Below, in pieces: positions 1-64,000 of a DNA stretch of 64,000 nt. Made by a program: the position numbers and the translations under genes. Numbering within the stretch: the stretch's first letter is position 1; every line of letters begins with the position of its first letter. Origin of the DNA: Hydrogenophaga flava NBRC 102514 (lineage in GTDB: Bacteria; Pseudomonadota; Gammaproteobacteria; Burkholderiales; Burkholderiaceae_C); contig NZ_BCTF01000011.1 in the NCBI RefSeq assembly GCF_001571145.1, positions 62,001 through 126,000 on the forward strand, given 5' to 3'. The notes beneath the pieces were generated by a model, which made no database searches, was not told the DNA's origin, and saw nothing but the letters and a program-made list of their open reading frames with translations.

Positions 1-1
1 C

Positions 2-496
2 TACCGCGACCTCTCGTTCAAGCGCCTGAACGACGCCGTGGTCTCTGCCGGCCTGGCCACCGGGGTGGTGCTGCTGGTGATCATGGCCTCGGCCGCCATC
101 GGCTGGCTGCTGACCTACGACCAGATGCCCAGCGGCGTGGCCCAGTGGATCACCGACAACGTGCACCAGGACTGGATCGTGATCCTGATCATGAACCTGC
201 TGATGCTGTTCATCGGCATGTTCATCGACCTGCCCGCCGCCGTGCTGCTGCTGACCCCCGTGTTCCTGCCGCTGGCGCAGAGCATCGGCATGGACCCGGT
301 GCAACTGGGGATCATGATGGTGGTGAACCTGGCCGTCGGCCTCTACACCCCGCCGGTGGGCACCACGCTGTTCATCACCTCGGCGCTGGCCAAGGTCAAG
401 GTGGGCCAGACGGTGCGCGAACTCGGGCCGTTCTACCTCGTGGCCTTCCTGGTCCTGGCGCTGGTCTCTTACGTGCCGGCATCGATCCTTCGCTGA
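2..496 (+). CDS. dctM: TRAP transporter large permease (DctM), C-terminal part
   Basis: The window opens inside this gene; about 164 C-terminal residues remain. Several long hydrophobic helices and the late motif TPPVGTTLFITSALAKV are the hallmark of the DctM large membrane subunit of TRAP transporters, which imports carboxylates using the sodium gradient in the inner membrane. The last helix ends at the stop at 494-496. The split transketolase genes follow 36 bases later on the same strand, so this transporter may feed a substrate to that pair. The 5' part and the DctP and DctQ partners lie outside the window, so the substrate cannot be inferred. Confidence 0.9.
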   Translation, partial: YRDLSFKRLNDAVVSAGLATGVVLLVIMASAAIGWLLTYDQMPSGVAQWITDNVHQDWIVILIMNLLMLFIGMFIDLPAAVLLLTPVFLPLAQSIGMDPVQLGIMMVVNLAVGLYTPPVGTTLFITSALAKVKVGQTVRELGPFYLVAFLVLALVSYVPASILR

Positions 497-532
497 CCCC
501 CAACCCCTTCCGCTTTCACACAGGAGATTTCC

Positions 533-1387
533 ATGACTTCCGCCGCAGACAAACTGCCGGCGCTGGCCCGGTGCGCCCATCGCATCCGCCGCTACGCCGT
601 CCGCATGGGTGAGGTTCAGGGCCAGGGCTACATCGGCCAGGCGCTGGGCTGGGCCGACGTGCTGGCCGTGGCCTACGGCCACGCGCTCACCCTGCAACCG
701 CAGAACCCCGAATGGGAAGGCCGCGACCGCTTCCTGCTCTCGCACGGCCACTACGCCATCGCCCACTACGCGGCGCTGATCGAGGCCGGCGTGATTCCGC
801 AGGAGGAACTCGAAACCTACGGCAGCGACGACAGCCGCCTGCCCATGAGCGGCATGGCCACCTACACGCCGGGCATGGAAATCTCTGGTGGCTCGCTGGG
901 CCAGGGCCTGGTCATTGGCGTGGGCATGGCGCTGGGCCTCAAGCAGAAGAAGAACCCGGCCTTCGTCTACAACTCCATGAGCGACGGCGAGCTGGACGAA
1001 GGATCGACCTGGGAAGCCGCCATGTCGGCCGCGCACCACCAGCTCGACAACCTGATCTGCCTGGTCGACATCAACAACCAGCAGGCCGACGGCCCCAGCA
1101 GCAAGATCCTCGGCTTCGAGCCGCTGGCCGACAAGTGGGCCGCCTTCGGCTGGCACGTGCAGCGCATCGACGGCAACGATCTGGCCGCTGTGCTGGATGC
1201 CTTTGACACCGCGCGCAACCTCAAGGAAGCCAAGCCGCGCGTGATCCTGTTCAACACGCTGATGGGCAAGGGCGTGCCCTTCCTGGAAACGCGCGACAAG
1301 AACCACTTCATCCGCGTCGATCCGCCCGAGTGGCAGCAGGCCCTCGCCATCCTCGACCAGAACGCCCCCGAAGGAGCCGCCGCATGA
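533..1387 (+). CDS. Transketolase, N-terminal subunit
   Basis: 284 residues corresponding to the ThDP-pyrophosphate-binding half of transketolase. The ThDP/Mg motif is visible as SDGELDEGSTWEA followed by VDINNQQ near residues 149-185, and the active-site histidine region HGHYAIAHYA lies near residue 75. A ribosome binding site (AGGAG) sits about 7 bases before the ATG. It overlaps the C-terminal subunit gene by 4 bases (ATGA), indicating translational coupling. Split transketolases outside central-metabolism clusters often act on unusual ketose or 2-keto substrates; linkage to a TRAP permease suggests a catabolic role, which is inference. Confidence 0.92.
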   Translation: MTSAADKLPALARCAHRIRRYAVRMGEVQGQGYIGQALGWADVLAVAYGHALTLQPQNPEWEGRDRFLLSHGHYAIAHYAALIEAGVIPQEELETYGSDDSRLPMSGMATYTPGMEISGGSLGQGLVIGVGMALGLKQKKNPAFVYNSMSDGELDEGSTWEAAMSAAHHQLDNLICLVDINNQQADGPSSKILGFEPLADKWAAFGWHVQRIDGNDLAAVLDAFDTARNLKEAKPRVILFNTLMGKGVPFLETRDKNHFIRVDPPEWQQALAILDQNAPEGAAA

Positions 1388-2388
1388 ACACCGCCGTCGA
1401 AAAGAAACCGCGCCTGACCACCTCCGCCATGATCGCGTCCATCGCGGGTGAGGGGCAGCGCGTCAAGGCCGCGCCGTTCGGCAAGGCCCTGGTGGAACTG
1501 GCCGCCAAACGCCCCGAAATCGTGGGCATGACCGCCGACCTGGCCAAGTACACCGACCTGCACCTGTTCGCGCAGGCCTACCCCGAGCGCTTCTACCAGA
1601 TGGGCATGGCCGAACAGCTGCTGATGGGCGCGGCCGGCGGCATGGCCAAGGAAGGGCTGATTCCGTTCGCCACCACCTACGCGGTGTTCGGCACGCGCCG
1701 CGCCTACGACTTCATCCACCAGGTGATCGCCGAAGAGAACCTGAACGTGAAGATGTGCCTGGCCCTGCCCGGCCTGACCACCGGCTACGGCCCCAGCCAC
1801 CAGGCCACCGAAGACATCGCCATGATGCGCGGCATCCCCGGCCTGACCATCATCGACCCCTGCGACGCGCTCGACATCGAACAGGCCGTGCCGCAGATGG
1901 CGGATCACAACGGCCCGGTCTACATGCGCCTGCTGCGCGGCAACGTGCCGTTGGTGCTGGACGAATACGACTACCGCTTCGAGCTGGGCAAGGCCAAACG
2001 TCTGGTGGACGGTGACGAGGTGCTGATCATCTCCAGCGGCTTCATGACCATGCGCGCGCTCGAAGTGGCCAAGGCACTGCAGGCCGACAACATCGGCGTG
2101 GCCGTGCTGCACTGCCCGACCATCAAGCCGCTGGACGAAGCAACCATCCTCGCCGAGGTGCAACGCAAGTCGCGCCTGGTGGTGGTGGCCGAGAACCACT
2201 CGGTGGTCGGCGGCCTGGGAGAGGCGGTGGCCGGCTCGCTGCTGCAGAACGGTGTGGCACCGGCGAAATTCCGTCTCGCTGGTCTGCCCGACGCCTACCT
2301 GGACGCTGGCGCACTCCCCACGCTGCACGACCGCTACGGCATCAGCACCGGGGTGCTGAGCCAGCGCGTCAAGACCTGGCTGGGCTGA
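1384..2388 (+). CDS. Transketolase, C-terminal subunit
   Basis: 334 residues covering the Pyr domain and the C-terminal domain of transketolase. The catalytic glutamate region reads GMAEQLLMGAAGGMA near residues 77-91, and the late VVVAENHSVVGGLGEAV segment is typical of the transketolase C domain. The ATG at 1384 shares ATGA with the stop of the N-terminal subunit, so I chose it over an upstream in-frame start that would overlap by more than 50 bases. The two products together should form one active ThDP enzyme. The gene ends convergently to the dehydrogenase at 2467 with no obvious terminator in the 78-base gap. Confidence 0.92.
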   Translation: MNTAVEKKPRLTTSAMIASIAGEGQRVKAAPFGKALVELAAKRPEIVGMTADLAKYTDLHLFAQAYPERFYQMGMAEQLLMGAAGGMAKEGLIPFATTYAVFGTRRAYDFIHQVIAEENLNVKMCLALPGLTTGYGPSHQATEDIAMMRGIPGLTIIDPCDALDIEQAVPQMADHNGPVYMRLLRGNVPLVLDEYDYRFELGKAKRLVDGDEVLIISSGFMTMRALEVAKALQADNIGVAVLHCPTIKPLDEATILAEVQRKSRLVVVAENHSVVGGLGEAVAGSLLQNGVAPAKFRLAGLPDAYLDAGALPTLHDRYGISTGVLSQRVKTWLG

Positions 2389-2466
2389 GATCCGAAGGTG
2401 GCGCGACGGCCCGGAGGGGTGCGCTGCCAGCGCTCGGACTTCATGGCGTCGGGCCCGTGGTGGCGA

Positions 2467-3405
2467 TCAGGCGGTGGCGACTTCGCTGCGGGCCAGCACC
2501 GCCAGCGTGTTCTGCGCGGCGGCCACGCCCATGTTCACATAGGCGTCGCTGGTCACGCCGCCGATGTGCGGGCTGAGGATGAAGCCGGGCTGGCCGTGGA
2601 AGATGTGCGGCACGGTCATGGGTTCAATGGCGAAGCTGTCCAGCCCCGCCATGCGCACCTGGCCCGACTGCACGGCGGCCAGCAGGGCGGGCTCGTCGAT
2701 CAGGCCACCGCGCGCGGTGTTCACCACGATCACGCCCGGCTTGCAGCGCGCCAGCGTCTGCGCGTTGATCAGGCCCTTGTTCTCGGGCGTGAGCGGGCAG
2801 TGCAGCGAGATCGCATCCGACTCGTGCCAGAGTGTCTCCAGGTCCACCGCGGTCACGTAGTCCGGCAGGTTCTTCGCGAAGGGGTCGAAGCCGATCACGC
2901 GCAGGCCCATGGCGTCGGCCATCTTCGCGAAGCGCAGGCCGATGGCGCCCAGCCCGACCAGACCGACCGTGCGGCCGCCCAGCTCCAGGCTCTTGTGCGT
3001 GGCCTTGTCCCAGTGGCCGTCGTGCATGCGCTGGTTCAGCTGCACCACCGACTTTGCGCAGGCCAGCAGCAGGGCCATCGCCTGTTCGGCCACGGCGGCC
3101 GCGTTGGCGCCCACGGCGACCGTCACCGCGATGCCGCGTTCGGCGGCGGCCGCCTTGTCGATGGTGTCCGTGCCGCTGCCGTGTTTTGAGATCACGCGCA
3201 GCGCGGGCGCAGCGTCCATGGCCGCGGCATTGACGCCGCTGTAGCGCACGATGATGCCGACCGGGTTCTGCTGGCGCGCCAGGGCCACGATGTCGTCCTG
3301 CGTCGGCGTCTTGCCGGCAAACACCACCTCGTACTCACTCAGCAGGGCCAGCGCCTGCGGCGCCAGGTCGGCGGCGGTCACGAGAATGACGGGCTTGGTG
3401 CTCAC
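2467..3405 (-). CDS. D-2-hydroxyacid dehydrogenase (SerA-like)
   Basis: 312 residues, NAD-dependent D-isomer 2-hydroxyacid dehydrogenase family. The Rossmann motif VGLVGLGAIGLRFA lies near residue 142, the catalytic Arg in NTARGGLIDE near 225, and the catalytic His in SPHIGG near 278. The GTG start at 3405 overlaps the stop of the upstream RraA-like gene by 4 bases (GTGA), a coupled start, so longer in-frame extensions were rejected. The family oxidises or reduces 2-hydroxy/2-keto acids (phosphoglycerate, glyoxylate, hydroxypyruvate); the true substrate is unknown. Co-transcription with an aldolase-like protein suggests a small 2-keto acid pathway. Confidence 0.88.
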   Translation of the reverse strand: MSTKPVILVTAADLAPQALALLSEYEVVFAGKTPTQDDIVALARQQNPVGIIVRYSGVNAAAMDAAPALRVISKHGSGTDTIDKAAAAERGIAVTVAVGANAAAVAEQAMALLLACAKSVVQLNQRMHDGHWDKATHKSLELGGRTVGLVGLGAIGLRFAKMADAMGLRVIGFDPFAKNLPDYVTAVDLETLWHESDAISLHCPLTPENKGLINAQTLARCKPGVIVVNTARGGLIDEPALLAAVQSGQVRMAGLDSFAIEPMTVPHIFHGQPGFILSPHIGGVTSDAYVNMGVAAAQNTLAVLARSEVATA

Positions 3406-4085
3406 AGGGTCTCTCCTTCCTTGAACACGCCGGCCGCCACCAGCGAGGCGGTCAGCCACGAGGCCGAGGTGTTGCCTTGCTGGATCTGCGCGATGCGCTT
3501 GGCCTCGGCCTGCACCTTGTGTTCGGCCAGCGGCAGCAGGCTGGGCAGCACCTCGCGTTCGACCACCACCACGCCGTCACCGTCGCCAATCACGAAGTCG
3601 CCCGGGCGCACCGTCACGCCGCCGATGCTGATCGGGTGGCCGATACGTCCGCCGTTGTTCTTGGTCGGGCCGTTGGGATTGGTGCCGACCGAGAAGACCG
3701 GGTAGTCCATCTCGTCGATCTCCAGGCTGTCGCGCACCGCGCCGTCCATGACCACGCCGGCCAGGCCGAGCTGGCGGCAGGCGGTCATCATGATGGTGCC
3801 CATCAGGGCCGAGGTCTGGTCGCCCTTGCCGTCGATCACCAGCACGTCACCGGGTTTCGCCAATGCCATGGCGGCGTGGATCATGAGGTTGTCGCCGGGG
3901 CGCACCTCGACGGTGAAGGCCGGGCCGGCCACCTTCATGCGCGGGCGCAGGGCCTGGATGCGGCCGTGCAGTGCGCCGCGGCGGCCATTGATGTCGGAGA
4001 AGATGGCCGGCTGGAACCGGGCGGCCTGCGCCACCAGGTCGGGCGCGACGCGCGGGAAGTCTTTGACGATGTCGGGCTGGGACAT
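3402..4085 (-). CDS. RraA/HMG-CHA aldolase family protein
   Basis: 227 residues of the RraA-like fold shared by the ribonuclease E inhibitor RraA and by class II 4-hydroxy-4-methyl-2-oxoglutarate and 4-carboxy-4-hydroxy-2-oxoadipate aldolases. The signature region GVVMDGAVRDSLEID carries the Arg-Asp pair used by the aldolases, and the later GDGDGVVVV segment is typical. It differs clearly from the LigK aldolase at 20256. In this catabolic setting an aldolase or decarboxylase function on a 2-keto acid is more likely than RNase regulation. It is the first gene of a two-gene unit with the downstream dehydrogenase. Confidence 0.8.
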   Translation of the reverse strand: MSQPDIVKDFPRVAPDLVAQAARFQPAIFSDINGRRGALHGRIQALRPRMKVAGPAFTVEVRPGDNLMIHAAMALAKPGDVLVIDGKGDQTSALMGTIMMTACRQLGLAGVVMDGAVRDSLEIDEMDYPVFSVGTNPNGPTKNNGGRIGHPISIGGVTVRPGDFVIGDGDGVVVVEREVLPSLLPLAEHKVQAEAKRIAQIQQGNTSASWLTASLVAAGVFKEGETL

Positions 4086-4218
4086 GGCGGGTGTTGTCAG
4101 TGAAAGGGAAAAGGAAAAGAGGGCCGTGCTTCACCGTGCCGGCGCGTGACCGGCAACGAACGAAGTGCCTGTGGCCAGGACACCCGCGGAACCGGCTCTG
4201 CCGGGCCGCTGGGTGTGT

Positions 4219-4254
4219 CCCCCTCCCAGCGCCGCAGGCGCGCCAGAGAGGGGG
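4219..4254. repeat. GC-rich intergenic inverted repeat
   Basis: In the 194-base gap between the Bug gene end (4280) and the RraA-like gene start, CCCCCTC (4219-4225) is mirrored by GAGGGGG (4248-4254). Such GC-rich palindromic spacers are common in Comamonadaceae intergenic regions. It may act as a transcription barrier after the Bug gene; there is no clear T-run, so a classical terminator is not claimed. Confidence 0.5.
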
Positions 4255-4279
4255 AAGCCGCGTCAGCGGCGCAGGGGTG

Positions 4280-5251
4280 TCAATCCAAAGTGGCGCCCGA
4301 GGCCTTGACGATGGGCGCCCAGCGCGCAAGGTCGCTCTTGATCAGGCTGCCGAAGGCTTCGGGCGTGCCGCCGAGCACGTCGGCGCCCTGGTCGCTCAGC
4401 TTCTTCTTCAGGTCGGCCGACTGCAGCGCCTTGTTGATTTCGGCGTTGAGCACGGCGACGATGTCCTTGGGCGTGCCTGCTGGTGCGACGAAGCCGAACC
4501 AAGTGACGGCCTCGAAATCCTTCACACCCGATTCCGCGATGGTGGGCACTTGGGGCAGGTCGTCCACGCGCTTGAGCGAGGTCACCGCGATCGGGCGCAT
4601 CTTGCCGGTCTTGATCTGGCCGATCAGCGTGGGCACCGAGGACAGGTACAGCTCCACACGGCCACTGACCACGTCGGTGGAGGCCGGGCCTGCTCCCTTG
4701 TACGGGATGTGGGTGAAGTCCACGCCGGCCGACTTCTGGAACAGCACGCTGGTCAGGTGCGCCACAGTGCCGTTGCCCGAGAAGGCCATGTTCAGCGAAC
4801 CCGGCTTGGCCTTGGACGCGGCCACCACCTCGGCCAGGGTCTTGTAGGGCGAGGTCTCGCCCACGACCATCACCAGCGGCGCGTTGGCAACCAGACCGAC
4901 GGGTGTCAGGTCCTTCACCGAGTCGTACGGCATCTTGCTGTAGAGCGTCGGGTTGATCGCCAGGTTGCTGGTCTGGCCCAGCGCGATGGTGTAGCCGTCG
5001 GCCGGCGACTTGGCCACCAGGTCGATACCGATGTTGCCGCCGGTGCCCGGGCGGTTCTCGACCACGAAGTTCCAGCCCTTGGTGGTCTGGATCTTGGTGG
5101 TCACCTCGCGGGCGATCAGGTCGGTGCCGCCGCCGGCAGGGAAGGGCACGATGACCTTGATCGGCTTGGTGGGGTAGGCCTGGGCGAAGGCGGCGCCGGC
5201 GGCCAGCAGCAGGCTGGCGGCGGCAAGGGCGTGGCGGCGGGAAATGCTCAT
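4280..5251 (-). CDS. Bug-family tripartite tricarboxylate transporter receptor
   Basis: 323 residues with an N-terminal signal peptide ending near AFA-QAYP, then the Bug signature YPTKPIKVIVPFPAGGGTD and the GYTIALGQ loop. Bug proteins are periplasmic receptors that capture organic acids, aromatic acids or amides. The ATG at 5251 is preceded by GGAGAC and immediately starts the signal peptide; in-frame codons further upstream lack one. It is divergent from the IclR regulator, sharing a 112-base promoter region. No TctA/TctB membrane partner is nearby, as is usual for Bug orphans. Confidence 0.92.
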   Translation of the reverse strand: MSISRRHALAAASLLLAAGAAFAQAYPTKPIKVIVPFPAGGGTDLIAREVTTKIQTTKGWNFVVENRPGTGGNIGIDLVAKSPADGYTIALGQTSNLAINPTLYSKMPYDSVKDLTPVGLVANAPLVMVVGETSPYKTLAEVVAASKAKPGSLNMAFSGNGTVAHLTSVLFQKSAGVDFTHIPYKGAGPASTDVVSGRVELYLSSVPTLIGQIKTGKMRPIAVTSLKRVDDLPQVPTIAESGVKDFEAVTWFGFVAPAGTPKDIVAVLNAEINKALQSADLKKKLSDQGADVLGGTPEAFGSLIKSDLARWAPIVKASGATLD

Positions 5252-5326
5252 GTCTTGTCTCCGGATGTCGGTGGTTGGGAAGCGCCTCGGTGATCGGTGG
5301 GCGGCTGGGGCGGACTGTACGGGCGT

Positions 5327-5363
5327 GTTTCGTTCAATACAATGCTGTTTCAACAGTCGAAAC
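5327..5363. promoter_or_regulatory. Candidate IclR operator/promoter
   Basis: Immediately before the IclR start, GTTTCG (5327-5332) is mirrored by CGAAAC (5358-5363), and nested inside is CTGTT-TC-AACAG (5345-5356). A -10-like TACAAT sits at 5338-5343. The location between divergent Bug and regulator genes fits an autoregulatory operator; binding is inference. Confidence 0.5.
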
Positions 5364-6155
5364 ATGGGCCAAAGCATGAAACCATCCCGAGAGACCGCCG
5401 AGGCCCCCGAGACGGCCGACGCCGAGAGCAGTACCGGCAGCGTGACCGCCGTCACCCGGGCGCTGCGGGTGCTGGAGTGTTTCGGCATGGACGACCCCCA
5501 GCTCACGCTGGCCGAGATGAGCCGGCGCACCGGCATGCACAAGACCACCACGCTGCGGCTGGCGCGCACCCTGGCGGCCGAGAACTACCTGGTGCAGAAG
5601 GAAGACGGAAGCTGGCGTCTGGGCCGCGCGGCGGGCTGGCTGGGCGCGTGTTACCAGGCGGTGTTCGACGTGCACGAGGTGGTGGAGCCTGTGCTGCGCG
5701 CGCTGACCGTGCAGACCGGCGAGAGCGCCTCGTTCTATGTGCGCGAGGGCCAGCAGCGCCAGTGCCTGGCGCGGGTGGACGGACCGCAGACCATCCGCCA
5801 CCACGTGCGTGTGGGCATCGGCCTGCCGCTGAACCTCGGGGCGCCGGGGCGCGTGATCCTGGCGTTCTCCGGCGAGCCGGGCGAGCCCTACGAGACGATC
5901 CGCCGCCGGGGCTTTCACCTTTCGTTGGGCGAGCGGGAGCCGGAGGTCTCCAGCGTGTCGGCGCCGGTGTTCGGGCTGCACTGGCGGCTGCTGGGCTCGG
6001 TCTGCATCTCGGGGCCTACATCACGGCTGCCGGAGGCACGGCTGATGGAGCTGGCCCAGACGGTAATGACCGCAGCCAACGAACTGTCGTATGCGATCGC
6101 CGGCACGCGGCGCGCAGCACCGGGCAACGCCCCGGCGGCGACCTGGCGCCCGTGA
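5364..6155 (+). CDS. IclR-family transcriptional regulator
   Basis: 263 residues: a winged helix-turn-helix near residues 28-80 (LTLAEMSRRTGMHKTTTLRLARTL is the recognition region) followed by the IclR effector-binding domain. IclR regulators commonly control aromatic and organic-acid catabolism. I chose ATG 5364; a second Met four codons later is equally possible. Upstream in-frame codons run into the promoter region. It lies divergent from a Bug gene that it probably regulates, and converges with the LysR gene at 6166 across a 10-base gap. Confidence 0.9.
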   Translation: MGQSMKPSRETAEAPETADAESSTGSVTAVTRALRVLECFGMDDPQLTLAEMSRRTGMHKTTTLRLARTLAAENYLVQKEDGSWRLGRAAGWLGACYQAVFDVHEVVEPVLRALTVQTGESASFYVREGQQRQCLARVDGPQTIRHHVRVGIGLPLNLGAPGRVILAFSGEPGEPYETIRRRGFHLSLGEREPEVSSVSAPVFGLHWRLLGSVCISGPTSRLPEARLMELAQTVMTAANELSYAIAGTRRAAPGNAPAATWRP

Positions 6156-6165
6156 TGCTGCGGCG

Positions 6166-7080
6166 TCAGCCGGGTGTGCCGGCTCCCTGGTTGATGTGGT
6201 GTGCCGCGCGGTGCAGGTGGGCGATGAAATGCCGCACCGCCGGGGACACCGCCGAGTCGCTGCGCACGATGGCGCCCACAGTCAGTGGCAGGCCTTCCTC
6301 TTCCACCGGCACCACCGACAGGTAGCGCGCGCACAGCGGGTGCGCCGCAATCTGCTGGGGCAGCAGGCCCACCAGATCGCCCGAGCCCACCAGCGAGAGC
6401 AGGGCGAGCGTGGAGTTGACCACAGCACCCACGGCGGGTGCCGCCATGCCGAGGCTTTCGTACAGCAGCTTGGCGTAGCCCTCGTCGCTGGTGGCCCCGG
6501 TGTAGACCCACTTCGCGCTCGCCAATTGCTTCAGGGAGTGCGCCCGCTCTAGCGGGTGGCCCTTGCGCACCACCACCACCATGCGCGTCTGCACCAGCGG
6601 TTCGGTCACGAACTCGCCGCTGGACAGACCCTGCGGGATGCCGCCCACGGCGACGTCAACTTCGCCGCGGCGCAGCCGCTGCAACTGCGCGATGTACAGC
6701 TCCTCGCTCACCCTCAGGCGGATGTCGGGAAAGGCCGCGCCGAAGGTGCGCAGGGTTTCGGGAATGAGCAGCATCACCGCCAGCGGCACTGCGCCCACAC
6801 TCAGCTCGCCCACCATGCGGCCACCAAGCTGGTGCACCTGGTCCACCACCGAGTCCAGCTCGCGCAGGGACTTGGTCGCCTGTTCGAACAGCAGCTTGCC
6901 CTGGGCTGTCGGCACCACCCCTTTGTTCGAGCGCATCAGCAGGCGGGCCCCAAGTTCCAGTTCGAGTTCCCGCACGGTCTTGGTCAGCGCCGGCTGCGAG
7001 AGGTCCAGCTGGCGGGCGGCCGCGCGCAGGCTGCCGTTCTCCACCGCCGCGACCAGGGCTTTGAGGGCGATCAGTTTCAT
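6166..7080 (-). CDS. LysR-family transcriptional regulator
   Basis: 304 residues with the N-terminal LysR winged helix (GSLRAAARQLDLSQPALTKTVRELE, residues about 18-42) and the periplasmic-binding-like effector domain. ATG at 7080 was preferred over a TTG two codons upstream. It follows the tannase-like gene on the same strand and lies near gallate dioxygenase, so it is a plausible regulator of gallate or tannin use. That assignment is from position only. Confidence 0.9.
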   Translation of the reverse strand: MKLIALKALVAAVENGSLRAAARQLDLSQPALTKTVRELELELGARLLMRSNKGVVPTAQGKLLFEQATKSLRELDSVVDQVHQLGGRMVGELSVGAVPLAVMLLIPETLRTFGAAFPDIRLRVSEELYIAQLQRLRRGEVDVAVGGIPQGLSSGEFVTEPLVQTRMVVVVRKGHPLERAHSLKQLASAKWVYTGATSDEGYAKLLYESLGMAAPAVGAVVNSTLALLSLVGSGDLVGLLPQQIAAHPLCARYLSVVPVEEEGLPLTVGAIVRSDSAVSPAVRHFIAHLHRAAHHINQGAGTPG

Positions 7081-7187
7081 GGGCAAAGGGCCTGCGACGG
7101 TGTCGGGGGGCCGGCGTTGGGGGCAGGGGGCGGGGCTTCACGGGCGACGATCGCGCCCCATTATCGGCACCCGCACGCCACCCGCGG

Positions 7188-9106
7188 TCAGCGGTCCTCG
7201 TGGCGGTGCCGATCCTCGCGGGCCAGCCGCTCGTCGATCCAGGCGAAGGCGTCCTGCACGTCGTAGTTGCCCGCGTGGCCCTGGTCCCAATGCAAGGCGA
7301 AATCGACCGTCCGGACCCGGCGATCAGCCTTGAGCGCGCGGCTGATGTTGTAGGCCACCGTGAAGGATGTGTCGCGGTCGCGCGCGCCATTGCGGATGCG
7401 CCAGTGCGGGGTGATCCCTTCGGTCCGGCCGATGTAGGCCAGGGCGTTGATCATCCGGTACTGGTGGAGCAGGAAGTCCCGCTGCGGGTAGTCGGACCAG
7501 GCGTAGCCGGTGTTGCGCAGGCCGACATCGGTCTGCGGAGGATTGACCGCATCACCGCCGTTGTTGCGGTTCCACGCGTACTCGGTGAAGTTCGAATACA
7601 CCTGCGCCGCGGTGCCGAACAGGTTGGATTCGCCACCGTGGTAGTTGCCGTAGATCGCCGCGCCCGCGGCGGTGGTGTCGCCCGTTGCCGTGGTCGCGAG
7701 GATGGCCGTCTGGCCGACCTGGTCGAAGCTCGGCATCGCCTTCAGACGCGCCTGCTTTGCCACGAAGCTCAGGTACTTCTCGATGTCGAAGAAGGTCACG
7801 GTGCCGCTGGCGTCGATGTCGATGAAGTCGTTCTTGTAGGACAGCGTGCCGCTGCCGCCGGCCACGCCGTTGGCGGCCGCCGTGCCGGTGGCACCCAAAG
7901 CGACGACGGACTTGCCTGCCCTCACGTAGGCGGATGCCGCCTTGCGGAACTCCTTCTCCAGCGCTGCCAGCATGTTGTCGGTGGTCAGGGGTTTGCCCTC
8001 GTCGTTTTTCAGGCGCAGACCGGCCTGGTAGGCCTTGAACCTGTTCATCAGTTCGGCGCTGCCGGCCGGGTCGGGGTTGGCCGCGCGCACGATTTCCTGG
8101 CCACTGGGGTCGACGATCAGCCCCGCCTTTTGGTCGGCCGAGACTTTCGAGCGTGTGCCCAGGACGTTGAACATCCATTCGTAGGCCATGTCGGCGCTGC
8201 CCATGTCCTGGATCGGGCAGTAGGCCACCACTGCGAAGACGCTGTCGCTGATCAGGCTCCGGCCCCGTGCGTCGATCCCGGCGGCGCCGGTGGCCAGGAG
8301 GTAGGGCAGGTAGTCTGCGTGGTCGCCGGTGGCCGCGAGCTGGGTGGCCTGCGCGCCGCCACCGCTGGTGCCGTTGACCACGATGCGTTCGGCATTGCCC
8401 GGCATGCGGTTGTCGTTCAGGCGCAGGTAGCGCACGGCCGCCTTGGCGTCGACGATGGCGGCGGGCGCCTTGCCCTGGTAGACACCGTCGCCGTAGACGC
8501 CTGTGGGGGCCGTGGCGCCCCGGCTGCGGGAGGCCTGTTGATGTAGACCATGCCGCGCTTGAGCGCCGCCCCGATCTTGTCGGTGTCGCTGGTGCTGGTG
8601 TAGCTGCGGCCAGCAACGATATCGGCGCCGCGGTAGTTGGTGCTGGTGATGGGGGCCACGCCATCCCAGCCACCCAGGCCGCCCTGGTAGCTGGCGAACC
8701 AGCCGCTGTTGTTGACGTTGAGCAGGATGGCGTTGTCGCGCCGTGAGGCGTCGGCCTCGCGCACGAAGATGTTCATGTTCTGGTAGCCGCAGGCCTGGTT
8801 GTCGACCTGGATCGGCGGGCCGAGCGCGGGTTGCTGGGGTGCCAGCGCCATCGGCTGGCCCACGTAACACACCTCGCGGTACCAGCGCACCGGCGTGGCC
8901 ACGCCGTCCAGCGTGACGGTGATCGTGGTGTATTTCGCCGCGTCGAAGGCCAACTGGCGGTCATGGGTGCCTGTGCGCTGGCCTGGGGTCCGGTCGCTCC
9001 GGGCTCCTGCATCGGGGCTGGCGTCGGCCCAGGCGGCGGTCAGGCCGGTGGCGCATAGCGTGGCGATGGTGGCTGCGAGGGTGCGCCGCTTGAAAGATCG
9101 TTGCAT
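7188..9106 (-). pseudogene. Tannase/feruloyl-esterase-like secreted hydrolase, frameshifted
   Basis: A secreted alpha/beta hydrolase resembling subtype-B tannases, which cleave galloyl esters to release gallate. The intact N-terminal frame (start 9106, signal peptide MQRSFKRRTLAATIATLCA, strong AAAGGAG ribosome site) runs to about VYINRPP; the protein then continues in another frame from SRGATAPTGVYGDGVYQG to the stop at 7188. The nucleophile motif NGTSGGGAQA and the late HWDQGHAGNYD (probable catalytic His) are in the second frame. A single missing base near 8531-8540 restores a continuous protein of about 640 residues. Unless the sequence is in error, the product is truncated before the catalytic serine. 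It is divergent from gallate dioxygenase. Confidence 0.75.
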
Positions 9107-9215
9107 GGTGGTCTCCTTTGGTGGTCATGGACCGGTTCTCGGTCTGGCTAGAAACAAGAATGCAACTCACTTTAGGCAAGCGCCGCGACCGCAAGAAGAT
9201 GGCGCGTCGCGGGGT

Positions 9216-9292
9216 GCGATAACCAATCCTGATCATGGTTGGCCCTCTTGAGTCTCCTTCGACCGCAGCGGGGGATGTCACTGGGTTATCGC
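9216..9292. promoter_or_regulatory. Divergent tannase-gallate dioxygenase control region with distant inverted repeats
   Basis: Within the 291-base gap, GCGATAACC (9216-9224) is exactly mirrored by GGTTATCGC (9284-9292), 59 bases apart. Just inside, AACCA (9221-9225) is mirrored by TGGTT (9236-9240) around a 10-base spacer. The geometry suits a dimeric or tetrameric LysR-type activator with two half-operators, but protein binding is inferred. Confidence 0.45.
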
Positions 9293-9397
9293 GGTGGCTC
9301 ACTGGGCATCTGCACAGACCGTCAGCGCGTCACCAGAATCCGCGCCCAGGCCGGTTTGACATATCGCAAGCCGGCGGACTTCAGGAGACACCGTTTC

Positions 9398-10708
9398 ATG
9401 GCCACCATCGTCGGCGCCGTCGCCGCCTCGCACACCCCCACCATCGGATTCGCGCACGACGCGGCCAAACAGAGCGACCCGGTCTGGGCGCCGATCTTCG
9501 AGGCCTTCGAGCCGTCCCGCCGGTGGCTGGCCGAGCAGAAGCCCGATGCGCTGGTGGTGGTCTACAACGACCACATCAGTTCCTTCTTCCTAGACCACTA
9601 TTCCAGCTTCGCGCTGGGCGTAGGCGAGCGCTGGGCCGTGGCGGACGAGGGCGGCGGCGTGCGCGGCATTCCGGGCATCGACGGCCACCCGGCGCTGGCG
9701 GCGCATATCGGCGCTTCGGTCATGGCCGACTCGTTCGACTTGTCCTTCTTCCAAGGCAAGCCGCTGGACCACGGTTGCTTCTCGCCGCTGTCGGTGCTGC
9801 TGCCGCACGGCGAACAGGGCTGGCCGCTGCCCATCATTCCGCTGCAGATCGGGGTGCTGCAGTTCCCCATGCCCACGGCCCGCCGCTGCTACGAGCTGGG
9901 CAAGGCGCTGCGCCGGGCCATCGAGAGTTACCCCGATGACTTGCGCGTGGCCATCGTCGCCACAGGCGGCCTGTCGCACCAGGTGCATGGCGAACGCTGC
10001 GGCTTCAACAACGTGCCCTGGGACCACCAGTTCCTGGAGCTGATCGAGAAGGACCCCGAGCGCCTGGCCGACCTGACGCAGGCCGAACTGGCCGAGCTGG
10101 GCGGCGTCGAGGGGGCCGAAGTGATCATGTGGCTGGTGATGCGCGGCGCGCTATCGGCCTCGGTCACCAAGCGGCACCAGGCGTATTACCTGCCGTCGAT
10201 GACCGGCATTGCCACCGCCGTGTACGAAAACCAGGCACAGCCCGCCGTGGCGGGCGAGATCCGCCGCCAGCAGGACAAGATCGCGCTGCAGACCCGGGGC
10301 GCCGAGCGGCTGGAGGGCACCTATCCGTACACTCTGGCGCGCAGCGTCAAGGCCCAGCGGCTGAACCGGTTCCTGCACGCCATGGTGCAACCCGCGCACC
10401 GCGCGGCTTTCCTGGAAGACCCGGAAGCCGCGTTCGAGCGGGCGCAGCTGAACGACGAGGAGCGCGACCTGGTGCGCCGGCGCGACTGGCGCGGGCTCAT
10501 TCAATATGGCGCGATCTTCTTTGTGCTGGAGAAGCTGGGCGCGGTGGTTGGCGTGAGCAACCTGCACCTTTACGCCGCAATGAAGGGCTTGCCGCTGGGA
10601 GAGTTCCTCAAGACCCGCAATGCGCCGGGCGCGCTGTATTCGGTGGCCGCCGTCCCTGCCACACCGCAAGGCCAGGTGGATTTTGCCTCCGCTGCCACAC
10701 CCAATTAA
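9398..10708 (+). CDS. galA: Gallate dioxygenase (LigB-LigA type single-chain extradiol enzyme)
   Basis: 436 residues. The N-terminal two thirds is LigB-like with iron-ligand positions His12 (SHTP), His59 (YNDH) and a Glu near 241 (GAEVIMW), plus histidines near 125 (LDHG) and 194 (LSHQ) matching the protocatechuate 4,5-dioxygenase active site. The C-terminal third (from about residue 310, LARSVKAQRLNRFLHAM) is LigA-like. This fused layout and length match gallate dioxygenases DesB/GalA (about 420 residues), which open gallate to 4-oxalomesaconate. ATG 9398 has CAGGAGA upstream; the in-frame extension into the promoter is rejected. It faces a tannase-like gene and is followed by a TRAP transporter. 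Confidence 0.9.
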   Translation: MATIVGAVAASHTPTIGFAHDAAKQSDPVWAPIFEAFEPSRRWLAEQKPDALVVVYNDHISSFFLDHYSSFALGVGERWAVADEGGGVRGIPGIDGHPALAAHIGASVMADSFDLSFFQGKPLDHGCFSPLSVLLPHGEQGWPLPIIPLQIGVLQFPMPTARRCYELGKALRRAIESYPDDLRVAIVATGGLSHQVHGERCGFNNVPWDHQFLELIEKDPERLADLTQAELAELGGVEGAEVIMWLVMRGALSASVTKRHQAYYLPSMTGIATAVYENQAQPAVAGEIRRQQDKIALQTRGAERLEGTYPYTLARSVKAQRLNRFLHAMVQPAHRAAFLEDPEAAFERAQLNDEERDLVRRRDWRGLIQYGAIFFVLEKLGAVVGVSNLHLYAAMKGLPLGEFLKTRNAPGALYSVAAVPATPQGQVDFASAATPN

Positions 10709-10749
10709 CCGTCTGGTACAGAGCAAACCGGCATAGCTGAAAGTCGCAC

Positions 10750-10811
10750 TTGCCACTTTTCAATAGGTGGCAAAGCGCGCACAGTGCGGCCGTTCTTCCG
10801 GATTCCGGAAG
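10750..10811 (+). promoter_or_regulatory. Two inverted repeats upstream of dctP
   Basis: The 144-base gap between gallate dioxygenase and dctP holds TTGCCAC (10750-10756)/GTGGCAA (10767-10773) and a compact hairpin CTTCCGG (10795-10801)/CCGGAAG (10805-10811). No T-run follows either, so they look more like an operator and a 5'-leader structure than a terminator. Confidence 0.4.
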
Positions 10812-10852
10812 CAGCCGATTGGATTTCACCTTTTCCCCCTGGATTTCGTTTC

Positions 10853-11881
10853 ATGAACATGCTTCGCCGCGGCGCGCTGATCGCGCTGGCTTCCCTTGGT
10901 TTCTCCGGTCTGGCCCAGGCCCAGACCGTCACCCTGCGTCTGCACCAGTTCCTGCCCCCGCAGGCCGCCATCCCGGCCAAGGCCATCATTCCCTGGGCCC
11001 GCAAGATCGAGGCCGAGTCGGGTGGCCGCATCAAGATCCAGGACTTCCACGCCATGCAGATGGGCGGCTCGCCGCCCCAGCTGTTCGACCAGGCGCGCGA
11101 TGGCGTGGCCGACATCACCTGGACGGTGCTGGGTTACACCCCGGGCCGCTTCAACAAGTCCGAGGTGTTCGAGCTGCCGTTCATGTGCAGCGGCGGCCCC
11201 GAGAAGTGCTCGCGCGCCTTCCACGAGTACGTGGAGAAGAACGCCGCCGACGAGTTCAAGTCGGTCAAGCTGCTGGCGGCCCACACCCACGGCCCCGGCC
11301 TGTTCCACACCAAGCAGCCGGTGGCGGGGCTGGAGAGCTTGCGCGGCATGAAGATCCGTGGCGGCTCGCGCATCATCAACAACATGCTGGTCAAGCTGGG
11401 CGCCACGCCGGTGGGCATGCCGGTGCCGGCCGTCACCGAGGCCCTGTCCAAGGGCGTGATCGATGGGGCGACCGTGCCCTGGGAAGTGGCGCCTTCCATC
11501 AAGCTCCCCGAGCTGGTGAAGAACCACACCAGTTTCGCCGGCAAGGATGGTCTTTTCACCCAGACCTTTGCCCTTGTGATGAACCGCGCGTCCTACGACA
11601 AGCTGCCGGCCGACCTGAAGAAGGTGATCGACAACAACTCGGGCATCGAGCTGGCCGCCGCCTTTGGTCGCACCATGGATGAGGCCGACAAGGTCGGTCT
11701 GGCCATGGCTCAGAAGGCCGGCAACAACCTGGTGGCACTCGACGTGGCCGAGACCCAGCGCTGGCGCCGCACCGCGTCGGTGGTCGAGTCCGACTGGGTG
11801 ACGGAAATGAAGGGCAAGGGCATCGATGGCGCCAAACTGGCGGCCGAGGCCCGCGCCCTGGTGGCGAAGCAGAACAAATAA
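10853..11881 (+). CDS. dctP: TRAP transporter substrate-binding protein (DctP)
   Basis: 342 residues with a signal peptide cleaved near AQA-QTVTL and the DctP fold motifs LRLHQFLPPQA, FELPFMCSGG and GLESLRGMKIRGG. It captures a carboxylate in the periplasm and hands it to DctQM. ATG 10853 precedes the signal peptide; a second Met two codons on is also usable. Placement directly after gallate dioxygenase suggests gallate or a related hydroxybenzoate as the ligand. This is inference from context. Confidence 0.92.
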   Translation: MNMLRRGALIALASLGFSGLAQAQTVTLRLHQFLPPQAAIPAKAIIPWARKIEAESGGRIKIQDFHAMQMGGSPPQLFDQARDGVADITWTVLGYTPGRFNKSEVFELPFMCSGGPEKCSRAFHEYVEKNAADEFKSVKLLAAHTHGPGLFHTKQPVAGLESLRGMKIRGGSRIINNMLVKLGATPVGMPVPAVTEALSKGVIDGATVPWEVAPSIKLPELVKNHTSFAGKDGLFTQTFALVMNRASYDKLPADLKKVIDNNSGIELAAAFGRTMDEADKVGLAMAQKAGNNLVALDVAETQRWRRTASVVESDWVTEMKGKGIDGAKLAAEARALVAKQNK

Positions 11882-12038
11882 GAAGCGGGATGCCCTGGTT
11901 TCCGGTTTCTCAATGAGAAAACGGTTTACCCATGTGAAATCATGAGCTAGAGTCTCGCGCGCCGCCCCAAGGGCGGGCGCAGACCGTGTGAGAGACAATG
12001 GGCGCCCCGTGGCGCTCAAGACAACAAAGGACCCGAGG

Positions 12039-12560
12039 ATGATTTCTTTCATTTATCGCCTGGCCAACTGGACCGCCATCATTGGCGGGATCGTGCTGGT
12101 GGCGCTGACTCTGATGGTGGTGGCGAGTGTGGCGGGGCGGGCCCTGATCGGGCTGGGTCTGGGCCCCGTGCCCGGCGACTTCGAGCTGGTCGAGGTCGGC
12201 GTGGGCATCGCCATCTTCTACTTCCTGCCCTGGTGCTACCTGCGCGGGGGGCATGCCACGGTGGACCTGCTCTACATGCACATGCCCAACGTGTTCAAGA
12301 AGGCGGTCGACCTGTTCAGCGATGTGGCCATGCTGCTGGTGTGGCTGGTGCTGACCTGGAAGCTCTGGGAAGGCATGCTGGAGAAGAAGGAGTACCTGGA
12401 GACCACCTTCATCCTGCAGATGCCCATCTGGTGGGCCTACGCGTTCTGCCTGGTGGGTGCGGTGATCGGCTGCATCTGCTACGTCGCCAAGACCCTGACC
12501 CGACTGGGCCTGGCGTCCGAGCCCAAGGGCTGGACCGTCGAAGCCAATGTGAGCCACTGA
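12039..12560 (+). CDS. dctQ: TRAP transporter small permease (DctQ)
   Basis: 173 residues with four predicted transmembrane helices (about residues 12-35, 50-70, 90-112, 130-152) and the DctQ-typical FYFLPWCYLRGGHATVDLL segment. ATG 12039 follows GAGG and begins MISFIYRLANW. It sits between DctP (157 bases upstream) and DctM (19 bases downstream). Confidence 0.9.
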   Translation: MISFIYRLANWTAIIGGIVLVALTLMVVASVAGRALIGLGLGPVPGDFELVEVGVGIAIFYFLPWCYLRGGHATVDLLYMHMPNVFKKAVDLFSDVAMLLVWLVLTWKLWEGMLEKKEYLETTFILQMPIWWAYAFCLVGAVIGCICYVAKTLTRLGLASEPKGWTVEANVSH

Positions 12561-12579
12561 GAACCAGCGCCTGAACATC

Positions 12580-13896
12580 ATGAGCAACATCCAACTGGCC
12601 CTCTGGTCCTTTCCCTTTCTTCTGCTGCTGATCTTCGTGCGGGTGCCGATCGGCCTGTCCATGCTGCTGTGCGGCCTGGGTGGCTCCTGGGTCATCTACG
12701 GCAATGCCGACCCGATCCTGAACCAGCTCAAGCAGGTCACGTTCACCACCTTCTCCAACTACAACCTGTCGGTGATCCCGCTGTTCCTGCTGATGGGGCA
12801 GTTCGCGGCGCTGGGCGGTCTCTCGCGCGCGCTGTTCAAGGCGGCCGAGGCCTGGATCGGCCACCGCAAGGGCGGCGTGGCGATGGCGGCTGTGGGCGCC
12901 TGTGCCGGCTTTGGCGCCATCTGCGGTTCTTCGCTGGCCACCGCGGCCACCATGGGCCAGGTGGCCCTGCCCGAACTCAAGCGCGCCGGCTATGCCGGTG
13001 GCATCTCCACCGCGTGTCTCGCGGCCGGCGGCACGCTGGGCATCCTGATCCCGCCATCGGTGGTGCTGGTGATCTACGCCATCCTGACCGAGCAGAACAT
13101 CGCCAAGCTGTTCCTGGCCGCCTTCGTGCCCGGCATCCTGGCCGCCATCGGCTACATGATCACCATCGCCATCTATGCGCGCCTCAAGCCGCAGGAGATG
13201 GGCACGATGGCACCGATGCCGATGAAGGAGCGCTGGGCCGCGACCATCGCCACCTGGCCCGTGATCGCCATCTTCCTGGTGGTCGTCGGCGGCATTTACT
13301 CCGGCATCTTCACGCCCACCGAAGGCGCGGCCATCGGTGCCTTCTGCACCGGCATCGCGGCCTGGGCCAGCGGCGGTCTGAACCGCAAGACCCTGCTGGA
13401 CTCGGTGCTGGGCACAGCCGTGGCCACCGGCATGATCTTCATGATCGTTCTGGGTGCCGGTCTCTACAACACCTTCCTGGCGCTGTCGCAGCTGCCGCAG
13501 GAAGCCGCAGGCGCGGTGGCCGGCTGGGGCCTGAGCCCGATCCTGGTGCTGGTCGCCATCCTGGTGCTCTACGTCATCCTGGGCTGCTTCATGGATTCGC
13601 TGTCCATGATCCTGCTGACCATCCCGGTGTTCTTCCCCATCATCATGGCGCTGGACTTTGGCCTGCCGCCCGAAGAGCTGGCCATCTGGTTCGGCATCCT
13701 GGTGCTGATCGTGGTGGAGGTGGGGCTGATCACGCCGCCGGTGGGCATGAACCTGTTCGTCATCAATTCGATGGCCAAGGACACGCCCATCACCCACACC
13801 TACCGCGCCATCCTGCCCTTCGTGACCAGCGATTTCGTGCGCACCGCCATCCTGGTGGCGTTTCCCTCGATCACGCTGTTCGTGCTGCGCCTGTGA
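12580..13896 (+). CDS. dctM: TRAP transporter large permease (DctM)
   Basis: 438 residues, about twelve transmembrane helices, with hallmark segments FGAICGSSLATAATMG, GGTLGILIPPSVVLVIYA and TPPVGMNLFVINSMAK. It forms the sodium-coupled transport channel with DctQ. It is followed after 39 bases by a strong intrinsic terminator, which defines the 3' end of the gallate dioxygenase-TRAP unit. Confidence 0.93.
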   Translation: MSNIQLALWSFPFLLLLIFVRVPIGLSMLLCGLGGSWVIYGNADPILNQLKQVTFTTFSNYNLSVIPLFLLMGQFAALGGLSRALFKAAEAWIGHRKGGVAMAAVGACAGFGAICGSSLATAATMGQVALPELKRAGYAGGISTACLAAGGTLGILIPPSVVLVIYAILTEQNIAKLFLAAFVPGILAAIGYMITIAIYARLKPQEMGTMAPMPMKERWAATIATWPVIAIFLVVVGGIYSGIFTPTEGAAIGAFCTGIAAWASGGLNRKTLLDSVLGTAVATGMIFMIVLGAGLYNTFLALSQLPQEAAGAVAGWGLSPILVLVAILVLYVILGCFMDSLSMILLTIPVFFPIIMALDFGLPPEELAIWFGILVLIVVEVGLITPPVGMNLFVINSMAKDTPITHTYRAILPFVTSDFVRTAILVAFPSITLFVLRL

Positions 13897-13935
13897 TGAG
13901 CCGCACCGGCTATCGAGACCTTGAATAGCTGAATG

Positions 13936-13962
13936 GGCCCGCAAGTGATTGCGGGCCTTTTT
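13936..13962 (+). terminator. Rho-independent terminator after dctPQM
   Basis: A perfect 9-base stem GGCCCGCAA (13936-13944), loop GTGA, TTGCGGGCC (13949-13957), then TTTTT. It is the clearest intrinsic terminator in the window and separates the TRAP genes from the following Bug gene. Confidence 0.93.
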
Positions 13963-14018
13963 GCTGCTCGGTACATTGATCCTCGTTCCCGACCATCCAA
14001 CCACAAAAGGAGACTTCC

Positions 14019-15008
14019 ATGAGCCGTTCCGTTTCACCGCTGCGCCGCAGCCTGCTGGCATCGGCCCTGGCGCTGTCTGCGCTGGGCATCGCGCCTGCCG
14101 CGCAGGCGCAGACCTTCCCGAGCAAGCCCCTGCGCATCGTGGTGCCCTTCGCCGCGGGCGGTGCGGGTGACCTCACGGCCCGCATCGTGGGTGCCGAGCT
14201 CAGCACCTCGCTGGGCCAGCCGGTGACGATCGAGAACCGGCCCGGCGCGGGCGGTGTGGTGGCGGCCGACACGGTGGCGCGCGCCGAGCCCGACGGCCAC
14301 ACGATGTTCCTGATGTCCAACGGCACCGCCGTCACGGCCAGCCTGTTCAAGAGCCTGCCCTACGACACGCTCAAGGACCTGGCGCCGGTCTCGACCCTGG
14401 GCACTTTCGACCTGGTGGTGGTGGTGCCGGCCGAGTCGCCGTTCAAGACCCTGGGCGAGCTGGTTGCCTTCGCCAAGGCCAACCCCAACAAGCTCAACAT
14501 CGGCAGCATCAACATTGGCAGCACGCAGAACCTGGCGGCCGAGCTGTTCAAGTCCAGCGCCGGCATCGACGCGCAGGTCGTGCCGTTCAAGGCGACGCCG
14601 GAGCTGGTCGGCGCGCTGCGCGGCAAGCAGGTGGACGTGGGCGTGGAGATCCTCGGGCCCACGCTGACGCAGATCAAGGCCGGCGCCTTCCGCGCCCTGG
14701 CCGTCACCGGCAAGAAGCGTTCGAGCATCCTGCCTGAGGTGCCCACCGCGGTGGAGCAGGGCGTCAAAGACTTCCAGGCCTCGTCGTGGAACGCGCTGGC
14801 GGTGCCCGGCAAGACGCCGCGCCCGGTGATCGACCGCTTGCACAAGGACATCGTGGCCGCGCTGGCCAAGCCCGAGGTGAAGAAGAAGCTGGCCGACCTG
14901 AACATCGACGCCGATGCCAGCACCCCCGACGAGGCCGCGCAGTTGCTGGCCTCGGACATCAAGCGCTGGGGCGCTGTGATCGAAAAAGCGGGCATTCCCA
15001 AACAGTAA
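14019..15008 (+). CDS. Bug-family tripartite tricarboxylate transporter receptor
   Basis: 329 residues; signal peptide ends near AQA-QTFPSKP, then the Bug signature RIVVPFAAGGAGD and the second loop LPYDTLKDLAPVS. It is a periplasmic receptor for an organic or aromatic acid. An AAAGGAG ribosome site precedes ATG 14019. It is followed 12 bases later by the dehydrogenase-like gene, suggesting co-transcription. Confidence 0.92.
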   Translation: MSRSVSPLRRSLLASALALSALGIAPAAQAQTFPSKPLRIVVPFAAGGAGDLTARIVGAELSTSLGQPVTIENRPGAGGVVAADTVARAEPDGHTMFLMSNGTAVTASLFKSLPYDTLKDLAPVSTLGTFDLVVVVPAESPFKTLGELVAFAKANPNKLNIGSINIGSTQNLAAELFKSSAGIDAQVVPFKATPELVGALRGKQVDVGVEILGPTLTQIKAGAFRALAVTGKKRSSILPEVPTAVEQGVKDFQASSWNALAVPGKTPRPVIDRLHKDIVAALAKPEVKKKLADLNIDADASTPDEAAQLLASDIKRWGAVIEKAGIPKQ

Positions 15009-15020
15009 AGAGGACGCGGC

Positions 15021-15926
15021 ATGAGCGATGTGCGCATCGGCTTGATCGGCTACGGCGAGGTGGGCCGTGTTTTCACGGCGGGTCTGCAGGCGCATGCTGC
15101 CTGGACCGGCGCCTGGGACCTGAAGTTCGCCGATCCGGCGCAGCGAGCGGAACCGCTGGCCCACGCGGCCGCCGCCGGTGTGGTGGCCTGCGACAGTGCG
15201 GCCGCGCTCTGCGCCCAGGCCACGCTGGTGATCTCGGCGGTCACGGCGAGCAACACGCTGGCGGTGGCCGAGGCGGTGGCGCCGCACATCCGGCCCGGCA
15301 GCGTGTTCCTCGACCTCAACTCCGCCTCGCCCGGCACCAAGCAGAAGGCCGCGGCGCTGATCGACGCGGCCGGCGCGCACTACGTCGAGGCCGGTGTCAT
15401 GACCTCGGTGCCGCCCTACGGCATCCGCGTGCCCGTGCTGCTGGGCGGTGCATACGCCGCGCGCCTACAGCCGGTGCTGGCCGCGCTGGGCATGGATGCG
15501 AAGGTCACTAGCGAGCGATTGGGTATCGCCTCGGCCACCAAGATGTGCCGCAGCGTGATGATCAAGGGCCTGGAAGCGCTGGTGATCGAGAGCTACGCCA
15601 CCGCGCGGCACTACGGCGTCGAGGACGCGATGATCGCCACGCTGCAGGAAACCTTCCCCGGCATCGACTGGACTAAGCAGGGCGCCTACTTCTTCAGCCG
15701 CGTGGCGCAGCACGGCAAGCGCCGCGCCGAGGAGATGCGCGAGGTGGCGAACACCGTGCGCGAGGCCGGCTTCGAGCCCTTCATGGCGGCGGCCATCGCG
15801 CAGAAGCACGACTGGATGGCGGCGCAGGCGCGGGCGGGGCACTTCGCGGGGCTGGGTCCCAATCCGCCGTGGAAGGACTACGCGGACCAACTGCTCGCCC
15901 ACCGTCCCGCCGCGAACGACGATTGA
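15021..15926 (+). CDS. NAD(P)-binding 6-phosphogluconate-dehydrogenase-like oxidoreductase (DUF1932-type)
   Basis: 301 residues. The N-terminal Rossmann domain starts IGLIGYGEVGRVF, and the helical C-terminal half with SATKMCRSVMIKGLEALVIES resembles the DUF1932 domain of 3-hydroxyisobutyrate/6-phosphogluconate dehydrogenase-like proteins. Such genes recur beside aromatic extradiol pathways, but I know no firmly established reaction. Position between a Bug receptor and an AEC transporter in the gallate region makes a role on a ring-cleavage product possible. Confidence 0.82.
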   Translation: MSDVRIGLIGYGEVGRVFTAGLQAHAAWTGAWDLKFADPAQRAEPLAHAAAAGVVACDSAAALCAQATLVISAVTASNTLAVAEAVAPHIRPGSVFLDLNSASPGTKQKAAALIDAAGAHYVEAGVMTSVPPYGIRVPVLLGGAYAARLQPVLAALGMDAKVTSERLGIASATKMCRSVMIKGLEALVIESYATARHYGVEDAMIATLQETFPGIDWTKQGAYFFSRVAQHGKRRAEEMREVANTVREAGFEPFMAAAIAQKHDWMAAQARAGHFAGLGPNPPWKDYADQLLAHRPAANDD

Positions 15927-15960
15927 CTGACCCCCACGCTCCACCGCTGCGCGGGTCGCT

Positions 15961-15975
15961 GCCCCCCAAGGGGGC
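15961..15975. repeat. GC-rich palindromic spacer
   Basis: In the 98-base gap before the AEC transporter gene, GCCCCC and GGGGGC flank CAA. It is of the same general type as the spacer near 4230 and typical of Comamonadaceae intergenic DNA; its function is unknown. Confidence 0.4.
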
Positions 15976-16024
15976 GCGGTTTCCGCTTGGGGCGGCCCTG
16001 CGCTGGAAACCTGCCTGACCTCAC

Positions 16025-16981
16025 ATGCTCGACATCCTGGCCATCACCGGCCCGATCTACCTCTGCATCGCCCTGGGCTACCTCGCCACGCGTGGTGGCC
16101 TGTTCGATCGCGCCGACATGCGCGTGTTCGGCAAGTTCGTCATCAACCTCGCGCTGCCGGCGCTGCTGTTCAACGCGCTGTCGCAACGCAGCGTGGGCGA
16201 GATCTTCAACGGCCGTTACCTCGCGGCCTACGCGCTGGGCAGCCTGATCCTGCTGGGCGGCGCCGTGCTCTGGTACCGCAAGGTGGCGCATGAAGGCATG
16301 GCCCGCTCGGCCATCCTGGCCATGGGCATGTCCTGCCCCAACAGCGGCTATGTGGGCTACCCGGTGCTGCTGCTCACGCTGGGCGCACCCGTGGCGGGTG
16401 TGGCGCTGGCGCTGAACATGGTGGTGGAGAACCTGCTGATCATCCCCATCCTGCTGGCGCTGGCCGACATGGAACGCCATGAGGCCGGCCACTGGCGCCA
16501 GGTGGTTCTGCAGACGCTGCAGGGCCTGGTGCGCAACCCGCTGATCATCGCCATCGTGGCGGGCTTCCTGGTGTCGGCGCTGGGCGTTCCCATGCCGTCG
16601 CCGGTCTCGCGCACGGTCACGCTGTTCGCGCAGGCCAGCAGCGCGCTGTCGCTGTTCGTGATCGGCGGCAGCCTGGTGGGCCTGCAGCTGCAGGGCCTGC
16701 GCACGGCGGTGGCGCAGATTGGCGTGGGCAAGCTGGTGCTGCACCCGCTGTGCCTGCTGGCCGTGATGACCTGGCTGGTGCCGATCGGTGATCCACAGCT
16801 GAAGGTGGCGCTGCTGCTGACCGGTGCCATGCCGATGATGGGCATCTACACCATCCTGGCCCAGCGCCATGGCCACGAGGGCCTGGCTTCGGCGGCGCTG
16901 CTGGTGGGCACCATGGCTTCCTTCTTCACGCTCAGCGGCCTGCTCTGGCTGCTGCGCCACAGCGCCGGCTGGCTGGGCTGA
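16025..16981 (+). CDS. AEC-family transporter (auxin efflux carrier superfamily)
   Basis: 318 residues with about ten transmembrane helices and the family-typical break GMSCPNSGYVGYPV after the first five helices, plus GAMPMMGIYTILAQ near the end. Bacterial AEC proteins move malonate, malate or other carboxylates. ATG 16025 is the first codon of the first helix. Within this module it might export or import a pathway acid. It ends 9 bases from the convergent LysR gene. Confidence 0.87.
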   Translation: MLDILAITGPIYLCIALGYLATRGGLFDRADMRVFGKFVINLALPALLFNALSQRSVGEIFNGRYLAAYALGSLILLGGAVLWYRKVAHEGMARSAILAMGMSCPNSGYVGYPVLLLTLGAPVAGVALALNMVVENLLIIPILLALADMERHEAGHWRQVVLQTLQGLVRNPLIIAIVAGFLVSALGVPMPSPVSRTVTLFAQASSALSLFVIGGSLVGLQLQGLRTAVAQIGVGKLVLHPLCLLAVMTWLVPIGDPQLKVALLLTGAMPMMGIYTILAQRHGHEGLASAALLVGTMASFFTLSGLLWLLRHSAGWLG

Positions 16982-16990
16982 CCGGCCCGT

Positions 16991-17893
16991 TCAGAGCCCC
17001 AGGTCGGCGCGCACCTGGGCGATGAGGTCCAACGCCGCGCGCTGCGTCAGCGTGGCCGGGCGCTGCGAACTGGTGGCCAGGCTCACCCGGGTGCGCAGAC
17101 GCGGTTCGATCGGGCGCATGCGGTAGGCCGAAGGCCGGATCGATGAAATCACCGCCTGGCGAGAGAGCAGGGCCGCACCCGCGCCATCGGCCACCAGGTC
17201 GAGGATGGCCGAGACACCGTCGATCTCCAGCGCCACGTTGGGCCGCAGGCCGATGGCGGCCATCTCGGCCTCCACATGCATGCGCAGCGCGTTGGGCCGG
17301 CTCGGGATCACCAGCGGCAGCGCAGCCACCTCGGCCAGCGGCACAGGGGGTGGCGGCGGTTCTTCGGCCAGTCCGGGCGGGCGCGGCTGCACCAGCATCA
17401 GCTCCTCTTCCATCAGCGGCGTGATCTCGATGTCGGGCGCTGGCGTGGCGTTGTAGAGCACGGCGATGTCCAGCCGGCCGGTATGCAGCCATTCCTGCAT
17501 GGTCGCCGACAGGCCCTCGCTGATCGACAGGCTGGCCTCGGGCAACTGGGTCCGGAAGGCGCGCGTCAGCGGCACCGTCATCACGCGCGCCAGGCTGGGC
17601 GGCAGGCCGATGGCCACGCGCCCGGCCAGCGCACCGCGCACCCGGCCCAGTTCCTCGCGCGCGCGCTCGACCTGGTGCAGGATGCCGCGGCCGTGTTCCA
17701 GCAGCAGCTTGCCGGCGTCGGTGGGCGTGGCGCCGCGGCCGTTGCGGATCAGCAGGTTCTGCCGGAGTTCGACCTCCAGCAGACGCACCTGGCGCGAAAG
17801 GGCGGGCTGCGCCACGTCCAGCGCGAGGGCGGCCCGGGTGAAGCTGCCCAGCTCGGCGACGCGCACGAAATATTCGAGTTGTTTGAGGTCCAT
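16991..17893 (-). CDS. LysR-family transcriptional regulator
   Basis: 300 residues: winged helix at residues 1-60 (GSFTRAALALDVAQPALSRQVRLLE), then the effector domain. It lies downstream of a Bug gene on the same strand, with the ligJKIABC operon beyond, so it may regulate protocatechuate use. Its ribosome binding site falls inside a perfect hairpin just upstream of the ATG. Confidence 0.9.
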   Translation of the reverse strand: MDLKQLEYFVRVAELGSFTRAALALDVAQPALSRQVRLLEVELRQNLLIRNGRGATPTDAGKLLLEHGRGILHQVERAREELGRVRGALAGRVAIGLPPSLARVMTVPLTRAFRTQLPEASLSISEGLSATMQEWLHTGRLDIAVLYNATPAPDIEITPLMEEELMLVQPRPPGLAEEPPPPPVPLAEVAALPLVIPSRPNALRMHVEAEMAAIGLRPNVALEIDGVSAILDLVADGAGAALLSRQAVISSIRPSAYRMRPIEPRLRTRVSLATSSQRPATLTQRAALDLIAQVRADLGL

Positions 17894-17894
17894 A

Positions 17895-17916
17895 CAGGTC
17901 CTGCGGTGAGGACCTG
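17895..17916 (-). promoter_or_regulatory. Hairpin covering the LysR ribosome binding site
   Basis: CAGGTCCT (17895-17902) and AGGACCTG (17909-17916) form a perfect 8-base stem with a 6-base loop, ending one base before the ATG (17891-17893 on the plus strand). Read on the minus strand, the AGGA Shine-Dalgarno lies in the start-proximal arm. Folding would hide it, so translational control or an overlapping operator is plausible. Confidence 0.55.
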
Positions 17917-17966
17917 ATTATTTCACTCTGCGATAGCTCGGGTCTGGTTATGTGAAAACGACAGAG

Positions 17967-18968
17967 TCAGTCCACCTTCACCCGCCCGGAGGTGATGACC
18001 GGCTTCCAGCGCTCGATTTCCGACGCGATGTACTTGCCGAAAGCCTCGGGTGTGGTCGGGTTGGCGACCGCGCCTTCGGCGCCCAGGCGCTTCTTCAGCT
18101 CGGCCGAGTTCAGCGCGGCGTTGATCGCCTGGTTGAGCTTGGCCACGATGTCGGCGGGTGTGCCGGCGGGCGCGACCACGCCGTACCACTGGTCGGCTTC
18201 GAAGTCCTTGAGGCCCAGGGCCTCGTTGACGGTGGGCACGTCGGGAAGCGCCTCGACGCGCGCCTTGCCCGACACCGCCAGCGCCTTGAGCTGGCCGTTG
18301 CGCACCTGGGCGATGACGGCGGGCACACCGGTGAACAGCACCTGGGTCTGGCCGGCCACGAGGTCGTTCACCGCGGGCGCCGTGCCGCGGTAAGGGATGT
18401 GCACCAGCGAGATGCTGGTGCGCATCTTCAGGTATTCGGTCGCCAGGTTGGCGGCGCTGCCGTTGCCGCCCGAACCGTAGTTCAGCCGGCCCGGGTTGGC
18501 CTGGGCATAGGCCACGAACTCCTTCATGTTCGTGGCCTTGGTTGCGGGGTGCAGCACCAGCACATTGGGCACGTTGGCCACCCAGGCCACAGGCGCGAAG
18601 TCCTTGACCGGGTTGTAGGGCAGCTTGGGGTAGAGGCTGGGGTTCACGGCGAGGGTGCCGATGTGGCCCATCAGCAGGGTGTAGCCGTCCGGCGCGGCCT
18701 TGGCCACCTTGTCTGCGCCGATGGCACCGCCTGCGCCGGGCACGTTCTCCACCACCACCAAGGCGTTCCAGGCCTTGCCCAGTTCCAGGCCAATGGCGCG
18801 CGCCAGGATGTCGGTGCTGCCGCCGGGGGTGAAGGGCACCACCAGCCGGATCGGGCGGCTGGGGTAGGCCTGGGCCTGGGCGGCCAGCGGCAGGGCGCTC
18901 AGCAGGCCGAGGGTGGCGAGGGCGGTCCACTGGCCAAAGAGTCGGCGGCGGGGCAGGGTGCGGTGCAT
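17967..18968 (-). CDS. Bug-family tripartite tricarboxylate transporter receptor
   Basis: 333 residues, signal peptide ending near AQA-QAYPSRP, and Bug signature RLVVPFTPGGSTD. It is a periplasmic receptor divergent from the protocatechuate operon, so protocatechuate or a related acid is a reasonable ligand guess. The downstream LysR gene may share its transcript. Confidence 0.92.
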   Translation of the reverse strand: MHRTLPRRRLFGQWTALATLGLLSALPLAAQAQAYPSRPIRLVVPFTPGGSTDILARAIGLELGKAWNALVVVENVPGAGGAIGADKVAKAAPDGYTLLMGHIGTLAVNPSLYPKLPYNPVKDFAPVAWVANVPNVLVLHPATKATNMKEFVAYAQANPGRLNYGSGGNGSAANLATEYLKMRTSISLVHIPYRGTAPAVNDLVAGQTQVLFTGVPAVIAQVRNGQLKALAVSGKARVEALPDVPTVNEALGLKDFEADQWYGVVAPAGTPADIVAKLNQAINAALNSAELKKRLGAEGAVANPTTPEAFGKYIASEIERWKPVITSGRVKVD

Positions 18969-19051
18969 GGTGTGTCTCCAGGGTGTTGGTGTTGTGTAGC
19001 CAATCTATCAGCGCCATTTCGTGCGCGTCAGTCGCTCAGGCATCTGTCAGG

Positions 19052-19097
19052 TATCGCATCCCGGCATGAGTGGGTAGTCTCATGATTTTTTGCGATA
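19052..19097. promoter_or_regulatory. Candidate operator of the protocatechuate operon
   Basis: In the 213-base divergent region between the Bug gene and ligJ, TATCGCA (19052-19058) is exactly mirrored by TGCGATA (19091-19097) with a 32-base spacer. The same 32-base geometry occurs at 48426-48473 beside another Bug/LysR pair. LysR-type two-site binding is inferred. Confidence 0.45.
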
Positions 19098-19181
19098 TCT
19101 GGTAGAGGGTTATGTCGCTTGTGATGCTCACAGGGCCGAACCAGAATGCGCCACCACCGAAAGCACCCAGGAGACCCGCGC

Positions 19182-20228
19182 ATGAGCCTGCAGAAGCCCC
19201 TCATCATCGATTGCCACGGCCACTACACCACGGCCCCCAAGGCGCTGGAGAACTGGCGCAACCAGCAGATCGCCGGCATCAAGGACCCGGCCGTCAGCCC
19301 TAAGGTCGCCGACCTCAAGATCAGCGACGACGAACTGCGCGAGTCCATCGAGACCAACCAGCTCAAACTGATGAAGGAGCGCGGCTCGGACATCACCATC
19401 TTCAGCCCGCGCGCCAGCTTCATGGCGCACCACATCGGCGACTTCAACGTGTCGTCCACCTGGGCCGCGATCTGCAACGAGCTCTGCTACCGCGTGAGCC
19501 AGTTGTTCCCCGACCACTTCGTGCCGGCGGCCATGCTGCCGCAGAGCCCCGGCGTGGACCCGGCCACCTGCATCCCCGAGCTGGTCAAGTGCGTGGAGCA
19601 GTACGGCAACGTGGGCCTGAACCTCAACCCCGATCCCTCGGGCGGCCACTGGACCAGCCCGCCGCTGACCGACAAGTCCTGGTACCCCATCTACGAGAAG
19701 ATGGTCGAGTACGAAATCCCCGCGATGATCCACGTCTCGACGTCCTGCAACGCCTGCTTCCACACCACTGGCGCGCACTACCTGAACGCCGACACCACGG
19801 CCTTCATGCAGCTGATCCAGGGCGACCTGTTCAAGGACTTCCCGACGCTGAAATTCATCGTCCCGCACGGCGGTGGCGCGGTGCCCTACCACTGGGGCCG
19901 CTTCCGTGGCCTGGCGCAGGAGATGAAGAAGCCCCTGCTCAAGGATCACCTGCTCAACAACGTGTTCTTCGACACCTGCGTCTACCACCAGCCCGGCATC
20001 GACCTGCTGACCAAGGTGATCCCGGTGGGCAACATCCTGTTCGCCTCCGAAATGATCGGCGCGGTGCGCGGCATCGACCCCGAGACCGGCAACTACTACG
20101 ACGACACCAAGCGCTACGTGCAGGCCACCGGCAACCTGAGCGACGAGCAGCGCTACCAGGTCTACGAAGGCAACGCGCGCCGCGTGTTCCCGCGCCTGGA
20201 CGCCCGCCTGAAGGCGGCCGGCAAGTAA
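19182..20228 (+). CDS. ligJ: 4-oxalomesaconate hydratase (LigJ/PmdE)
   Basis: 348 residues of the amidohydrolase superfamily, beginning with the metal site IIDCHGHYTT and carrying MIHVSTSCN, FIVPHGGGAVPYH and LFASEMIGA. Length and motifs match LigJ (about 341 residues), which hydrates 4-oxalomesaconate to 4-carboxy-4-hydroxy-2-oxoadipate. It is the first gene of an operon ordered as Comamonas pmdEFDABC. ATG 19182 has AGGAGA upstream. The same step is needed after gallate cleavage, so this enzyme probably serves both pathways. Confidence 0.93.
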   Translation: MSLQKPLIIDCHGHYTTAPKALENWRNQQIAGIKDPAVSPKVADLKISDDELRESIETNQLKLMKERGSDITIFSPRASFMAHHIGDFNVSSTWAAICNELCYRVSQLFPDHFVPAAMLPQSPGVDPATCIPELVKCVEQYGNVGLNLNPDPSGGHWTSPPLTDKSWYPIYEKMVEYEIPAMIHVSTSCNACFHTTGAHYLNADTTAFMQLIQGDLFKDFPTLKFIVPHGGGAVPYHWGRFRGLAQEMKKPLLKDHLLNNVFFDTCVYHQPGIDLLTKVIPVGNILFASEMIGAVRGIDPETGNYYDDTKRYVQATGNLSDEQRYQVYEGNARRVFPRLDARLKAAGK

Positions 20229-20255
20229 GCATCACAGAACCCGAGGAGAAAGAAC

Positions 20256-20939
20256 ATGTACGAACTGGGCGTTGTCTACCGCAACATCAACCGCGCCGAC
20301 CGCGCAGCCGCCGATGGCCTGGCCGCGCTGGGCTCGGCCACGGTGCACGAAGCCATGGGCCGCGTCGGCCTGCTCAAGCCCTACATGCGGCCGATCCAGA
20401 CCGGCGTGCAGGTCAGCGGCACGGCCGTGACCGTGCTGCTGCACCCCGGCGACAACTGGATGCTGCACGTGGCGGCCGAACAGATCCAGCCCGGCGACAT
20501 CGTGGTGGCGGCCATCACGGCCGAGTGCACCGACGGCTACTTCGGCGACCTGCTGGCCACCAGCTTCCAGGCCCGTGGTGCCCGCGCACTCATCATCGAC
20601 GCCGGCGTGCGCGACGTGAAGACGCTCAACGAGATGAACTTCCCGGTCTGGAGCAAGTGCATCTCCAGCAAGGGCTGCATCAAGGAAACCATCGGCTCGG
20701 TGAACATCCCCGTGGTCTGCGCCGGCATGCTGGTGACCCCGGGCGACGTGATCGTGGCCGACGACGACGGCGTGGTCTGCGTGCCCGCCGCCCGCGCGGT
20801 CGAAACCCTGGCCGCCGCGCAGAAGCGCGAGAGCTTCGAAGGCGAGAAGCGCGACAAGCTGGCCAGCGGCGTGCTGGGCCTGGACATGTACAAGATGCGC
20901 GAACCGCTGGCTGCCAAGGGCCTGCGCTATATCGACTGA
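20256..20939 (+). CDS. ligK: 4-carboxy-4-hydroxy-2-oxoadipate aldolase (LigK/PmdF)
   Basis: 227 residues, RraA-like class II aldolase. The signature region [22 protein letters not shown] contains the catalytic Arg-Asp pair, and [15 protein letters not shown] is typical. It splits 4-carboxy-4-hydroxy-2-oxoadipate into pyruvate and oxaloacetate and usually also decarboxylates oxaloacetate. It has a GAGGAGA ribosome site and lies 27 bases after ligJ. Confidence 0.94.
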
Positions 20940-20948
20940 GGAGACGCC

Positions 20949-23220
<2,272 letters not shown>

Positions 23221-23230
23221 GGAACACACC

Positions 23231-24181
23231 ATGACCATCAAAGTAGCCCTCGCCGGCGCCGGCGCTTTCGGCATCAAGCACCTGGACGGCATCAAGAACA
23301 TCGACGGCGTTGAAGTCGTGTCGCTGATCAGCCGCGACCTGGAGAAGACCAAGGAAGTGGCCGACAAGTACGGCATCAAACACATCACCACCAAGCTGGA
23401 AGACAGCCTGGCGCTGAAGGAAGTGGACGCCGTCATCCTCTGCACCCCCACACAGATGCACGCCGAGCAGACCATCGCCTGCCTGAAGGCCGGCAAGCAC
23501 GTGCAGGTTGAGATCCCGCTGGCCGACAGCCTCAAGGGCGCGCAAGACGTGGTGGCGCTGCAGAAGCAGACCGGCCTGGTGGCCATGTGCGGCCACACCC
23601 GCCGCTTCAACCCCAGCCACCAGTACGTGAACCAGAAGATCACGGCCGGTGAATTCAACATCCAGCAGATGGATGTGCAGACCTACTTCTTCCGCCGCAC
23701 CAACACCAACGCGCTGGGCCAGGCCCGCAGCTGGACCGACCACCTGCTGTGGCACCACGCGGCGCACACCGTGGACCTGTTCGCCTACCAGTGCAACAGC
23801 CCCATCGTGCAGGCCAACGCCATCCAGGGCCCGATCCACCCCGTGCTGGGCATCGCCATGGACATGAGCATCCAGCTCAAAGCCGCCAACGGCGCGATCT
23901 GCACGCTCTCGCTGTCCTTCAACAACGACGGCCCGCTGGGCACCTTCTTCCGCTACATCGGCGACACCGCGACCTACATCGCGCGCTACGACGACCTGTT
24001 CACCGGCAAGGAAGAAAAGATCGACGTGTCCAAGGTGGCGGTGTCCATGAACGGCATCGAGCTGCAAGACCGCGAGTTCTTCGCCGCGATCAAGGAAGGC
24101 CGCGAGCCGAATTCCAGCGTGGCCAAGGTGTTCAACTGCTACCAGGTGCTGCACCAGCTGGAACAACAGCTGAACGCGTGA
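23231..24181 (+). CDS. ligC: 4-carboxy-2-hydroxymuconate-6-semialdehyde dehydrogenase (LigC/PmdC)
   Basis: 316 residues, GFO/IDH/MocA-type oxidoreductase. The Rossmann motif VALAGAGAFGIKHLDGI is at residues 5-21; GHTRRFNPSHQYV and SWTDHLLWHHAAHTVDLFAYQ match LigC (315 residues). It oxidises the ring-cleavage semialdehyde, in cyclic hemiacetal form, to 2-pyrone-4,6-dicarboxylate with NADP. ATG 23231 is chosen over an upstream in-frame start that overlaps ligB. It is the last pathway gene of the operon. Confidence 0.95.
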   Translation: MTIKVALAGAGAFGIKHLDGIKNIDGVEVVSLISRDLEKTKEVADKYGIKHITTKLEDSLALKEVDAVILCTPTQMHAEQTIACLKAGKHVQVEIPLADSLKGAQDVVALQKQTGLVAMCGHTRRFNPSHQYVNQKITAGEFNIQQMDVQTYFFRRTNTNALGQARSWTDHLLWHHAAHTVDLFAYQCNSPIVQANAIQGPIHPVLGIAMDMSIQLKAANGAICTLSLSFNNDGPLGTFFRYIGDTATYIARYDDLFTGKEEKIDVSKVAVSMNGIELQDREFFAAIKEGREPNSSVAKVFNCYQVLHQLEQQLNA

Positions 24182-24215
24182 TCCTTGAGGGCGGGGGCGG
24201 CGATATCCTTCACGG

Positions 24216-24803
24216 ATGAACTGGAAAACCCTCGCCTTCGCTGCCCTGATCGGTTTCGGTCTCTGGCAGCACCTGCAGAACCGGCCGGTGAGCACCGGCC
24301 CGGGTGTGGTCGCTGCCGCGGAGCCGCGGCAGGGCGACACCAGTTCGGACGTCTTTGCCTTCAAGGGCTACACCCTGCAGCCGCTGCAGGACTTCCGCAT
24401 CGAGGCCCGGGTGCTGGCCAGCGAGACCTACCGCAGCGACCGCGAGGCCGATCTCTCTCCGGTCGATCTGGCCCTGGGCTGGGGGCCGATGTCGGACAGC
24501 GCGGTACTCGACAAGGTGAAGATCAGCCAGTCCAGCCGCTTCTACTACTGGCGCGTCGACGAGTTCCCGATCCCGCGCCAGGAGATCGAGCAGTCCAGCG
24601 CGAACATGCACATGATCCCCGCCGACGGCACGATTGAGCGCCGCCTCAAGGACGTGCGGCCCGGGCAGGTCGTTCGCATCGACGGCTGGCTGGTCGAAGC
24701 ACGCGGCAACGACGGCTGGCGCTGGCGCAGTTCGCTCACCCGCAACGACACCGGCGCCGGCGCCTGCGAAGTCATCTTCGTGCGCGACCTGCAGGTGCTC
24801 TGA
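24216..24803 (+). CDS. Conserved exported or membrane-anchored protein of unknown function
   Basis: 195 residues. An N-terminal hydrophobic segment (residues 5-18, LAFAALIGFGLWQH) is followed by a polar domain rich in aromatic residues (FYYWRVDEFPIP near 107-118, GWRWRSSL near 168-175). No family is recognised. The pattern suggests a periplasmic domain on a single anchor. It starts 34 bases after ligC on the same strand and could be part of that transcript. Confidence 0.65.
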   Translation: MNWKTLAFAALIGFGLWQHLQNRPVSTGPGVVAAAEPRQGDTSSDVFAFKGYTLQPLQDFRIEARVLASETYRSDREADLSPVDLALGWGPMSDSAVLDKVKISQSSRFYYWRVDEFPIPRQEIEQSSANMHMIPADGTIERRLKDVRPGQVVRIDGWLVEARGNDGWRWRSSLTRNDTGAGACEVIFVRDLQVL

Positions 24804-24828
24804 TTTCCTCTTTTTCGAAAGCCCACCC

Positions 24829-25827
24829 ATGCAACAACGCCAACTCGGTTCTTTCACGGTCTCGGCCATCGGCCTGGGCTGCATGAACATCTGCCATGCC
24901 TACGGCGCGCCTGTTTCCGAACAACAGGCCGAGCGCGTGCTGCTGGCGGCGCTGGACGCGGGTGTCACCCACTTCGACACGGCGGCGCTCTACGGCTTTG
25001 GCGCCAGCGAGACGCTGGTGGGCAAATACCTGTCGAAGCACCGCTCGAAGTTCACCCTGGCCAGCAAGTGCGGCATGCAGGGCGTGCCCAACGAACAGGG
25101 CGTGAAGGTGCGCGTGATCGACGGCCGCCCCGAAACCATCAAGGCCACCTGCGAAGACGCGCTGCGCCGCCTGCAGACCGACGTGATCGACCTCTACTAT
25201 CTGCACCGCTGGGACAAGAAGGTGCCCATCGAGGAGAGCGTCGGCGCGCTGGCCGACTTGGTGCGCGCAGGCAAGATCCGCAGCATCGGCCTCTCCGAAG
25301 TCTCGGCCACCACGCTGCGCAAGGCGCATGCCGAGCACCCGATAGCCGCGCTGCAGACCGAGTACTCGCTGTGGTCGCGCAACCCCGAGATCGCGGTGCT
25401 GCAGGCCTGCCGCGAACTGGGCGTGAGCTTCGTTGCCTTCAGCCCGGTGGCGCGCGGTTTCCTGTGCGGCCCGATGGACGTGAGCGCCTTCGATGCCAAG
25501 GACATCCGCCGCAGCATGCCGCGCTTCTCGCCCGAGAACTACGCGAAGAACCAGGCCCTGCTGCCGGCCTACAACGCCATCGCGGCGGAGGTCGGCTGCA
25601 CGCCGTCGCAGCTGGCCATCGCCTGGCTGCTGCACCAGGGCGAGGACATCCTGCCCATTCCGGGCACGACGAGCGTGGAGCACCTGATGGACGACATCGG
25701 CGCTGCCGAGGTGAAGCTGTCCGCCGAGGTGATCGCGCGCCTGAACGCGCTGATCAACCAACACACCGTGCACGGCGACCGCTACAACGCGCAGGCCAAC
25801 AGCGAGGTCGACACCGAGGTGTTCTGA
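24829..25827 (+). CDS. Aldo/keto reductase
   Basis: 332 residues, TIM-barrel NADPH-dependent reductase. The catalytic tetrad is visible: Asp in THFDTAALYG, Tyr in the same segment, Lys in LASKCG near 82 and His in YYLHRWD near 125. The cofactor site is FSPVARGFL and IPGTTSVEHL. It reduces aldehydes or ketones; the substrate is unknown. ATG 24829 gives the usual family length. It ends convergently with the esterase at 25839. Confidence 0.92.
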   Translation: MQQRQLGSFTVSAIGLGCMNICHAYGAPVSEQQAERVLLAALDAGVTHFDTAALYGFGASETLVGKYLSKHRSKFTLASKCGMQGVPNEQGVKVRVIDGRPETIKATCEDALRRLQTDVIDLYYLHRWDKKVPIEESVGALADLVRAGKIRSIGLSEVSATTLRKAHAEHPIAALQTEYSLWSRNPEIAVLQACRELGVSFVAFSPVARGFLCGPMDVSAFDAKDIRRSMPRFSPENYAKNQALLPAYNAIAAEVGCTPSQLAIAWLLHQGEDILPIPGTTSVEHLMDDIGAAEVKLSAEVIARLNALINQHTVHGDRYNAQANSEVDTEVF

Positions 25828-25838
25828 CCCGCCGGGTC

Positions 25839-26735
25839 TCAGCCCGCGGCGCCGCGGGCCGCACAACGGCGCACGAAATCCGCCAGCGGTTCGCTCACGC
25901 TGGTGTCGCTGGTGCCGAAGCTGAAGCCGCCCGAGAAATGGTTGTGCTCGCGCACGCAGCGCAGCTCGGGCGTGAAGCCGTGGCGCGAGACTAGGCGCGC
26001 GAACAGCTCGCCGGCCTGCACCTGCATCGTCAGCAGGTCGCGCTCGGCAAAGCTGATCCACAGCGGGAAGGGCGCGGCATCGACCTGTTCGGCGGTGCTC
26101 GCCGCGTCGATCACCGCGGGATCGGTGCCGAAGTAGGCGTCGTTGCGCGGATCGGGTGTGGGCACGCCCAGCGCCGCCCGCGAGAGCGCTTCCATGCGGG
26201 CGTTGTAGGGCCCTGAGAACAGCGCCGCGCCGGCGATGTGCCAGCCCGCAGGCTGGAAGCGCCGCATCAGCGTGGCCGCCGCCACATGGGCGGCACCGGC
26301 CGACTCGCCCGCCAGCACGGTGCGCCGCGCGTCGCCGCCGAAGCGCTCGGCCCCGGTCTGCAGCCAGCGCCACACCGCCACCACGTCTTCTGCGCCGCTG
26401 GGCCAGCGGCTCTCGGGCGCAAGGCGGTAGTTGGGCAAAACGGTGACAAAGCCCTCGCGCGCGCCCCAGAAGCCCAGGTTGGCGCGGGCCCGCTTGTCGC
26501 CGCGGATGAAGCCGCCGCCGTGCAGCCACACCAGCACCGGCGCAGCCCCCGACGTGTTCTGTGGTGCAAACACATCCAGGCGGTGGCGTTCGTGCGGGCC
26601 ATAGGCCAGGTCGGCGTGCACCGCCACGCCGTCGCGCGGCTGGGCCGCGAGCAGCGGTTCGTACAGCGCCTGCACCTCGGGCAGGTTGAAGCCGGTGCCC
26701 AGGGCGCGCAGGCGGTTCGCAAGGTCGTCGTTCAT
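25839..26735 (-). CDS. Alpha/beta hydrolase of the hormone-sensitive-lipase type
   Basis: 298 residues. The oxyanion-hole motif HGGGF lies near residue 71, the nucleophile GESAG near 143-147, the acid in AERDLL near 230 and the His in REHNHFSG near 270. The family hydrolyses short-chain carboxyl esters or amides. It overlaps the MFS gene by 4 bases (ATGA), so it is the last gene of the mhp-like operon and may hydrolyse an ester substrate or a ring-fission product. Confidence 0.88.
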   Translation of the reverse strand: MNDDLANRLRALGTGFNLPEVQALYEPLLAAQPRDGVAVHADLAYGPHERHRLDVFAPQNTSGAAPVLVWLHGGGFIRGDKRARANLGFWGAREGFVTVLPNYRLAPESRWPSGAEDVVAVWRWLQTGAERFGGDARRTVLAGESAGAAHVAAATLMRRFQPAGWHIAGAALFSGPYNARMEALSRAALGVPTPDPRNDAYFGTDPAVIDAASTAEQVDAAPFPLWISFAERDLLTMQVQAGELFARLVSRHGFTPELRCVREHNHFSGGFSFGTSDTSVSEPLADFVRRCAARGAAG

Positions 26736-27880
26736 GCAAGGCTCCGGGTGGCTATGGGCGTGCGTCCTGCCAGGTGCAGGCAGATCGCGGCAACCCCGCC
26801 GACGACCAGCATCGCCAGACCCACGGCCTCATAACCGTGGAACTTCACCAGGGTACCGCCGATCACCGGGCCGAGCGCTGAACCGGTCATCAGCATGGCG
26901 GGCGTCGCGGCCAAGGCGCGACCGCTCGGATCGAGACCGGCGAGCATGCCGAAGGCGAAGGTGTGGGTGAAGATCATCACCGCCGAGAACAGGCACATCG
27001 CCACCGCCCAGGGCGCGAAGCCGCTGGCCGTCATCACGGTGAACCCCACCAGCGCCTGGACCACCGGCCCGATGCGCACCACCTGGCGGGCGGGCAGGCG
27101 CCGTTCAAGCAGCGCGGCCAGCGCGGCCGGCGTCAGGTTGACCAGGCCCAGCGCGATCAGCACACCCGTGATCGCGTCAAGCCCGAAGCCTCGGTGCTGG
27201 CCCACGCGCTCGGCAAAGCTGAACGTCATGGCCTGGGCCAGAGACATCGCGCAGATGCCCGCGATGCCCAACCACACGGTGCTCGACAATCGGCTCGCCG
27301 GCGCGGCCCGGCGCTCTTGCGATTCGCCAGCCGCAGTCGGAAAGCCCAGCCCGCAGGCCAACGCAGCCAGTGCCATCACGACGGCAAAGGCGGTGAAGAG
27401 CGACGCCGTTCCCAGGCGGGCCACCAGCTGCGCGGAGCCGCCGAGGAAGACCACCGCAAACACGCCCAGTGCAATGCCCACGAGCGCAAAGAGCCGGTGC
27501 GGCCGTTCGCTGCGGGCGATGGTGCCGTGGGTGATGCTCAGGCCGGCCCCCACGCCCAGGCCTGCGATGGCGTGCCCAATGACCATGGCGGGCATGGTGA
27601 GCACCGACGCCATCAGTCCGAAGGCCGCGGCGGCCAGGGCGTAGGCCGGTGCAGCCACCGTGCGCGGCCGCAGGCGCTGCAGGCGCGGAGCCAGGCCCAC
27701 ACTGGCCACCACGGCCCCGATCAGGAACAGCGAGACAAGCATGCCGGCTTGCTGCGGGTCGAGCTGCTGGTGCTGCACCAGCGCGCCCACCCAGACCGGC
27801 AGGGCCACCAGGTCGATCATGCCCGCGCAGTGCGCCACCATCAGGGCGGCCACGTGGCCGCGGGATGCGCGAGCGGTCAT
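26732..27880 (-). CDS. Major facilitator superfamily transporter
   Basis: 382 residues with about twelve hydrophobic helices; the short loop LAPRLQRLRPRTVAAPAYALA between helices 2 and 3 resembles the MFS A-motif region. It overlaps both neighbours by 4 bases (ATGA), showing tight coupling within the catabolic operon. It probably imports the aromatic substrate or exports a product; direction cannot be told. Confidence 0.85.
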   Translation of the reverse strand: MTARASRGHVAALMVAHCAGMIDLVALPVWVGALVQHQQLDPQQAGMLVSLFLIGAVVASVGLAPRLQRLRPRTVAAPAYALAAAAFGLMASVLTMPAMVIGHAIAGLGVGAGLSITHGTIARSERPHRLFALVGIALGVFAVVFLGGSAQLVARLGTASLFTAFAVVMALAALACGLGFPTAAGESQERRAAPASRLSSTVWLGIAGICAMSLAQAMTFSFAERVGQHRGFGLDAITGVLIALGLVNLTPAALAALLERRLPARQVVRIGPVVQALVGFTVMTASGFAPWAVAMCLFSAVMIFTHTFAFGMLAGLDPSGRALAATPAMLMTGSALGPVIGGTLVKFHGYEAVGLAMLVVGGVAAICLHLAGRTPIATRSLA

Positions 27881-29115
27881 GCCGGTTCCTTGTGGAAGCG
27901 CCCGTCTTTCATGATGGCCTTGAGCGCGTGCCGGTTCTGCAGGATCGCCACGTCCGCCGTCGGATCGCCTTCGACCAGCAGCAGGTCGGCGAGGTAGCCG
28001 GGTTGGACCCGGCCCAGTTCATGGCTCTGGCCCATGATCTCCCCACCCAGGGCGGTGGCTGCGTGCAGGGCTTCGGCCGGGGTGTAGCCGAAGTGGCGCA
28101 CCCACAGTTTCAGGTCCCAGGCGTTGCGGCCGTTGGGGTTGAACGGGAAGCCGTAGTCGCCGCCAGGCAGCAGACGCACGCCGCGCTTGCGCAGCTCCGG
28201 GACCAGCGCTTTCTGCCGGGCCAGCACCTCGGCCGCATCCTGCTTCATGTGCGTCATGTCGAAGTGGGGCGGCGGGGTGGCGTCCAGCGTGGCCTGGATG
28301 ATGCCGATGCTCGGCGCCACAAACACCTGTCCGCGGGCGGCCTCCAGCAGGTCCAGTGCCTCGTCGTCCGCATAGGTGCAGTGGTAGAGCACGCGGAAGC
28401 CGGCCTTCACCCCCAGCTTGACGGCCGCGGCGGCGTGGGCATGGCCGGTGAGCCACAGGCCGTGCTCGCGGGCGGCTTCGCCGGCGGCCATCAGCTCCTC
28501 TTCGGTGTAGAGCAGTTGCTGGCTGGCGCCGGGCTTGAGCGCGCTCTCCCCGGAGATCAGGAACTTCACCGCCTGGGCACCGATGTCTTTGCAGCCCCGC
28601 ACAAACGCGGCCACGTTCGCCGGGCCGGCGCCGTGCTCGTCGACCTTGCCGGGGTCGAGGGCGCCGTCGTTGGGCGGCTCCCGTTCGAGGGATGAGGCCA
28701 CCAGGCGCGGTCCCGGCATGCCGCCCGAGTCAATCATCGCCTTGAGGGCTGGTTCGATGCGCTTGCCCAGTGCGCCGGCCGAGTAGGCGCTGGTGAAGCC
28801 GTGATCGAGCAGGATGCGCGCATTCCGCGCGGCGGTGAGCGTGAGCTCTTCGGGCGGCAGGCTCATGCCGGGCACGAACTGCTCCACGCTGGTGGGCCAG
28901 GTCAGGTGGGCGTGGGCCTCGGTGAGGCCGGGCATCAGCACGCCCGAGCCGCCGTCGATGACGCGGGCGTTCTCGTGCGGGACGTGCGCTCCGTCGCGCG
29001 CGACGGCGGTGATGCGGTTGGCTTCCACGCGCACCTCGCCGGCGAAGGGCGGGGCGCCGCTGCCGTCGAAGATGCGGACGTTGGTGAAGACGATGGGTGT
29101 TGCAGTGGTGGTCAT
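27877..29115 (-). CDS. Metal-dependent amidohydrolase (imidazolonepropionase/prolidase-like)
   Basis: 412 residues. Metal-site motifs in order: EAHAHL near residue 60, a Lys in AVKFLISGE near 177, GHAHA near 215, YHCTYAD near 238 and PGGDYGFP near 312. This matches the amidohydrolase-1 clan that includes imidazolonepropionase and Xaa-Pro/Arg carboxypeptidases. It cleaves a C-N or ester bond in some small substrate. Its position suggests it prepares an amide- or ester-linked aromatic compound for the hydroxylase and dioxygenase encoded beside it. Confidence 0.86.
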   Translation of the reverse strand: MTTTATPIVFTNVRIFDGSGAPPFAGEVRVEANRITAVARDGAHVPHENARVIDGGSGVLMPGLTEAHAHLTWPTSVEQFVPGMSLPPEELTLTAARNARILLDHGFTSAYSAGALGKRIEPALKAMIDSGGMPGPRLVASSLEREPPNDGALDPGKVDEHGAGPANVAAFVRGCKDIGAQAVKFLISGESALKPGASQQLLYTEEELMAAGEAAREHGLWLTGHAHAAAAVKLGVKAGFRVLYHCTYADDEALDLLEAARGQVFVAPSIGIIQATLDATPPPHFDMTHMKQDAAEVLARQKALVPELRKRGVRLLPGGDYGFPFNPNGRNAWDLKLWVRHFGYTPAEALHAATALGGEIMGQSHELGRVQPGYLADLLLVEGDPTADVAILQNRHALKAIMKDGRFHKEPA

Positions 29116-29160
29116 GTCGGGGTCATTGGGTTGGGGCGCGGGCTTCTATTGCGCGGATGC

Positions 29161-30660
29161 TCAGCGCGCGCGCCATTGGGCGATCAGCGCCGACAGGCTG
29201 CCGGCATCGGCCGCCGTACCGTAGGTGTAGTGGTCGGGCCGCACGATGGCCGCATGGACGCCGTGGCGCGACATCCACGCAGCCACCACGCCTTCGGCTT
29301 CCGGCGTCCGGGCCAGGTCGACCAGCGTCAGGCCGGGTACACCGTCCAGCGGCAGCGTGCCATCGCCCACCAGGCGCCAGCCACGACCGGCGCGCTCGTC
29401 CATCAGTTCGCCCACCCCGTCGGCGGTCGCCATGCGGGGTTGCGGAAACAGCGTGCCCGCACCGGGCGTGGTGGTGACGAGTCCACCCACCAGCGGGGGC
29501 AGGATGTCCTGGCGCGGCGTGTCCCTGACCACACCGCCGCACTCGGCCAGCAGGCGTGCGTCGCGCTCGCGGGCCTTGGTCTCGTCGCGTTCGCAGATCA
29601 CGGCGCCGACCCCCTTGATGCGGCTGGTGAGCTCGCGCACATGGGCCTTGCGCTCGGTGCCATAGCTGTCCAGCAGCCGCTCCGCCGCTTCGCCCTGCAC
29701 CTGGCCCGACAGCACCGCCGCCAGCTTCCAGCCCAGGTTGGCCACATCGCGCACGCCCTGGCACATGCCCTGTCCCAGAAACGGTGGCTGCATGTGCGCC
29801 GCATCGCCGGCCAGGAACACGCGGCCCACGCGCCAGCGTTCGGCCACCAGCGCATGGAAGCGGTAGCTGGACTGGCGCCACAGCGTGCCGTCCTCCGGGC
29901 CGAGCCAGCGCGCGAGCAGCTGCCAGGTGCCTTCGGGCGTCGCGGCCTCTTTCGGGTCTTCGCCCGGCTGGAGGCTGATCTCCCAGCGGCGGTGATTGCC
30001 AGGGCCGATCACCAGGGAGCAGGGCCGCTGGGGCTCGCAGTACTGCACGCTGGTGGCCGGCAGCTTGGCCAGTCCACGCTCGTTGACCATCACGTCGACC
30101 ACCAGCCAGGGTTCGTCGAAACCGAGGTCCTCCAGCGCCACGCCCAGCTGGGCGCGCAGACCGCTGCTGCCGCCATCGGCGGCCAGGGCCCAGCGCGCGC
30201 GGACCGGTCGTCCGGCCACGGTGAGCGTCACGCCGTCGGCGTCCTGCGCCAGGCCGGTGCACTCCACGCCCAGCTCAACCGTCACGTTCGGCAGGCGGGC
30301 CACGCGTTCGCGCAGGATGCGTTCCACCGGCGGCTGGGTGAACACGATGGACGGCGTGTAGCCCTGGGGATACGGCGGATCGACCATGGTCATGCGGCGA
30401 ATCGGCTGGCCGTCCACCCCGTAGTAGACCGAGGGGGTGAAGGGCTCGCAGTGCCGCTGCACCGCGTCCACCACACCCAGTTGCTGGAACACCCGCATGA
30501 CCTCGTGGTCCAGCGCGATCGCGCGCGGGATCTCGTAGACGTCCTGCAGCCGGTCGCACACGTACACCGAATGACCCGCCTGGCCCAGCAGGGCCGCGGC
30601 CACCGCGCCGGCCGGCCCGTAGCCGACGATGGCCAGGTCGTAGACAGGCGCTTCGCTCAT
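29161..30660 (-). CDS. FAD-dependent aromatic hydroxylase (MhpA-like)
   Basis: 499 residues, class A flavoprotein monooxygenase. FAD motifs: GYGPAGAVAAALLGQAG near residue 14, a DG motif ADGGSSGLRAQLG near 172 and GDAAHMQPPFLGQGMCQG near 285. These match 3-(3-hydroxyphenyl)propionate/3-hydroxycinnamate hydroxylases. It hydroxylates an aromatic ring, creating the diol for the adjacent extradiol dioxygenase. ATG 30660 overlaps the stop of the FAH gene by one base (TGATG). Confidence 0.9.
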   Translation of the reverse strand: MSEAPVYDLAIVGYGPAGAVAAALLGQAGHSVYVCDRLQDVYEIPRAIALDHEVMRVFQQLGVVDAVQRHCEPFTPSVYYGVDGQPIRRMTMVDPPYPQGYTPSIVFTQPPVERILRERVARLPNVTVELGVECTGLAQDADGVTLTVAGRPVRARWALAADGGSSGLRAQLGVALEDLGFDEPWLVVDVMVNERGLAKLPATSVQYCEPQRPCSLVIGPGNHRRWEISLQPGEDPKEAATPEGTWQLLARWLGPEDGTLWRQSSYRFHALVAERWRVGRVFLAGDAAHMQPPFLGQGMCQGVRDVANLGWKLAAVLSGQVQGEAAERLLDSYGTERKAHVRELTSRIKGVGAVICERDETKARERDARLLAECGGVVRDTPRQDILPPLVGGLVTTTPGAGTLFPQPRMATADGVGELMDERAGRGWRLVGDGTLPLDGVPGLTLVDLARTPEAEGVVAAWMSRHGVHAAIVRPDHYTYGTAADAGSLSALIAQWRAR

Positions 30661-31502
30661 CAAGCCTCCGCCACGATCGGGTTGCTCAGCACGCCGATGC
30701 TTTCGATCTCGATCTCGATGGTGTCGCCCGCCTTCATCCACACCGGTGGCGTGCGCGCCTGGCCGACACCGGCGGGGGTGCCCATGATGAGGGCGTCGCC
30801 CGGCTCCAGCGTCATGCACTCCGAGAGCAGCGCAATGGTCTCCGCGACAGAGAAGATCATGTCGTTGGTGTTGGCGTCCTGCATGACCTGGCCGTTCAGG
30901 CGGCTCTGCAGGCGCAGACCGGTGGCGCCGGGCGCCAGTTCGTCGGCCGTGACCAGCACCGGACCGAAGCCGCCGGTGGCGTCGAAGTTCTTCCCGATGG
31001 TCCATTGCGGTGTGCGCTTCTGGTAGTCGCGCACCGACATGTCGTTGAAGCAGGTGTAGCCGAACACGTACTGCAGGGCGTCGGCCTGGCTCACGTGCCG
31101 GGGCACCCGCCGGCCGATCACCACCGCCAGTTCGGCCTCGTAGTCGAAGCGGCTCGACACCTTGGGCAGCACGCCCGGCTGGCCATGACCCATGAGCGAG
31201 CTTTTGCCGCGGTAGAAGAACCAGGGGTAGTCGGGCTTTTCGCGACCCCCTTCCTTGGCGTGGTCGAAATAGTTCAGGCCCAGGCAGATGGTCTTGCCGG
31301 GTTCGGGCACCAGGGGGGCGAACGACAGGCCGGCCAGCGGCAGGCGCGGGGCGTTCGACGCGATGGCGGCGCGGCCGGCGGCCATCAGGTCACGACCGGC
31401 TTCGAGTTCGGTGCGCAGATCGGCGGCGATGTCGATCGCGGCATCGCCGTCCACGACGGCCAGGCGGGGGCGGCCCTGTTGCAGGTAGGTGGTGAAACGC
31501 AT
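30660..31502 (-). CDS. Fumarylacetoacetate hydrolase family protein
   Basis: 280 residues with the FAH core KTICLGLNYFDHAKEGG, the metal-binding EAELAVVIG near residue 125, and GDALIMGTPAGVGQ. Relatives are 2-hydroxyhepta-2,4-dienedioate isomerases/hydratases, fumarylpyruvate hydrolases and 2-keto-pentenoate hydratases. Next to an extradiol dioxygenase it most likely hydrates or cleaves the ring-fission product. ATG 31502 starts MRFTTYL; a longer in-frame extension would run into the dioxygenase gene. Confidence 0.9.
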   Translation of the reverse strand: MRFTTYLQQGRPRLAVVDGDAAIDIAADLRTELEAGRDLMAAGRAAIASNAPRLPLAGLSFAPLVPEPGKTICLGLNYFDHAKEGGREKPDYPWFFYRGKSSLMGHGQPGVLPKVSSRFDYEAELAVVIGRRVPRHVSQADALQYVFGYTCFNDMSVRDYQKRTPQWTIGKNFDATGGFGPVLVTADELAPGATGLRLQSRLNGQVMQDANTNDMIFSVAETIALLSECMTLEPGDALIMGTPAGVGQARTPPVWMKAGDTIEIEIESIGVLSNPIVAEA

Positions 31503-31513
31503 GGGAAAAGTCC

Positions 31514-32419
31514 TCAGAGGTGGGAAGCAAAAACAACGGCGCGCTGCGCCGTCTTCAGGCGTGCGCTGGGCGGGGCGGAGATGCCCCACTGGTCCACCCG
31601 GCCAGGTGGCCAGGTCCAGTCCGACGGCTGACCGGGCCGGTAGGTGTGGTCGATCTGTTCGACCTCGGCCGTGTATTCGATGACGATGCCGAAGGGATCG
31701 ATGAAGTAGTTGAAGGCGTTGTCGCCCGGACCGTGCCGGCCCGGCCCCCATTCGATGGCGTGGCCGGCGTCCTTCATGCGGCCGCCACCGCGCATCACCG
31801 CGTCCAGCGACGGCATCAGGAAGGCGACGTGGTTGAGGGCGTCGTTGTCGCTGTCGCCCAGGGCGATGCTGTGGTGGTCCGCATCGCAGTTCATGAAGGC
31901 CATGATCCGCGTGCGGTCGGCTAGCACGAAGCCCAGCACCTGTTCCAGGAAGGCCTGGGTGGCCGCCACATCGTGGCTGTTGAGCACGGCATGGGCCAGG
32001 CGCTGCGGTTGGTCGGCGGGCGTGGGGTCGGTGGGCGTTCGCAGCGTGTCGCCGTGCACCACCTCGTAGCGGCGGCCATGGCCGTCGCGCACGATCAGGC
32101 GCCGGCCGCCGGCCGGGTCGGTCGCGGGGGCCTCGTCGTGTTCCACCTGCCCGCCTGCCTGGAGCGTGGCGGCCGCGATGGCTTGCAGGGACTCGGCGCT
32201 GCGCGCACGCAGGGTGACCTGTCTCAGCTGGGGCTCACCGGCTTGCTGGTGGAGCGCCAGCAGATGGTGGTCGGTGCCGCTGCCGCGCAGGTAGAGCACC
32301 CCGTCACCGCGTGCGGCCACCTCCAGCTGCCACACCTGGGTGTAGAAGGTTTCGGCGGCGCTCAGGTCGGGCACCGTCAGCGCCACGCTTCGCAGCGACT
32401 GGATCCAGGGCGATTTCAT
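31514..32419 (-). CDS. Type I extradiol ring-cleavage dioxygenase (vicinal oxygen chelate fold)
   Basis: 301 residues made of two VOC modules. Metal-ligand positions match catechol 2,3-dioxygenase and BphC: His143 (LAHAVL), His197 (LNHVAF) and Glu249 (VIEYT). The N-terminal module lacks ligands, as usual. It opens a catechol-type ring next to the diol, following the hydroxylase encoded downstream. ATG 32419 overlaps the amidohydrolase stop by 4 bases. Confidence 0.9.
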   Translation of the reverse strand: MKSPWIQSLRSVALTVPDLSAAETFYTQVWQLEVAARGDGVLYLRGSGTDHHLLALHQQAGEPQLRQVTLRARSAESLQAIAAATLQAGGQVEHDEAPATDPAGGRRLIVRDGHGRRYEVVHGDTLRTPTDPTPADQPQRLAHAVLNSHDVAATQAFLEQVLGFVLADRTRIMAFMNCDADHHSIALGDSDNDALNHVAFLMPSLDAVMRGGGRMKDAGHAIEWGPGRHGPGDNAFNYFIDPFGIVIEYTAEVEQIDHTYRPGQPSDWTWPPGRVDQWGISAPPSARLKTAQRAVVFASHL

Positions 32420-33477
32420 GAAGATTCCTTTGACAGAGTGAGGTACCGGCCGAGGAAGCGCTGCGCGTTCCCTAAGGCCAGTGCCTCGCGCGTGGCGGTG
32501 TCCAGGCCGGCCTCTGTCAGGCGGTCCAGTGGCCGGGGTTCGTGGAAGTTGAAGGGGTGGTCGGTGCCCAGCATCAGCGACTGGGCGCCGAAGCTGTGCA
32601 GCAGATGGCGCAGGGTGGGAGCGTCGAACACCAGGGTGTCGTAGAACAGCCGGGCGGCCTGTGCCCGCGGTGATTCGGGGATGGACTCGCGCAGCGCCGG
32701 GAACACCTCCCAGCCCTGCTGCAGACGGGGCAGCAGGGCCGAGAGCGTGCCCCCGCCATGGCTGAACGCCAGGCGCAGGTCCGGCAGGCGCTGCAGCAGC
32801 CCGCCGGTGATCACGGAGGCCGCGGCCAGGCCCACGTCGCCGGGGTAGGCCAGCACCTGCTGCAGCTGGGCCGGGCCCACCAGGCGGTCCATGCCCGTCG
32901 GCTTGAGCGCGTGCACGAAGACCGGCACATCCAGCGCGACACAGGCGGCAAAGAAGGGGTCGAAACGGGCATCGCCCACCGGCACACCGTTGACGTTGCT
33001 GCCGATCTCCACCCCCACCAGACCGAGCGCCTCCACCGCATGACGGAGTTCAGCGATTGCCGCGTCCACGTCCTGCAGCGGCACCGCGGCCAGGCCCAGC
33101 AGACGACCGCCCGAGTCGGCACAGATCGCCGTCGTCTGCTCGTTGAGGAAGCGGATCAGGCCCTGTGCGTCGCCCAGATCCAGCCAGTAGCTCAGCAGCT
33201 CGGGCATGGGCGATACCACCTGCATGGCCAGCTCCATGCGGTCCATGTCGGCCAGTCGGCGGGGGGCCGACCAGCAGCGCTCGTCCACCGTGCGGTAGTG
33301 CCGCCCGTTCACCAGCACGTGGCGGTGGCACAGGCCACGGGCGTCGGGCGCCTCGCCCGTGCTCGGCCAGGGCGAGGGCACGGTGCGACCCAGGTAGGCC
33401 GGGAAGCTGGCGGGCACGATGTGCGCGTGCACATCGATGCCGCAGCCACAGGGGTGCAGCGAGGCCACGTGGCTCAT
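32416..33477 (-). CDS. ACMSD-like amidohydrolase (decarboxylase/hydrolase)
   Basis: 353 residues, amidohydrolase-2 family. IDVHAHIVPASFPAYLG gives the HxH metal site near residue 17; VFVHALKP near 190, AFSHGGG near 245 and GTDHPFNF near 311 supply further ligands. Relatives decarboxylate 2-amino-3-carboxymuconate semialdehyde, resorcylates or hydroxyphthalates. Between Bug receptor and dioxygenase genes, a decarboxylation of an aromatic or ring-opened acid is likely. ATG 33477 overlaps the Bug stop (ATGA). Confidence 0.87.
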   Translation of the reverse strand: MSHVASLHPCGCGIDVHAHIVPASFPAYLGRTVPSPWPSTGEAPDARGLCHRHVLVNGRHYRTVDERCWSAPRRLADMDRMELAMQVVSPMPELLSYWLDLGDAQGLIRFLNEQTTAICADSGGRLLGLAAVPLQDVDAAIAELRHAVEALGLVGVEIGSNVNGVPVGDARFDPFFAACVALDVPVFVHALKPTGMDRLVGPAQLQQVLAYPGDVGLAAASVITGGLLQRLPDLRLAFSHGGGTLSALLPRLQQGWEVFPALRESIPESPRAQAARLFYDTLVFDAPTLRHLLHSFGAQSLMLGTDHPFNFHEPRPLDRLTEAGLDTATREALALGNAQRFLGRYLTLSKESS

Positions 33478-34451
33478 TCCGGCTGGATGCCCAGTGTTTT
33501 CACCAGGCCGGCCCAGCGCTCGCGCTCGGCGCGCAGGAAGGCCTCGAACTCGGTCACGGTCATCGACGCCTCGACCTGGGAGCCCAGGGCCTGCATGCGC
33601 TGCGCCACCTCGGGCTGTCGCAACACGGTTTCCAGGTCGCGGTTGACGCGGGCCACCACCTCGGGCGGCGTGCCGGCCGGTGCGAACAGACCGTTCCAGC
33701 CGGTGTACTCGAAGCCGGCAAAGGTCTCGGCCAGCGCAGGCACGTCGGGCATGTCCATCTGCCGTTTCGCCGTGCTCACCGCCAGCGGCCGGACCTGTCC
33801 GGATTTGATGAACGGCGTCAGTGCCGCGTCGGGCAGGCACACCAGTTGCACCCGGCCAGCGATCACGTCCTGCAGCGCATCGGCCGACTTCGTGTAGGGC
33901 ACGTGGTTGAACTTCGCGCCTGCCATGTGGGCCACGCTGTCGGCCAGCATGCCCGAGAAGGTCTTGGGCCCTTCGGTGGCGATGGTCAGCGTGCCGGGCT
34001 GGGCCTTGGCCATGGCCAGCACCTCGCCCAGGGAGCGGGCACCGAGTGCCGGGCTGGCGGCGATGACGAAGGGGCTGCGGCCGACCAGACGCACCGGCAC
34101 GAAGTCCTTCACAGGGTCGTAGGGCAGCGACTTGAAGGTGTACAGGTTGGTCACCATGGCGGCCGTGGTGGCGTAGTAGAAGCTGTAGCCGTCGGGTGCG
34201 GAGCGCGCGGCGGCCTGCGCACCGATCACGTTCTGTCCGCCGGCCCGGTTCTCGATCACCAGCGACTGGCCCCACAGCTTGCCCAGCTGTTCGGCCAGGT
34301 AGCGGGCCAGCACATCAGGCCCGGCGCCTGCGGGTTGCGAAAGGATCCATCGCACCGGGCGCTGGGGCCAGGTGGTCTGTGCCCAGACCCGTGAGAAGGG
34401 AGCGCTCATGGCCAGAACGGCCAGGGCGCGAATCGTGTCGCGACGCAGCAT
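33474..34451 (-). CDS. Bug-family tripartite tricarboxylate transporter receptor
   Basis: 325 residues; signal peptide to about VWA-QTTWP, Bug signature RWILSQPAGAGPD, and LPYDPVKDFVPVR. It is the first gene of the mhp-like operon, so it probably delivers the pathway substrate. GGAGACAACC lies before ATG 34451. It is divergent from a NahR-like LysR regulator over 92 bases that contain two perfect inverted repeats. Confidence 0.9.
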   Translation of the reverse strand: MLRRDTIRALAVLAMSAPFSRVWAQTTWPQRPVRWILSQPAGAGPDVLARYLAEQLGKLWGQSLVIENRAGGQNVIGAQAAARSAPDGYSFYYATTAAMVTNLYTFKSLPYDPVKDFVPVRLVGRSPFVIAASPALGARSLGEVLAMAKAQPGTLTIATEGPKTFSGMLADSVAHMAGAKFNHVPYTKSADALQDVIAGRVQLVCLPDAALTPFIKSGQVRPLAVSTAKRQMDMPDVPALAETFAGFEYTGWNGLFAPAGTPPEVVARVNRDLETVLRQPEVAQRMQALGSQVEASMTVTEFEAFLRAERERWAGLVKTLGIQPE

Positions 34452-34478
34452 GGTTGTCTCCTGTAGTTGTGCTTGCAG

Positions 34479-34541
34479 GCGGCATGCTATGCCGCGACCC
34501 TCTATGTGTACAGGCGATGACGTGGATACATAAAATCCACG
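34479..34541. promoter_or_regulatory. Two perfect inverted repeats in the divergent Bug-LysR region
   Basis: GCGGCAT (34479-34485)/ATGCCGC (34489-34495) and CGTGGAT (34521-34527)/ATCCACG (34535-34541) both have 7-base arms. The second ends two bases before the LysR ATG, a position suited to autorepression; its AT-rich 7-base centre resembles LysR-box spacing. Regulatory function is inferred. Confidence 0.55.
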
Positions 34542-34543
34542 CA

Positions 34544-35464
34544 ATGGATATTCGTTCGGTCGACCTGAATCTGCTGGTGGTGTTCGACGCCATGGCCTGC
34601 CAGCGCAGCGTGAGCCGTGCGGCGGAGTCGCTTGGCCTTAGCCAGCCGGCCACCAGCGCGGCGCTGGCGCGGCTGCGGGTGCTGTTCGACGACGCCCTGT
34701 TCGTGCGCACCGGCGCGGGCATGGAGCCGACGCCGCGCGCACAGGAACTGGCCCCGCTGGTGCACCGGGTGGTGGAGACGATCGGCAGCCAGATCCTGCA
34801 GCGCGCCGGCTTTGACCCGGCGCGTTCGGACCGGCGTTTCACTGTGCTCACCCCCGACATCGGCGAAGTGACCTTCCTGCCGGGCGTGCTGGCCCAGCTG
34901 CGCCAGCAGGCGCCGCAGGTGTGCCTCTATGCCATGGCCAAGCCGCGCGAGACCGCGGCGCAGGTGCTGGAGGCCGGAGAGGCGGACCTGGCCCTGGGGT
35001 TCTTCCCGGACCTGCAGAAGGCAGGCTTCTACCAGCAGCAGCTCTTCAAGACCTCCTACGACTGCATCTGCTGCGCGCGCAACACGGCGGTGGGACGCAG
35101 CCTCACCCTGCGCCAGTTCCTGGCGGCCCGCCATGTCGTCGTGCGGCCGGATGGGCGCGAGCATCAGATCGACCGGTTTCTGGTCGACCGCGGCTACCAC
35201 CGCGAGGTGCTGCTGGAGCTCTCGCACTTCATGAGTCTGATCGAGCTGTTGCCAGGCTCGGACCTGATCGCCACCGTGCCGCAGGACATCGCGGTGGCCG
35301 TGGCGCGCCATGTGCCCGTGCGAAAGATCGCGCTGCCGTTCAGGCCACCGCAGATCCAGGTGCAGCAGTACTGGCACCGGCGCCAGCAGGACGACCCCGC
35401 CAACCGCTGGCTGCGCCAGCTGTTCCACAGCGTGAACCGGCGCGACGGCGCGTCGCGGGCCTGA
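34544..35464 (+). CDS. LysR-family regulator (NahR/NodD-like)
   Basis: 306 residues beginning MDIRSVDLNLLVVFDAM, the typical start of the NodD/NahR branch, with helix-turn-helix SVSRAAESLGLSQPATSAAL. Members respond to aromatic inducers. Divergent from the Bug-led operon, it is its probable activator. ATG 34544 is preferred over far-upstream in-frame starts inside the Bug gene. Confidence 0.92.
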   Translation: MDIRSVDLNLLVVFDAMACQRSVSRAAESLGLSQPATSAALARLRVLFDDALFVRTGAGMEPTPRAQELAPLVHRVVETIGSQILQRAGFDPARSDRRFTVLTPDIGEVTFLPGVLAQLRQQAPQVCLYAMAKPRETAAQVLEAGEADLALGFFPDLQKAGFYQQQLFKTSYDCICCARNTAVGRSLTLRQFLAARHVVVRPDGREHQIDRFLVDRGYHREVLLELSHFMSLIELLPGSDLIATVPQDIAVAVARHVPVRKIALPFRPPQIQVQQYWHRRQQDDPANRWLRQLFHSVNRRDGASRA

Positions 35465-35477
35465 GCAGGGCCGTCGT

Positions 35478-36365
35478 TCAGCGCACGCGCACGCCCTGGG
35501 CCACCAGGGCCCGGTAGGCCGACGGCGCATTGCCGGTGCTGCGCTGGAAGAACTTGCTGAAATAGGCCGGGTCGTCGTAGCCCAGTTGCTGCGCCACCTC
35601 GGCCACGCTCTGGGAGGTGTAGGCCAGCAGGCGGCGGGCTTCGAGCATGCGGCGCTCGTTGAGCAGGTCCAGCGCCGACTGCCCGAGCACCGCGCGGCAG
35701 CTGCGGCTGAGGTGGTCGGGCGTCACCGACAGCGTCTCTGCGTAGAAGCCCAGCGGCTGGTGCTGGCGGTAATGCTGTTCCACCAGGGCCAGGTAGCGCT
35801 GCACCAGCGTGTCGCGTGCGCCTTGCGGGCGCGCCCGGTCAAAGGCCTCGCCATGCCCGCGGACGAACAGCACGGCCAGCAGCGTGGCGCAGGCCAGCAG
35901 CGCATGCACGCGCCCCGGGCGCTGCTGCCGGAACTCCGTGGCGATGCGCTGGAACAGGTCCTGACACTCCTGCGCCTGGGCGCTGTCGAGCGCCGGCAGC
36001 ACGAACGAGGCCTTCAGTTCGGTGCCGAGGAACTGCGCGTCGGCGAGCAGTTCGCGCAGCGTGCCCGTGGGCACCGTCACCTGATGGCCTTCGGTGTCGC
36101 GCGTGTACGCAAAGCCGTGTACCGAGCCCGGTGCCAGCATCAGCAGCGCGGGTGCCGACACCTCGAACTCGCGCCCGTCGATGGTGCCGCGCACACTGCC
36201 CCGGTGCAGGAACTGGAACTGGTGCAGTCCCTCGTGGCGGTGTGCCGGAATGGTCCAGTCCATCTCCTGGCCGCGCACGGCCACCGATTCGTAGTGCAGG
36301 CAGTCGTCGGGTTGGTCGTGGCGGACTTCCTTGAAGGGAACGAGCAGCAGCGGTGCAGGCTTCAT
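35478..36365 (-). CDS. AraC-family regulator with cupin sensor domain
   Basis: 295 residues. The N-terminal cupin-like domain (HRHEGLHQFQFLHRG near residue 42) is followed by two helix-turn-helix motifs at the C-terminus (LSVTPDHLSRSCRAVLG near 213; SVAEVAQQLGYDDPAYFSKFF near 253). It resembles 4-hydroxybenzoate- or hydroxyphenylacetate-responsive regulators. It is divergent from the ThDP-aldehyde dehydrogenase fusion gene over 111 bases and probably controls it. Confidence 0.9.
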   Translation of the reverse strand: MKPAPLLLVPFKEVRHDQPDDCLHYESVAVRGQEMDWTIPAHRHEGLHQFQFLHRGSVRGTIDGREFEVSAPALLMLAPGSVHGFAYTRDTEGHQVTVPTGTLRELLADAQFLGTELKASFVLPALDSAQAQECQDLFQRIATEFRQQRPGRVHALLACATLLAVLFVRGHGEAFDRARPQGARDTLVQRYLALVEQHYRQHQPLGFYAETLSVTPDHLSRSCRAVLGQSALDLLNERRMLEARRLLAYTSQSVAEVAQQLGYDDPAYFSKFFQRSTGNAPSAYRALVAQGVRVR

Positions 36366-36476
36366 CGGTATGGGCGAAAGGAGGTGCCGGAAAAGTACAA
36401 GCATGCGCCGAATCGTCCATCGCCGCACCGGGGGAAAACACGCACCATCGCGCTCCACCTGCTGTCCTGTCCGACC

Positions 36477-39400
36477 ATGACCCGAATGCCCGACCCCTCT
36501 GTACCTGTCCCCGCACCGACGCGTGCGGCGCCACTGCGACTGACCGGCGCCCAGGCGCTGGTGCAGGTGCTGCTGGCCGAAGGCGTTGACACGGTGTTCG
36601 GCATCGTGGGGGGCAAGCTCTCGCCGCTGTTCCATGCGCTCAGCCGCGAGCCGCGCATCCGCTTCATCGGGGTGCGCCACGAGGCCGCAGGCCCCATGAT
36701 GGCCGCCGCCGTGCACGCCGGCACCGGCCGGCTGGCGGTGGCGGTGGGCGAACTCGGCCCGGGCGGTCTGAATCTGGCGTCGGGTCTGGGCGTGGCGCTG
36801 AACAACCACCTGCCGCTGCTGGCCATCACCACCAACCAGCACCGCGCTGCGTCCTACCCGCACGTGGGCGTGTTCATGGACCTCGATACGCGCGCCGTCA
36901 CCGCGCCGCTGACCAAATGGAATGCGGTGGTGAACGACGCGCGCCGCATGCCCGAACTGGCGCGCCGCGCGATCCGCGAGGCCCTGAGCGGCCGGCCCGG
37001 CCCGGTGCACCTGGACATCCCGCAGGACGTGCTGGGCGAGGTGCAGGCGTTTGCCGCCGACGAGTTCGCACTGCCGCCCGCGCGCTACCGCGTGACCGAA
37101 CCGCCGCGGCCGAGCGCACGCTCGGTGGCCGCGGCCGTGGCGCTGCTGCGCGCGGCCCGCCGGCCGCTGATCGTGGGCGGTGGCGGTGTGGTGGCGGCGG
37201 GCGCGGTGGCCGAGTTGCGCACGCTCGCGCAACGGCTGAACGCGCCCGTGCTGCCGACCCAGATGGCGCTGGGCCTGGTGCCCAGCGACAGCCCGCACTT
37301 CGTCGGCCATGGCGGCATCATCGCGGGCGATGCGGTGCGCCACGCCTTCGAGCGGGCCGATGTGGTGCTCAGCGTGGGCTGCCGCTGGTCGTCGTGGATG
37401 TGGGACGAGCGCGGCGCGCTGGCGCGGCGGCACCACCGGGTGATCAACATCAACATCGACCCCTCGGCGCTGGGCCAGGCCGTGATGCACGAGGTGGCCA
37501 TGCAGGCCGACGCTGGCGAGGCCCTGCGCGATCTGCTGTCGGCGCTGGGTGACGCGCCAGTACCTGCTGGCGAATGGCTGGCCGAGGTGCGGGCCGTGCG
37601 CAGGCGCTACGAACACAAGCTCGCGCTGATGGCGGCCGACACGGAAGAGACCATGCACCCGGCGGCGCTGGCCAAGGCCGTGGCCGACGCGCTGCCGGAC
37701 GATGCGCTGGCGGTCTACGACGGCGGACACACCACCTTCTGGAGCAACGACTTCACGCAGGTGCGCGAGGTGCGCACCCGCTTTCACGAGCCCGGCATGA
37801 GCCACCTGGGCTTCGGCCTGCCGGCTGCGATCGCGCTCAAGAGCCAGTTCCCCCGGCAACCGGTTTTCAACATCACCGGCGACGGCGCCTTCGGCTTCAC
37901 CCTCAACGAACTCGACACCGCGCGGCGCCATGGCTTGCCGGTGATCACCATCGTGCACAACAACGCGGCCTGGGGCGTGATCCGCATGGGCCAGAAGGCG
38001 GGCATGAATTTCGAGATGGGCACCGCCCTGGAGGACACCGACTACGCCGCCATTGCGCGGGGCTTCGGTTGCCACGGGGAGGTCGTCACACGCGCTGGCG
38101 ATGTGGCGGCCGCTCTGCAGCGGGCGATCGCGTCGGGCTTGCCCGCCGTGCTCGACTGCCGCACCAAGTTCCTGCCGCACCCCGCGGTGGGTCAGTTTGT
38201 CAGCATGAACAAGTACGGCTTCCACTCGCTCTCGCGGGTGGAGATGCCCAAGGAGCAACGCATGAACGAGATCACGATGCTGGTGGGGGGCGAGCGCGTC
38301 GCCGCGGCCAGCGGCCAGACCTTTGAACGCCGCAACCCACTGGACGGCAGCGTGGCCACCCGCGCGCCGGCCGCGAGCACCGCAGACGCCCGGGCCGCAG
38401 TGGACGCGGCGGCCGCCGCCTTCGGTGAATGGTCCCGTCTCGGGCCGGGCGCACGCCGCGCGCTGCTGCTCAAGGCCGCCGCGGAGCTGGAGGCGCGCAC
38501 GCCGCGCTTCATCGAGACCATGGCGGCCGAGACCGGTGCAGCGGCGCCCTGGGCCGGCTTCAACGTGCACCTGGCGGCTGGGATGCTGCAGGAGGCGGCG
38601 GCCATCACCACCCAGGTCAGTGGCGAGGTGATTCCGTCCGACGTGCCGGGCAGCCTGGCCATGGCGGTGCGCCAGCCGGCCGGTGTGGTGCTGGGCATTG
38701 CGCCCTGGAATGCGCCGGTGATCCTGGCGGTGCGGGCCATTGCCACCCCGCTGGCCTGTGGCAACACGGTGGTGCTCAAGGGATCCGAACTGTGCCCGGC
38801 CACGCACGGCCTGATCGTCGAGGCGCTGCAGGCCGCCGGCCTGCCGCCGGGCGCGGTCAACTTCGTCACCAACGCCCCCGCCGATGCCGCCGAGGTGGTG
38901 GAAGCCATGGTGGCCCACCCGGCCGTGCGCCGCGTCAACTTCACCGGTTCCACGCGCGTGGGCCGCCTGCTGGCGGTCACCTGCGCCCAGCACCTGAAGC
39001 CGGTGGTGCTGGAGCTGGGCGGCAAGGCGCCGTTCCTGGTGCTCGACGACGCCGATCTGGACGCCGCCGTGGATGGGGCCATCTTCGGTGCCTTCGCCAA
39101 CTCGGGACAGATCTGCATGTCCACCGAGCGCCTGGTGGTCGACGAACGGGTGGCCGACACCTTTGTGGCCAAGCTGGCGGCCCGTGCCGTGGGGCTGCCG
39201 CTGGGCGATCCGCGCAAGGGGCCGGTGGTGCTGGGTTCGGTGGTGGACATGGGCACGGTCGAACGCTGCAATGCGCTGATCGACGACGCGCTGGCCAAGG
39301 GCGCCACGCTGGTCTGCGGCGGAAAGGCCGAGAACACGCTGATGCCGGCCACCGTGCTGGACCACGTGACCCGCGACATGCGCATCTACCATGAGGAGAG

Positions 39401-39713
39401 CTTCGGCCCTGTCAAGCCGGTGGTGCGCGTGGCCGGTGTGGAGGCCGCCGTGGCCTGCGCCAACGACAACCCCTACGGCCTGTCGGCGGCCGTGTTCGGC
39501 CGCGACGTGGCGCGTGCACTGGAGGTGGCCCGGCGCATCGAGTCCGGCATCTGCCACGTCAACGGGCCCACGGTGCACGACGAAGCCCAGATGCCGTTCG
39601 GCGGTGTCAAGGACTCGGGCCACGGCCGCTTCGGCGGCAAGGCCGGCATCGACGCCTTCACCGAACTGCGCTGGATCACCGTGCAGACCACGCCACGCCA
39701 CTACCCTTTCTGA
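36477..39713 (+). CDS. Fused ThDP-dependent 2-oxoacid decarboxylase-like enzyme and aromatic aldehyde dehydrogenase
   Basis: One continuous frame of 1078 residues. Residues 1 to about 582 form a complete ThDP enzyme of the acetolactate synthase/benzoylformate decarboxylase superfamily: catalytic Glu69 (RHEAAG), middle domain, and ThDP/Mg motif GDG 468-470 to NN 495-496. From Met596 a full aldehyde dehydrogenase follows, with PWNAPV, general-base Glu846 (LELGG) and nucleophile Cys880 (GQICMSTER), closest in motif to vanillin/salicylaldehyde dehydrogenases. The simplest reaction is aryl-2-oxoacid to aldehyde to aromatic acid, as MdlC plus MdlD do in mandelate breakdown. No stop separates the halves. 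AAGGAG at 38250-38255 lies 6 bases before Met596, so the dehydrogenase may also be made alone. ATG 36477 was chosen because upstream sequence runs antisense through the AraC gene. Confidence 0.88.
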   Translation: MTRMPDPSVPVPAPTRAAPLRLTGAQALVQVLLAEGVDTVFGIVGGKLSPLFHALSREPRIRFIGVRHEAAGPMMAAAVHAGTGRLAVAVGELGPGGLNLASGLGVALNNHLPLLAITTNQHRAASYPHVGVFMDLDTRAVTAPLTKWNAVVNDARRMPELARRAIREALSGRPGPVHLDIPQDVLGEVQAFAADEFALPPARYRVTEPPRPSARSVAAAVALLRAARRPLIVGGGGVVAAGAVAELRTLAQRLNAPVLPTQMALGLVPSDSPHFVGHGGIIAGDAVRHAFERADVVLSVGCRWSSWMWDERGALARRHHRVININIDPSALGQAVMHEVAMQADAGEALRDLLSALGDAPVPAGEWLAEVRAVRRRYEHKLALMAADTEETMHPAALAKAVADALPDDALAVYDGGHTTFWSNDFTQVREVRTRFHEPGMSHLGFGLPAAIALKSQFPRQPVFNITGDGAFGFTLNELDTARRHGLPVITIVHNNAAWGVIRMGQKAGMNFEMGTALEDTDYAAIARGFGCHGEVVTRAGDVAAALQRAIASGLPAVLDCRTKFLPHPAVGQFVSMNKYGFHSLSRVEMPKEQRMNEITMLVGGERVAAASGQTFERRNPLDGSVATRAPAASTADARAAVDAAAAAFGEWSRLGPGARRALLLKAAAELEARTPRFIETMAAETGAAAPWAGFNVHLAAGMLQEAAAITTQVSGEVIPSDVPGSLAMAVRQPAGVVLGIAPWNAPVILAVRAIATPLACGNTVVLKGSELCPATHGLIVEALQAAGLPPGAVNFVTNAPADAAEVVEAMVAHPAVRRVNFTGSTRVGRLLAVTCAQHLKPVVLELGGKAPFLVLDDADLDAAVDGAIFGAFANSGQICMSTERLVVDERVADTFVAKLAARAVGLPLGDPRKGPVVLGSVVDMGTVERCNALIDDALAKGATLVCGGKAENTLMPATVLDHVTRDMRIYHEESFGPVKPVVRVAGVEAAVACANDNPYGLSAAVFGRDVARALEVARRIESGICHVNGPTVHDEAQMPFGGVKDSGHGRFGGKAGIDAFTELRWITVQTTPRHYPF
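38250..38264 (+). promoter_or_regulatory. Internal ribosome binding site and start within the fusion gene
   Basis: AAGGAG (38250-38255), a 6-base spacer, and ATG (38262-38264) sit exactly at the junction of the two enzyme domains. This is an ideal initiation signal and is unexpected inside a coding sequence unless the halves were, or still are, translated separately. Confidence 0.6.
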
Positions 39714-39738
39714 ACCCACCCCAAAGAGGAGACACAAC

Positions 39739-40719
39739 ATGCACCGCAGAACCCTTTTGCGCGCCAGCGCCGCCTTCGGAGGCCTGGCCACCACCGGCTG
39801 GGCGGCCATGGCCCAGAGCAACCCGAACGTGTTCGTGTGGTCCGGCTTTCCGGCCGGCGGGCTGGGTGACCAGGTGACCCGGCCGATGCTGGAGCAGATG
39901 CGCGGCAAGTACCCGCAGAACTTCGTCTACGACAGCAAACCCGGCGCTGGCGGGCGCATTGCCGCCGAGTTCGTCAAGCGCTCGGCGCCCGATGGCGGCA
40001 ATCTGCTGCAGTGCCCCAGCTCCACCATCACGCTGCACCCGCACGTGTTCAAGAAGCTGCCCTACGACACCCTGTCCGACTTCGTGCCCATCGCCAGCCA
40101 GTGCTCGTACACGGCGGTGTTCACCGCCGGACCGGGGCTGCCGGCCGAGATCCGCACCGCCGCCGACTACCTCAAGTGGGCACAGGCCCACGCCGGCCAG
40201 GCCAACTACGGCGTACCGGCCATGGGCTCCACGCTGCACCTGGCTGGTGCCATGCTGGGCAAACAGGCCGGCGTGGACCTGCGCGCCGTGCCCTACAAGG
40301 GCGGTGCGCCGTTGCTCAACGACCTGCTGGGTGGGCAGATCCCGGTGAGCTTCAACGTGGTGAGCGAGGTGCTGCCGCACATCCGCTCGGGCAAGCTGCG
40401 CGCGCTGGCCGTGACCGCACCCACGCGCTGGAAGGCCTTGCCCGATGTGCCGACGCTCACCGAACTGGGCTTCAAGGAAGTGGCGTTTGTCGACTGGCTG
40501 GGCTGGTACGGCCCCGCCGGCACACCCGCGGCCAAGGTGGCGGCGCTCAACACCGCCGTGGGGGCGGCGCTGGACACACCAGCCATGGGGGAGGTGCTGG
40601 GCAAGCTGGGCCTGGAGGTCATGAAGATGGCACCGGAACCATTCGCAGCGGCGGTGAAAGAGAATCACGCCTTCTGGCAACGGGTGGTCAAGACCACCGG
40701 TTTCACCCCGGAGGACTGA
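39739..40719 (+). CDS. Bug-family tripartite tricarboxylate transporter receptor
   Basis: 326 residues with an export signal containing an Arg pair (MHRRTLLRASAAFGG), cleaved near AMA-QSNP. The Bug core is FPAGGLGDQVTRPML and LPYDTLSDFVPIA. It starts 25 bases after the fusion gene with an AGAGGAG ribosome site. A ligand such as an aryl-2-oxo or hydroxy acid would fit the neighbouring enzyme; this is inference. Confidence 0.88.
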   Translation: MHRRTLLRASAAFGGLATTGWAAMAQSNPNVFVWSGFPAGGLGDQVTRPMLEQMRGKYPQNFVYDSKPGAGGRIAAEFVKRSAPDGGNLLQCPSSTITLHPHVFKKLPYDTLSDFVPIASQCSYTAVFTAGPGLPAEIRTAADYLKWAQAHAGQANYGVPAMGSTLHLAGAMLGKQAGVDLRAVPYKGGAPLLNDLLGGQIPVSFNVVSEVLPHIRSGKLRALAVTAPTRWKALPDVPTLTELGFKEVAFVDWLGWYGPAGTPAAKVAALNTAVGAALDTPAMGEVLGKLGLEVMKMAPEPFAAAVKENHAFWQRVVKTTGFTPED

Positions 40720-41145
40720 ATGGCATCACTCACACTGGAACAGGCCCAGCGCATCATCGCCGGCGCTCTGGCCCGCTCGCGCGAAAAGGGTTTCAAGCCC
40801 ATGGGCATCGCCGTGGTGGACGAGGGCGGCAACCTCAAGGCCTTTGTGCGGGAAGACGGTGCCAGCATGTTCCGCTTCGAGATCGCCCAGGCCAAGGCCT
40901 GGGGGGCGGTGGGCATGGGGGTGTCCAGCCGGGTGCTGGGCCAGCGGGCCCAGGACAACCCCAACTTCTTCGTCTCGCTGGCCGCCACCTCCCAGGGGCG
41001 CTTTCTGCCGCAGACGGGCGCGGTGCTGATCCGCGATGGCGCAGGAAATTTGCTGGGTGCGGTCGGCGCCAGTGGCGGCATCGGGGACGAGGACGAGCTC
41101 ATCTGCGCCGCCGGGGTCGAGGCGGCCGGGCTGGTCAGCGGCTGA
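40720..41145 (+). CDS. GlcG/HbpS-like small protein (DUF336)
   Basis: 141 residues of the GlcG/HbpS fold: GIAVVDEGGNLKAFVRED, FRFEIAQAKAWGAVGMG and GAVGASGGIGDEDELICAAG. Family members bind haem or cobalamin, or occur without known role beside glycolate and aromatic operons. The ATG directly abuts the Bug stop (TGAATG), so the two are translationally coupled. Confidence 0.88.
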   Translation: MASLTLEQAQRIIAGALARSREKGFKPMGIAVVDEGGNLKAFVREDGASMFRFEIAQAKAWGAVGMGVSSRVLGQRAQDNPNFFVSLAATSQGRFLPQTGAVLIRDGAGNLLGAVGASGGIGDEDELICAAGVEAAGLVSG

Positions 41146-41176
41146 GCCGTCCCTTCGCCCGGCGTGAGCCGCCGAG

Positions 41177-41962
41177 TCAGCCCTGGTTGAAGTGCGCGGG
41201 GCGCTTGTCCAGCCGGGCGCGCATGCCCTCGTGCTTGTCGGGGCTGGCGAACGCGGTCTGGAAGGCGTTGCGCTCGTACTCCAGCCCGGCCGACAGCGGC
41301 GTCTCCATGGCCATCAGCACCGACTCCTTGATCAGGCGCAGCGCCACCGCCGGCAGCGCGCACAGCTGCTGTGCCACCGCCAGCGCGCGGGCTTCCACCG
41401 CCTCGTTGTCCAGCACCTCGGCCACCAGGCCGATGCGCGCGGCGGTCTCGGCGTCGATGGGCTCACCGAGCAGCAGCAGCTTCATCGCGCCGTGTTTGCC
41501 CAGCGCCCGCGTGAGACGCTGCGTCGCGCCGCCGCCGGGCATGATGCCCACCTTCACCTCGGGCTGACCGAAGCGCGCGCTGCGCCCGGCCAGAATCAGG
41601 TCGGCGTGCAGCGCCAGTTCACAGCCGCCGCCCAGCGCGTGCCCGCGCACCGCCGCGATCACCGGCTTCTTGCAGGCCGCGATCGCGCCCCAGAGCAGGT
41701 CGTGGCGGCGCTGCAGCAGGTCGATGGGGCCGGCGTCCACGTACTCGCCCAGGTCGGCGCCGGCGCAGAAGGCCCGTTCACCACCAGCGAGCACGACCAC
41801 GCGCACCGCCGGGTCGGCGTCCAGGCGCCGGAAGGCCTCGGCCAGCGCCCGGCGCAGCGCCAGGTTGAGCGCGTTGAGCACCTCGGGGCGGTGGATGCGC
41901 AGCAGCACTACGCCGTCCTGTAGGCGTTCCTCGATCAGCGGGCTGTCGGTGACGGCGCTCAT
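41177..41962 (-). CDS. Enoyl-CoA hydratase
   Basis: 261 residues, crotonase fold. Both catalytic glutamates of true hydratases are present: GGGCELA near residue 110 and GQPEVKVGIMPGGG near 130. It adds water to a 2-enoyl-CoA. It overlaps the upstream crotonase by 4 bases and is the last gene of the operon that begins with the Bug gene at 48358. Confidence 0.92.
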   Translation of the reverse strand: MSAVTDSPLIEERLQDGVVLLRIHRPEVLNALNLALRRALAEAFRRLDADPAVRVVVLAGGERAFCAGADLGEYVDAGPIDLLQRRHDLLWGAIAACKKPVIAAVRGHALGGGCELALHADLILAGRSARFGQPEVKVGIMPGGGATQRLTRALGKHGAMKLLLLGEPIDAETAARIGLVAEVLDNEAVEARALAVAQQLCALPAVALRLIKESVLMAMETPLSAGLEYERNAFQTAFASPDKHEGMRARLDKRPAHFNQG

Positions 41963-42765
41963 GCGGCACCCCCGCTGAACACCGGCGCGCGCTTCTCGAA
42001 GAAGGCGGCCACGGCTTCGGCGTGGTCGGCCGTGTGGTGCGCCAGGCCCTGCAGCCGGCCGGCGGCGTCCAGCGCCTCGTCCAGGGTGCCGGTGCGCGCC
42101 TGCTGCAGCAGCTGTTTGGTCCAGCGCAGCACCTGGGGCGGGTTGGCAGCAATGCGGCCGGCCAATTTCAGGGCCTCGGGCAAGAGCTCGTCGGGCGCGA
42201 CCACGCGCGAGACCAGGCCGATGCGTTGCGCCTCGTCGGCGTCAATGGTGTCGCCGGTCAGCGCCAGCTCGGCCGCCTTGGCGTGACCGACCACGCGCGG
42301 CAGCAGCCAGCAGCCACCATCGCCGGGAATGATGCCGACCTTCACGAAGCTCTCTGCGAAGCGCGCGGTGGTGGATGCGATGCGCAGGTCGCACATGCAG
42401 GCCAGGTCGTTGCCAGCGCCGATGGCTGGGCCATTGACCGCCGCGATCAGCGGCACCTGCAGCCGCGCCAGCGCGCGCGGGATGCGCTGGATGCCCTGGC
42501 GGTAGCGCTCGGTGATCTCGTCGGGGGTGCCGGCGAACATGCCCGTGCGGTCGCGCATCTCGGCCACGTTGCCGCCCGAGCAGAAAGCGCTGCCGGCGCC
42601 GGTGAGCACGGCGGCGCGCACCGAGAGGTCCGCATTGAGTTTGTCCACCAGCGATTCAAAGGCGGCGAACATCGCTTCCCCACTGAGCGCGTTGCGTGTG
42701 TCGGGGCGGTTGATCGTGATGAGCGCGATGTGATCGCGGCGGGTGATGAGCAGGGGTTCGTTCAT
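41959..42765 (-). CDS. Crotonase-family protein resembling PaaG isomerase
   Basis: 268 residues, crotonase fold, but the two hydratase glutamates are replaced: GAGNDLA instead of GGGxELA, and [22 protein letters not shown] where the second Glu would be. The pattern GG-WLLPR after IP and the general layout resemble PaaG, the ring 1,2-epoxyphenylacetyl-CoA isomerase, and delta-isomerases. It is unlikely to be a standard hydratase. It overlaps thiolase and hydratase genes by 4 bases each. Confidence 0.85.
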
Positions 42766-43976
42766 GCGTTGTCTCCCAAGTGTTCAATCGCCATGGCCAC
42801 GCCCTGGCCGACGCCCACGCACATGGTGACCAGGCCGTAGCGCCCGCCTTTGCGCCGCAGTTGCCGCGCAGCGGTGAGCACCAGGCGTGCGCCGCTCATG
42901 CCCAGCGGATGGCCGAAGGCGATGGCACCGCCATTGGGGTTCACGTGTGGCGCGTCGTCCGGCAGGCCCAGTGCGCGGGTCACCGCCAGCCCTTGTGCGG
43001 CGAATGCCTCGTTGAGTTCGATCACGTCGAAGTCGCTCACGCGCAGGCCGGTCTGCGCGAGCAGTTTGTGCACCGCGGGCACCGGGCCGAAGCCCATCAC
43101 CCGCGGCGCGACGCCGGCGCTGGCATAGCCGACGATGCGCGCCAGCGGACGCAGGCCGTGGCGCGACACCGCAGCTTCATTGGCCAGCAGCAGCGCCGCC
43201 GCGCCGTCGTTCACGCCCGAGGAGTTGCCGGCGGTCACGCTGCCGTCCTTGCGGAAGGCGGGCTTGAGCGCGGCCAGGCTTTCGGCGGTGGTGTCGGTGC
43301 GCGGGTGCTCGTCTTCGGTGACCTGGGTGACGGCGCCCTTGCGGCCGGGCACGTCGACGGGGGTGATCTCTTGCGCCAGCACACCCGAGCGCATCGCGGC
43401 CGCCGCACGCTGCTGGCTGCGCAGCGCGAACGCATCCTGGTCAGCGCGCGAGATGCCGTGTTCGCGCGCCACGTTCTCGGCCGTCTCGCCCATGGCGTCG
43501 GTGCCGTGCAGCTGTTCCATGCGCGGGTTCACGAAGCGCCAGCCGATGGTGGAGTCGTGGACCTCGGCGTGGCGCGAAAACGCGGCCGTGGGCTTGGGCA
43601 TCACCAGCGGCGCGCGGCTCATGCTCTCGACGCCGCCGGCGATGGCCAGTTGCGCCTGGCCCGCGTGCAGCGCACGCGCCGCCTGCGCCACGGCTTCGAG
43701 GCCTGATCCGCAGAGCCGGTTCACCGTCACCGCCGGCACCTCCACCGGCAGGCCCGCAAGCAGCGTGCACATGCGCGCCACGTTGCGGTTGTCCTCGCCG
43801 GCCTGGTTGACGCAGCCGTAGACCAGCTCGTCGATCAGCGCCGGGTCCAGCGATGGATGCCGCGCCATCAGCGCGCGGATCGGGATCGCACCCAGGTCGT
43901 CGGTGCGCACCGACGACAGCGCACCACCGTATCGCCCGATGGGCGTGCGCACGCCGTCACAGAGAAAGGCGTTCAT
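42762..43976 (-). CDS. pcaF: 3-oxoadipyl-CoA/acetyl-CoA thiolase (PcaF/PaaJ-like)
   Basis: 404 residues. Nucleophile Cys89 in [11 protein letters not shown], the [10 protein letters not shown] histidine and the late TMCVGVGQG cysteine are all present. The segments [16 protein letters not shown] and [12 protein letters not shown] are typical of the beta-ketoadipyl-CoA thiolase branch. It cleaves 3-oxoadipyl-CoA or a related 3-oxoacyl-CoA to acetyl-CoA and a shorter acyl-CoA. ATG 43976 starts [14 protein letters not shown]. Confidence 0.9.
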
Positions 43977-43978
43977 GT

Positions 43979-44821
43979 TCACAGGCCCAGCACGCGTTCG
44001 GCGTTGCCGTGCATGATTTTTTCCATCACCTCGGGCTTGTAGCCCAGCTCGTCCCACTCGCGCAGGATGCGTTCATACGGCAGGCTGGGGTAGTCGCTGC
44101 CGAACATGATCTTGTCCTGCAGGCGGCCGCGGATGTCGACCTTGAGGTTGCCCGGGAAGTGCTTGGGCGCCCAGCCCGACATCTCCCAGTACACGTTGCC
44201 CTTGTGCAGCGCGACGGCCGTGGTCTCGTCGACCCAGGGCCAGCCGGGATGGGCCATGATGATCTTCAGCTGAGGGAAGTCGGCCGCGAGCTGGTCGATG
44301 TGTTCCGGGTGGGCGTGGCGCACCAGGGCGCCGTTGCCGCCGGGCATGCCGGCGCCCATGCCGGTGGTGCCCACGTCCACCATCACCGCCGCGCCCATCG
44401 CGTTGATCTCTTCGAACAGCGGGTAGTAGCGCCTATCGCTCACGGCGAAGTGCTGCATGATGGGGTGGAAGTGGAAGCCGATGAAGCCCAGCTCCTTGAT
44501 GGCCTTGCGGGCCTGGATCATCGCGATCTCGCCCTTGGCCGGCTCCACCGCGCCCCAGCACTGGATCACGCGCTGCGGGTTGCGTTTCCACATGCCGTGC
44601 ACGTACTCGTTGGTGCAGGGCGGGGCGGCCACCGTGGTATCCAGATCGAGCGCGACGAGGCAGGCCTCGACGCCCGCGCCGGTGAACTCTGCTATCACGT
44701 CTTCTTCGCTCTTGCCCACCCAGTCGCGCTTCCAGTAGCGGGCCAGTTCGGCCGGGTAGGGGCCCTGGGATTCGATCCAGGTGGGGGTGCCGGGGTAGCA
44801 GTGCAGGTCGATGATGCGCAT
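43979..44821 (-). CDS. Amidohydrolase-2 family (resorcylate decarboxylase-like) protein
   Basis: 280 residues. Motifs: DLHCYPG at the start (one canonical His of HxH is replaced by Tyr), [12 protein letters not shown] near 138, [12 protein letters not shown] near 210 and [11 protein letters not shown] near 247. It resembles metal-dependent nonoxidative decarboxylases and hydrolases. In an aryl-CoA operon it may decarboxylate or hydrolyse a ring acid. It lies between ligase (23 bases upstream) and thiolase (2 bases downstream). Confidence 0.85.
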
Positions 44822-44844
44822 GGTGTGTCTCTTGTTTGTGTGGT

Positions 44845-46506
44845 TCAGTGAGCGGCGGCTGCGGCCTGTTCGTCCTGAAGCTTCTTCGCCACCAGTTCGC
44901 CCAGGGCTTTCTTGGACACCTTGCCGAAGGTGGAGACCGGGAAGTCGGGCAGGATTTCCAGCCGCTCGGGCAGCTTGAACTTGGCGATTTCCTTGGTCAG
45001 CAGAAAGCCGACCAGCTCCTTGAGGTGCAGCTTCTGATGCGGCTTGAGGATCACGAAGGCGCACATCTTTTCGCCCATCGCGGCGTCGGGCATGGGCACG
45101 CAGGCCACGTTCTGCACCGCCGGGTGCATGAGGATCAGGTTCTCCACTTCTTCGGCGCTGATCTTTTCGCCGCCGCGGTTGATCAGGTCTTTCTTGCGGC
45201 CCTCGACGATGTAGTTGCCGCTGGGGTGCTTGCGCATCAGGTCGCCGGAGCGGTAGAAGCCCTCGGGCGTGAACTGGCGCGCGTTGTATTCGGGCACGCC
45301 GTAGTAGCCGCGCAGCGTGTAGGGGCCGCGCACCGTGAACTCGCCCACCTCGCCGTCGGGTACCTCGCGCCCGTCGTCGTCGAGCAGCAGCACCTCGTCG
45401 TCCGGGCAGACCGGGCGGCCGCAGGTCTCCAGCTTGACCTCTTCGGGGTCGCTGGCGCGCACGAACATCAGCGTGCCTTCGGACATGCCGAAGTTCTCCT
45501 GCACGAACACGCCGGGGATCAGCGTACGCGTCTTCGCGCGCACCTCGGGCTGCATGCGCTGGCCACCGCTCTGGATCAGCTTCAGGCTCGACAGGTTGAA
45601 GTTCTCGACTGCCGGGTCGTTGATGAGGCGGATCAGCAGCGCGGGCACGACCTTGAGGTGCGTGACCTTGTGCTTCTCGATCAGCGCGAACATCTCGGCC
45701 GGGCGGGTGCTGCCGTGCAGGACCACCTTGGCGCCCTTGAACAGAAAGCCCTGGATGCCCGGGCAGGCCAGCGGCAGGTTGTGCGCGATGGGCAGCACCA
45801 GCAGCAGCACCGAGTCGGGCGAGATCTCGCAGACCTCGGCCGCCACCTTGGAGTTGTAGGCGTAGTCGTTGTTGGTGCGCGGGATCAGCTTGGGGATGCC
45901 GGTGGTGCCGCCCGAGAGCTGGAAGATGCAGGGGTCGGTCGGGTCGATCTGGATATCGCTCAGGCGCGAGTCGGGCAGCTTGGCGGGCTTGGCGATCAGC
46001 TCGCGCAGCGAGACCTCGCCCGCACCGGCGTTGCCCAGCACGATGCGGAACTTGAGCGACGGGTTTTCGTTCTGCACACGGGTGATGACCGGCGCGAAAG
46101 CGAAGTCACCCGCCGTGTCGGGGTAGACCGCGGTGGTGGCGCCCGAGAGCTGCACGAACTGGCTGATCTCTGCATAGCGGTGCGTGACCAGGGCCGCGAT
46201 CGGGATGCAGCCGATCTTCTGCAGCGCGAAGTACAGCACCACGAACTCGTGCACGTTGGGCAGCGTGGGCACCACACGGTCCAGTGGCTGCAGGCCCAGG
46301 TCAAGCAGGTTGAGCGCGAGGTTGCTGCTCACCCGGTCCAGCTCGGCGTAGGTGTAGACCGTGTCGCCGTCGATCAGCGCGACGCGGTCGGCGTAACGCT
46401 GGAACACCTCGGCGAACTCCTGCGCCAGCGAGCGGTCCTGCCAGTAGCCTTTGGCGCGGTAGCGCGCGGCGAACTCGGGGGGGAAGGGAACGAATCCTTC
46501 GAGCAT
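44845..46506 (-). CDS. AMP-dependent aryl acid ligase (2,3-dihydroxybenzoate-AMP ligase-like)
   Basis: 553 residues, ANL superfamily. The ATP loop QLSGGTTGIPKLIPRTNNDY is near residue 188, NFGMSEGTLMF near 335, YRSGDLMRKHPSG near 415 and the catalytic Lys segment STFGKVSKKALG near 528. Sequence style resembles EntE/DhbE and salicylate- or hydroxybenzoate-activating ligases. With no carrier-protein gene nearby, it probably makes an aryl-CoA that enters the downstream beta-oxidation-like steps. Confidence 0.9.
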   Translation of the reverse strand: MLEGFVPFPPEFAARYRAKGYWQDRSLAQEFAEVFQRYADRVALIDGDTVYTYAELDRVSSNLALNLLDLGLQPLDRVVPTLPNVHEFVVLYFALQKIGCIPIAALVTHRYAEISQFVQLSGATTAVYPDTAGDFAFAPVITRVQNENPSLKFRIVLGNAGAGEVSLRELIAKPAKLPDSRLSDIQIDPTDPCIFQLSGGTTGIPKLIPRTNNDYAYNSKVAAEVCEISPDSVLLLVLPIAHNLPLACPGIQGFLFKGAKVVLHGSTRPAEMFALIEKHKVTHLKVVPALLIRLINDPAVENFNLSSLKLIQSGGQRMQPEVRAKTRTLIPGVFVQENFGMSEGTLMFVRASDPEEVKLETCGRPVCPDDEVLLLDDDGREVPDGEVGEFTVRGPYTLRGYYGVPEYNARQFTPEGFYRSGDLMRKHPSGNYIVEGRKKDLINRGGEKISAEEVENLILMHPAVQNVACVPMPDAAMGEKMCAFVILKPHQKLHLKELVGFLLTKEIAKFKLPERLEILPDFPVSTFGKVSKKALGELVAKKLQDEQAAAAAH

Positions 46507-46524
46507 GGAAGTCTCCTCGGTGTG

Positions 46525-47298
46525 TCAGGTGGAACTGGTGAAACCGCCGTCGATGACGACCACCTCGCCCGTCACGAAGCGCATGCCGGTGATCAGGTTC
46601 AGCATCACCTCGGCCACGTCGTCGGCGGTCACGCAGCGCTTGAGCGGCGTGGCCTTGGCGCGCGCACCCATGAGCGCGTCGTACTTGTCGCCCAGCATGC
46701 GTTCCATCCAGTCGCCTTCCATCCAGCCCGGGGCGACGGCGTTCACGCGGATGTCCGGCCCCAGGTTCCAAGCCATCATCTTGGTCAGGCTCACCACCGC
46801 GGCCTTGCTGGCGGCGTACGGTGGTGGCTGCGGGCCGGGGCGCAGGCCCACGATGCTGGCGGTGTTGACGATGCAGGGCTCGCCGCCGGTTTCCTTGCTC
46901 TTACGCAGCAGTTCCACCGCCGCGCGCGTGACCTGGAAGTTACCGCGCACGTTGACCGCGAAGGTGCGGTCCCAGGCATCCATGTCCAGGCTGTCCAGGT
47001 CCTTGACCTTCCAGGTCGCGGTGGTGCCGGCGTTGTTGATCAGCGTGTCGAGACGGCCGAAGGCCTCGCCGACTTTGGCGAGCATCTGGCGCACCGCGGC
47101 GTCGTCGCTCACATCGCACTGCAGCAGCAGCGTCTTCGCGCCCAGGGCCTGGGCTTCTTCGGCCACGGCCTGCGCGGCCTGGGCGCTCGATGCGTAGTTG
47201 ATGGCGACGTCGAAGCCGGCATGGGCCAGGGCCAGCACGGCGCTGCGGCCGATGCCGGTGCCGCCGCCGGTGACGAGGGCTTTCTTGCGTGAAGTCAT
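46525..47298 (-). CDS. Short-chain dehydrogenase/reductase
   Basis: 257 residues, classical SDR. Cofactor site TGGGTGIGRS at residues 10-19, NNAGT near 90, catalytic Ser in NTASIVG near 147, and YAASK near 162. It probably oxidises a hydroxyacyl-CoA or ring alcohol in the aryl-CoA operon. The lone gap of 82 bases before it separates it from the Bug gene. Confidence 0.92.
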   Translation of the reverse strand: MTSRKKALVTGGGTGIGRSAVLALAHAGFDVAINYASSAQAAQAVAEEAQALGAKTLLLQCDVSDDAAVRQMLAKVGEAFGRLDTLINNAGTTATWKVKDLDSLDMDAWDRTFAVNVRGNFQVTRAAVELLRKSKETGGEPCIVNTASIVGLRPGPQPPPYAASKAAVVSLTKMMAWNLGPDIRVNAVAPGWMEGDWMERMLGDKYDALMGARAKATPLKRCVTADDVAEVMLNLITGMRFVTGEVVVIDGGFTSST

Positions 47299-47380
47299 GG
47301 GAGATCTCCGGGGAATGAAGGGGTGAGTGGGGCCCGGACCCCGGCGGTCCGGGGCCCTGGATGCGTGAAAAGGAAAGGGC

Positions 47381-48358
47381 TTACTGGGCCTGGATGCCCA
47401 GGTCGGCGACCAGGCGCTTCATGGCCTTCTGCTGCTCGTCGAAGAAGCTGCGCGCCGCGGCCACGCTGTCCTGCCGCGGGTAGACGCCCATCTCGCCCAA
47501 CCTGGCCGTCACCTCGGGCGAGGCGGTGATGCGGTTCACATCGGCGTTGATGCGGTCGATCACCGCCTGCGGCGTGCCGGTCGGCACGATGATCTGGAAC
47601 CAGCCGATGGCCTCGTAGCCGGGGTAGGTCTCGGCCACGGCCGGTACGTCGATGCCGGGCAGGCGCCTGGCCGAGGTCACGCCGATGGCGCGCAGCCGGC
47701 CCGACTTGACGTGCTGCAGCAGGCCGGGCACGCCGTCGATGGTGAGCGTGGCGTCGCCCGAGAGCACGGCGGTGACGGCCTCAGGCGGTGCGCGGAAGGG
47801 CACGGTGAACAGGCCCATGGCGCCGGCCTTGTTGACCATCTCGCCGGCCAGGTGGGGCAGGGAGTTGAGCTGCGGCGCAGCGAAATTGATCTTGCCGGGG
47901 TTGGCCTTGGCGTGCTTCGCCAGGTCAGCCACCGACTGGATGCCGCTGCTCGCGGGCACCGCCAGCATCAGCGGGCTGATGCCCACGGTGGCGGCCGAGC
48001 TGAGTTCGGTGTCGGGGTTGAACTGCGGGTTCTTGAACACCAGCGGCGTGATGGTGCCCATGGCCGCGGGCACGAAACCGATGGTGTAGCCGTCGGGCGC
48101 CGACTTGGCGAGTGCCGACATGCCGGGGATGCCGCCGGCACCGGGCTTGTTGTCCACCACCACGCCCTGGCCCCAGGCGGCGGCGAGCTTCTCGCCGAGG
48201 ATGCGGGCGATCACGTCGGGGGCTGCGCCGGCGCCCGCCGGCACGATCATGCGCACCGGCTTGTTGGGCCAGCCGTCTGCCAGGGTGGAGGTGCTGGCCA
48301 GGGCCAGCAGGGACAGGACCGCCGCCTGGACGAGCCGGCGCTTGGACGAGATGGGCAT
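47381..48358 (-). CDS. Bug-family tripartite tricarboxylate transporter receptor
   Basis: 325 residues; signal peptide to about TLA-DGWPNKP, Bug signature RMIVPAGAGAAPD. It is the first gene of the aryl-CoA operon, divergent from a LysR regulator. ATG 48358 starts the signal peptide; GGAGACACC is upstream. Confidence 0.92.
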   Translation of the reverse strand: MPISSKRRLVQAAVLSLLALASTSTLADGWPNKPVRMIVPAGAGAAPDVIARILGEKLAAAWGQGVVVDNKPGAGGIPGMSALAKSAPDGYTIGFVPAAMGTITPLVFKNPQFNPDTELSSAATVGISPLMLAVPASSGIQSVADLAKHAKANPGKINFAAPQLNSLPHLAGEMVNKAGAMGLFTVPFRAPPEAVTAVLSGDATLTIDGVPGLLQHVKSGRLRAIGVTSARRLPGIDVPAVAETYPGYEAIGWFQIIVPTGTPQAVIDRINADVNRITASPEVTARLGEMGVYPRQDSVAAARSFFDEQQKAMKRLVADLGIQAQ

Positions 48359-48425
48359 GAGGTGTCTCCGTTGTCTGTTCGTGTGTCCCCGACATGGGGT
48401 GGAGCGGACTCTAGGGAGAGACGGG

Positions 48426-48473
48426 GATTCCAATAAGATGGCGTGATCTTCAAAGTGATTCGATTTTGGAATC
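48426..48473. promoter_or_regulatory. Candidate operator between Bug and LysR genes
   Basis: GATTCCAA (48426-48433) is mirrored exactly by TTGGAATC (48466-48473), with a 32-base spacer. Within the spacer GTGAT occurs twice in direct orientation. The repeat ends 22 bases before the LysR ATG, a usual place for LysR autoregulation. Confidence 0.5.
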
Positions 48474-48495
48474 ACCTCATCCCTACCCCGGCCCC

Positions 48496-49389
48496 ATGAA
48501 ACTCGAACAGCTGCAACACCTGATCGCCATCGTCGAACACGGCAGCCTGCGCGCGGCCGCGCGCCGCCTGGACGTGCCTCAGCCCGCGCTGACGCGCAGC
48601 GTGCGCGCGCTGGAACGGGAGCTGGGGGTGGACCTGTTTGCGCGCCAGACCACGGGCATGGTGCTGACGGCCGAGGGGGGGCGCTTTCACCGCCGGGCCT
48701 GCGCGATCGCCAACGAGGCGCGGCGTGCGCGCGAGGAGGTGCAGCAGCCCGGGCCGGACTACGAAGGCACGGTGTCGGTGGCGCTGTCCATCATGCCGCA
48801 CCTGGGCATGCTGCCCGAGGCGCTGCCGGTGTTCCGCCGCGCCTACCCCAAGGTCAAGCTGAGCATCACCGAGAGCCTGATGCCGGCGGTGGAAGGTGCG
48901 CTGCGCGAAGGCAGCATCGACTTCTACCTCGGGGCCGCACCGCGCCTCAAGCCCGGGCCGGGCCTGGTGCTGCAACACCTGTGTGACAACACGCGCGTCG
49001 TGGTCTGCCGCAAGGGCCACCCGCTGGCGCGGGTGCGCAGCCTCAAGGCGCTGGCCGGCGCCGAGTGGACCGCGACCACCATCGACCACAACGCCGAAGA
49101 AGACCTGGCGCGGCTGTTCGGCGCACACGGTCTTGAAGCACCGCGCGTGATGCTGCGCGCGCACTCCGCACTGTCCGTGCAGGTCGCGCTGGCGCAGACC
49201 GACCTGCTGGCCATGCTGCCCAAGCAGTGGATGAGCTTTGCGATGACGCGCGACGTGCTGGACGTGATCGCCGTGCGTGAGGTGCTGCCGGCGCCAGCCA
49301 TCGTGCTGGTGCGCCGACCCGACCTGCCGCTGTCACCACCCGCGGAGTTTTTCAGCGATGTGTTGTTGCGCGGGCTGCCGCGCGGCTGA
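48496..49389 (+). CDS. LysR-family transcriptional regulator
   Basis: 297 residues with helix-turn-helix GSLRAAARRLDVPQPALTRSVRALE near residue 19 and a LysR effector domain. ATG 48496 was chosen over a TTG ten codons upstream lying inside the inverted repeat. It is divergent from, and probably regulates, the Bug-led aryl-CoA operon. Confidence 0.92.
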   Translation: MKLEQLQHLIAIVEHGSLRAAARRLDVPQPALTRSVRALERELGVDLFARQTTGMVLTAEGGRFHRRACAIANEARRAREEVQQPGPDYEGTVSVALSIMPHLGMLPEALPVFRRAYPKVKLSITESLMPAVEGALREGSIDFYLGAAPRLKPGPGLVLQHLCDNTRVVVCRKGHPLARVRSLKALAGAEWTATTIDHNAEEDLARLFGAHGLEAPRVMLRAHSALSVQVALAQTDLLAMLPKQWMSFAMTRDVLDVIAVREVLPAPAIVLVRRPDLPLSPPAEFFSDVLLRGLPRG

Positions 49390-49513
49390 GCTTCGGCTTC
49401 TGGTTGCGCGCCGGACAAGGTCCGCCAACGGCATACAGGGACGGATGTTGAATGAGCCGCAAGAGGCGGGGGTGTCCGAATGATTGTTTTGAGAACGAAG
49501 ACAGGGGGTTTGT

Positions 49514-50023
49514 TTGGAAACACGTGCAGTGCGGAAATACCTGGCAGACCAGGACCGAGCAATCAAAGACCTTCTGGGCAGGTATGTCGATGCCTTTGGC
49601 TGCCCCTGCCGTTCGCCGCGGTTTGAGTACTGGGTAGGCAAGTCACAGGGCCCTGGGTGGCAGGACAACTTTCAGGGCGACCTGATCACCGAGGCATTGA
49701 AATTGCCCACCTTTCAGAAGCGACAGCCCGAGGTCCCGTTGTACGAGCAGGAGTCGGCGGTCACGTGCACTGTGTGCGGCCGCGAGTGGCAGTACTTTGT
49801 TGAGGAGTGGCGCATGCTGGCTTTCCGGTATCTGCTGAAGCCGGTGGTCCCAAGCCCGGGGGCGCTGGCACTGACTCAGATGAATCCGTCGATGGTGGGC
49901 GGCAACGTGTATGCAACCGTTGGTCATGAGCCTGAAGAAGTGCGCCACGCAAGCCTGCCCGAATGGCTTGCTTTCATGAGCGAAGGCCTTCCAGAAAAGC
50001 CTCCGCGCAAGCTCCAGTGCTGA
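49514..50023 (+). CDS. Hypothetical protein with a CxxC motif
   Basis: 169 residues, no recognised family. Cysteines at FGCPCRSP near 28-32 and TCTVCGREWQYF near 84-95 suggest a metal-binding site. Composition is less GC-rich than the flanking catabolic genes. The start is uncertain: TTG 49514 has GGGGG 5 bases before it; GTG 49529 is an alternative. The following 126 bases hold repeats in front of the winged-helix gene. Confidence 0.55.
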   Translation: METRAVRKYLADQDRAIKDLLGRYVDAFGCPCRSPRFEYWVGKSQGPGWQDNFQGDLITEALKLPTFQKRQPEVPLYEQESAVTCTVCGREWQYFVEEWRMLAFRYLLKPVVPSPGALALTQMNPSMVGGNVYATVGHEPEEVRHASLPEWLAFMSEGLPEKPPRKLQC

Positions 50024-50080
50024 AGAGGCTGCTTGCCTGGTTGCGGCTGAGTTCCCAACGAAAGTCGATCTGAGGGCAAC

Positions 50081-50139
50081 ATTTGCGAGATTGCGCTTTT
50101 TTGAGGTTTCTCTTACATTTCATGTTCGCGATTTGCGAA
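50081..50139 (+). promoter_or_regulatory. Repeats upstream of the winged-helix/nucleotidyltransferase pair
   Basis: ATTTGCGA occurs at 50081-50088 and again at 50131-50138, exactly 50 bases apart, and TTCGC (50125-50129)/GCGAA (50135-50139) is a short inverted repeat. The stretch is AT-rich compared with its surroundings and ends 10 bases before the gene start, as expected for an autoregulated promoter. Confidence 0.45.
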
Positions 50140-50149
50140 TTTTGAATAA

Positions 50150-50833
50150 ATGCAACTCAAACCCCAAGACTTTCTAGTTGCCATCAAGCTGGTTGCTTGG
50201 GGTGAACAGCGCTGGACGTATGCACGGCTTGCGCAGGAGCTGGGGCTGAGCGCCTCTGAGGCGCATGCCGCGGTGAAGCGGGGGCTACAGGCTGGGTTGC
50301 TGTTGCAGAACCGAGTGCCTGAGGCATCGGTTGCCGGCGCATCCCGCGCCGTGGCAACGTCGCTTCAGGAACCTGAGGGTATCTATCGCGTGACGCGCAA
50401 ACGGGTTCGGCGCAGCGCGTCGCCTTCTGGAGATGGCGCTCCGCTGGACAACCCGGTGCGGGTTCATGCCCAGGCGCTGGCGGAGTTCACGTTGCACGGG
50501 GCCAAGTACGCATTTCCTGGCGTGCGTCTGCCGTTGGCGGTTGGGGTGCCCACGAGCCACAGCGCGCCGGCGTTTGCCGGGGTGTTCGCACCGGGCAGTT
50601 CGGACTTTGTTTGGCCGCACCCCAATGGCTCCGTCCGCGGCATCGGGGTGGAGCCGTTGCACCCGTCTGTGCCTTTTGCTGCCATGCAAGACGCGAAGCT
50701 GTACGAGATGCTGGCGTTGTTCGATGCCCTGCGCGTGGGCAAGGCCCGTGAACGGAACATGGCCTTCGAACGCCTGCTGGCGCTGATCGACCCGAACGCG
50801 CCCGCGCCGCAAAAGGAGATGTTCCGTGGCTGA
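50150..50833 (+). CDS. Winged-helix protein, possible antitoxin/regulator of the downstream nucleotidyltransferase
   Basis: 227 residues. An N-terminal winged-helix region (WTYARLAQELGLSASEAHAAVKRGLQAGLL, residues about 23-52) is followed by a domain with no recognised family (HGAKYAFPGVRLPLAVGVPT near 118-137). It overlaps the nucleotidyltransferase gene by 8 bases. The order resembles AbiEi-AbiEii type IV toxin-antitoxin units, where the first gene is a winged-helix antitoxin that autorepresses. The equivalence is inference. Confidence 0.6.
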   Translation: MQLKPQDFLVAIKLVAWGEQRWTYARLAQELGLSASEAHAAVKRGLQAGLLLQNRVPEASVAGASRAVATSLQEPEGIYRVTRKRVRRSASPSGDGAPLDNPVRVHAQALAEFTLHGAKYAFPGVRLPLAVGVPTSHSAPAFAGVFAPGSSDFVWPHPNGSVRGIGVEPLHPSVPFAAMQDAKLYEMLALFDALRVGKARERNMAFERLLALIDPNAPAPQKEMFRG

Positions 50834-51518
50834 CCCCAACCTGGCGTTGTTGGCGGGCATGGTGCGCGCCATGGGGCCGTTGTGTGAACAGGTGGTGTTC
50901 GTGGGAGGGTGTGCCACGGGTTTGCTGATCGACAACGCGAGCTTGATGGATGTGAGGCCCACGGAAGATGTGGACGCCATCGTGGAGGTGGCTTCCTTGG
51001 CCGGCTATCACCGGCTGGCCGATCAATTGGCAAAACGGGGCTTCAAGCAGACCATGGCCGACAACACCCCGCCGTTTCGCTGGTTCTGGAACCGTCTTCA
51101 ACTGGATCTCGTGCCGCTGGACGAGAAGGTGCTGGGGTTTGCCAACCCTTGGTACCGGGCGGGCTTCGCCGCAGCGCTGAATGCCGAGCTGGCCGAAGGG
51201 CTGGTCCTGAGGCACCTGTCGGCGCCGTATTTCCTGGCCACCAAGTTCGAGGCCTTCAGGGACAGGGGCCAGAACGACGTGTTCATGAGCCACGATCTCG
51301 AAGACATCCTGACGGTGGTGGAGGGGCGATCCACCCTCGTGGCCGAAGTCGGTGCCGCGTCTGATGACGTGCGGCGGTACATCGCCCGCTCGGTGGCCGG
51401 TTTGCTGGCGCTGCCGGCATTTGCCAATGCCTTGCCCGGCCTGCTGAGCGACCCTGGGCAAGAAATCAATGTCCTGGCTCGTCTGGAACGGATCTCTCTG
51501 TTCACCCGACCCTCCTGA
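50826..51518 (+). CDS. Nucleotidyltransferase-fold protein (AbiEii-like candidate toxin)
   Basis: 230 residues starting with GTG 50826. The nucleotidyltransferase signature is seen as VGGCAT at 26-31 and RPTEDVD at 44-50, where Asp48 and Asp50 would bind metal, followed by the substrate-strand LDLVPLD near 98. AbiEii toxins and related MenT proteins share the GG...TxDxD arrangement but are usually longer (about 300 residues). AAAAGGAGA precedes the start, inside the upstream gene. Confidence 0.65.
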   Translation: MADPNLALLAGMVRAMGPLCEQVVFVGGCATGLLIDNASLMDVRPTEDVDAIVEVASLAGYHRLADQLAKRGFKQTMADNTPPFRWFWNRLQLDLVPLDEKVLGFANPWYRAGFAAALNAELAEGLVLRHLSAPYFLATKFEAFRDRGQNDVFMSHDLEDILTVVEGRSTLVAEVGAASDDVRRYIARSVAGLLALPAFANALPGLLSDPGQEINVLARLERISLFTRPS

Positions 51519-51557
51519 ACACCACCCTCTCGTCCAGGCACTCTGGAGTCAGCCCCC

Positions 51558-52904
51558 TCAGCGCGCCTTCAGAAACTCCCCCACCTCCAGCAGGATCAGT
51601 TCGTTGTCGTCGGCCTTGTTCGGGTCGCGGCTGCTGGAGAACGGCAGGTTGTTGTCGTTGCCGACCACGATGTGTGTGGCGTCGAAGCGGTCCACGTTCT
51701 CGATGGTGAAGAAGGGGAAGCTCAGTTTGCCATCTACCAGCGGTTTGCGGGCCAGCTGGTTCGGATCGGCGATGTTGAGCAGGTCGATGTGGCCGATCTT
51801 GCGCAGCGCGCCGTTGGCGTTTGCATCGCTCAGCTCCACCTTCACCACGCGCTTGAACTTCGGCAGGTCGTGGAAGCAGTCGCTGCGCTTTTCGGCTTCG
51901 GGGCAGGCCTTGTCGGGTGTGCCTTCGCCGTTGTCGCGTTCGATGATCAGGCCTTCGGTGGCGCTGATCATGTTGAAGTCGCCGATGGCGTGGTGGTTGG
52001 CCTCCAGCACGTACTTCCAGTGCCGGCCGGTCCACTGTTCGGCCTTCACGTCGAACTCCAGCACGCGCAGGAACTGCTTGCCGTCCAGCGTCTCGGGCGC
52101 CTTGGCGGTTTCGTCCCACAGCGCGCCTTCGAGCAGGGCGTAGAGCTTGCTGCCATCGGGTGAGGACGCCAGGCCTTCGTAGCCCTTGGAGCGTCGCGAC
52201 TGGAACTTCAGCTCGCCGTTGGGCGCGCCCGGGGTGGTGACCGAAGGGTGGTCGGGCGAGACGATGGTTTTGCCGTCCACCTTCGTGTCGATGACGGCCC
52301 GTACCCGGCCCTTCATGTCGGCCTTGATGAGGTACGGGCCAAACTCGTCGCCGATCCAGAAGTGCCCGCCAGCGATCTGGAAGCCTTCGGTGTCGAAATC
52401 GGAGCCGGTGAGGTAGCGCTGCTTCGTGCCTTCGTGGACGATGCGGAACGGCACCTTCTTGTCTGGGTCGTGCAGGAACACGGTCTGCAGGCGCTTGAAC
52501 TGGCCGCTCTTGAAGTCCACTGCGTAGCGGTTGAGGAACAGCGCGAAGTCGGGCGAGTTGGCCTTGGAGCCGGCGCCGTTGTCGGTCAGCAGCCAGAAGC
52601 TGCCGTCGGCCAAACGCTTGATGCCCGAGTGGCCCTGGATCGGCTGGCCCTTGAAGGGCAGCGACACGCCGGTGGGGCGACCGGCGGACCTGCCTTCGAC
52701 GGAGCCGATCGCTTCGACGCGCTGGCCGGTGGTGAACTTGCCGCTGACCTGCAGGTCGGCCGGCGCGTCTTTCGGCGCGGCGATGAAGGTCTTGGCCGGC
52801 AGCACCGCGTGGCCCGCGAGGGTGGCGGGGTAGGCGGTCTGGGCGTGGAGGTGGCCGGCGGCCAGGGTGAGCAGGGCGGGAAGGAGCCGGAGAGCGTGGT
52901 GCAT
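51558..52904 (-). CDS. Secreted esterase-like phytase family protein
   Basis: 448 residues with a signal peptide (MHHALRLLPALLTLAAGHLHA). The motifs GHSGIKRLADGSFWLLTDNG, GTEG-type GSDFDTEGFQIAGG and SKGYEGLASSPDGSKLYALLEG match the esterase-like-activity-of-phytase domain, a beta-propeller found in periplasmic hydrolases. Substrate unknown. It lies 112 bases after the HIU-hydrolase-like gene on the same strand and may or may not share its transcript. Confidence 0.85.
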   Translation of the reverse strand: MHHALRLLPALLTLAAGHLHAQTAYPATLAGHAVLPAKTFIAAPKDAPADLQVSGKFTTGQRVEAIGSVEGRSAGRPTGVSLPFKGQPIQGHSGIKRLADGSFWLLTDNGAGSKANSPDFALFLNRYAVDFKSGQFKRLQTVFLHDPDKKVPFRIVHEGTKQRYLTGSDFDTEGFQIAGGHFWIGDEFGPYLIKADMKGRVRAVIDTKVDGKTIVSPDHPSVTTPGAPNGELKFQSRRSKGYEGLASSPDGSKLYALLEGALWDETAKAPETLDGKQFLRVLEFDVKAEQWTGRHWKYVLEANHHAIGDFNMISATEGLIIERDNGEGTPDKACPEAEKRSDCFHDLPKFKRVVKVELSDANANGALRKIGHIDLLNIADPNQLARKPLVDGKLSFPFFTIENVDRFDATHIVVGNDNNLPFSSSRDPNKADDNELILLEVGEFLKAR

Positions 52905-53016
52905 GGTGTCGTCGGGGTGAGGGTTCGGATCGGCGGTGAAACCGCACAGCCGCGCAGCTTCGCCGCGCGCCGTGAAACCCGGACGACAGGTGTGTGACGG
53001 AGCTGTGAAGGCCCGC

Positions 53017-53385
53017 TCAGGCGCCGCCGCGGAACAGCGAGAAACCCCAGGCCGTGAACTTGAACGGCAGGTGGTAGTGCTGCGCCACGTCGGCGATGTG
53101 GAAGCGGTAGGGCACCACTTCCAGAAAGCCGGGGCCGGCACCGCCCTGACCCTGGGCGCGGTAGAAGTCGCCCACGGCGAAGCACACCTCGTAGCCCCCG
53201 GCCGTGATGGCCTCGCTCATCAGGGCCGGGTGCTGCAGCAGGCCGTTGGTGCCGATGCTGCCCTCGGCGATCAGGGGGCCGGCCGGCAGGCCGTCGGCGC
53301 CCAGGCGCTGCACGGTGACGCGCAGGCCGGCGCCGACGCGGCCGCTGGCGACGTCGACGCAATGGATGGAGAGTCCGCCACTCAT
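53017..53385 (-). CDS. 5-hydroxyisourate hydrolase-like (transthyretin-related) protein with altered active site
   Basis: 122 residues, full length for the family. SIHCVDVASGRVGAGL matches the first signature (His8 kept) and AQHYHLPFKF keeps the second histidine. The catalytic Arg of the TDxDGR motif is replaced (GTNGLL, Leu49), and the C-terminal YRGS tetrapeptide reads FRGG. Genuine enzymes hydrolyse 5-hydroxyisourate to OHCU in urate breakdown. With two key residues changed it may bind a related ureide or have another activity. It sits 16 bases after the Bug gene. Confidence 0.82.
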   Translation of the reverse strand: MSGGLSIHCVDVASGRVGAGLRVTVQRLGADGLPAGPLIAEGSIGTNGLLQHPALMSEAITAGGYEVCFAVGDFYRAQGQGGAGPGFLEVVPYRFHIADVAQHYHLPFKFTAWGFSLFRGGA

Positions 53386-53401
53386 GAGGGTGCGCTCCGC
53401 G

Positions 53402-54373
53402 TCAGTTCAGCCGGGCGCCCGAGGCCTTGACCTCCGGTGCCCATTCGGTGACCTGATCGGTCACGAACTTCGAGAACTCGGCCTGGCTCATCTTCTCGGA
53501 CGACACGCCAAGGTCCGCGAGGCGCTTGGCCACATCGGGCCGCGCGACCACCTCCGCCACAGCGGCATTCACCTTGTCGATCACGTCCTTCGGCACGCCG
53601 GCTGGCGCCGAGATACCGAGGAAGTTCTCGGCCAGCAGCTTGGGGTATCCAGCTTCGACCACCGAGGGCACTGCGGGCGACATCGGTGCGCGGGCGCGTG
53701 AGGTGACCGCGATGCCCACCAGCTTGCCGTCCTTCATGTACGGCACGTTCTGCGTCAGTGTGTCCACCGCGAACTGCAGCTGGCCGCCCAGCAGGTCGGT
53801 GTGCATCGGCGACGAGCCTTTGTACGGCACGTGCTCCATCTTGAGCTTGTATTCCTTCTTGAACATCTCGCCCACGATGTGGCCGATGGAGCCGACGCCG
53901 CCCGAGCCGTAGTTGACCGGCTTGTCCTGCGAGTTGATCCACTTGATCAGCTCGGGCAGCGTCTTGGCCGGCACCGAGGGGTGCACCACGAACACGTTGG
54001 GCACCGAGCCGATGTAGGCGATGTGGGTGAAGCTCTTGACCGGGTCGTAGGGCGCCTTGTCCATCATGAACGGCGAAATGCTCATGGGCGCGGTGTTCGA
54101 CAGCAGCAGCGTATAACCGTCGGGCGCGGCGCGGGCCACCTCGTTGGCACCGATGGTGCTGCCGGCGCCGGGCTTGTTGTCCACGATCACCGTCTGCCCC
54201 AGCTTCTCCTGCAGTCCGGGCTGCAGCAGGCGCGCCACGATGTCCGACGAGCCGCCGGGCGCGAAGGTGACCACGATGCGGATCGGCTTGGTCGGCCAGG
54301 CCTGGGCGAAGGTGGTCAGCGGGGCGAGCGACAGCAGGGCGCCGGCAGCAATCAGGGCTCGTGTGGGTTTCAT
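53402..54373 (-). CDS. Bug-family tripartite tricarboxylate transporter receptor
   Basis: 323 residues, signal peptide to about TFA-QAWPTKP, Bug signature RIVVTFAPGGSSD. It follows dctM by 41 bases, so one operon carries both a complete TRAP system and a Bug receptor. The ligand may be a ureide or hydantoin-type compound. Confidence 0.92.
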   Translation of the reverse strand: MKPTRALIAAGALLSLAPLTTFAQAWPTKPIRIVVTFAPGGSSDIVARLLQPGLQEKLGQTVIVDNKPGAGSTIGANEVARAAPDGYTLLLSNTAPMSISPFMMDKAPYDPVKSFTHIAYIGSVPNVFVVHPSVPAKTLPELIKWINSQDKPVNYGSGGVGSIGHIVGEMFKKEYKLKMEHVPYKGSSPMHTDLLGGQLQFAVDTLTQNVPYMKDGKLVGIAVTSRARAPMSPAVPSVVEAGYPKLLAENFLGISAPAGVPKDVIDKVNAAVAEVVARPDVAKRLADLGVSSEKMSQAEFSKFVTDQVTEWAPEVKASGARLN

Positions 54374-54414
54374 GGCAGATGTCCTTGAAGTTTGGTTGAG
54401 AGGCGGAGATCCAT

Positions 54415-55695
54415 TCAGTAGCCGAGCGCCCGGGGCAACGTGGTCACGATCGACGGGAAAAACATGCACAGCACCAGCACGGCGTACATCAGCGTGATGA
54501 AAGGCCATGCGCTGCGCACCAGATCGCGCATCGGGACGCGCGTGACGCCGCAGACCACGAACAACACCACACCGACCGGTGGTGTGAGCATGCCGATCAC
54601 CAGGTTGAGAACGAACAGGAAGCCGAAGTGCAGCGGGTCGATGCCGTACTGCAGCGCGATGGGGTGCAGCAGCGGCACCAGCATGATGTACGCGGCGTTG
54701 GACTCCAGGAACATGCCCACCACAAACAGCAGCACCGACACCAGTGCGAGGAACACCAGCGGGTCAGAGGTGAGGGCGCGCAGCGCCTGCGAGAGCGTTT
54801 GCGGCAGCAGGTCCACCGTCATCAGGTAGGTGACCACCGAGGCGAAGGCGATCAGCGCACCGACCACCGCCGAGGTGATGGCAGCGCGCACCACCAGGCC
54901 CGGCAGGTCGCGCACCGAGAGCTGGCGCGTGATGAAGAAGCCGATGACCAGCGCATAGACCACCGCAATCGCTGCGCCTTCAGTGGCGGTGAAGGCCCCG
55001 CCCACGATGCCACCGATCACCAGCACCGGCATCGCCAGCACGATGGCCGAGCGGCGCAGCTCGCCGAGCACGTGCCGGAGGCTGAACGGCTCGCCGGTGA
55101 CGGTCCAGCCTCGCCGCGTGGCGATCCACGAACACAGCGCCATGAACCCCACCGTGATGATCAGGCCGGGCACCACGCCTGCCATGAACATGCCGCCGAC
55201 CGACACCGACGATCCCGCCATGAAGGCGTAGACGATCATGGCGCCGCTGGGCGGGATGATGGGTCCCAGATTGGCGGCCGCAGCCACCAGCGCCGCGGCG
55301 AACGGCTTGTCGTAGATCTTGGACAGCGATGGCACGAGGATGGACGAGAGCGCGCTCGCGTCCGACACCGCCGCGCCCGAGACCGTCGCCAGCCCTGCGC
55401 CCGAGAGCATGGTCACCTGGGCCATGCCGCCGCGCACCCGGCCCACCAGCGCGTTGGCCAGCGAGATCAGGCGCTCGACGATGCCCGCCTTGATCATCAG
55501 CTCGCCCGCGAGCATGAAGAAGGGAATCGACATCAGCGGAAACGAGTTGACCGCGTGCATCATGCGCTGCGGCACCATGGAGAAGTCCACCCCGGTGGCC
55601 CACAGGGCGCCGAGCGCGGCGACCCCCATGGCAAACGCGATCGGCAGGCCGAAGCAGGCCAGCAGCATGAAACCGATGATGACCGCGGCGCTCAT
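54415..55695 (-). CDS. dctM: TRAP transporter large permease (DctM)
   Basis: 426 residues, about twelve helices, with GAGLATVSGAAVSDASALSS, NLGPIIPPSGAMIVYAF and LTPPVGVVLFVVCGV hallmarks. It overlaps dctQ by 4 bases (ATGA) and forms the membrane part of the ureide/hydantoin-operon TRAP system. Confidence 0.93.
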   Translation of the reverse strand: MSAAVIIGFMLLACFGLPIAFAMGVAALGALWATGVDFSMVPQRMMHAVNSFPLMSIPFFMLAGELMIKAGIVERLISLANALVGRVRGGMAQVTMLSGAGLATVSGAAVSDASALSSILVPSLSKIYDKPFAAALVAAAANLGPIIPPSGAMIVYAFMAGSSVSVGGMFMAGVVPGLIITVGFMALCSWIATRRGWTVTGEPFSLRHVLGELRRSAIVLAMPVLVIGGIVGGAFTATEGAAIAVVYALVIGFFITRQLSVRDLPGLVVRAAITSAVVGALIAFASVVTYLMTVDLLPQTLSQALRALTSDPLVFLALVSVLLFVVGMFLESNAAYIMLVPLLHPIALQYGIDPLHFGFLFVLNLVIGMLTPPVGVVLFVVCGVTRVPMRDLVRSAWPFITLMYAVLVLCMFFPSIVTTLPRALGY

Positions 55696-56234
55696 TCCGC
55701 ACCTCCAGCAACTGCGTGGGGTGGCCCCTGGATGGCAATGCGCACCAGGTGCAGGCCCGAGAGCAGGGCGCCGACGCCCACCGGCGCGATGAACCATCCC
55801 ACGCTCCAGTCCAGTGTGGCCATGAGCTCATCCCACTGCTCGGAAGCCACGCCCCACGAGGCCCAGGCAATCGCTAGCATCATGGCCGCGCTGAGTGCCG
55901 CGGCCATCCGGCGCAGCCCGCCCTGCACGGGCAGTGGCAGTTTGTTGACCACGATGTCGATGCCGATGTGCGCGCCCTGGCGAACGCCCAGCGGGATCGC
56001 CAGGAAGATGCTCCAGACGAAGGCCAGGCGCGAGATTTCGTCGGCCCAGTCGATCGACAGGTTGAACCCGTAGCGCAGCAGCACCTGCGCTGACACCACG
56101 CCGACCATGGTGCCGACCGCCACCAGCAGCAGCATCATGACGAGGTGGTCCAGCGCGTTGAGCACGCGACCGGACCATCGCGCGGTGTCGTAGACGACAG
56201 GCAGCACCGGGTGGCGCAGGACGGCATCGGACAT
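55692..56234 (-). CDS. dctQ: TRAP transporter small permease (DctQ)
   Basis: 180 residues, four predicted transmembrane helices, with the DctQ signature VLLRYGFNLSIDWADEISRLAFVW and GVRQGAHIGIDI. It lies between DctP (10 bases) and DctM (4-base overlap). Confidence 0.92.
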   Translation of the reverse strand: MSDAVLRHPVLPVVYDTARWSGRVLNALDHLVMMLLLVAVGTMVGVVSAQVLLRYGFNLSIDWADEISRLAFVWSIFLAIPLGVRQGAHIGIDIVVNKLPLPVQGGLRRMAAALSAAMMLAIAWASWGVASEQWDELMATLDWSVGWFIAPVGVGALLSGLHLVRIAIQGPPHAVAGGAE

Positions 56235-56244
56235 GGCGCGGACC

Positions 56245-57249
56245 TCAGCGTTTGGCCACTTCGGCCAGCACCTGATCGACCAGCTCGGCGCCGGCGCGCT
56301 TCTTGACGCCTTCCAGCACGGCCGCCATCGCCACCTTGCGCATCTCTTCCTTCACGGCCGGCGGTACCTCGGTGTAGGTCATCTTGCTTTTGAGTCCGGC
56401 CAGGGCGCTGGCCTCGGCGGTGATCGCCAGCTTGCGCTGGTGCTCGATGGTGGTCGCCATGGCTTCGCGGATCAGCTTCTGCTGCTCGGGCTTGAGCTGC
56501 TCGAAGGCCTTCTTGCTGGCGACCACGGCGATGAAATCGAAGAAGTGGCCCGAGTTGCTCAGGTGCTTCTGCACCTCGCCGTAGCGGCTGGCGCTGATCA
56601 CGGTGTACGGGTTCTCCTGCGCGTCCACCACGCGCTGCTCCAGCGCGGAGTAGACCTCCTTGGCGTCCATGGCCACCGGGTTGGCACCGAGCGCGCGGAA
56701 GGTGGCCAGGTGGGTTTCATTGGGCTGCAGGCGCAGCTTCATGCCCTTGAGGTCGGCGATGCTCTGCACCGGCGCCTTGCTGTTGGTGATGTGGCGCATG
56801 CCCAGCTCCATCCAGCCCAGCGCGATGAAACCCTTGTCCTGCAGCTTCTTGTCGATGGCGTCACCCACCGGGCCGTCGATCACGCGGAAGGCCGCTTCGC
56901 GGTTGGCGAAGATGAAGGGCAGGCTCACTGCCTCCAGCTCGGGCGCGATGCGCGAGAGGAAGGCCGCGCCGACCCAGGTGATGGCCAGCGTGCCCGAGCG
57001 CACCGCGTCCACGTTTTCCTTGGCCCCGCCGAGCTGCATGGCGGGGAACACGTCCACCACCAGCTGGTTGTTGCTCAGGCGGGCGACCTCCTTTTTGAAC
57101 ACCTGCTCCACCGCCACGCTGCTGGGGTGCTCCACGGCGAAGTTGCCGGCGATCTGCAGCTTCTGCTGCGCGTGGGCCGTGGTGGCGGCCATCAGGGCGA
57201 TGGCCAGGGACATGGGGGCGAGCAGGCGGGAGAGCTGGGGTGTTTTCAT
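56245..57249 (-). CDS. dctP: TRAP transporter substrate-binding protein (DctP)
   Basis: 334 residues, signal peptide ending near AHA-QQKLQ, DctP family features PFIFANREAAF, LKGMKLRLQPNETHL and VDAQENPYTVI. Periplasmic receptor of the adjacent DctQM. Its operon mates (hydantoinase, racemase, OHCU decarboxylase) suggest a hydantoin, allantoin or related ureide as ligand; inference. Confidence 0.92.
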   Translation of the reverse strand: MKTPQLSRLLAPMSLAIALMAATTAHAQQKLQIAGNFAVEHPSSVAVEQVFKKEVARLSNNQLVVDVFPAMQLGGAKENVDAVRSGTLAITWVGAAFLSRIAPELEAVSLPFIFANREAAFRVIDGPVGDAIDKKLQDKGFIALGWMELGMRHITNSKAPVQSIADLKGMKLRLQPNETHLATFRALGANPVAMDAKEVYSALEQRVVDAQENPYTVISASRYGEVQKHLSNSGHFFDFIAVVASKKAFEQLKPEQQKLIREAMATTIEHQRKLAITAEASALAGLKSKMTYTEVPPAVKEEMRKVAMAAVLEGVKKRAGAELVDQVLAEVAKR

Positions 57250-57284
57250 GGCGGGTCCTTCAAGGAGTGGGAAAGCGGGTGGAT

Positions 57285-58037
57285 TCAGGGGGCGCGGCCT
57301 GCGGCGAGCAGGAGCGACAGGGCCGGGCTCAGACCCTGGTTCGGTTTGAGCGGTGGCGGCGCGAAGCTGCCGCCGGTGGGCCGGTGCGGGCGAAGGGCGA
57401 CCAGGCTTTCGGCGTGCCGCACGGCGCTGGACACGCCGTCCACCATGGGCACCGGCAGGCGCCCAGCCAGGCTTCGGGCCAGGCCCGCCAGCGGCGCGCC
57501 GGCCAGCACGATCACGTCGGCGCCGTCTTCGTCCACGCAGCGTTGGGCCAGCCGCACCAGGCGCTCGCTCTGGTCGGTCTGCACGCTGCCGATGTCGGAC
57601 AGCGCCTCGTCGAGCCCGCGGATGCTGGCCAGCCGGCCGGTGAGGCCGTTGGCGTGCACCGTTTCGCGGTACCAGGGGCGGATGCGCTGCGAGATCGCGA
57701 CGATGGAAAAGCGCTGGCCCAGCAGGCAGGCGCTGGCCAGCGCCGCTTCGGTGAGCCCGGTCACGGGGCAGGGCAGGGCCTCTCGCAGGCCGCCCAGGCC
57801 CGGGTCGCCGAAGGCCGCCACCACCACGGCGTCAAACCCGGCGTGGTGCTGCGCCGCCAGCTCGGCCGCGGCGTAGGCGCCGATCAGGGCCTCGAAGCGG
57901 GTCTCGATGTAGGCCACGCCAAAGGGCGCGGTCAGCACTGTGACCTCAGTGCCGGGCGAGGCGCTGCGCGTCGCTTCGGTGCGGATCAGGTCAGAGACGC
58001 TGTCCGAGATGTTGGGGTTGATGAGCAGCAGCTTCAT
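57285..58037 (-). CDS. Hydantoin/allantoin racemase (Asp/Glu racemase superfamily)
   Basis: 250 residues. LLINPNISDSVSDLI at the start, AAFGDPGLGGLRE with probable catalytic region, and the second-half ADVIVLAGAPLAG match hydantoin racemases. The first catalytic Cys (usually in AAFGDPG-C-like or nearby) is not evident at the common place, and only CPVTGL and CVDEDGAD cysteines are seen, so activity is not certain. It overlaps the hydantoinase gene by 4 bases. Confidence 0.85.
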   Translation of the reverse strand: MKLLLINPNISDSVSDLIRTEATRSASPGTEVTVLTAPFGVAYIETRFEALIGAYAAAELAAQHHAGFDAVVVAAFGDPGLGGLREALPCPVTGLTEAALASACLLGQRFSIVAISQRIRPWYRETVHANGLTGRLASIRGLDEALSDIGSVQTDQSERLVRLAQRCVDEDGADVIVLAGAPLAGLARSLAGRLPVPMVDGVSSAVRHAESLVALRPHRPTGGSFAPPPLKPNQGLSPALSLLLAAGRAP

Positions 58038-59470
58038 GGGGCAGGGCTCCGGGTCGCGCGGGGCAGCAGCGTGGGGGCGCCGCAGGCCAGGAAGCGGCCT
58101 TTGCCGGCGCGAGGATGGAAGACCCCGTTCCACACCACCTCGCCGTTTGCAATCGTCGTGCCAGGCCAGGCGCGCAGGCGCTGGCCTTCGTAGGGCGTGT
58201 AGTCCACCGCGTGGTGCAGATCGGCGTTGCGGATGACGCGTTCGCCCTCGTCCCAGATCACCAGGTCGGCGTCGCTGCCGATGGCGATCGTGCCCTTGCG
58301 CGGGTGCAGGCCGTAGGCCTTGGCCGGGTGGGTGGCGGTGAGTTCGACGAACTTCTCCAGCGTGATGCGCCCGCCCAGCACACCCTCGGAGTACAGCAAG
58401 GCCATCCTCGTCTCGATGCCGGGGATGCCGTTGGGAATGTGGCGGAACGGCACCTCTTCGCCGCCGGGCTTCTTGCCCTGCGGGTCGTCGAAGCGGAACG
58501 GCGCGTGATCGGACGAAAACACGGTGAACAGGCCATCGGCCAGGCCGTCCCAGATCACGGCCTGGTTGGCCTTGTCGCGCGGCGGCGGGCTGCAGACGCA
58601 GCGCGCGCCCTGGTAGCTGTCGTCCAGGCCCAGGTCGTCGGCGGTGAGGAACAGGTACTGCGGGCAGGTCTCGGCAAACACTTTGAGTCCGCGAGAGCGC
58701 GCCCAGCGGATCTGCTCCACCGCCTCGCGCCCCGACACGTGCACGATCAGGATCGGCACGTCCACCAGCTCGGCCAGCGACATGGCGCGGTGCGTGGCCT
58801 CGCGCTCCACCAGCATCGGGCGCGACAGCCCGTGAAAGCGCGGCGCGGTGCGCCCGGCGGCTTCCAGCCGTTTCGTCAGCCACTCGATGCAGTCGGCGTT
58901 TTCGGCGTGCACCATGGCCATGGCCCCGTGCTCGCGCGCCACCGCCAGCACGTCCAGCATCTGGCCGTCGTCGAGCTTGAGGTCGTCGTAGGTCATGTAG
59001 ATCTTGAACGAGGTGTAGCCCTCGGCGATCAGCGCGGGCAGTTCCTGCGCCAGCACGGCGGGCGTGGGGTCGCTCACGATCAGGTGAAAGGCGTAGTCCA
59101 CATGGGCGCGGCCCTCGGCGCGCTGGTGGTAGTCGGCCACGGCGGCGCGCAGGCTGCCGCCCTTGGCCTGGGCGGCAAACGGGATCACGGTGGTGGTACC
59201 GCCGCAGGCCGCAGCGCGGGTGCCGGTGTCGAAATCGTCGGCCATGCGCAGCGGCGGGGCCATGGGCTGGTCGAGGTGGCAGTGGGCGTCCACACCGCCA
59301 GGGGTGACGGTGCGCCCGGCGGCGTCGATGTCCTGTGCACCCTGCGGCAGGTTGCGGCCAAGCTGGGCGATGCGGCCGTCCCGAATGCCGATGTCGGCCA
59401 GGAACACGTCGCTCGCGGTGGCCACGCGGGCGTTGCGCACCACCAGATCGAAGGCGTCAACGCTGCTCAT
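58034..59470 (-). CDS. D-hydantoinase/dihydropyrimidinase, possibly allantoinase
   Basis: 478 residues, cyclic amidohydrolase. Metal-site motifs in order: DAHCHLD near residue 60, the carbamylated Lys in SFKIYMTY near 152, HAEN near 183, HVSG near 241 and SSDHAPF near 319. It opens a five- or six-membered cyclic amide ring. The link with OHCU decarboxylase, whose product is allantoin, makes allantoin a candidate substrate besides hydantoins. It overlaps both neighbours by 4 bases. Confidence 0.92.
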   Translation of the reverse strand: MSSVDAFDLVVRNARVATASDVFLADIGIRDGRIAQLGRNLPQGAQDIDAAGRTVTPGGVDAHCHLDQPMAPPLRMADDFDTGTRAAACGGTTTVIPFAAQAKGGSLRAAVADYHQRAEGRAHVDYAFHLIVSDPTPAVLAQELPALIAEGYTSFKIYMTYDDLKLDDGQMLDVLAVAREHGAMAMVHAENADCIEWLTKRLEAAGRTAPRFHGLSRPMLVEREATHRAMSLAELVDVPILIVHVSGREAVEQIRWARSRGLKVFAETCPQYLFLTADDLGLDDSYQGARCVCSPPPRDKANQAVIWDGLADGLFTVFSSDHAPFRFDDPQGKKPGGEEVPFRHIPNGIPGIETRMALLYSEGVLGGRITLEKFVELTATHPAKAYGLHPRKGTIAIGSDADLVIWDEGERVIRNADLHHAVDYTPYEGQRLRAWPGTTIANGEVVWNGVFHPRAGKGRFLACGAPTLLPRATRSPAP

Positions 59471-60015
59471 GCGCTGGCCTCCGCTTCGGCCAGGGTGCGT
59501 TCCAGGCGACCGCGCATCACCTCGCACACCTGGCCCAGCGCTTCGTCGCGCTCCTGCGCGGGGTCGTTGTTCAGGCGGCGTTCAAAGCTGTCGAACACCG
59601 AGGCCAGCGAGGCGTGCAGCCGCAGCGCCACGAGAAACGGGAAGCCGAAGCGCTCGCGGTAGCGCGCGTTCAAGGTGTCGAGGCGGTGCCAGTCGGCGTG
59701 GCTCAGGGCCAGCAGGCCCAGGCGGCCCTGCTCGGCGTTGGACTCCGGGGTCATGGTGCCGGCCACGGCCTCGCGCCCCGCCAGCTCGGGGTGCGCACGC
59801 AGCAGCGCGAGCTGTTCGTCCAGCGGGGCGCTGCGGATGCAGCCCGCCAGCGCCTCGAACACCGCCTCGCGGGAGGCAAACGGGCGGCGCTGCCAGGCGC
59901 GCTGCACCACCCAGGGCGACAGCTCGACCACGCCGCCCAGACGGGTAACAAAACCGGACTCGTCGAGCGCCTGCAGCGCCGCGAAAGGAAGTGGGTGTGG
60001 ATCGGTGGTGGACAT
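59467..60015 (-). CDS. uraD: OHCU decarboxylase (UraD)
   Basis: 182 residues. HPELAG near residue 72, SNAEQGRLGL near 90 and RYRERFGFPFLVAL near 115 are conserved in 2-oxo-4-hydroxy-4-carboxy-5-ureidoimidazoline decarboxylases, which make (S)-allantoin. ATG 60015 gives the normal length; an upstream start would add 13 residues inside the promoter. It is the first gene of the ureide operon, divergent from a LysR gene. Confidence 0.92.
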   Translation of the reverse strand: MSTTDPHPLPFAALQALDESGFVTRLGGVVELSPWVVQRAWQRRPFASREAVFEALAGCIRSAPLDEQLALLRAHPELAGREAVAGTMTPESNAEQGRLGLLALSHADWHRLDTLNARYRERFGFPFLVALRLHASLASVFDSFERRLNNDPAQERDEALGQVCEVMRGRLERTLAEAEASA

Positions 60016-60063
60016 CTTGGGCTCAGTTTGATGTCGCTTTGCGTTGCCGTCCATCGCATAATT

Positions 60064-60075
60064 TGATTTGAATCA
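60064..60075. promoter_or_regulatory. Palindrome in the uraD-LysR divergent promoter
   Basis: TGATT-TG-AATCA (60064-60075) is a perfect 5-base-arm palindrome in an AT-rich 77-base divergent gap, 17 bases before the LysR ATG. It is a candidate operator for the adjacent regulator. Confidence 0.4.
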
Positions 60076-60092
60076 TTCGAATAAAAAGCACG

Positions 60093-61064
60093 ATGAGCAG
60101 CCTCACCAGTCCCCTGCATCCGAAAGCGCTGCGTTACGTGGCGGCCGTGGCCCAGCTCGGGTCGGTCCAGGCCGCCGCGCGCGAGGTGTCGATCTCCGCT
60201 TCGGCCATCGATCGCCAGATCCTGATCCTGGAAAAGGACCTGGGCGTGCCTCTGTTCGAGCGCCTGCCGCGTGGCATGCGCCTCACGGCGGCGGGCGAGC
60301 TGCTGCTGGCGCTGTCGCAGCGCTGGAAGGCCGACCTCAACCGCACGCTGTCCGACATCAAGCAGCTGCAGGGTGTGAACCACGGGCAACTGCGCCTGGC
60401 CGCCATGGACAGCCACGCCAACGGCTTTCTGCCCGAGTTCCTGCAGACCGCGGCGCGCGAGCACCCGGGCATCGTGATCGACATCGAGATCGTCAGCCCC
60501 GACGACGCCGTGACCCACCTGCTCAGCGGCGACGTGGACATCGCCGTTGCCTTCAACCTCAAGCCACAGCGCGACCTGAACCTGATCTGGAGCGCCGAGC
60601 TGCCACTGGGCTGTGCGGTGGCGGCCGCGCACCCGCTGGCCGCGCTCGCCGAGGTGGGGTTCAAGGACGTGGCGGCCTGGCCTCTGGCCGCGCAGAGCCG
60701 CGCGCTGGCGATCCGCCGCTACCTGGAAAAGCGCCACGGCTGGCTGCTGCAGGAAGCTCGGCCGCCGCTGGTGACGAACTCGCTGCAGCTGGTCAAAAGC
60801 CTGGTGCGCAGCGGCAGCCACGTGGCGCTGACCTCGGAGCTGGACGTGGGCCCCGAGGTGCTCGACGGCAGCGTGGTGTTTGTGCCCCTGCGCGACCGCA
60901 ACGCGCAGGCCCAGAGCGTGTCGGTGGCCACCAGCGCCAGCCGCCCGCTGCCGCGCATTGCGCGCATCGTGGCCGAGTCGCTGGCGGTTCATGTGGACCT
61001 GCACCTGCAGCGGGTGCGCCAGGCCGGTGCCGATACAAAACGAAAGAAACCGCTACCGCGCTGA
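60093..61064 (+). CDS. LysR-family transcriptional regulator
   Basis: 323 residues. Helix-turn-helix GSVQAAAREVSISASAIDRQILILE near residue 23 is slightly atypical (IDRQ in place of the common LSRQ), and the effector domain follows. Divergent from the ureide operon, it is its probable activator or repressor. Confidence 0.92.
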   Translation: MSSLTSPLHPKALRYVAAVAQLGSVQAAAREVSISASAIDRQILILEKDLGVPLFERLPRGMRLTAAGELLLALSQRWKADLNRTLSDIKQLQGVNHGQLRLAAMDSHANGFLPEFLQTAAREHPGIVIDIEIVSPDDAVTHLLSGDVDIAVAFNLKPQRDLNLIWSAELPLGCAVAAAHPLAALAEVGFKDVAAWPLAAQSRALAIRRYLEKRHGWLLQEARPPLVTNSLQLVKSLVRSGSHVALTSELDVGPEVLDGSVVFVPLRDRNAQAQSVSVATSASRPLPRIARIVAESLAVHVDLHLQRVRQAGADTKRKKPLPR

Positions 61065-61134
61065 CACCCCTGGTCCGCTGGCCCCCGGCACCATCATGGT
61101 CATGTTCAACACGTTCCCACAAAGGAGCACCGCC

Positions 61135-61605
61135 ATGAAACCCTGGATCAAGCGCACCCTCATCGGCCTCACGGCCACCACCGTCGTGCTCGGCGGTCTC
61201 ACCGCCTGCGGCACGCGCGGCGACCACGCCCGCGGCTGGAGCGACGAACGCGTCACCGAGATGCGCGGCAAGGCGATCGAGAAAATCAGCAGCAAGCTCG
61301 ACCTCAACGCCGAGCAGAAGGCCAAGCTGGGCGTGCTGGCCGACGAAATGATCGCCTCGCGCAAGGCCTTCCGCGGCGAGTCCGCCAACCCGCGCGCCGA
61401 CATGGCGGCGCTGATCGCCGGTGACAAGTTCGACCGCAGCAAGGCGCAGCAGATGCTGGACCAGAAGCTGCAGGCCGCCCAGGGCAACGGCCCGAAGATG
61501 CTCGCCGCCTTCGGCGACTTCTACGACAGCCTCAACCCCGAGCAGCAGAAGCAGGTGCGCGAGAAGCTGGAGCGCCGTGGCCATGGGTGGTGGGGCCGTG
61601 GCTGA
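61135..61605 (+). CDS. Spy/CpxP-like periplasmic lipoprotein
   Basis: 156 residues. The lipobox GLTAC near residue 26-30 marks a lipoprotein signal. The mature part is helical with two LTxxQ-like motifs (KLDLNAEQKAKL and SLNPEQQKQV), as in Spy and CpxP, chaperones and envelope-stress sensors. AAAGGAG precedes ATG 61135. A two-component pair follows, as in Cpx-type systems. Confidence 0.88.
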   Translation: MKPWIKRTLIGLTATTVVLGGLTACGTRGDHARGWSDERVTEMRGKAIEKISSKLDLNAEQKAKLGVLADEMIASRKAFRGESANPRADMAALIAGDKFDRSKAQQMLDQKLQAAQGNGPKMLAAFGDFYDSLNPEQQKQVREKLERRGHGWWGRG

Positions 61606-61888
61606 TGCCCTCCACGCGATCGCCCGGCAGGCCCGCCCGCACACGGCGACCCTGCTGGCCGACGCCGACGATCCACACGCCGAGCTGCTGACCCTGTTCT
61701 GGGGCCCGCAGTTCGACCGCGAACACGCGCTGGCGCTGTGGGCGCGCTTCTCGCAACGCCAGCCGGTCGAGGCGGTGCCGATGCTGCCGGAGCTGCTGTC
61801 GGTGGGGGCTCGCTTCGATGCGCTCGAACGCACCGAAAAAGACCGGCTGCGCCGGCTGATCGTCCGCCACCGTGCCCTGTCAGAATGA
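61583..61888 (+). CDS. Small hypothetical protein between the Spy-like gene and the two-component pair
   Basis: About 101 residues, with ATG 61583 overlapping the Spy-like gene or GTG 61598 as alternative start. Predicted soluble and helical (HAELLTLFWGPQFDREHALALWARFSQ). No family recognised. It ends 4 bases before the response regulator, so it is probably part of the same operon. Confidence 0.55.
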   Translation: MGGGAVADALHAIARQARPHTATLLADADDPHAELLTLFWGPQFDREHALALWARFSQRQPVEAVPMLPELLSVGARFDALERTEKDRLRRLIVRHRALSE

Positions 61889-61892
61889 ACCG

Positions 61893-62594
61893 ATGAACCG
61901 CATCCTGCTGATCGACGACGACGAAAACCTCGGACCGCCGCTGGCCACCTACTTCCAGCGATTCGAGATCCAGCTGGTCCACGCGACCCGGCCCAGCGCC
62001 GGGCTGGCCCAGCTGCGCAGCGGTGGCTTCGACGCCGCCATCCTGGACGTGATGCTGCCCGAGATGGACGGTTTCGAGCTGTGCCGCACCATCCGCAAGG
62101 ACAGCGACATTCCGATCATCATGCTGACCGCGCGCGGCGAGGTGATGGACCGCATCGTCGGGCTGGAAATCGGCGCCGACGACTACCTGCCCAAGCCCTT
62201 CGAGCCGCGCGAGCTGGTGGCGCGCATCCAGACCGTGCTGCGCCGGCTCAAGCCCAATGGCAACGGCCACGCCGCGGCGCTCAGCGCCGCGCCGACGCTG
62301 AAGTTTGAGGGGCTGGAGATCGACACCGCACGCCGCAGCGTGCTGCGCCAGGGTGAGAGCATCGAGCTGACCGGCACCGAGTACGAGCTGCTGGCCATGT
62401 TGGCGCGCGAGCCGGGCCGCGTGTTCAGCCGCGACGACATCCTCAACCAGCTGCGCGGCCACGAGGCCGAGCTCTACACGCGCGCGGTGGACATCGTGGT
62501 CAGCCGCCTGCGCAAGAAGCTGGAGCCGCTGGACTGCATCAAGACCCTGCGCAACGCCGGCTACTCGCTGGCACTGCGGCGGGAGGCCGAGTGA
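61893..62594 (+). CDS. OmpR-family response regulator (CpxR/RstA-like)
   Basis: 233 residues. Receiver domain with acidic pocket DDD at 8-10, phosphorylated Asp52 (AILDVMLP) and Lys near 101 (LPKPF); C-terminal winged helix with ELTGTEYELLAMLAREPGRV and DIVVSRLRKKL. It should regulate the adjacent Spy-like gene in response to envelope stress. Its stop overlaps the kinase GTG start by 4 bases. Confidence 0.94.
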   Translation: MNRILLIDDDENLGPPLATYFQRFEIQLVHATRPSAGLAQLRSGGFDAAILDVMLPEMDGFELCRTIRKDSDIPIIMLTARGEVMDRIVGLEIGADDYLPKPFEPRELVARIQTVLRRLKPNGNGHAAALSAAPTLKFEGLEIDTARRSVLRQGESIELTGTEYELLAMLAREPGRVFSRDDILNQLRGHEAELYTRAVDIVVSRLRKKLEPLDCIKTLRNAGYSLALRREAE

Positions 62595-63967
62595 GCCCGG
62601 CCCGCATCTCGGCCTGGAAACGGGCCAAGCACCGCGTGGCGCATTCGATCAAGCTGCGCATGGTGCTGCTGTTCCTGCTGCTCGCGGCGGCGATGACCTT
62701 CGTGTTCTTCACGGGCGCGCAGAGGGCGTTCTCCATGGGCTGGCGCGAAGCCGCGCGCCCGCTGCTCATGGACTACGTGGACCAGCTGACCCGGGAGTGC
62801 ACCGCCGGCGGTCCCACGCCCAGCGTCGAGCGCGCGCGGGCCATCATCGGGCGCCTGCCGCTGACGGTGTCCATCACCGGCCCGCAGGTCAACTGGTCGT
62901 CCCACCCCGATCAGCCCGCGCCCGACTGGCTGCGGGACAAATCGCGTGACCGTTCGTCCTGGCGCAACGACGACGGGGACAACGGAACCGACTGGCAGGG
63001 CATCCTGCAGCGCACCACCGCCGACGGGCACGTGCTCACCTTCGGCATCGACGGCCAGGCCTTCGAACGCAAGCCCCGCATGATCGGCGTCGCACTGGTG
63101 GCGCTGCTGGTGCTCACGCTGCTGGCCTGGATGTATGTGCGGCACCTGCTCAAGCCGCTGGATGCCATCGGCGAGGGCGCGCGCCGCTTCGGCAAGGGCG
63201 ACTTCAGCCAGCCGATTCCCGAGCGCTGCATCCACGGCCCCGACGAACTGGGCGAGCTCGCGACCACCATCAACACCATGGGCCAGGACATCCACCAGAT
63301 GCTGGAAGCCAAACGCGCGCTGCTGCTGGCGATCAGCCACGAGCTGCGCAGCCCGCTGACCCGGGCGCGGCTGAACGCAGAACTGCTGCCCGAGACGGCC
63401 GAGGTGAACCCGCAGCGCGACGCCCTGATGCGCGACCTGCAGGAAATGGCCTCGCTGATCAGCGACCTGCTGGAGAGCGAGCGGCTGGCCGGTAACCACA
63501 CGGCGCTGCAGCGCGCGCCCTCCGACCTGCCGGCGCTGGCCCGGCAGGTGATCGACGAACTCCGCACGCGGCACCCTGCGGCGGCGAAGGTGGCGGTGCA
63601 CGCCCCCGGCGACATGCCCGCCGCGTTGGTGGACGCTTCGCGTGTGCGCCTGCTGCTGCGCAACCTGGTGGACAACGCGCTGCGCCACGGCGCCGATGCG
63701 GCCCAGCCGCCCTCGGTGACGCTGTCGTCCGACGCGGGAACGGTCACCCTGGAAGTGCGCGACCACGGGCCGGGCGTGCCCGAGGAGCAACTGGCCCACC
63801 TCGCGCAGGCCTTCTACCGCCCGGACAGCGCGCGCACCCGGGCGGCGGGTGGTGTCGGGCTCGGGCTCTATCTGTGCCGACTGGTGGCGCAGGCCCATGG
63901 CGGTAGCTTCGCGGTGCGCAACGCGCAGCCGGGGCTGGCGGTCACGGTCACGCTGCCGCCGGCTTGA
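62591..63967 (+). CDS. Sensor histidine kinase (CpxA-like)
   Basis: 458 residues. Transmembrane segments near 22-42 and 160-182 enclose a periplasmic sensor of about 115 residues. HAMP follows, then phosphoacceptor His250 (AISHELRSPLTRAR) and the ATPase motifs LRNLVDNALRHG, DHGPGVP and AGGVGLGLYLC. GTG 62591 shares GTGA with the regulator stop. No gene follows in the last 33 bases. Confidence 0.94.
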   Translation: MSPARISAWKRAKHRVAHSIKLRMVLLFLLLAAAMTFVFFTGAQRAFSMGWREAARPLLMDYVDQLTRECTAGGPTPSVERARAIIGRLPLTVSITGPQVNWSSHPDQPAPDWLRDKSRDRSSWRNDDGDNGTDWQGILQRTTADGHVLTFGIDGQAFERKPRMIGVALVALLVLTLLAWMYVRHLLKPLDAIGEGARRFGKGDFSQPIPERCIHGPDELGELATTINTMGQDIHQMLEAKRALLLAISHELRSPLTRARLNAELLPETAEVNPQRDALMRDLQEMASLISDLLESERLAGNHTALQRAPSDLPALARQVIDELRTRHPAAAKVAVHAPGDMPAALVDASRVRLLLRNLVDNALRHGADAAQPPSVTLSSDAGTVTLEVRDHGPGVPEEQLAHLAQAFYRPDSARTRAAGGVGLGLYLCRLVAQAHGGSFAVRNAQPGLAVTVTLPPA

Positions 63968-64000
63968 TGTCGGTCATCGCCAGGGCATCGCGCCTGTGCG

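Follow-up and report, generated by a model that had tools for sequence, protein, structure and literature searches.

Organization of the Locus

The window, i.e., the whole analysed stretch of 64,000 nucleotides from Hydrogenophaga flava NBRC 102514, contains on its forward strand a single open frame (positions 36477-39713) which encodes a protein of 1078 residues and ends with one terminal stop codon. The product contains three domains of ThDP-dependent enzymes, TPP_enzyme_N (residues 23-127), TPP_enzyme_M (217-353) and TPP_enzyme_C (415-561), followed by an aldehyde dehydrogenase (ALDH) domain, Aldedh (611-1067), all scoring above their Pfam cut-offs, and translation of the gene reveals no intervening stop codon between the two enzymes. 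The catalytic Glu69 and the GDG...NN motif (468-496) of the ThDP half, as well as Glu846 and Cys880 of the ALDH half, are all present at the positions given in a preliminary description of this DNA, which had also proposed a complete in-frame fusion of a ThDP enzyme with an aromatic-type ALDH; the single frame, the Pfam domains and the occurrence of the same fusion in 13 genomes bear this out. The direct transfer of an aryl aldehyde from one half to the other, which the same description put forward, is a possibility only. In the predicted structure of the full-length protein, the linker region (573-595) is of low confidence, with a pLDDT below 50, and a fold search with the full-length model yielded ALDH rows only among the matches listed.

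The fusion gene is accompanied by a divergent AraC-family regulator on the reverse strand (35478..36404; Pfam HTH_18 and AraC_binding), the start codon of which is uncertain, and, on the forward strand, by a Bug/TctC solute receptor located 25 nt after the fusion gene (39739..40719; Pfam TctC) and an HbpS-like protein (40720..41145; Pfam HbpS-like). A putative ring-cleavage operon on the reverse strand (29161..34451) comprises, according to Pfam, a FAD aromatic hydroxylase, a FAH hydrolase, a VOC/dioxygenase-superfamily protein, an Amidohydro_2 protein and another Bug receptor; the hydroxylase exceeds the cut-off of an NCBIfam hydroxylase subfamily. The conservation of these genes was surveyed in 31 loci with flanks of about 0.2 to 10 kb, the stretch of the window used for this purpose beginning at position 26001. 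A gene with the Bug receptor of the window as its best match occurs in 30 of the 31 loci and the HbpS-like gene in 24 of them, the window being included in both counts, and an AraC homologue was called in 21 loci, leaving uncounted the window's own copy, which is hidden by a long overlapping frame. In 13 of the 31 loci, window included, at least three of the four enzymes of the ring-cleavage operon are encoded close to the ThDP gene. The regulator and the receptor, previously regarded as completing a self-contained unit, thus do belong to a conserved cassette, but this cassette also includes the HbpS-like gene and often the ring-cleavage genes. None of the neighbouring genes is diagnostic of a substrate. 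The window also carries protocatechuate 4,5-cleavage genes (19.2-24.2 kb), but a link between these and the fusion was rejected and their presence taken as a coincidence, since no homologue of their two dioxygenase subunits occurs near the ThDP gene in the 31 loci, among which the window's own stretch, starting at 26001, could not show its own copies.

The ThDP-Dependent Half

The ThDP-dependent half (residues 1-588; 36477..38240, forward strand) is a member of the ThDP superfamily according to its three TPP_enzyme domains, its catalytic Glu and its GDG...NN motif. Its solved relatives by sequence are ALS, POX and BbmA, enzymes of the benzaldehyde-lyase and 2-hydroxyacyl-CoA-lyase types ranking below acetolactate synthase and pyruvate oxidase; a literature search on BbmA returned unrelated matches. 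Sequence and fold matches to the acetolactate synthase/pyruvate oxidase/2-hydroxyacyl lyase group extend across the whole half, with the catalytic Glu and the GDG...NN motif aligned. In contrast to the members of this group, however, the ThDP half remains below the cut-off of every one of the best 25 of 51 NCBIfam models: the highest score is that of PRK08199 (336.7 bits, cut-off 539), and the acetolactate synthase and pyruvate oxidase models give 318.2 (cut-off 538.35) and 273 (cut-off 637.85), respectively. Modelled on its own, the ThDP half gives a poor structure (pLDDT 65.6) with tied fold matches, from which no function can be decided.

In the mandelate pathway, a ThDP-dependent decarboxylase (MdlC) and an aromatic ALDH (MdlD) carry out consecutive steps as separate proteins. 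The MdlC/BzfA model NF005485 (cut-off 493 bits) is absent from the best 25 of 51 models retrieved with the ThDP half, for which no model exceeds 336.7 bits, whereas the annotated MdlC of locus L143, used as a control, reaches 831.7 bits with NF005485 and shares 23% identity with the ThDP half. Orthology with MdlC was rejected on these grounds, and the "mandelate-type" label initially attached to the gene survives as an analogy only. By its sequence, the ThDP half is a member of an unnamed ThDP subfamily and may be an aromatic decarboxylase or lyase of a new kind; decarboxylation is a putative activity, since this half resembles synthases, oxidases and lyases more closely than known aroylformate decarboxylases.

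The ALDH Half and its Pairing with ThDP Enzymes

The ALDH half (38262..39713, forward strand) belongs to the ALDH superfamily (PF00171, 488.2 bits for a cut-off of 23, with Cys880 and Glu846) and resembles salicylaldehyde and vanillin dehydrogenases. Its nearest solved relatives by sequence are all aromatic ALDHs, namely 6qhn (2.4e-190), 9ihb (3.1e-188) and 4jz6 (1.6e-167), the next match following at 1.4e-96, in agreement with the aromatic type proposed earlier. The salicylaldehyde dehydrogenases 6qhn and NahF (4jz6), which share 61% and 51% identity with the ALDH half in structure alignments, and the vanillin dehydrogenase 9ihb are members of the same family but, unlike the fusion, consist of ALDH chains of 466-500 residues devoid of any ThDP domain. 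Among the 25 NCBIfam models shown for the ALDH half, no equivalog cut-off is reached.

The same ALDH family also associates with MdlC enzymes. A search with the full-length fusion found 595 loci, from the best 80 of which 77 ALDH loci were examined; such a query may favour loci also holding a ThDP gene, and seven of the 77 belong to the fusion's own ThDP family. In 21 of the 77, an MdlC gene lies just upstream of the ALDH gene. None of these 21 pairs is fused, although seven have both genes in the same frame. Here two such enzymes have been brought together independently, and the pairs of the Burkholderiales, e.g., on plasmid pl2WSM5005 of Paraburkholderia sprentiae, whose ALDH is 71% identical to the ALDH half, share the gene order of the fusion. 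A characterised pair, BzfA and BzfC of Pseudomonas sp. LLC-1, is described in PMC7760541: vanillin and syringaldehyde are turned into the corresponding acids by BzfC, for which a role in benzaldehyde oxidation is proposed. Like the fusion, this pair combines a ThDP decarboxylase step with a subsequent aromatic ALDH step; it differs in consisting of separate proteins, and in that BzfA is a benzoylformate decarboxylase, of a family 23% identical to the ThDP half when the annotated MdlC of L143 is taken as a proxy. No natural ThDP-ALDH fusion appears among the papers listed by searches of open-licence PMC text.

Recurrence and Evolution of the Fusion

The in-frame fusion occurs in 13 genomes (nine found first and four added later), i.e., that of the window and 12 others, which are distributed among several genera and include isolates of Ottowia thiooxydans and Ramlibacter paludis. 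In four relatives the ThDP and ALDH genes are adjacent but unfused, and in two of these (L042 and L169) the ALDH gene has kept the frame and is separated by one in-frame TGA. The ThDP gene stands alone, with no adjoining ALDH, in 17 of the 34 orthologues in the tree. Depending on the genome, the ThDP gene is thus found alone, adjacent to the ALDH gene with an in-frame stop or in another frame, or fused to it with an intact or a decayed internal start.

On the ThDP tree, the fused state requires five changes on the best tree, four of which are forced by well-supported branches. A single fusion event without loss was rejected accordingly; the fusion has been gained or lost repeatedly and may for this reason carry little advantage. 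On the ALDH tree of 31 rows, a single clade (95/93) unites the 17 ALDHs paired with the fusion's ThDP family, fused and adjacent.

The Junction and a Possible Internal Start

The short linker noted in the preliminary description, which does indeed lack a stop codon, turns out to be more than a spacer. Compared with the 12 other fused genes and with the regions upstream of stand-alone ALDHs, the heptapeptide EMPKEQR (38241..38261, forward strand) equals the leader of the former ALDH gene, the translated remnant of its ribosome-binding site and start. A Shine-Dalgarno sequence, AAGGAG (38250..38255), is embedded in the frame and followed, after 6 nt, by an ATG (38262..38264) at the very position of the start codons of stand-alone ALDH homologues, from which a free ALDH of 483 residues could be initiated. 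The duplex energy with the anti-Shine-Dalgarno is -7.7 kcal/mol at the junction, versus +1.5 at the gene's own start, and is -6.4 or stronger in 10 of the 13 fused genes. By comparison, the median is -7.4 for the starts of stand-alone ALDHs (n=77) and -2.4 for the remaining in-frame ATGs in the nine fused genes found first, with 18 out of 260 such ATGs at -6 or stronger. Owing to this origin of the linker, both the fusion and a free ALDH may be made from one gene. A fused integron cassette reported in PMC4670013 has a Shine-Dalgarno upstream of the cassette and not at its joint, and therefore offers no precedent for such an internal start.

Both junction signals are intact in seven of the 13 fused genes, including that of the window, and degraded in six, either by a TTG in place of the start codon (L128, L129 and L167) or by a weak Shine-Dalgarno (L133, L146 and L149). 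Taking 70% identity or more as defining a second close ALDH, and an ATG with an energy of -6 or stronger as defining kept signals, the signals are kept in six of the seven fused genomes without a second copy, versus one of the six which possess one (Fisher one-sided p 0.025), in a sample where several genomes are MAGs, in which a second ALDH gene may have escaped assembly. Both the pattern and the cut-off were taken from the first nine genomes; three of the four added later fit (L149, at -5.6, only just) and L167 is contrary, while phylogenetically independent pairs give 2-3 for and none against (p 0.25-0.5). It is tentatively suggested, at rather less than even odds, that the internal start is under selection for a free ALDH beside the fusion and is lost where another gene supplies the enzyme.

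The idea that a stop codon was deleted by a sequencing or assembly error could be entertained since the genome assembly containing the window is a draft in 82 contigs, but its probability is negligible and it was rejected: resequencing of 38200-38270 had been proposed to settle the matter, and the 12 other genomes, isolates included, answer it instead, the homologues being by no means confined to separate proteins. Moreover, dN is lower than dS in both halves in all eight pairwise comparisons with the window's gene. The uninterrupted frame in 13 genomes of several genera and this constraint show that the fusion is natural and complete rather than a product of chance or misreading. It is also improbable that the frame is largely a relic, translated mainly from the internal ATG, with the fusion as a minor product and the free ALDH as the one that mostly matters. 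The absence of a Shine-Dalgarno at the gene's own start, set against its presence at the junction, speaks for such a relic; the low dN of the ThDP half and the frame kept open across the 13 genomes speak against it, as does a strong Shine-Dalgarno (-9.5) at a candidate first start codon in L038, L040 and L149.

Proposed Origin and Function

The reading we consider probable is that of a conserved bifunctional gene of Burkholderiales which converts an aromatic 2-oxo acid, via the aldehyde, into an acid destined for the ring-cleavage operon, a free ALDH being probably made as well. It would descend from two tandem genes in one frame, the first for a ThDP-dependent 2-oxo-acid decarboxylase and the second for an aromatic ALDH; upon loss of the stop codon between them, the Shine-Dalgarno and ATG of the ALDH gene would have become the linker. 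The resulting enzyme of 1078 residues would decarboxylate an aromatic 2-oxo acid of the aroylformate type; its ALDH half would oxidise the aldehyde so formed to the aromatic acid, the retained internal start probably yielding free ALDH in addition. The acid would then be degraded by the neighbouring ring-cleavage operon, whereas the Bug receptor would import the substrate and the AraC regulator would sense it. Isatinate is a conceivable substrate; it is not mentioned in the papers listed by a literature search.

Another, rather unlikely, possibility is that the ThDP half acts as a C-C lyase of the benzaldehyde-lyase or 2-hydroxyacyl-CoA-lyase type, releasing from an aromatic acyloin or 2-hydroxyacyl-CoA an aldehyde to be oxidised by the ALDH half. 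Lyases of these types do occur among the relatives of the ThDP half, but their lower rank by sequence, and the 21 loci mentioned above, in which ALDHs of this family are paired with 2-oxo-acid decarboxylases of the MdlC type, favour decarboxylation of a 2-oxo acid.

Whatever the reaction, one gene encodes here a ThDP enzyme and an ALDH that many relatives make as separate proteins. Since several evolutionary states are at hand, these naturally fused consecutive enzymes offer a clean test of whether fusion leads to channelling of a reactive aldehyde, and of the way in which neighbouring genes become a fusion gene.

Structural Organization and Distribution

The fusion gene (36477-39713, forward strand) translates from the window into 1078 uninterrupted codons, in which a domain search recognizes three ThDP-enzyme domains (residues 23-561) followed by a complete aldehyde dehydrogenase (ALDH) domain (residues 611-1067). 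The preliminary description had located catalytic residues at Glu69, in a GDG...NN stretch (468-496) and at Glu846 and Cys880, and all of them were found at these positions. The genome carrying the window comprises 5.15 Mb in 82 contigs. The ALDH of Hydrogenophaga taeniospiralis (L091) is identical to L029 of G066, and that of a Hydrogenophaga MAG (L104) to L020 of G002, both genomes of the window's genus, which would thus be Hydrogenophaga or its GTDB equivalent.

An uninterrupted ThDP-ALDH frame occurs in 13 genomes, including that of the window, a lower bound, as a scan of 84,980 species genomes covered the best 80 of 595 relatives. The first nine loci are L001 (the window's own), L128 (genome G027), L129 (G024), L133 (G171), L038 (a Burkholderiales MAG), L039 (a Ramlibacter MAG), L040 (Ramlibacter paludis), L041 (a Rubrivivax MAG) and L043 (Ottowia thiooxydans), and four more are L146 (G1585), L147 (G1614), L149 (G1569) and L167 (G1634). 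Adjacent but unfused genes are found in frame with one TGA, located 21 nt before the ALDH start in L042 (Ramlibacter rhizophilus) and 15 nt before it in L169 (G1731), or in another frame in L088 (Caldimonas tepidiphila), where the ThDP stop overlaps the ALDH ATG, and in L192 (G1575). For seventeen more ThDP orthologues, flanks of roughly 1.2 to 9 kb contain no ALDH of the fusion's ALDH family.

Few genomes carry the ThDP family. With the window's own genome included throughout and up to three candidates scored in each genome, it was detected in 8/399 genomes of the taxonomic family and 3/399 of the order (E 1e-150), and in 1/369 genomes of the class and 1/398 of the phylum (E 1e-130). The fusion itself occurs in 3 of the 67 genomes of the window's genus, in the single genome of G171's genus, and in 6/60, 2/29 and 1/81 genomes around Ramlibacter paludis, Ottowia and the Rubrivivax MAG, respectively. 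A search of 72,556 plasmid records (E 1e-100) yielded no single stretch covering 80% of the fusion.

Evolutionary History

The best ThDP tree (35 rows, with a Rhizobium plasmid gene on a long branch as outgroup) takes five changes for the fused state, four of them forced by well-supported branches, and eight for an ALDH next door. The ALDHs of the 13 fused and 4 adjacent loci group together as a single clade in a 31-row tree (95/93); a 105-row tree likewise unites the first 11 in one clade (SH-aLRT 97). The likeliest history would consist of a single pairing, after which the ALDH was fused, split off or lost repeatedly. L130 and L131 are nested among the fused genes on the ThDP tree, yet lack the ALDH and display a Bug receptor gene directly after the ThDP stop, possibly by clean loss of the second half.

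The Junction and the Translation Starts

Most ThDP orthologues devoid of an ALDH end within some 20 codons past a motif like MN(R/K)(Y/F)GF..L. A conserved (T/S)R in the fused genes is followed by 8 to 13 codons and then by the ALDH start codon, an ATG except in L128, L129 and L167, where it is TTG. At the junction, the DNA sequence is AAGGAGCAACGCATG in the window (38250-38264) and AAGGAGAACACCATG in both L040 and L043, and AAGGAGAACNCCATG or a near variant occupies the homologous place in many stand-alone ALDH homologues. Pairing of the junction with the anti-Shine-Dalgarno reaches -6.4 or stronger in 10 of the 13 fused genes (8/9 in the first set, 2/4 in the later one); as controls, the 260 further in-frame ATGs within the first nine genes have a median of -2.4, with 18 at -6 or stronger, and 77 stand-alone ALDH starts have a median of -7.4. 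The weaker signals of L133 (-1.0), L146 (-3.7) and L149 (-5.6) count against a retained start. Since 39 of the 1067 codon positions in the window gene score as strongly, the junction energy by itself is not unique there, and the weight of a putative internal start lies in the junction's place at the homologous ALDH start rather than in energy alone.

Intact junction signals (ATG and an energy of -6 or stronger) occur in 6 of the 7 genomes where no second ALDH at ≥70% identity was seen (L001, L043, L040, L039, L147, L167 and L041, whose next copy is 62% identical) versus 1 of the 6 possessing one (L038, L128, L129, L133, L146, L149; Fisher one-sided 0.025). Independent pairs number 2-3 for the link and 0 against (p 0.25-0.5), and this association of kept signals with the absence of a second ALDH should be taken as a lead rather than a result.

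The gene's own ATG at 36477 shows an energy of +1.5, without a Shine-Dalgarno, and ATGs at or near the homologous place in L128, L129, L043, L146 and L167 range from +1.2 to -2.9. Unlike the window gene, L038, L040 and L149 exhibit a strong Shine-Dalgarno at their candidate starts. The 36395-36500 region, with its start devoid of Shine-Dalgarno, possibly gives a leaderless transcript.

Function and Genomic Neighbourhood

The ALDH half is closest to salicylaldehyde and vanillin dehydrogenases; the salicylaldehyde dehydrogenase structure 6qhn was solved with protocatechuic acid. The ThDP half is placed within the acetolactate synthase/pyruvate oxidase/lyase group and reaches none of the NCBIfam cut-offs among the best 25 models listed; the control MdlC, benzoylformate decarboxylase, scores 831.7 on its own model. 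The full-length predicted model (pLDDT 77.8, pTM 0.52, with low confidence at 573-595) lends no support to a fixed channel between the halves.

The flanks compared, which differ in length, include a Bug gene at 30/31 loci (a loose count, given the abundance of Bug genes in these genomes), an HbpS-like gene at 24/31 and an AraC regulator at 21/31, the window's own AraC copy being missed by the gene call. At least three of the four ring-cleavage enzymes occur in 13/31 loci, window included (8/13 fused, 5/18 others; flanks again unequal). The simplest pathway would lead from an aromatic 2-oxo acid to the aldehyde, the aromatic acid, hydroxylation and ring cleavage. The characterised analogue is the separate BzfA/BzfC pair of Pseudomonas sp. 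LLC-1, in which BzfC converts vanillin and syringaldehyde to their acids and is proposed to oxidize benzaldehyde (PMC7760541).

An MdlC-like gene lies upstream of the ALDH in 21 of 77 ALDH loci, which take in 7 loci of the fusion's ThDP family and come from the best 80 of 595 relatives. The MdlC stop is located 22-119 nt from the ALDH match. In contrast to the ThDP-ALDH genes, none of these 21 pairs is fused, despite 7 being in the same frame.

Other Genes of the Window

Protocatechuate 4,5-cleavage genes occupy 20256-23220 (forward strand), together with 19182-20228 and 23231-24181. Their LigK-type aldolase, LigA and LigB exceed NCBIfam cut-offs. By eye, 20949-21884 is similar to LigI and 23231-24181 to LigC, neither having a model over its cut-off. 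A gallate dioxygenase exceeding its cut-off (9398-10708, forward strand) matches LigB-like and LigA-like models in its N- and C-terminal parts, respectively. The reverse strand carries a CoA-pathway cluster at 41177-47298, in which two genes look enoyl-CoA hydratase-like by eye, a 3-oxoadipyl-CoA thiolase exceeds its cut-off and a dihydroxybenzoyl-AMP-ligase-like enzyme stays below its own. The SDR, AMP-ligase and thiolase of this cluster also have homologues following the ThDP cassette in L128, L130 and L131.

Precedents for the Fusion

A literature search of open-licence PMC text listed no report of a natural ThDP-ALDH fusion. Both kinds of enzyme are already known, as is, in general, the fusion of consecutive pathway steps.
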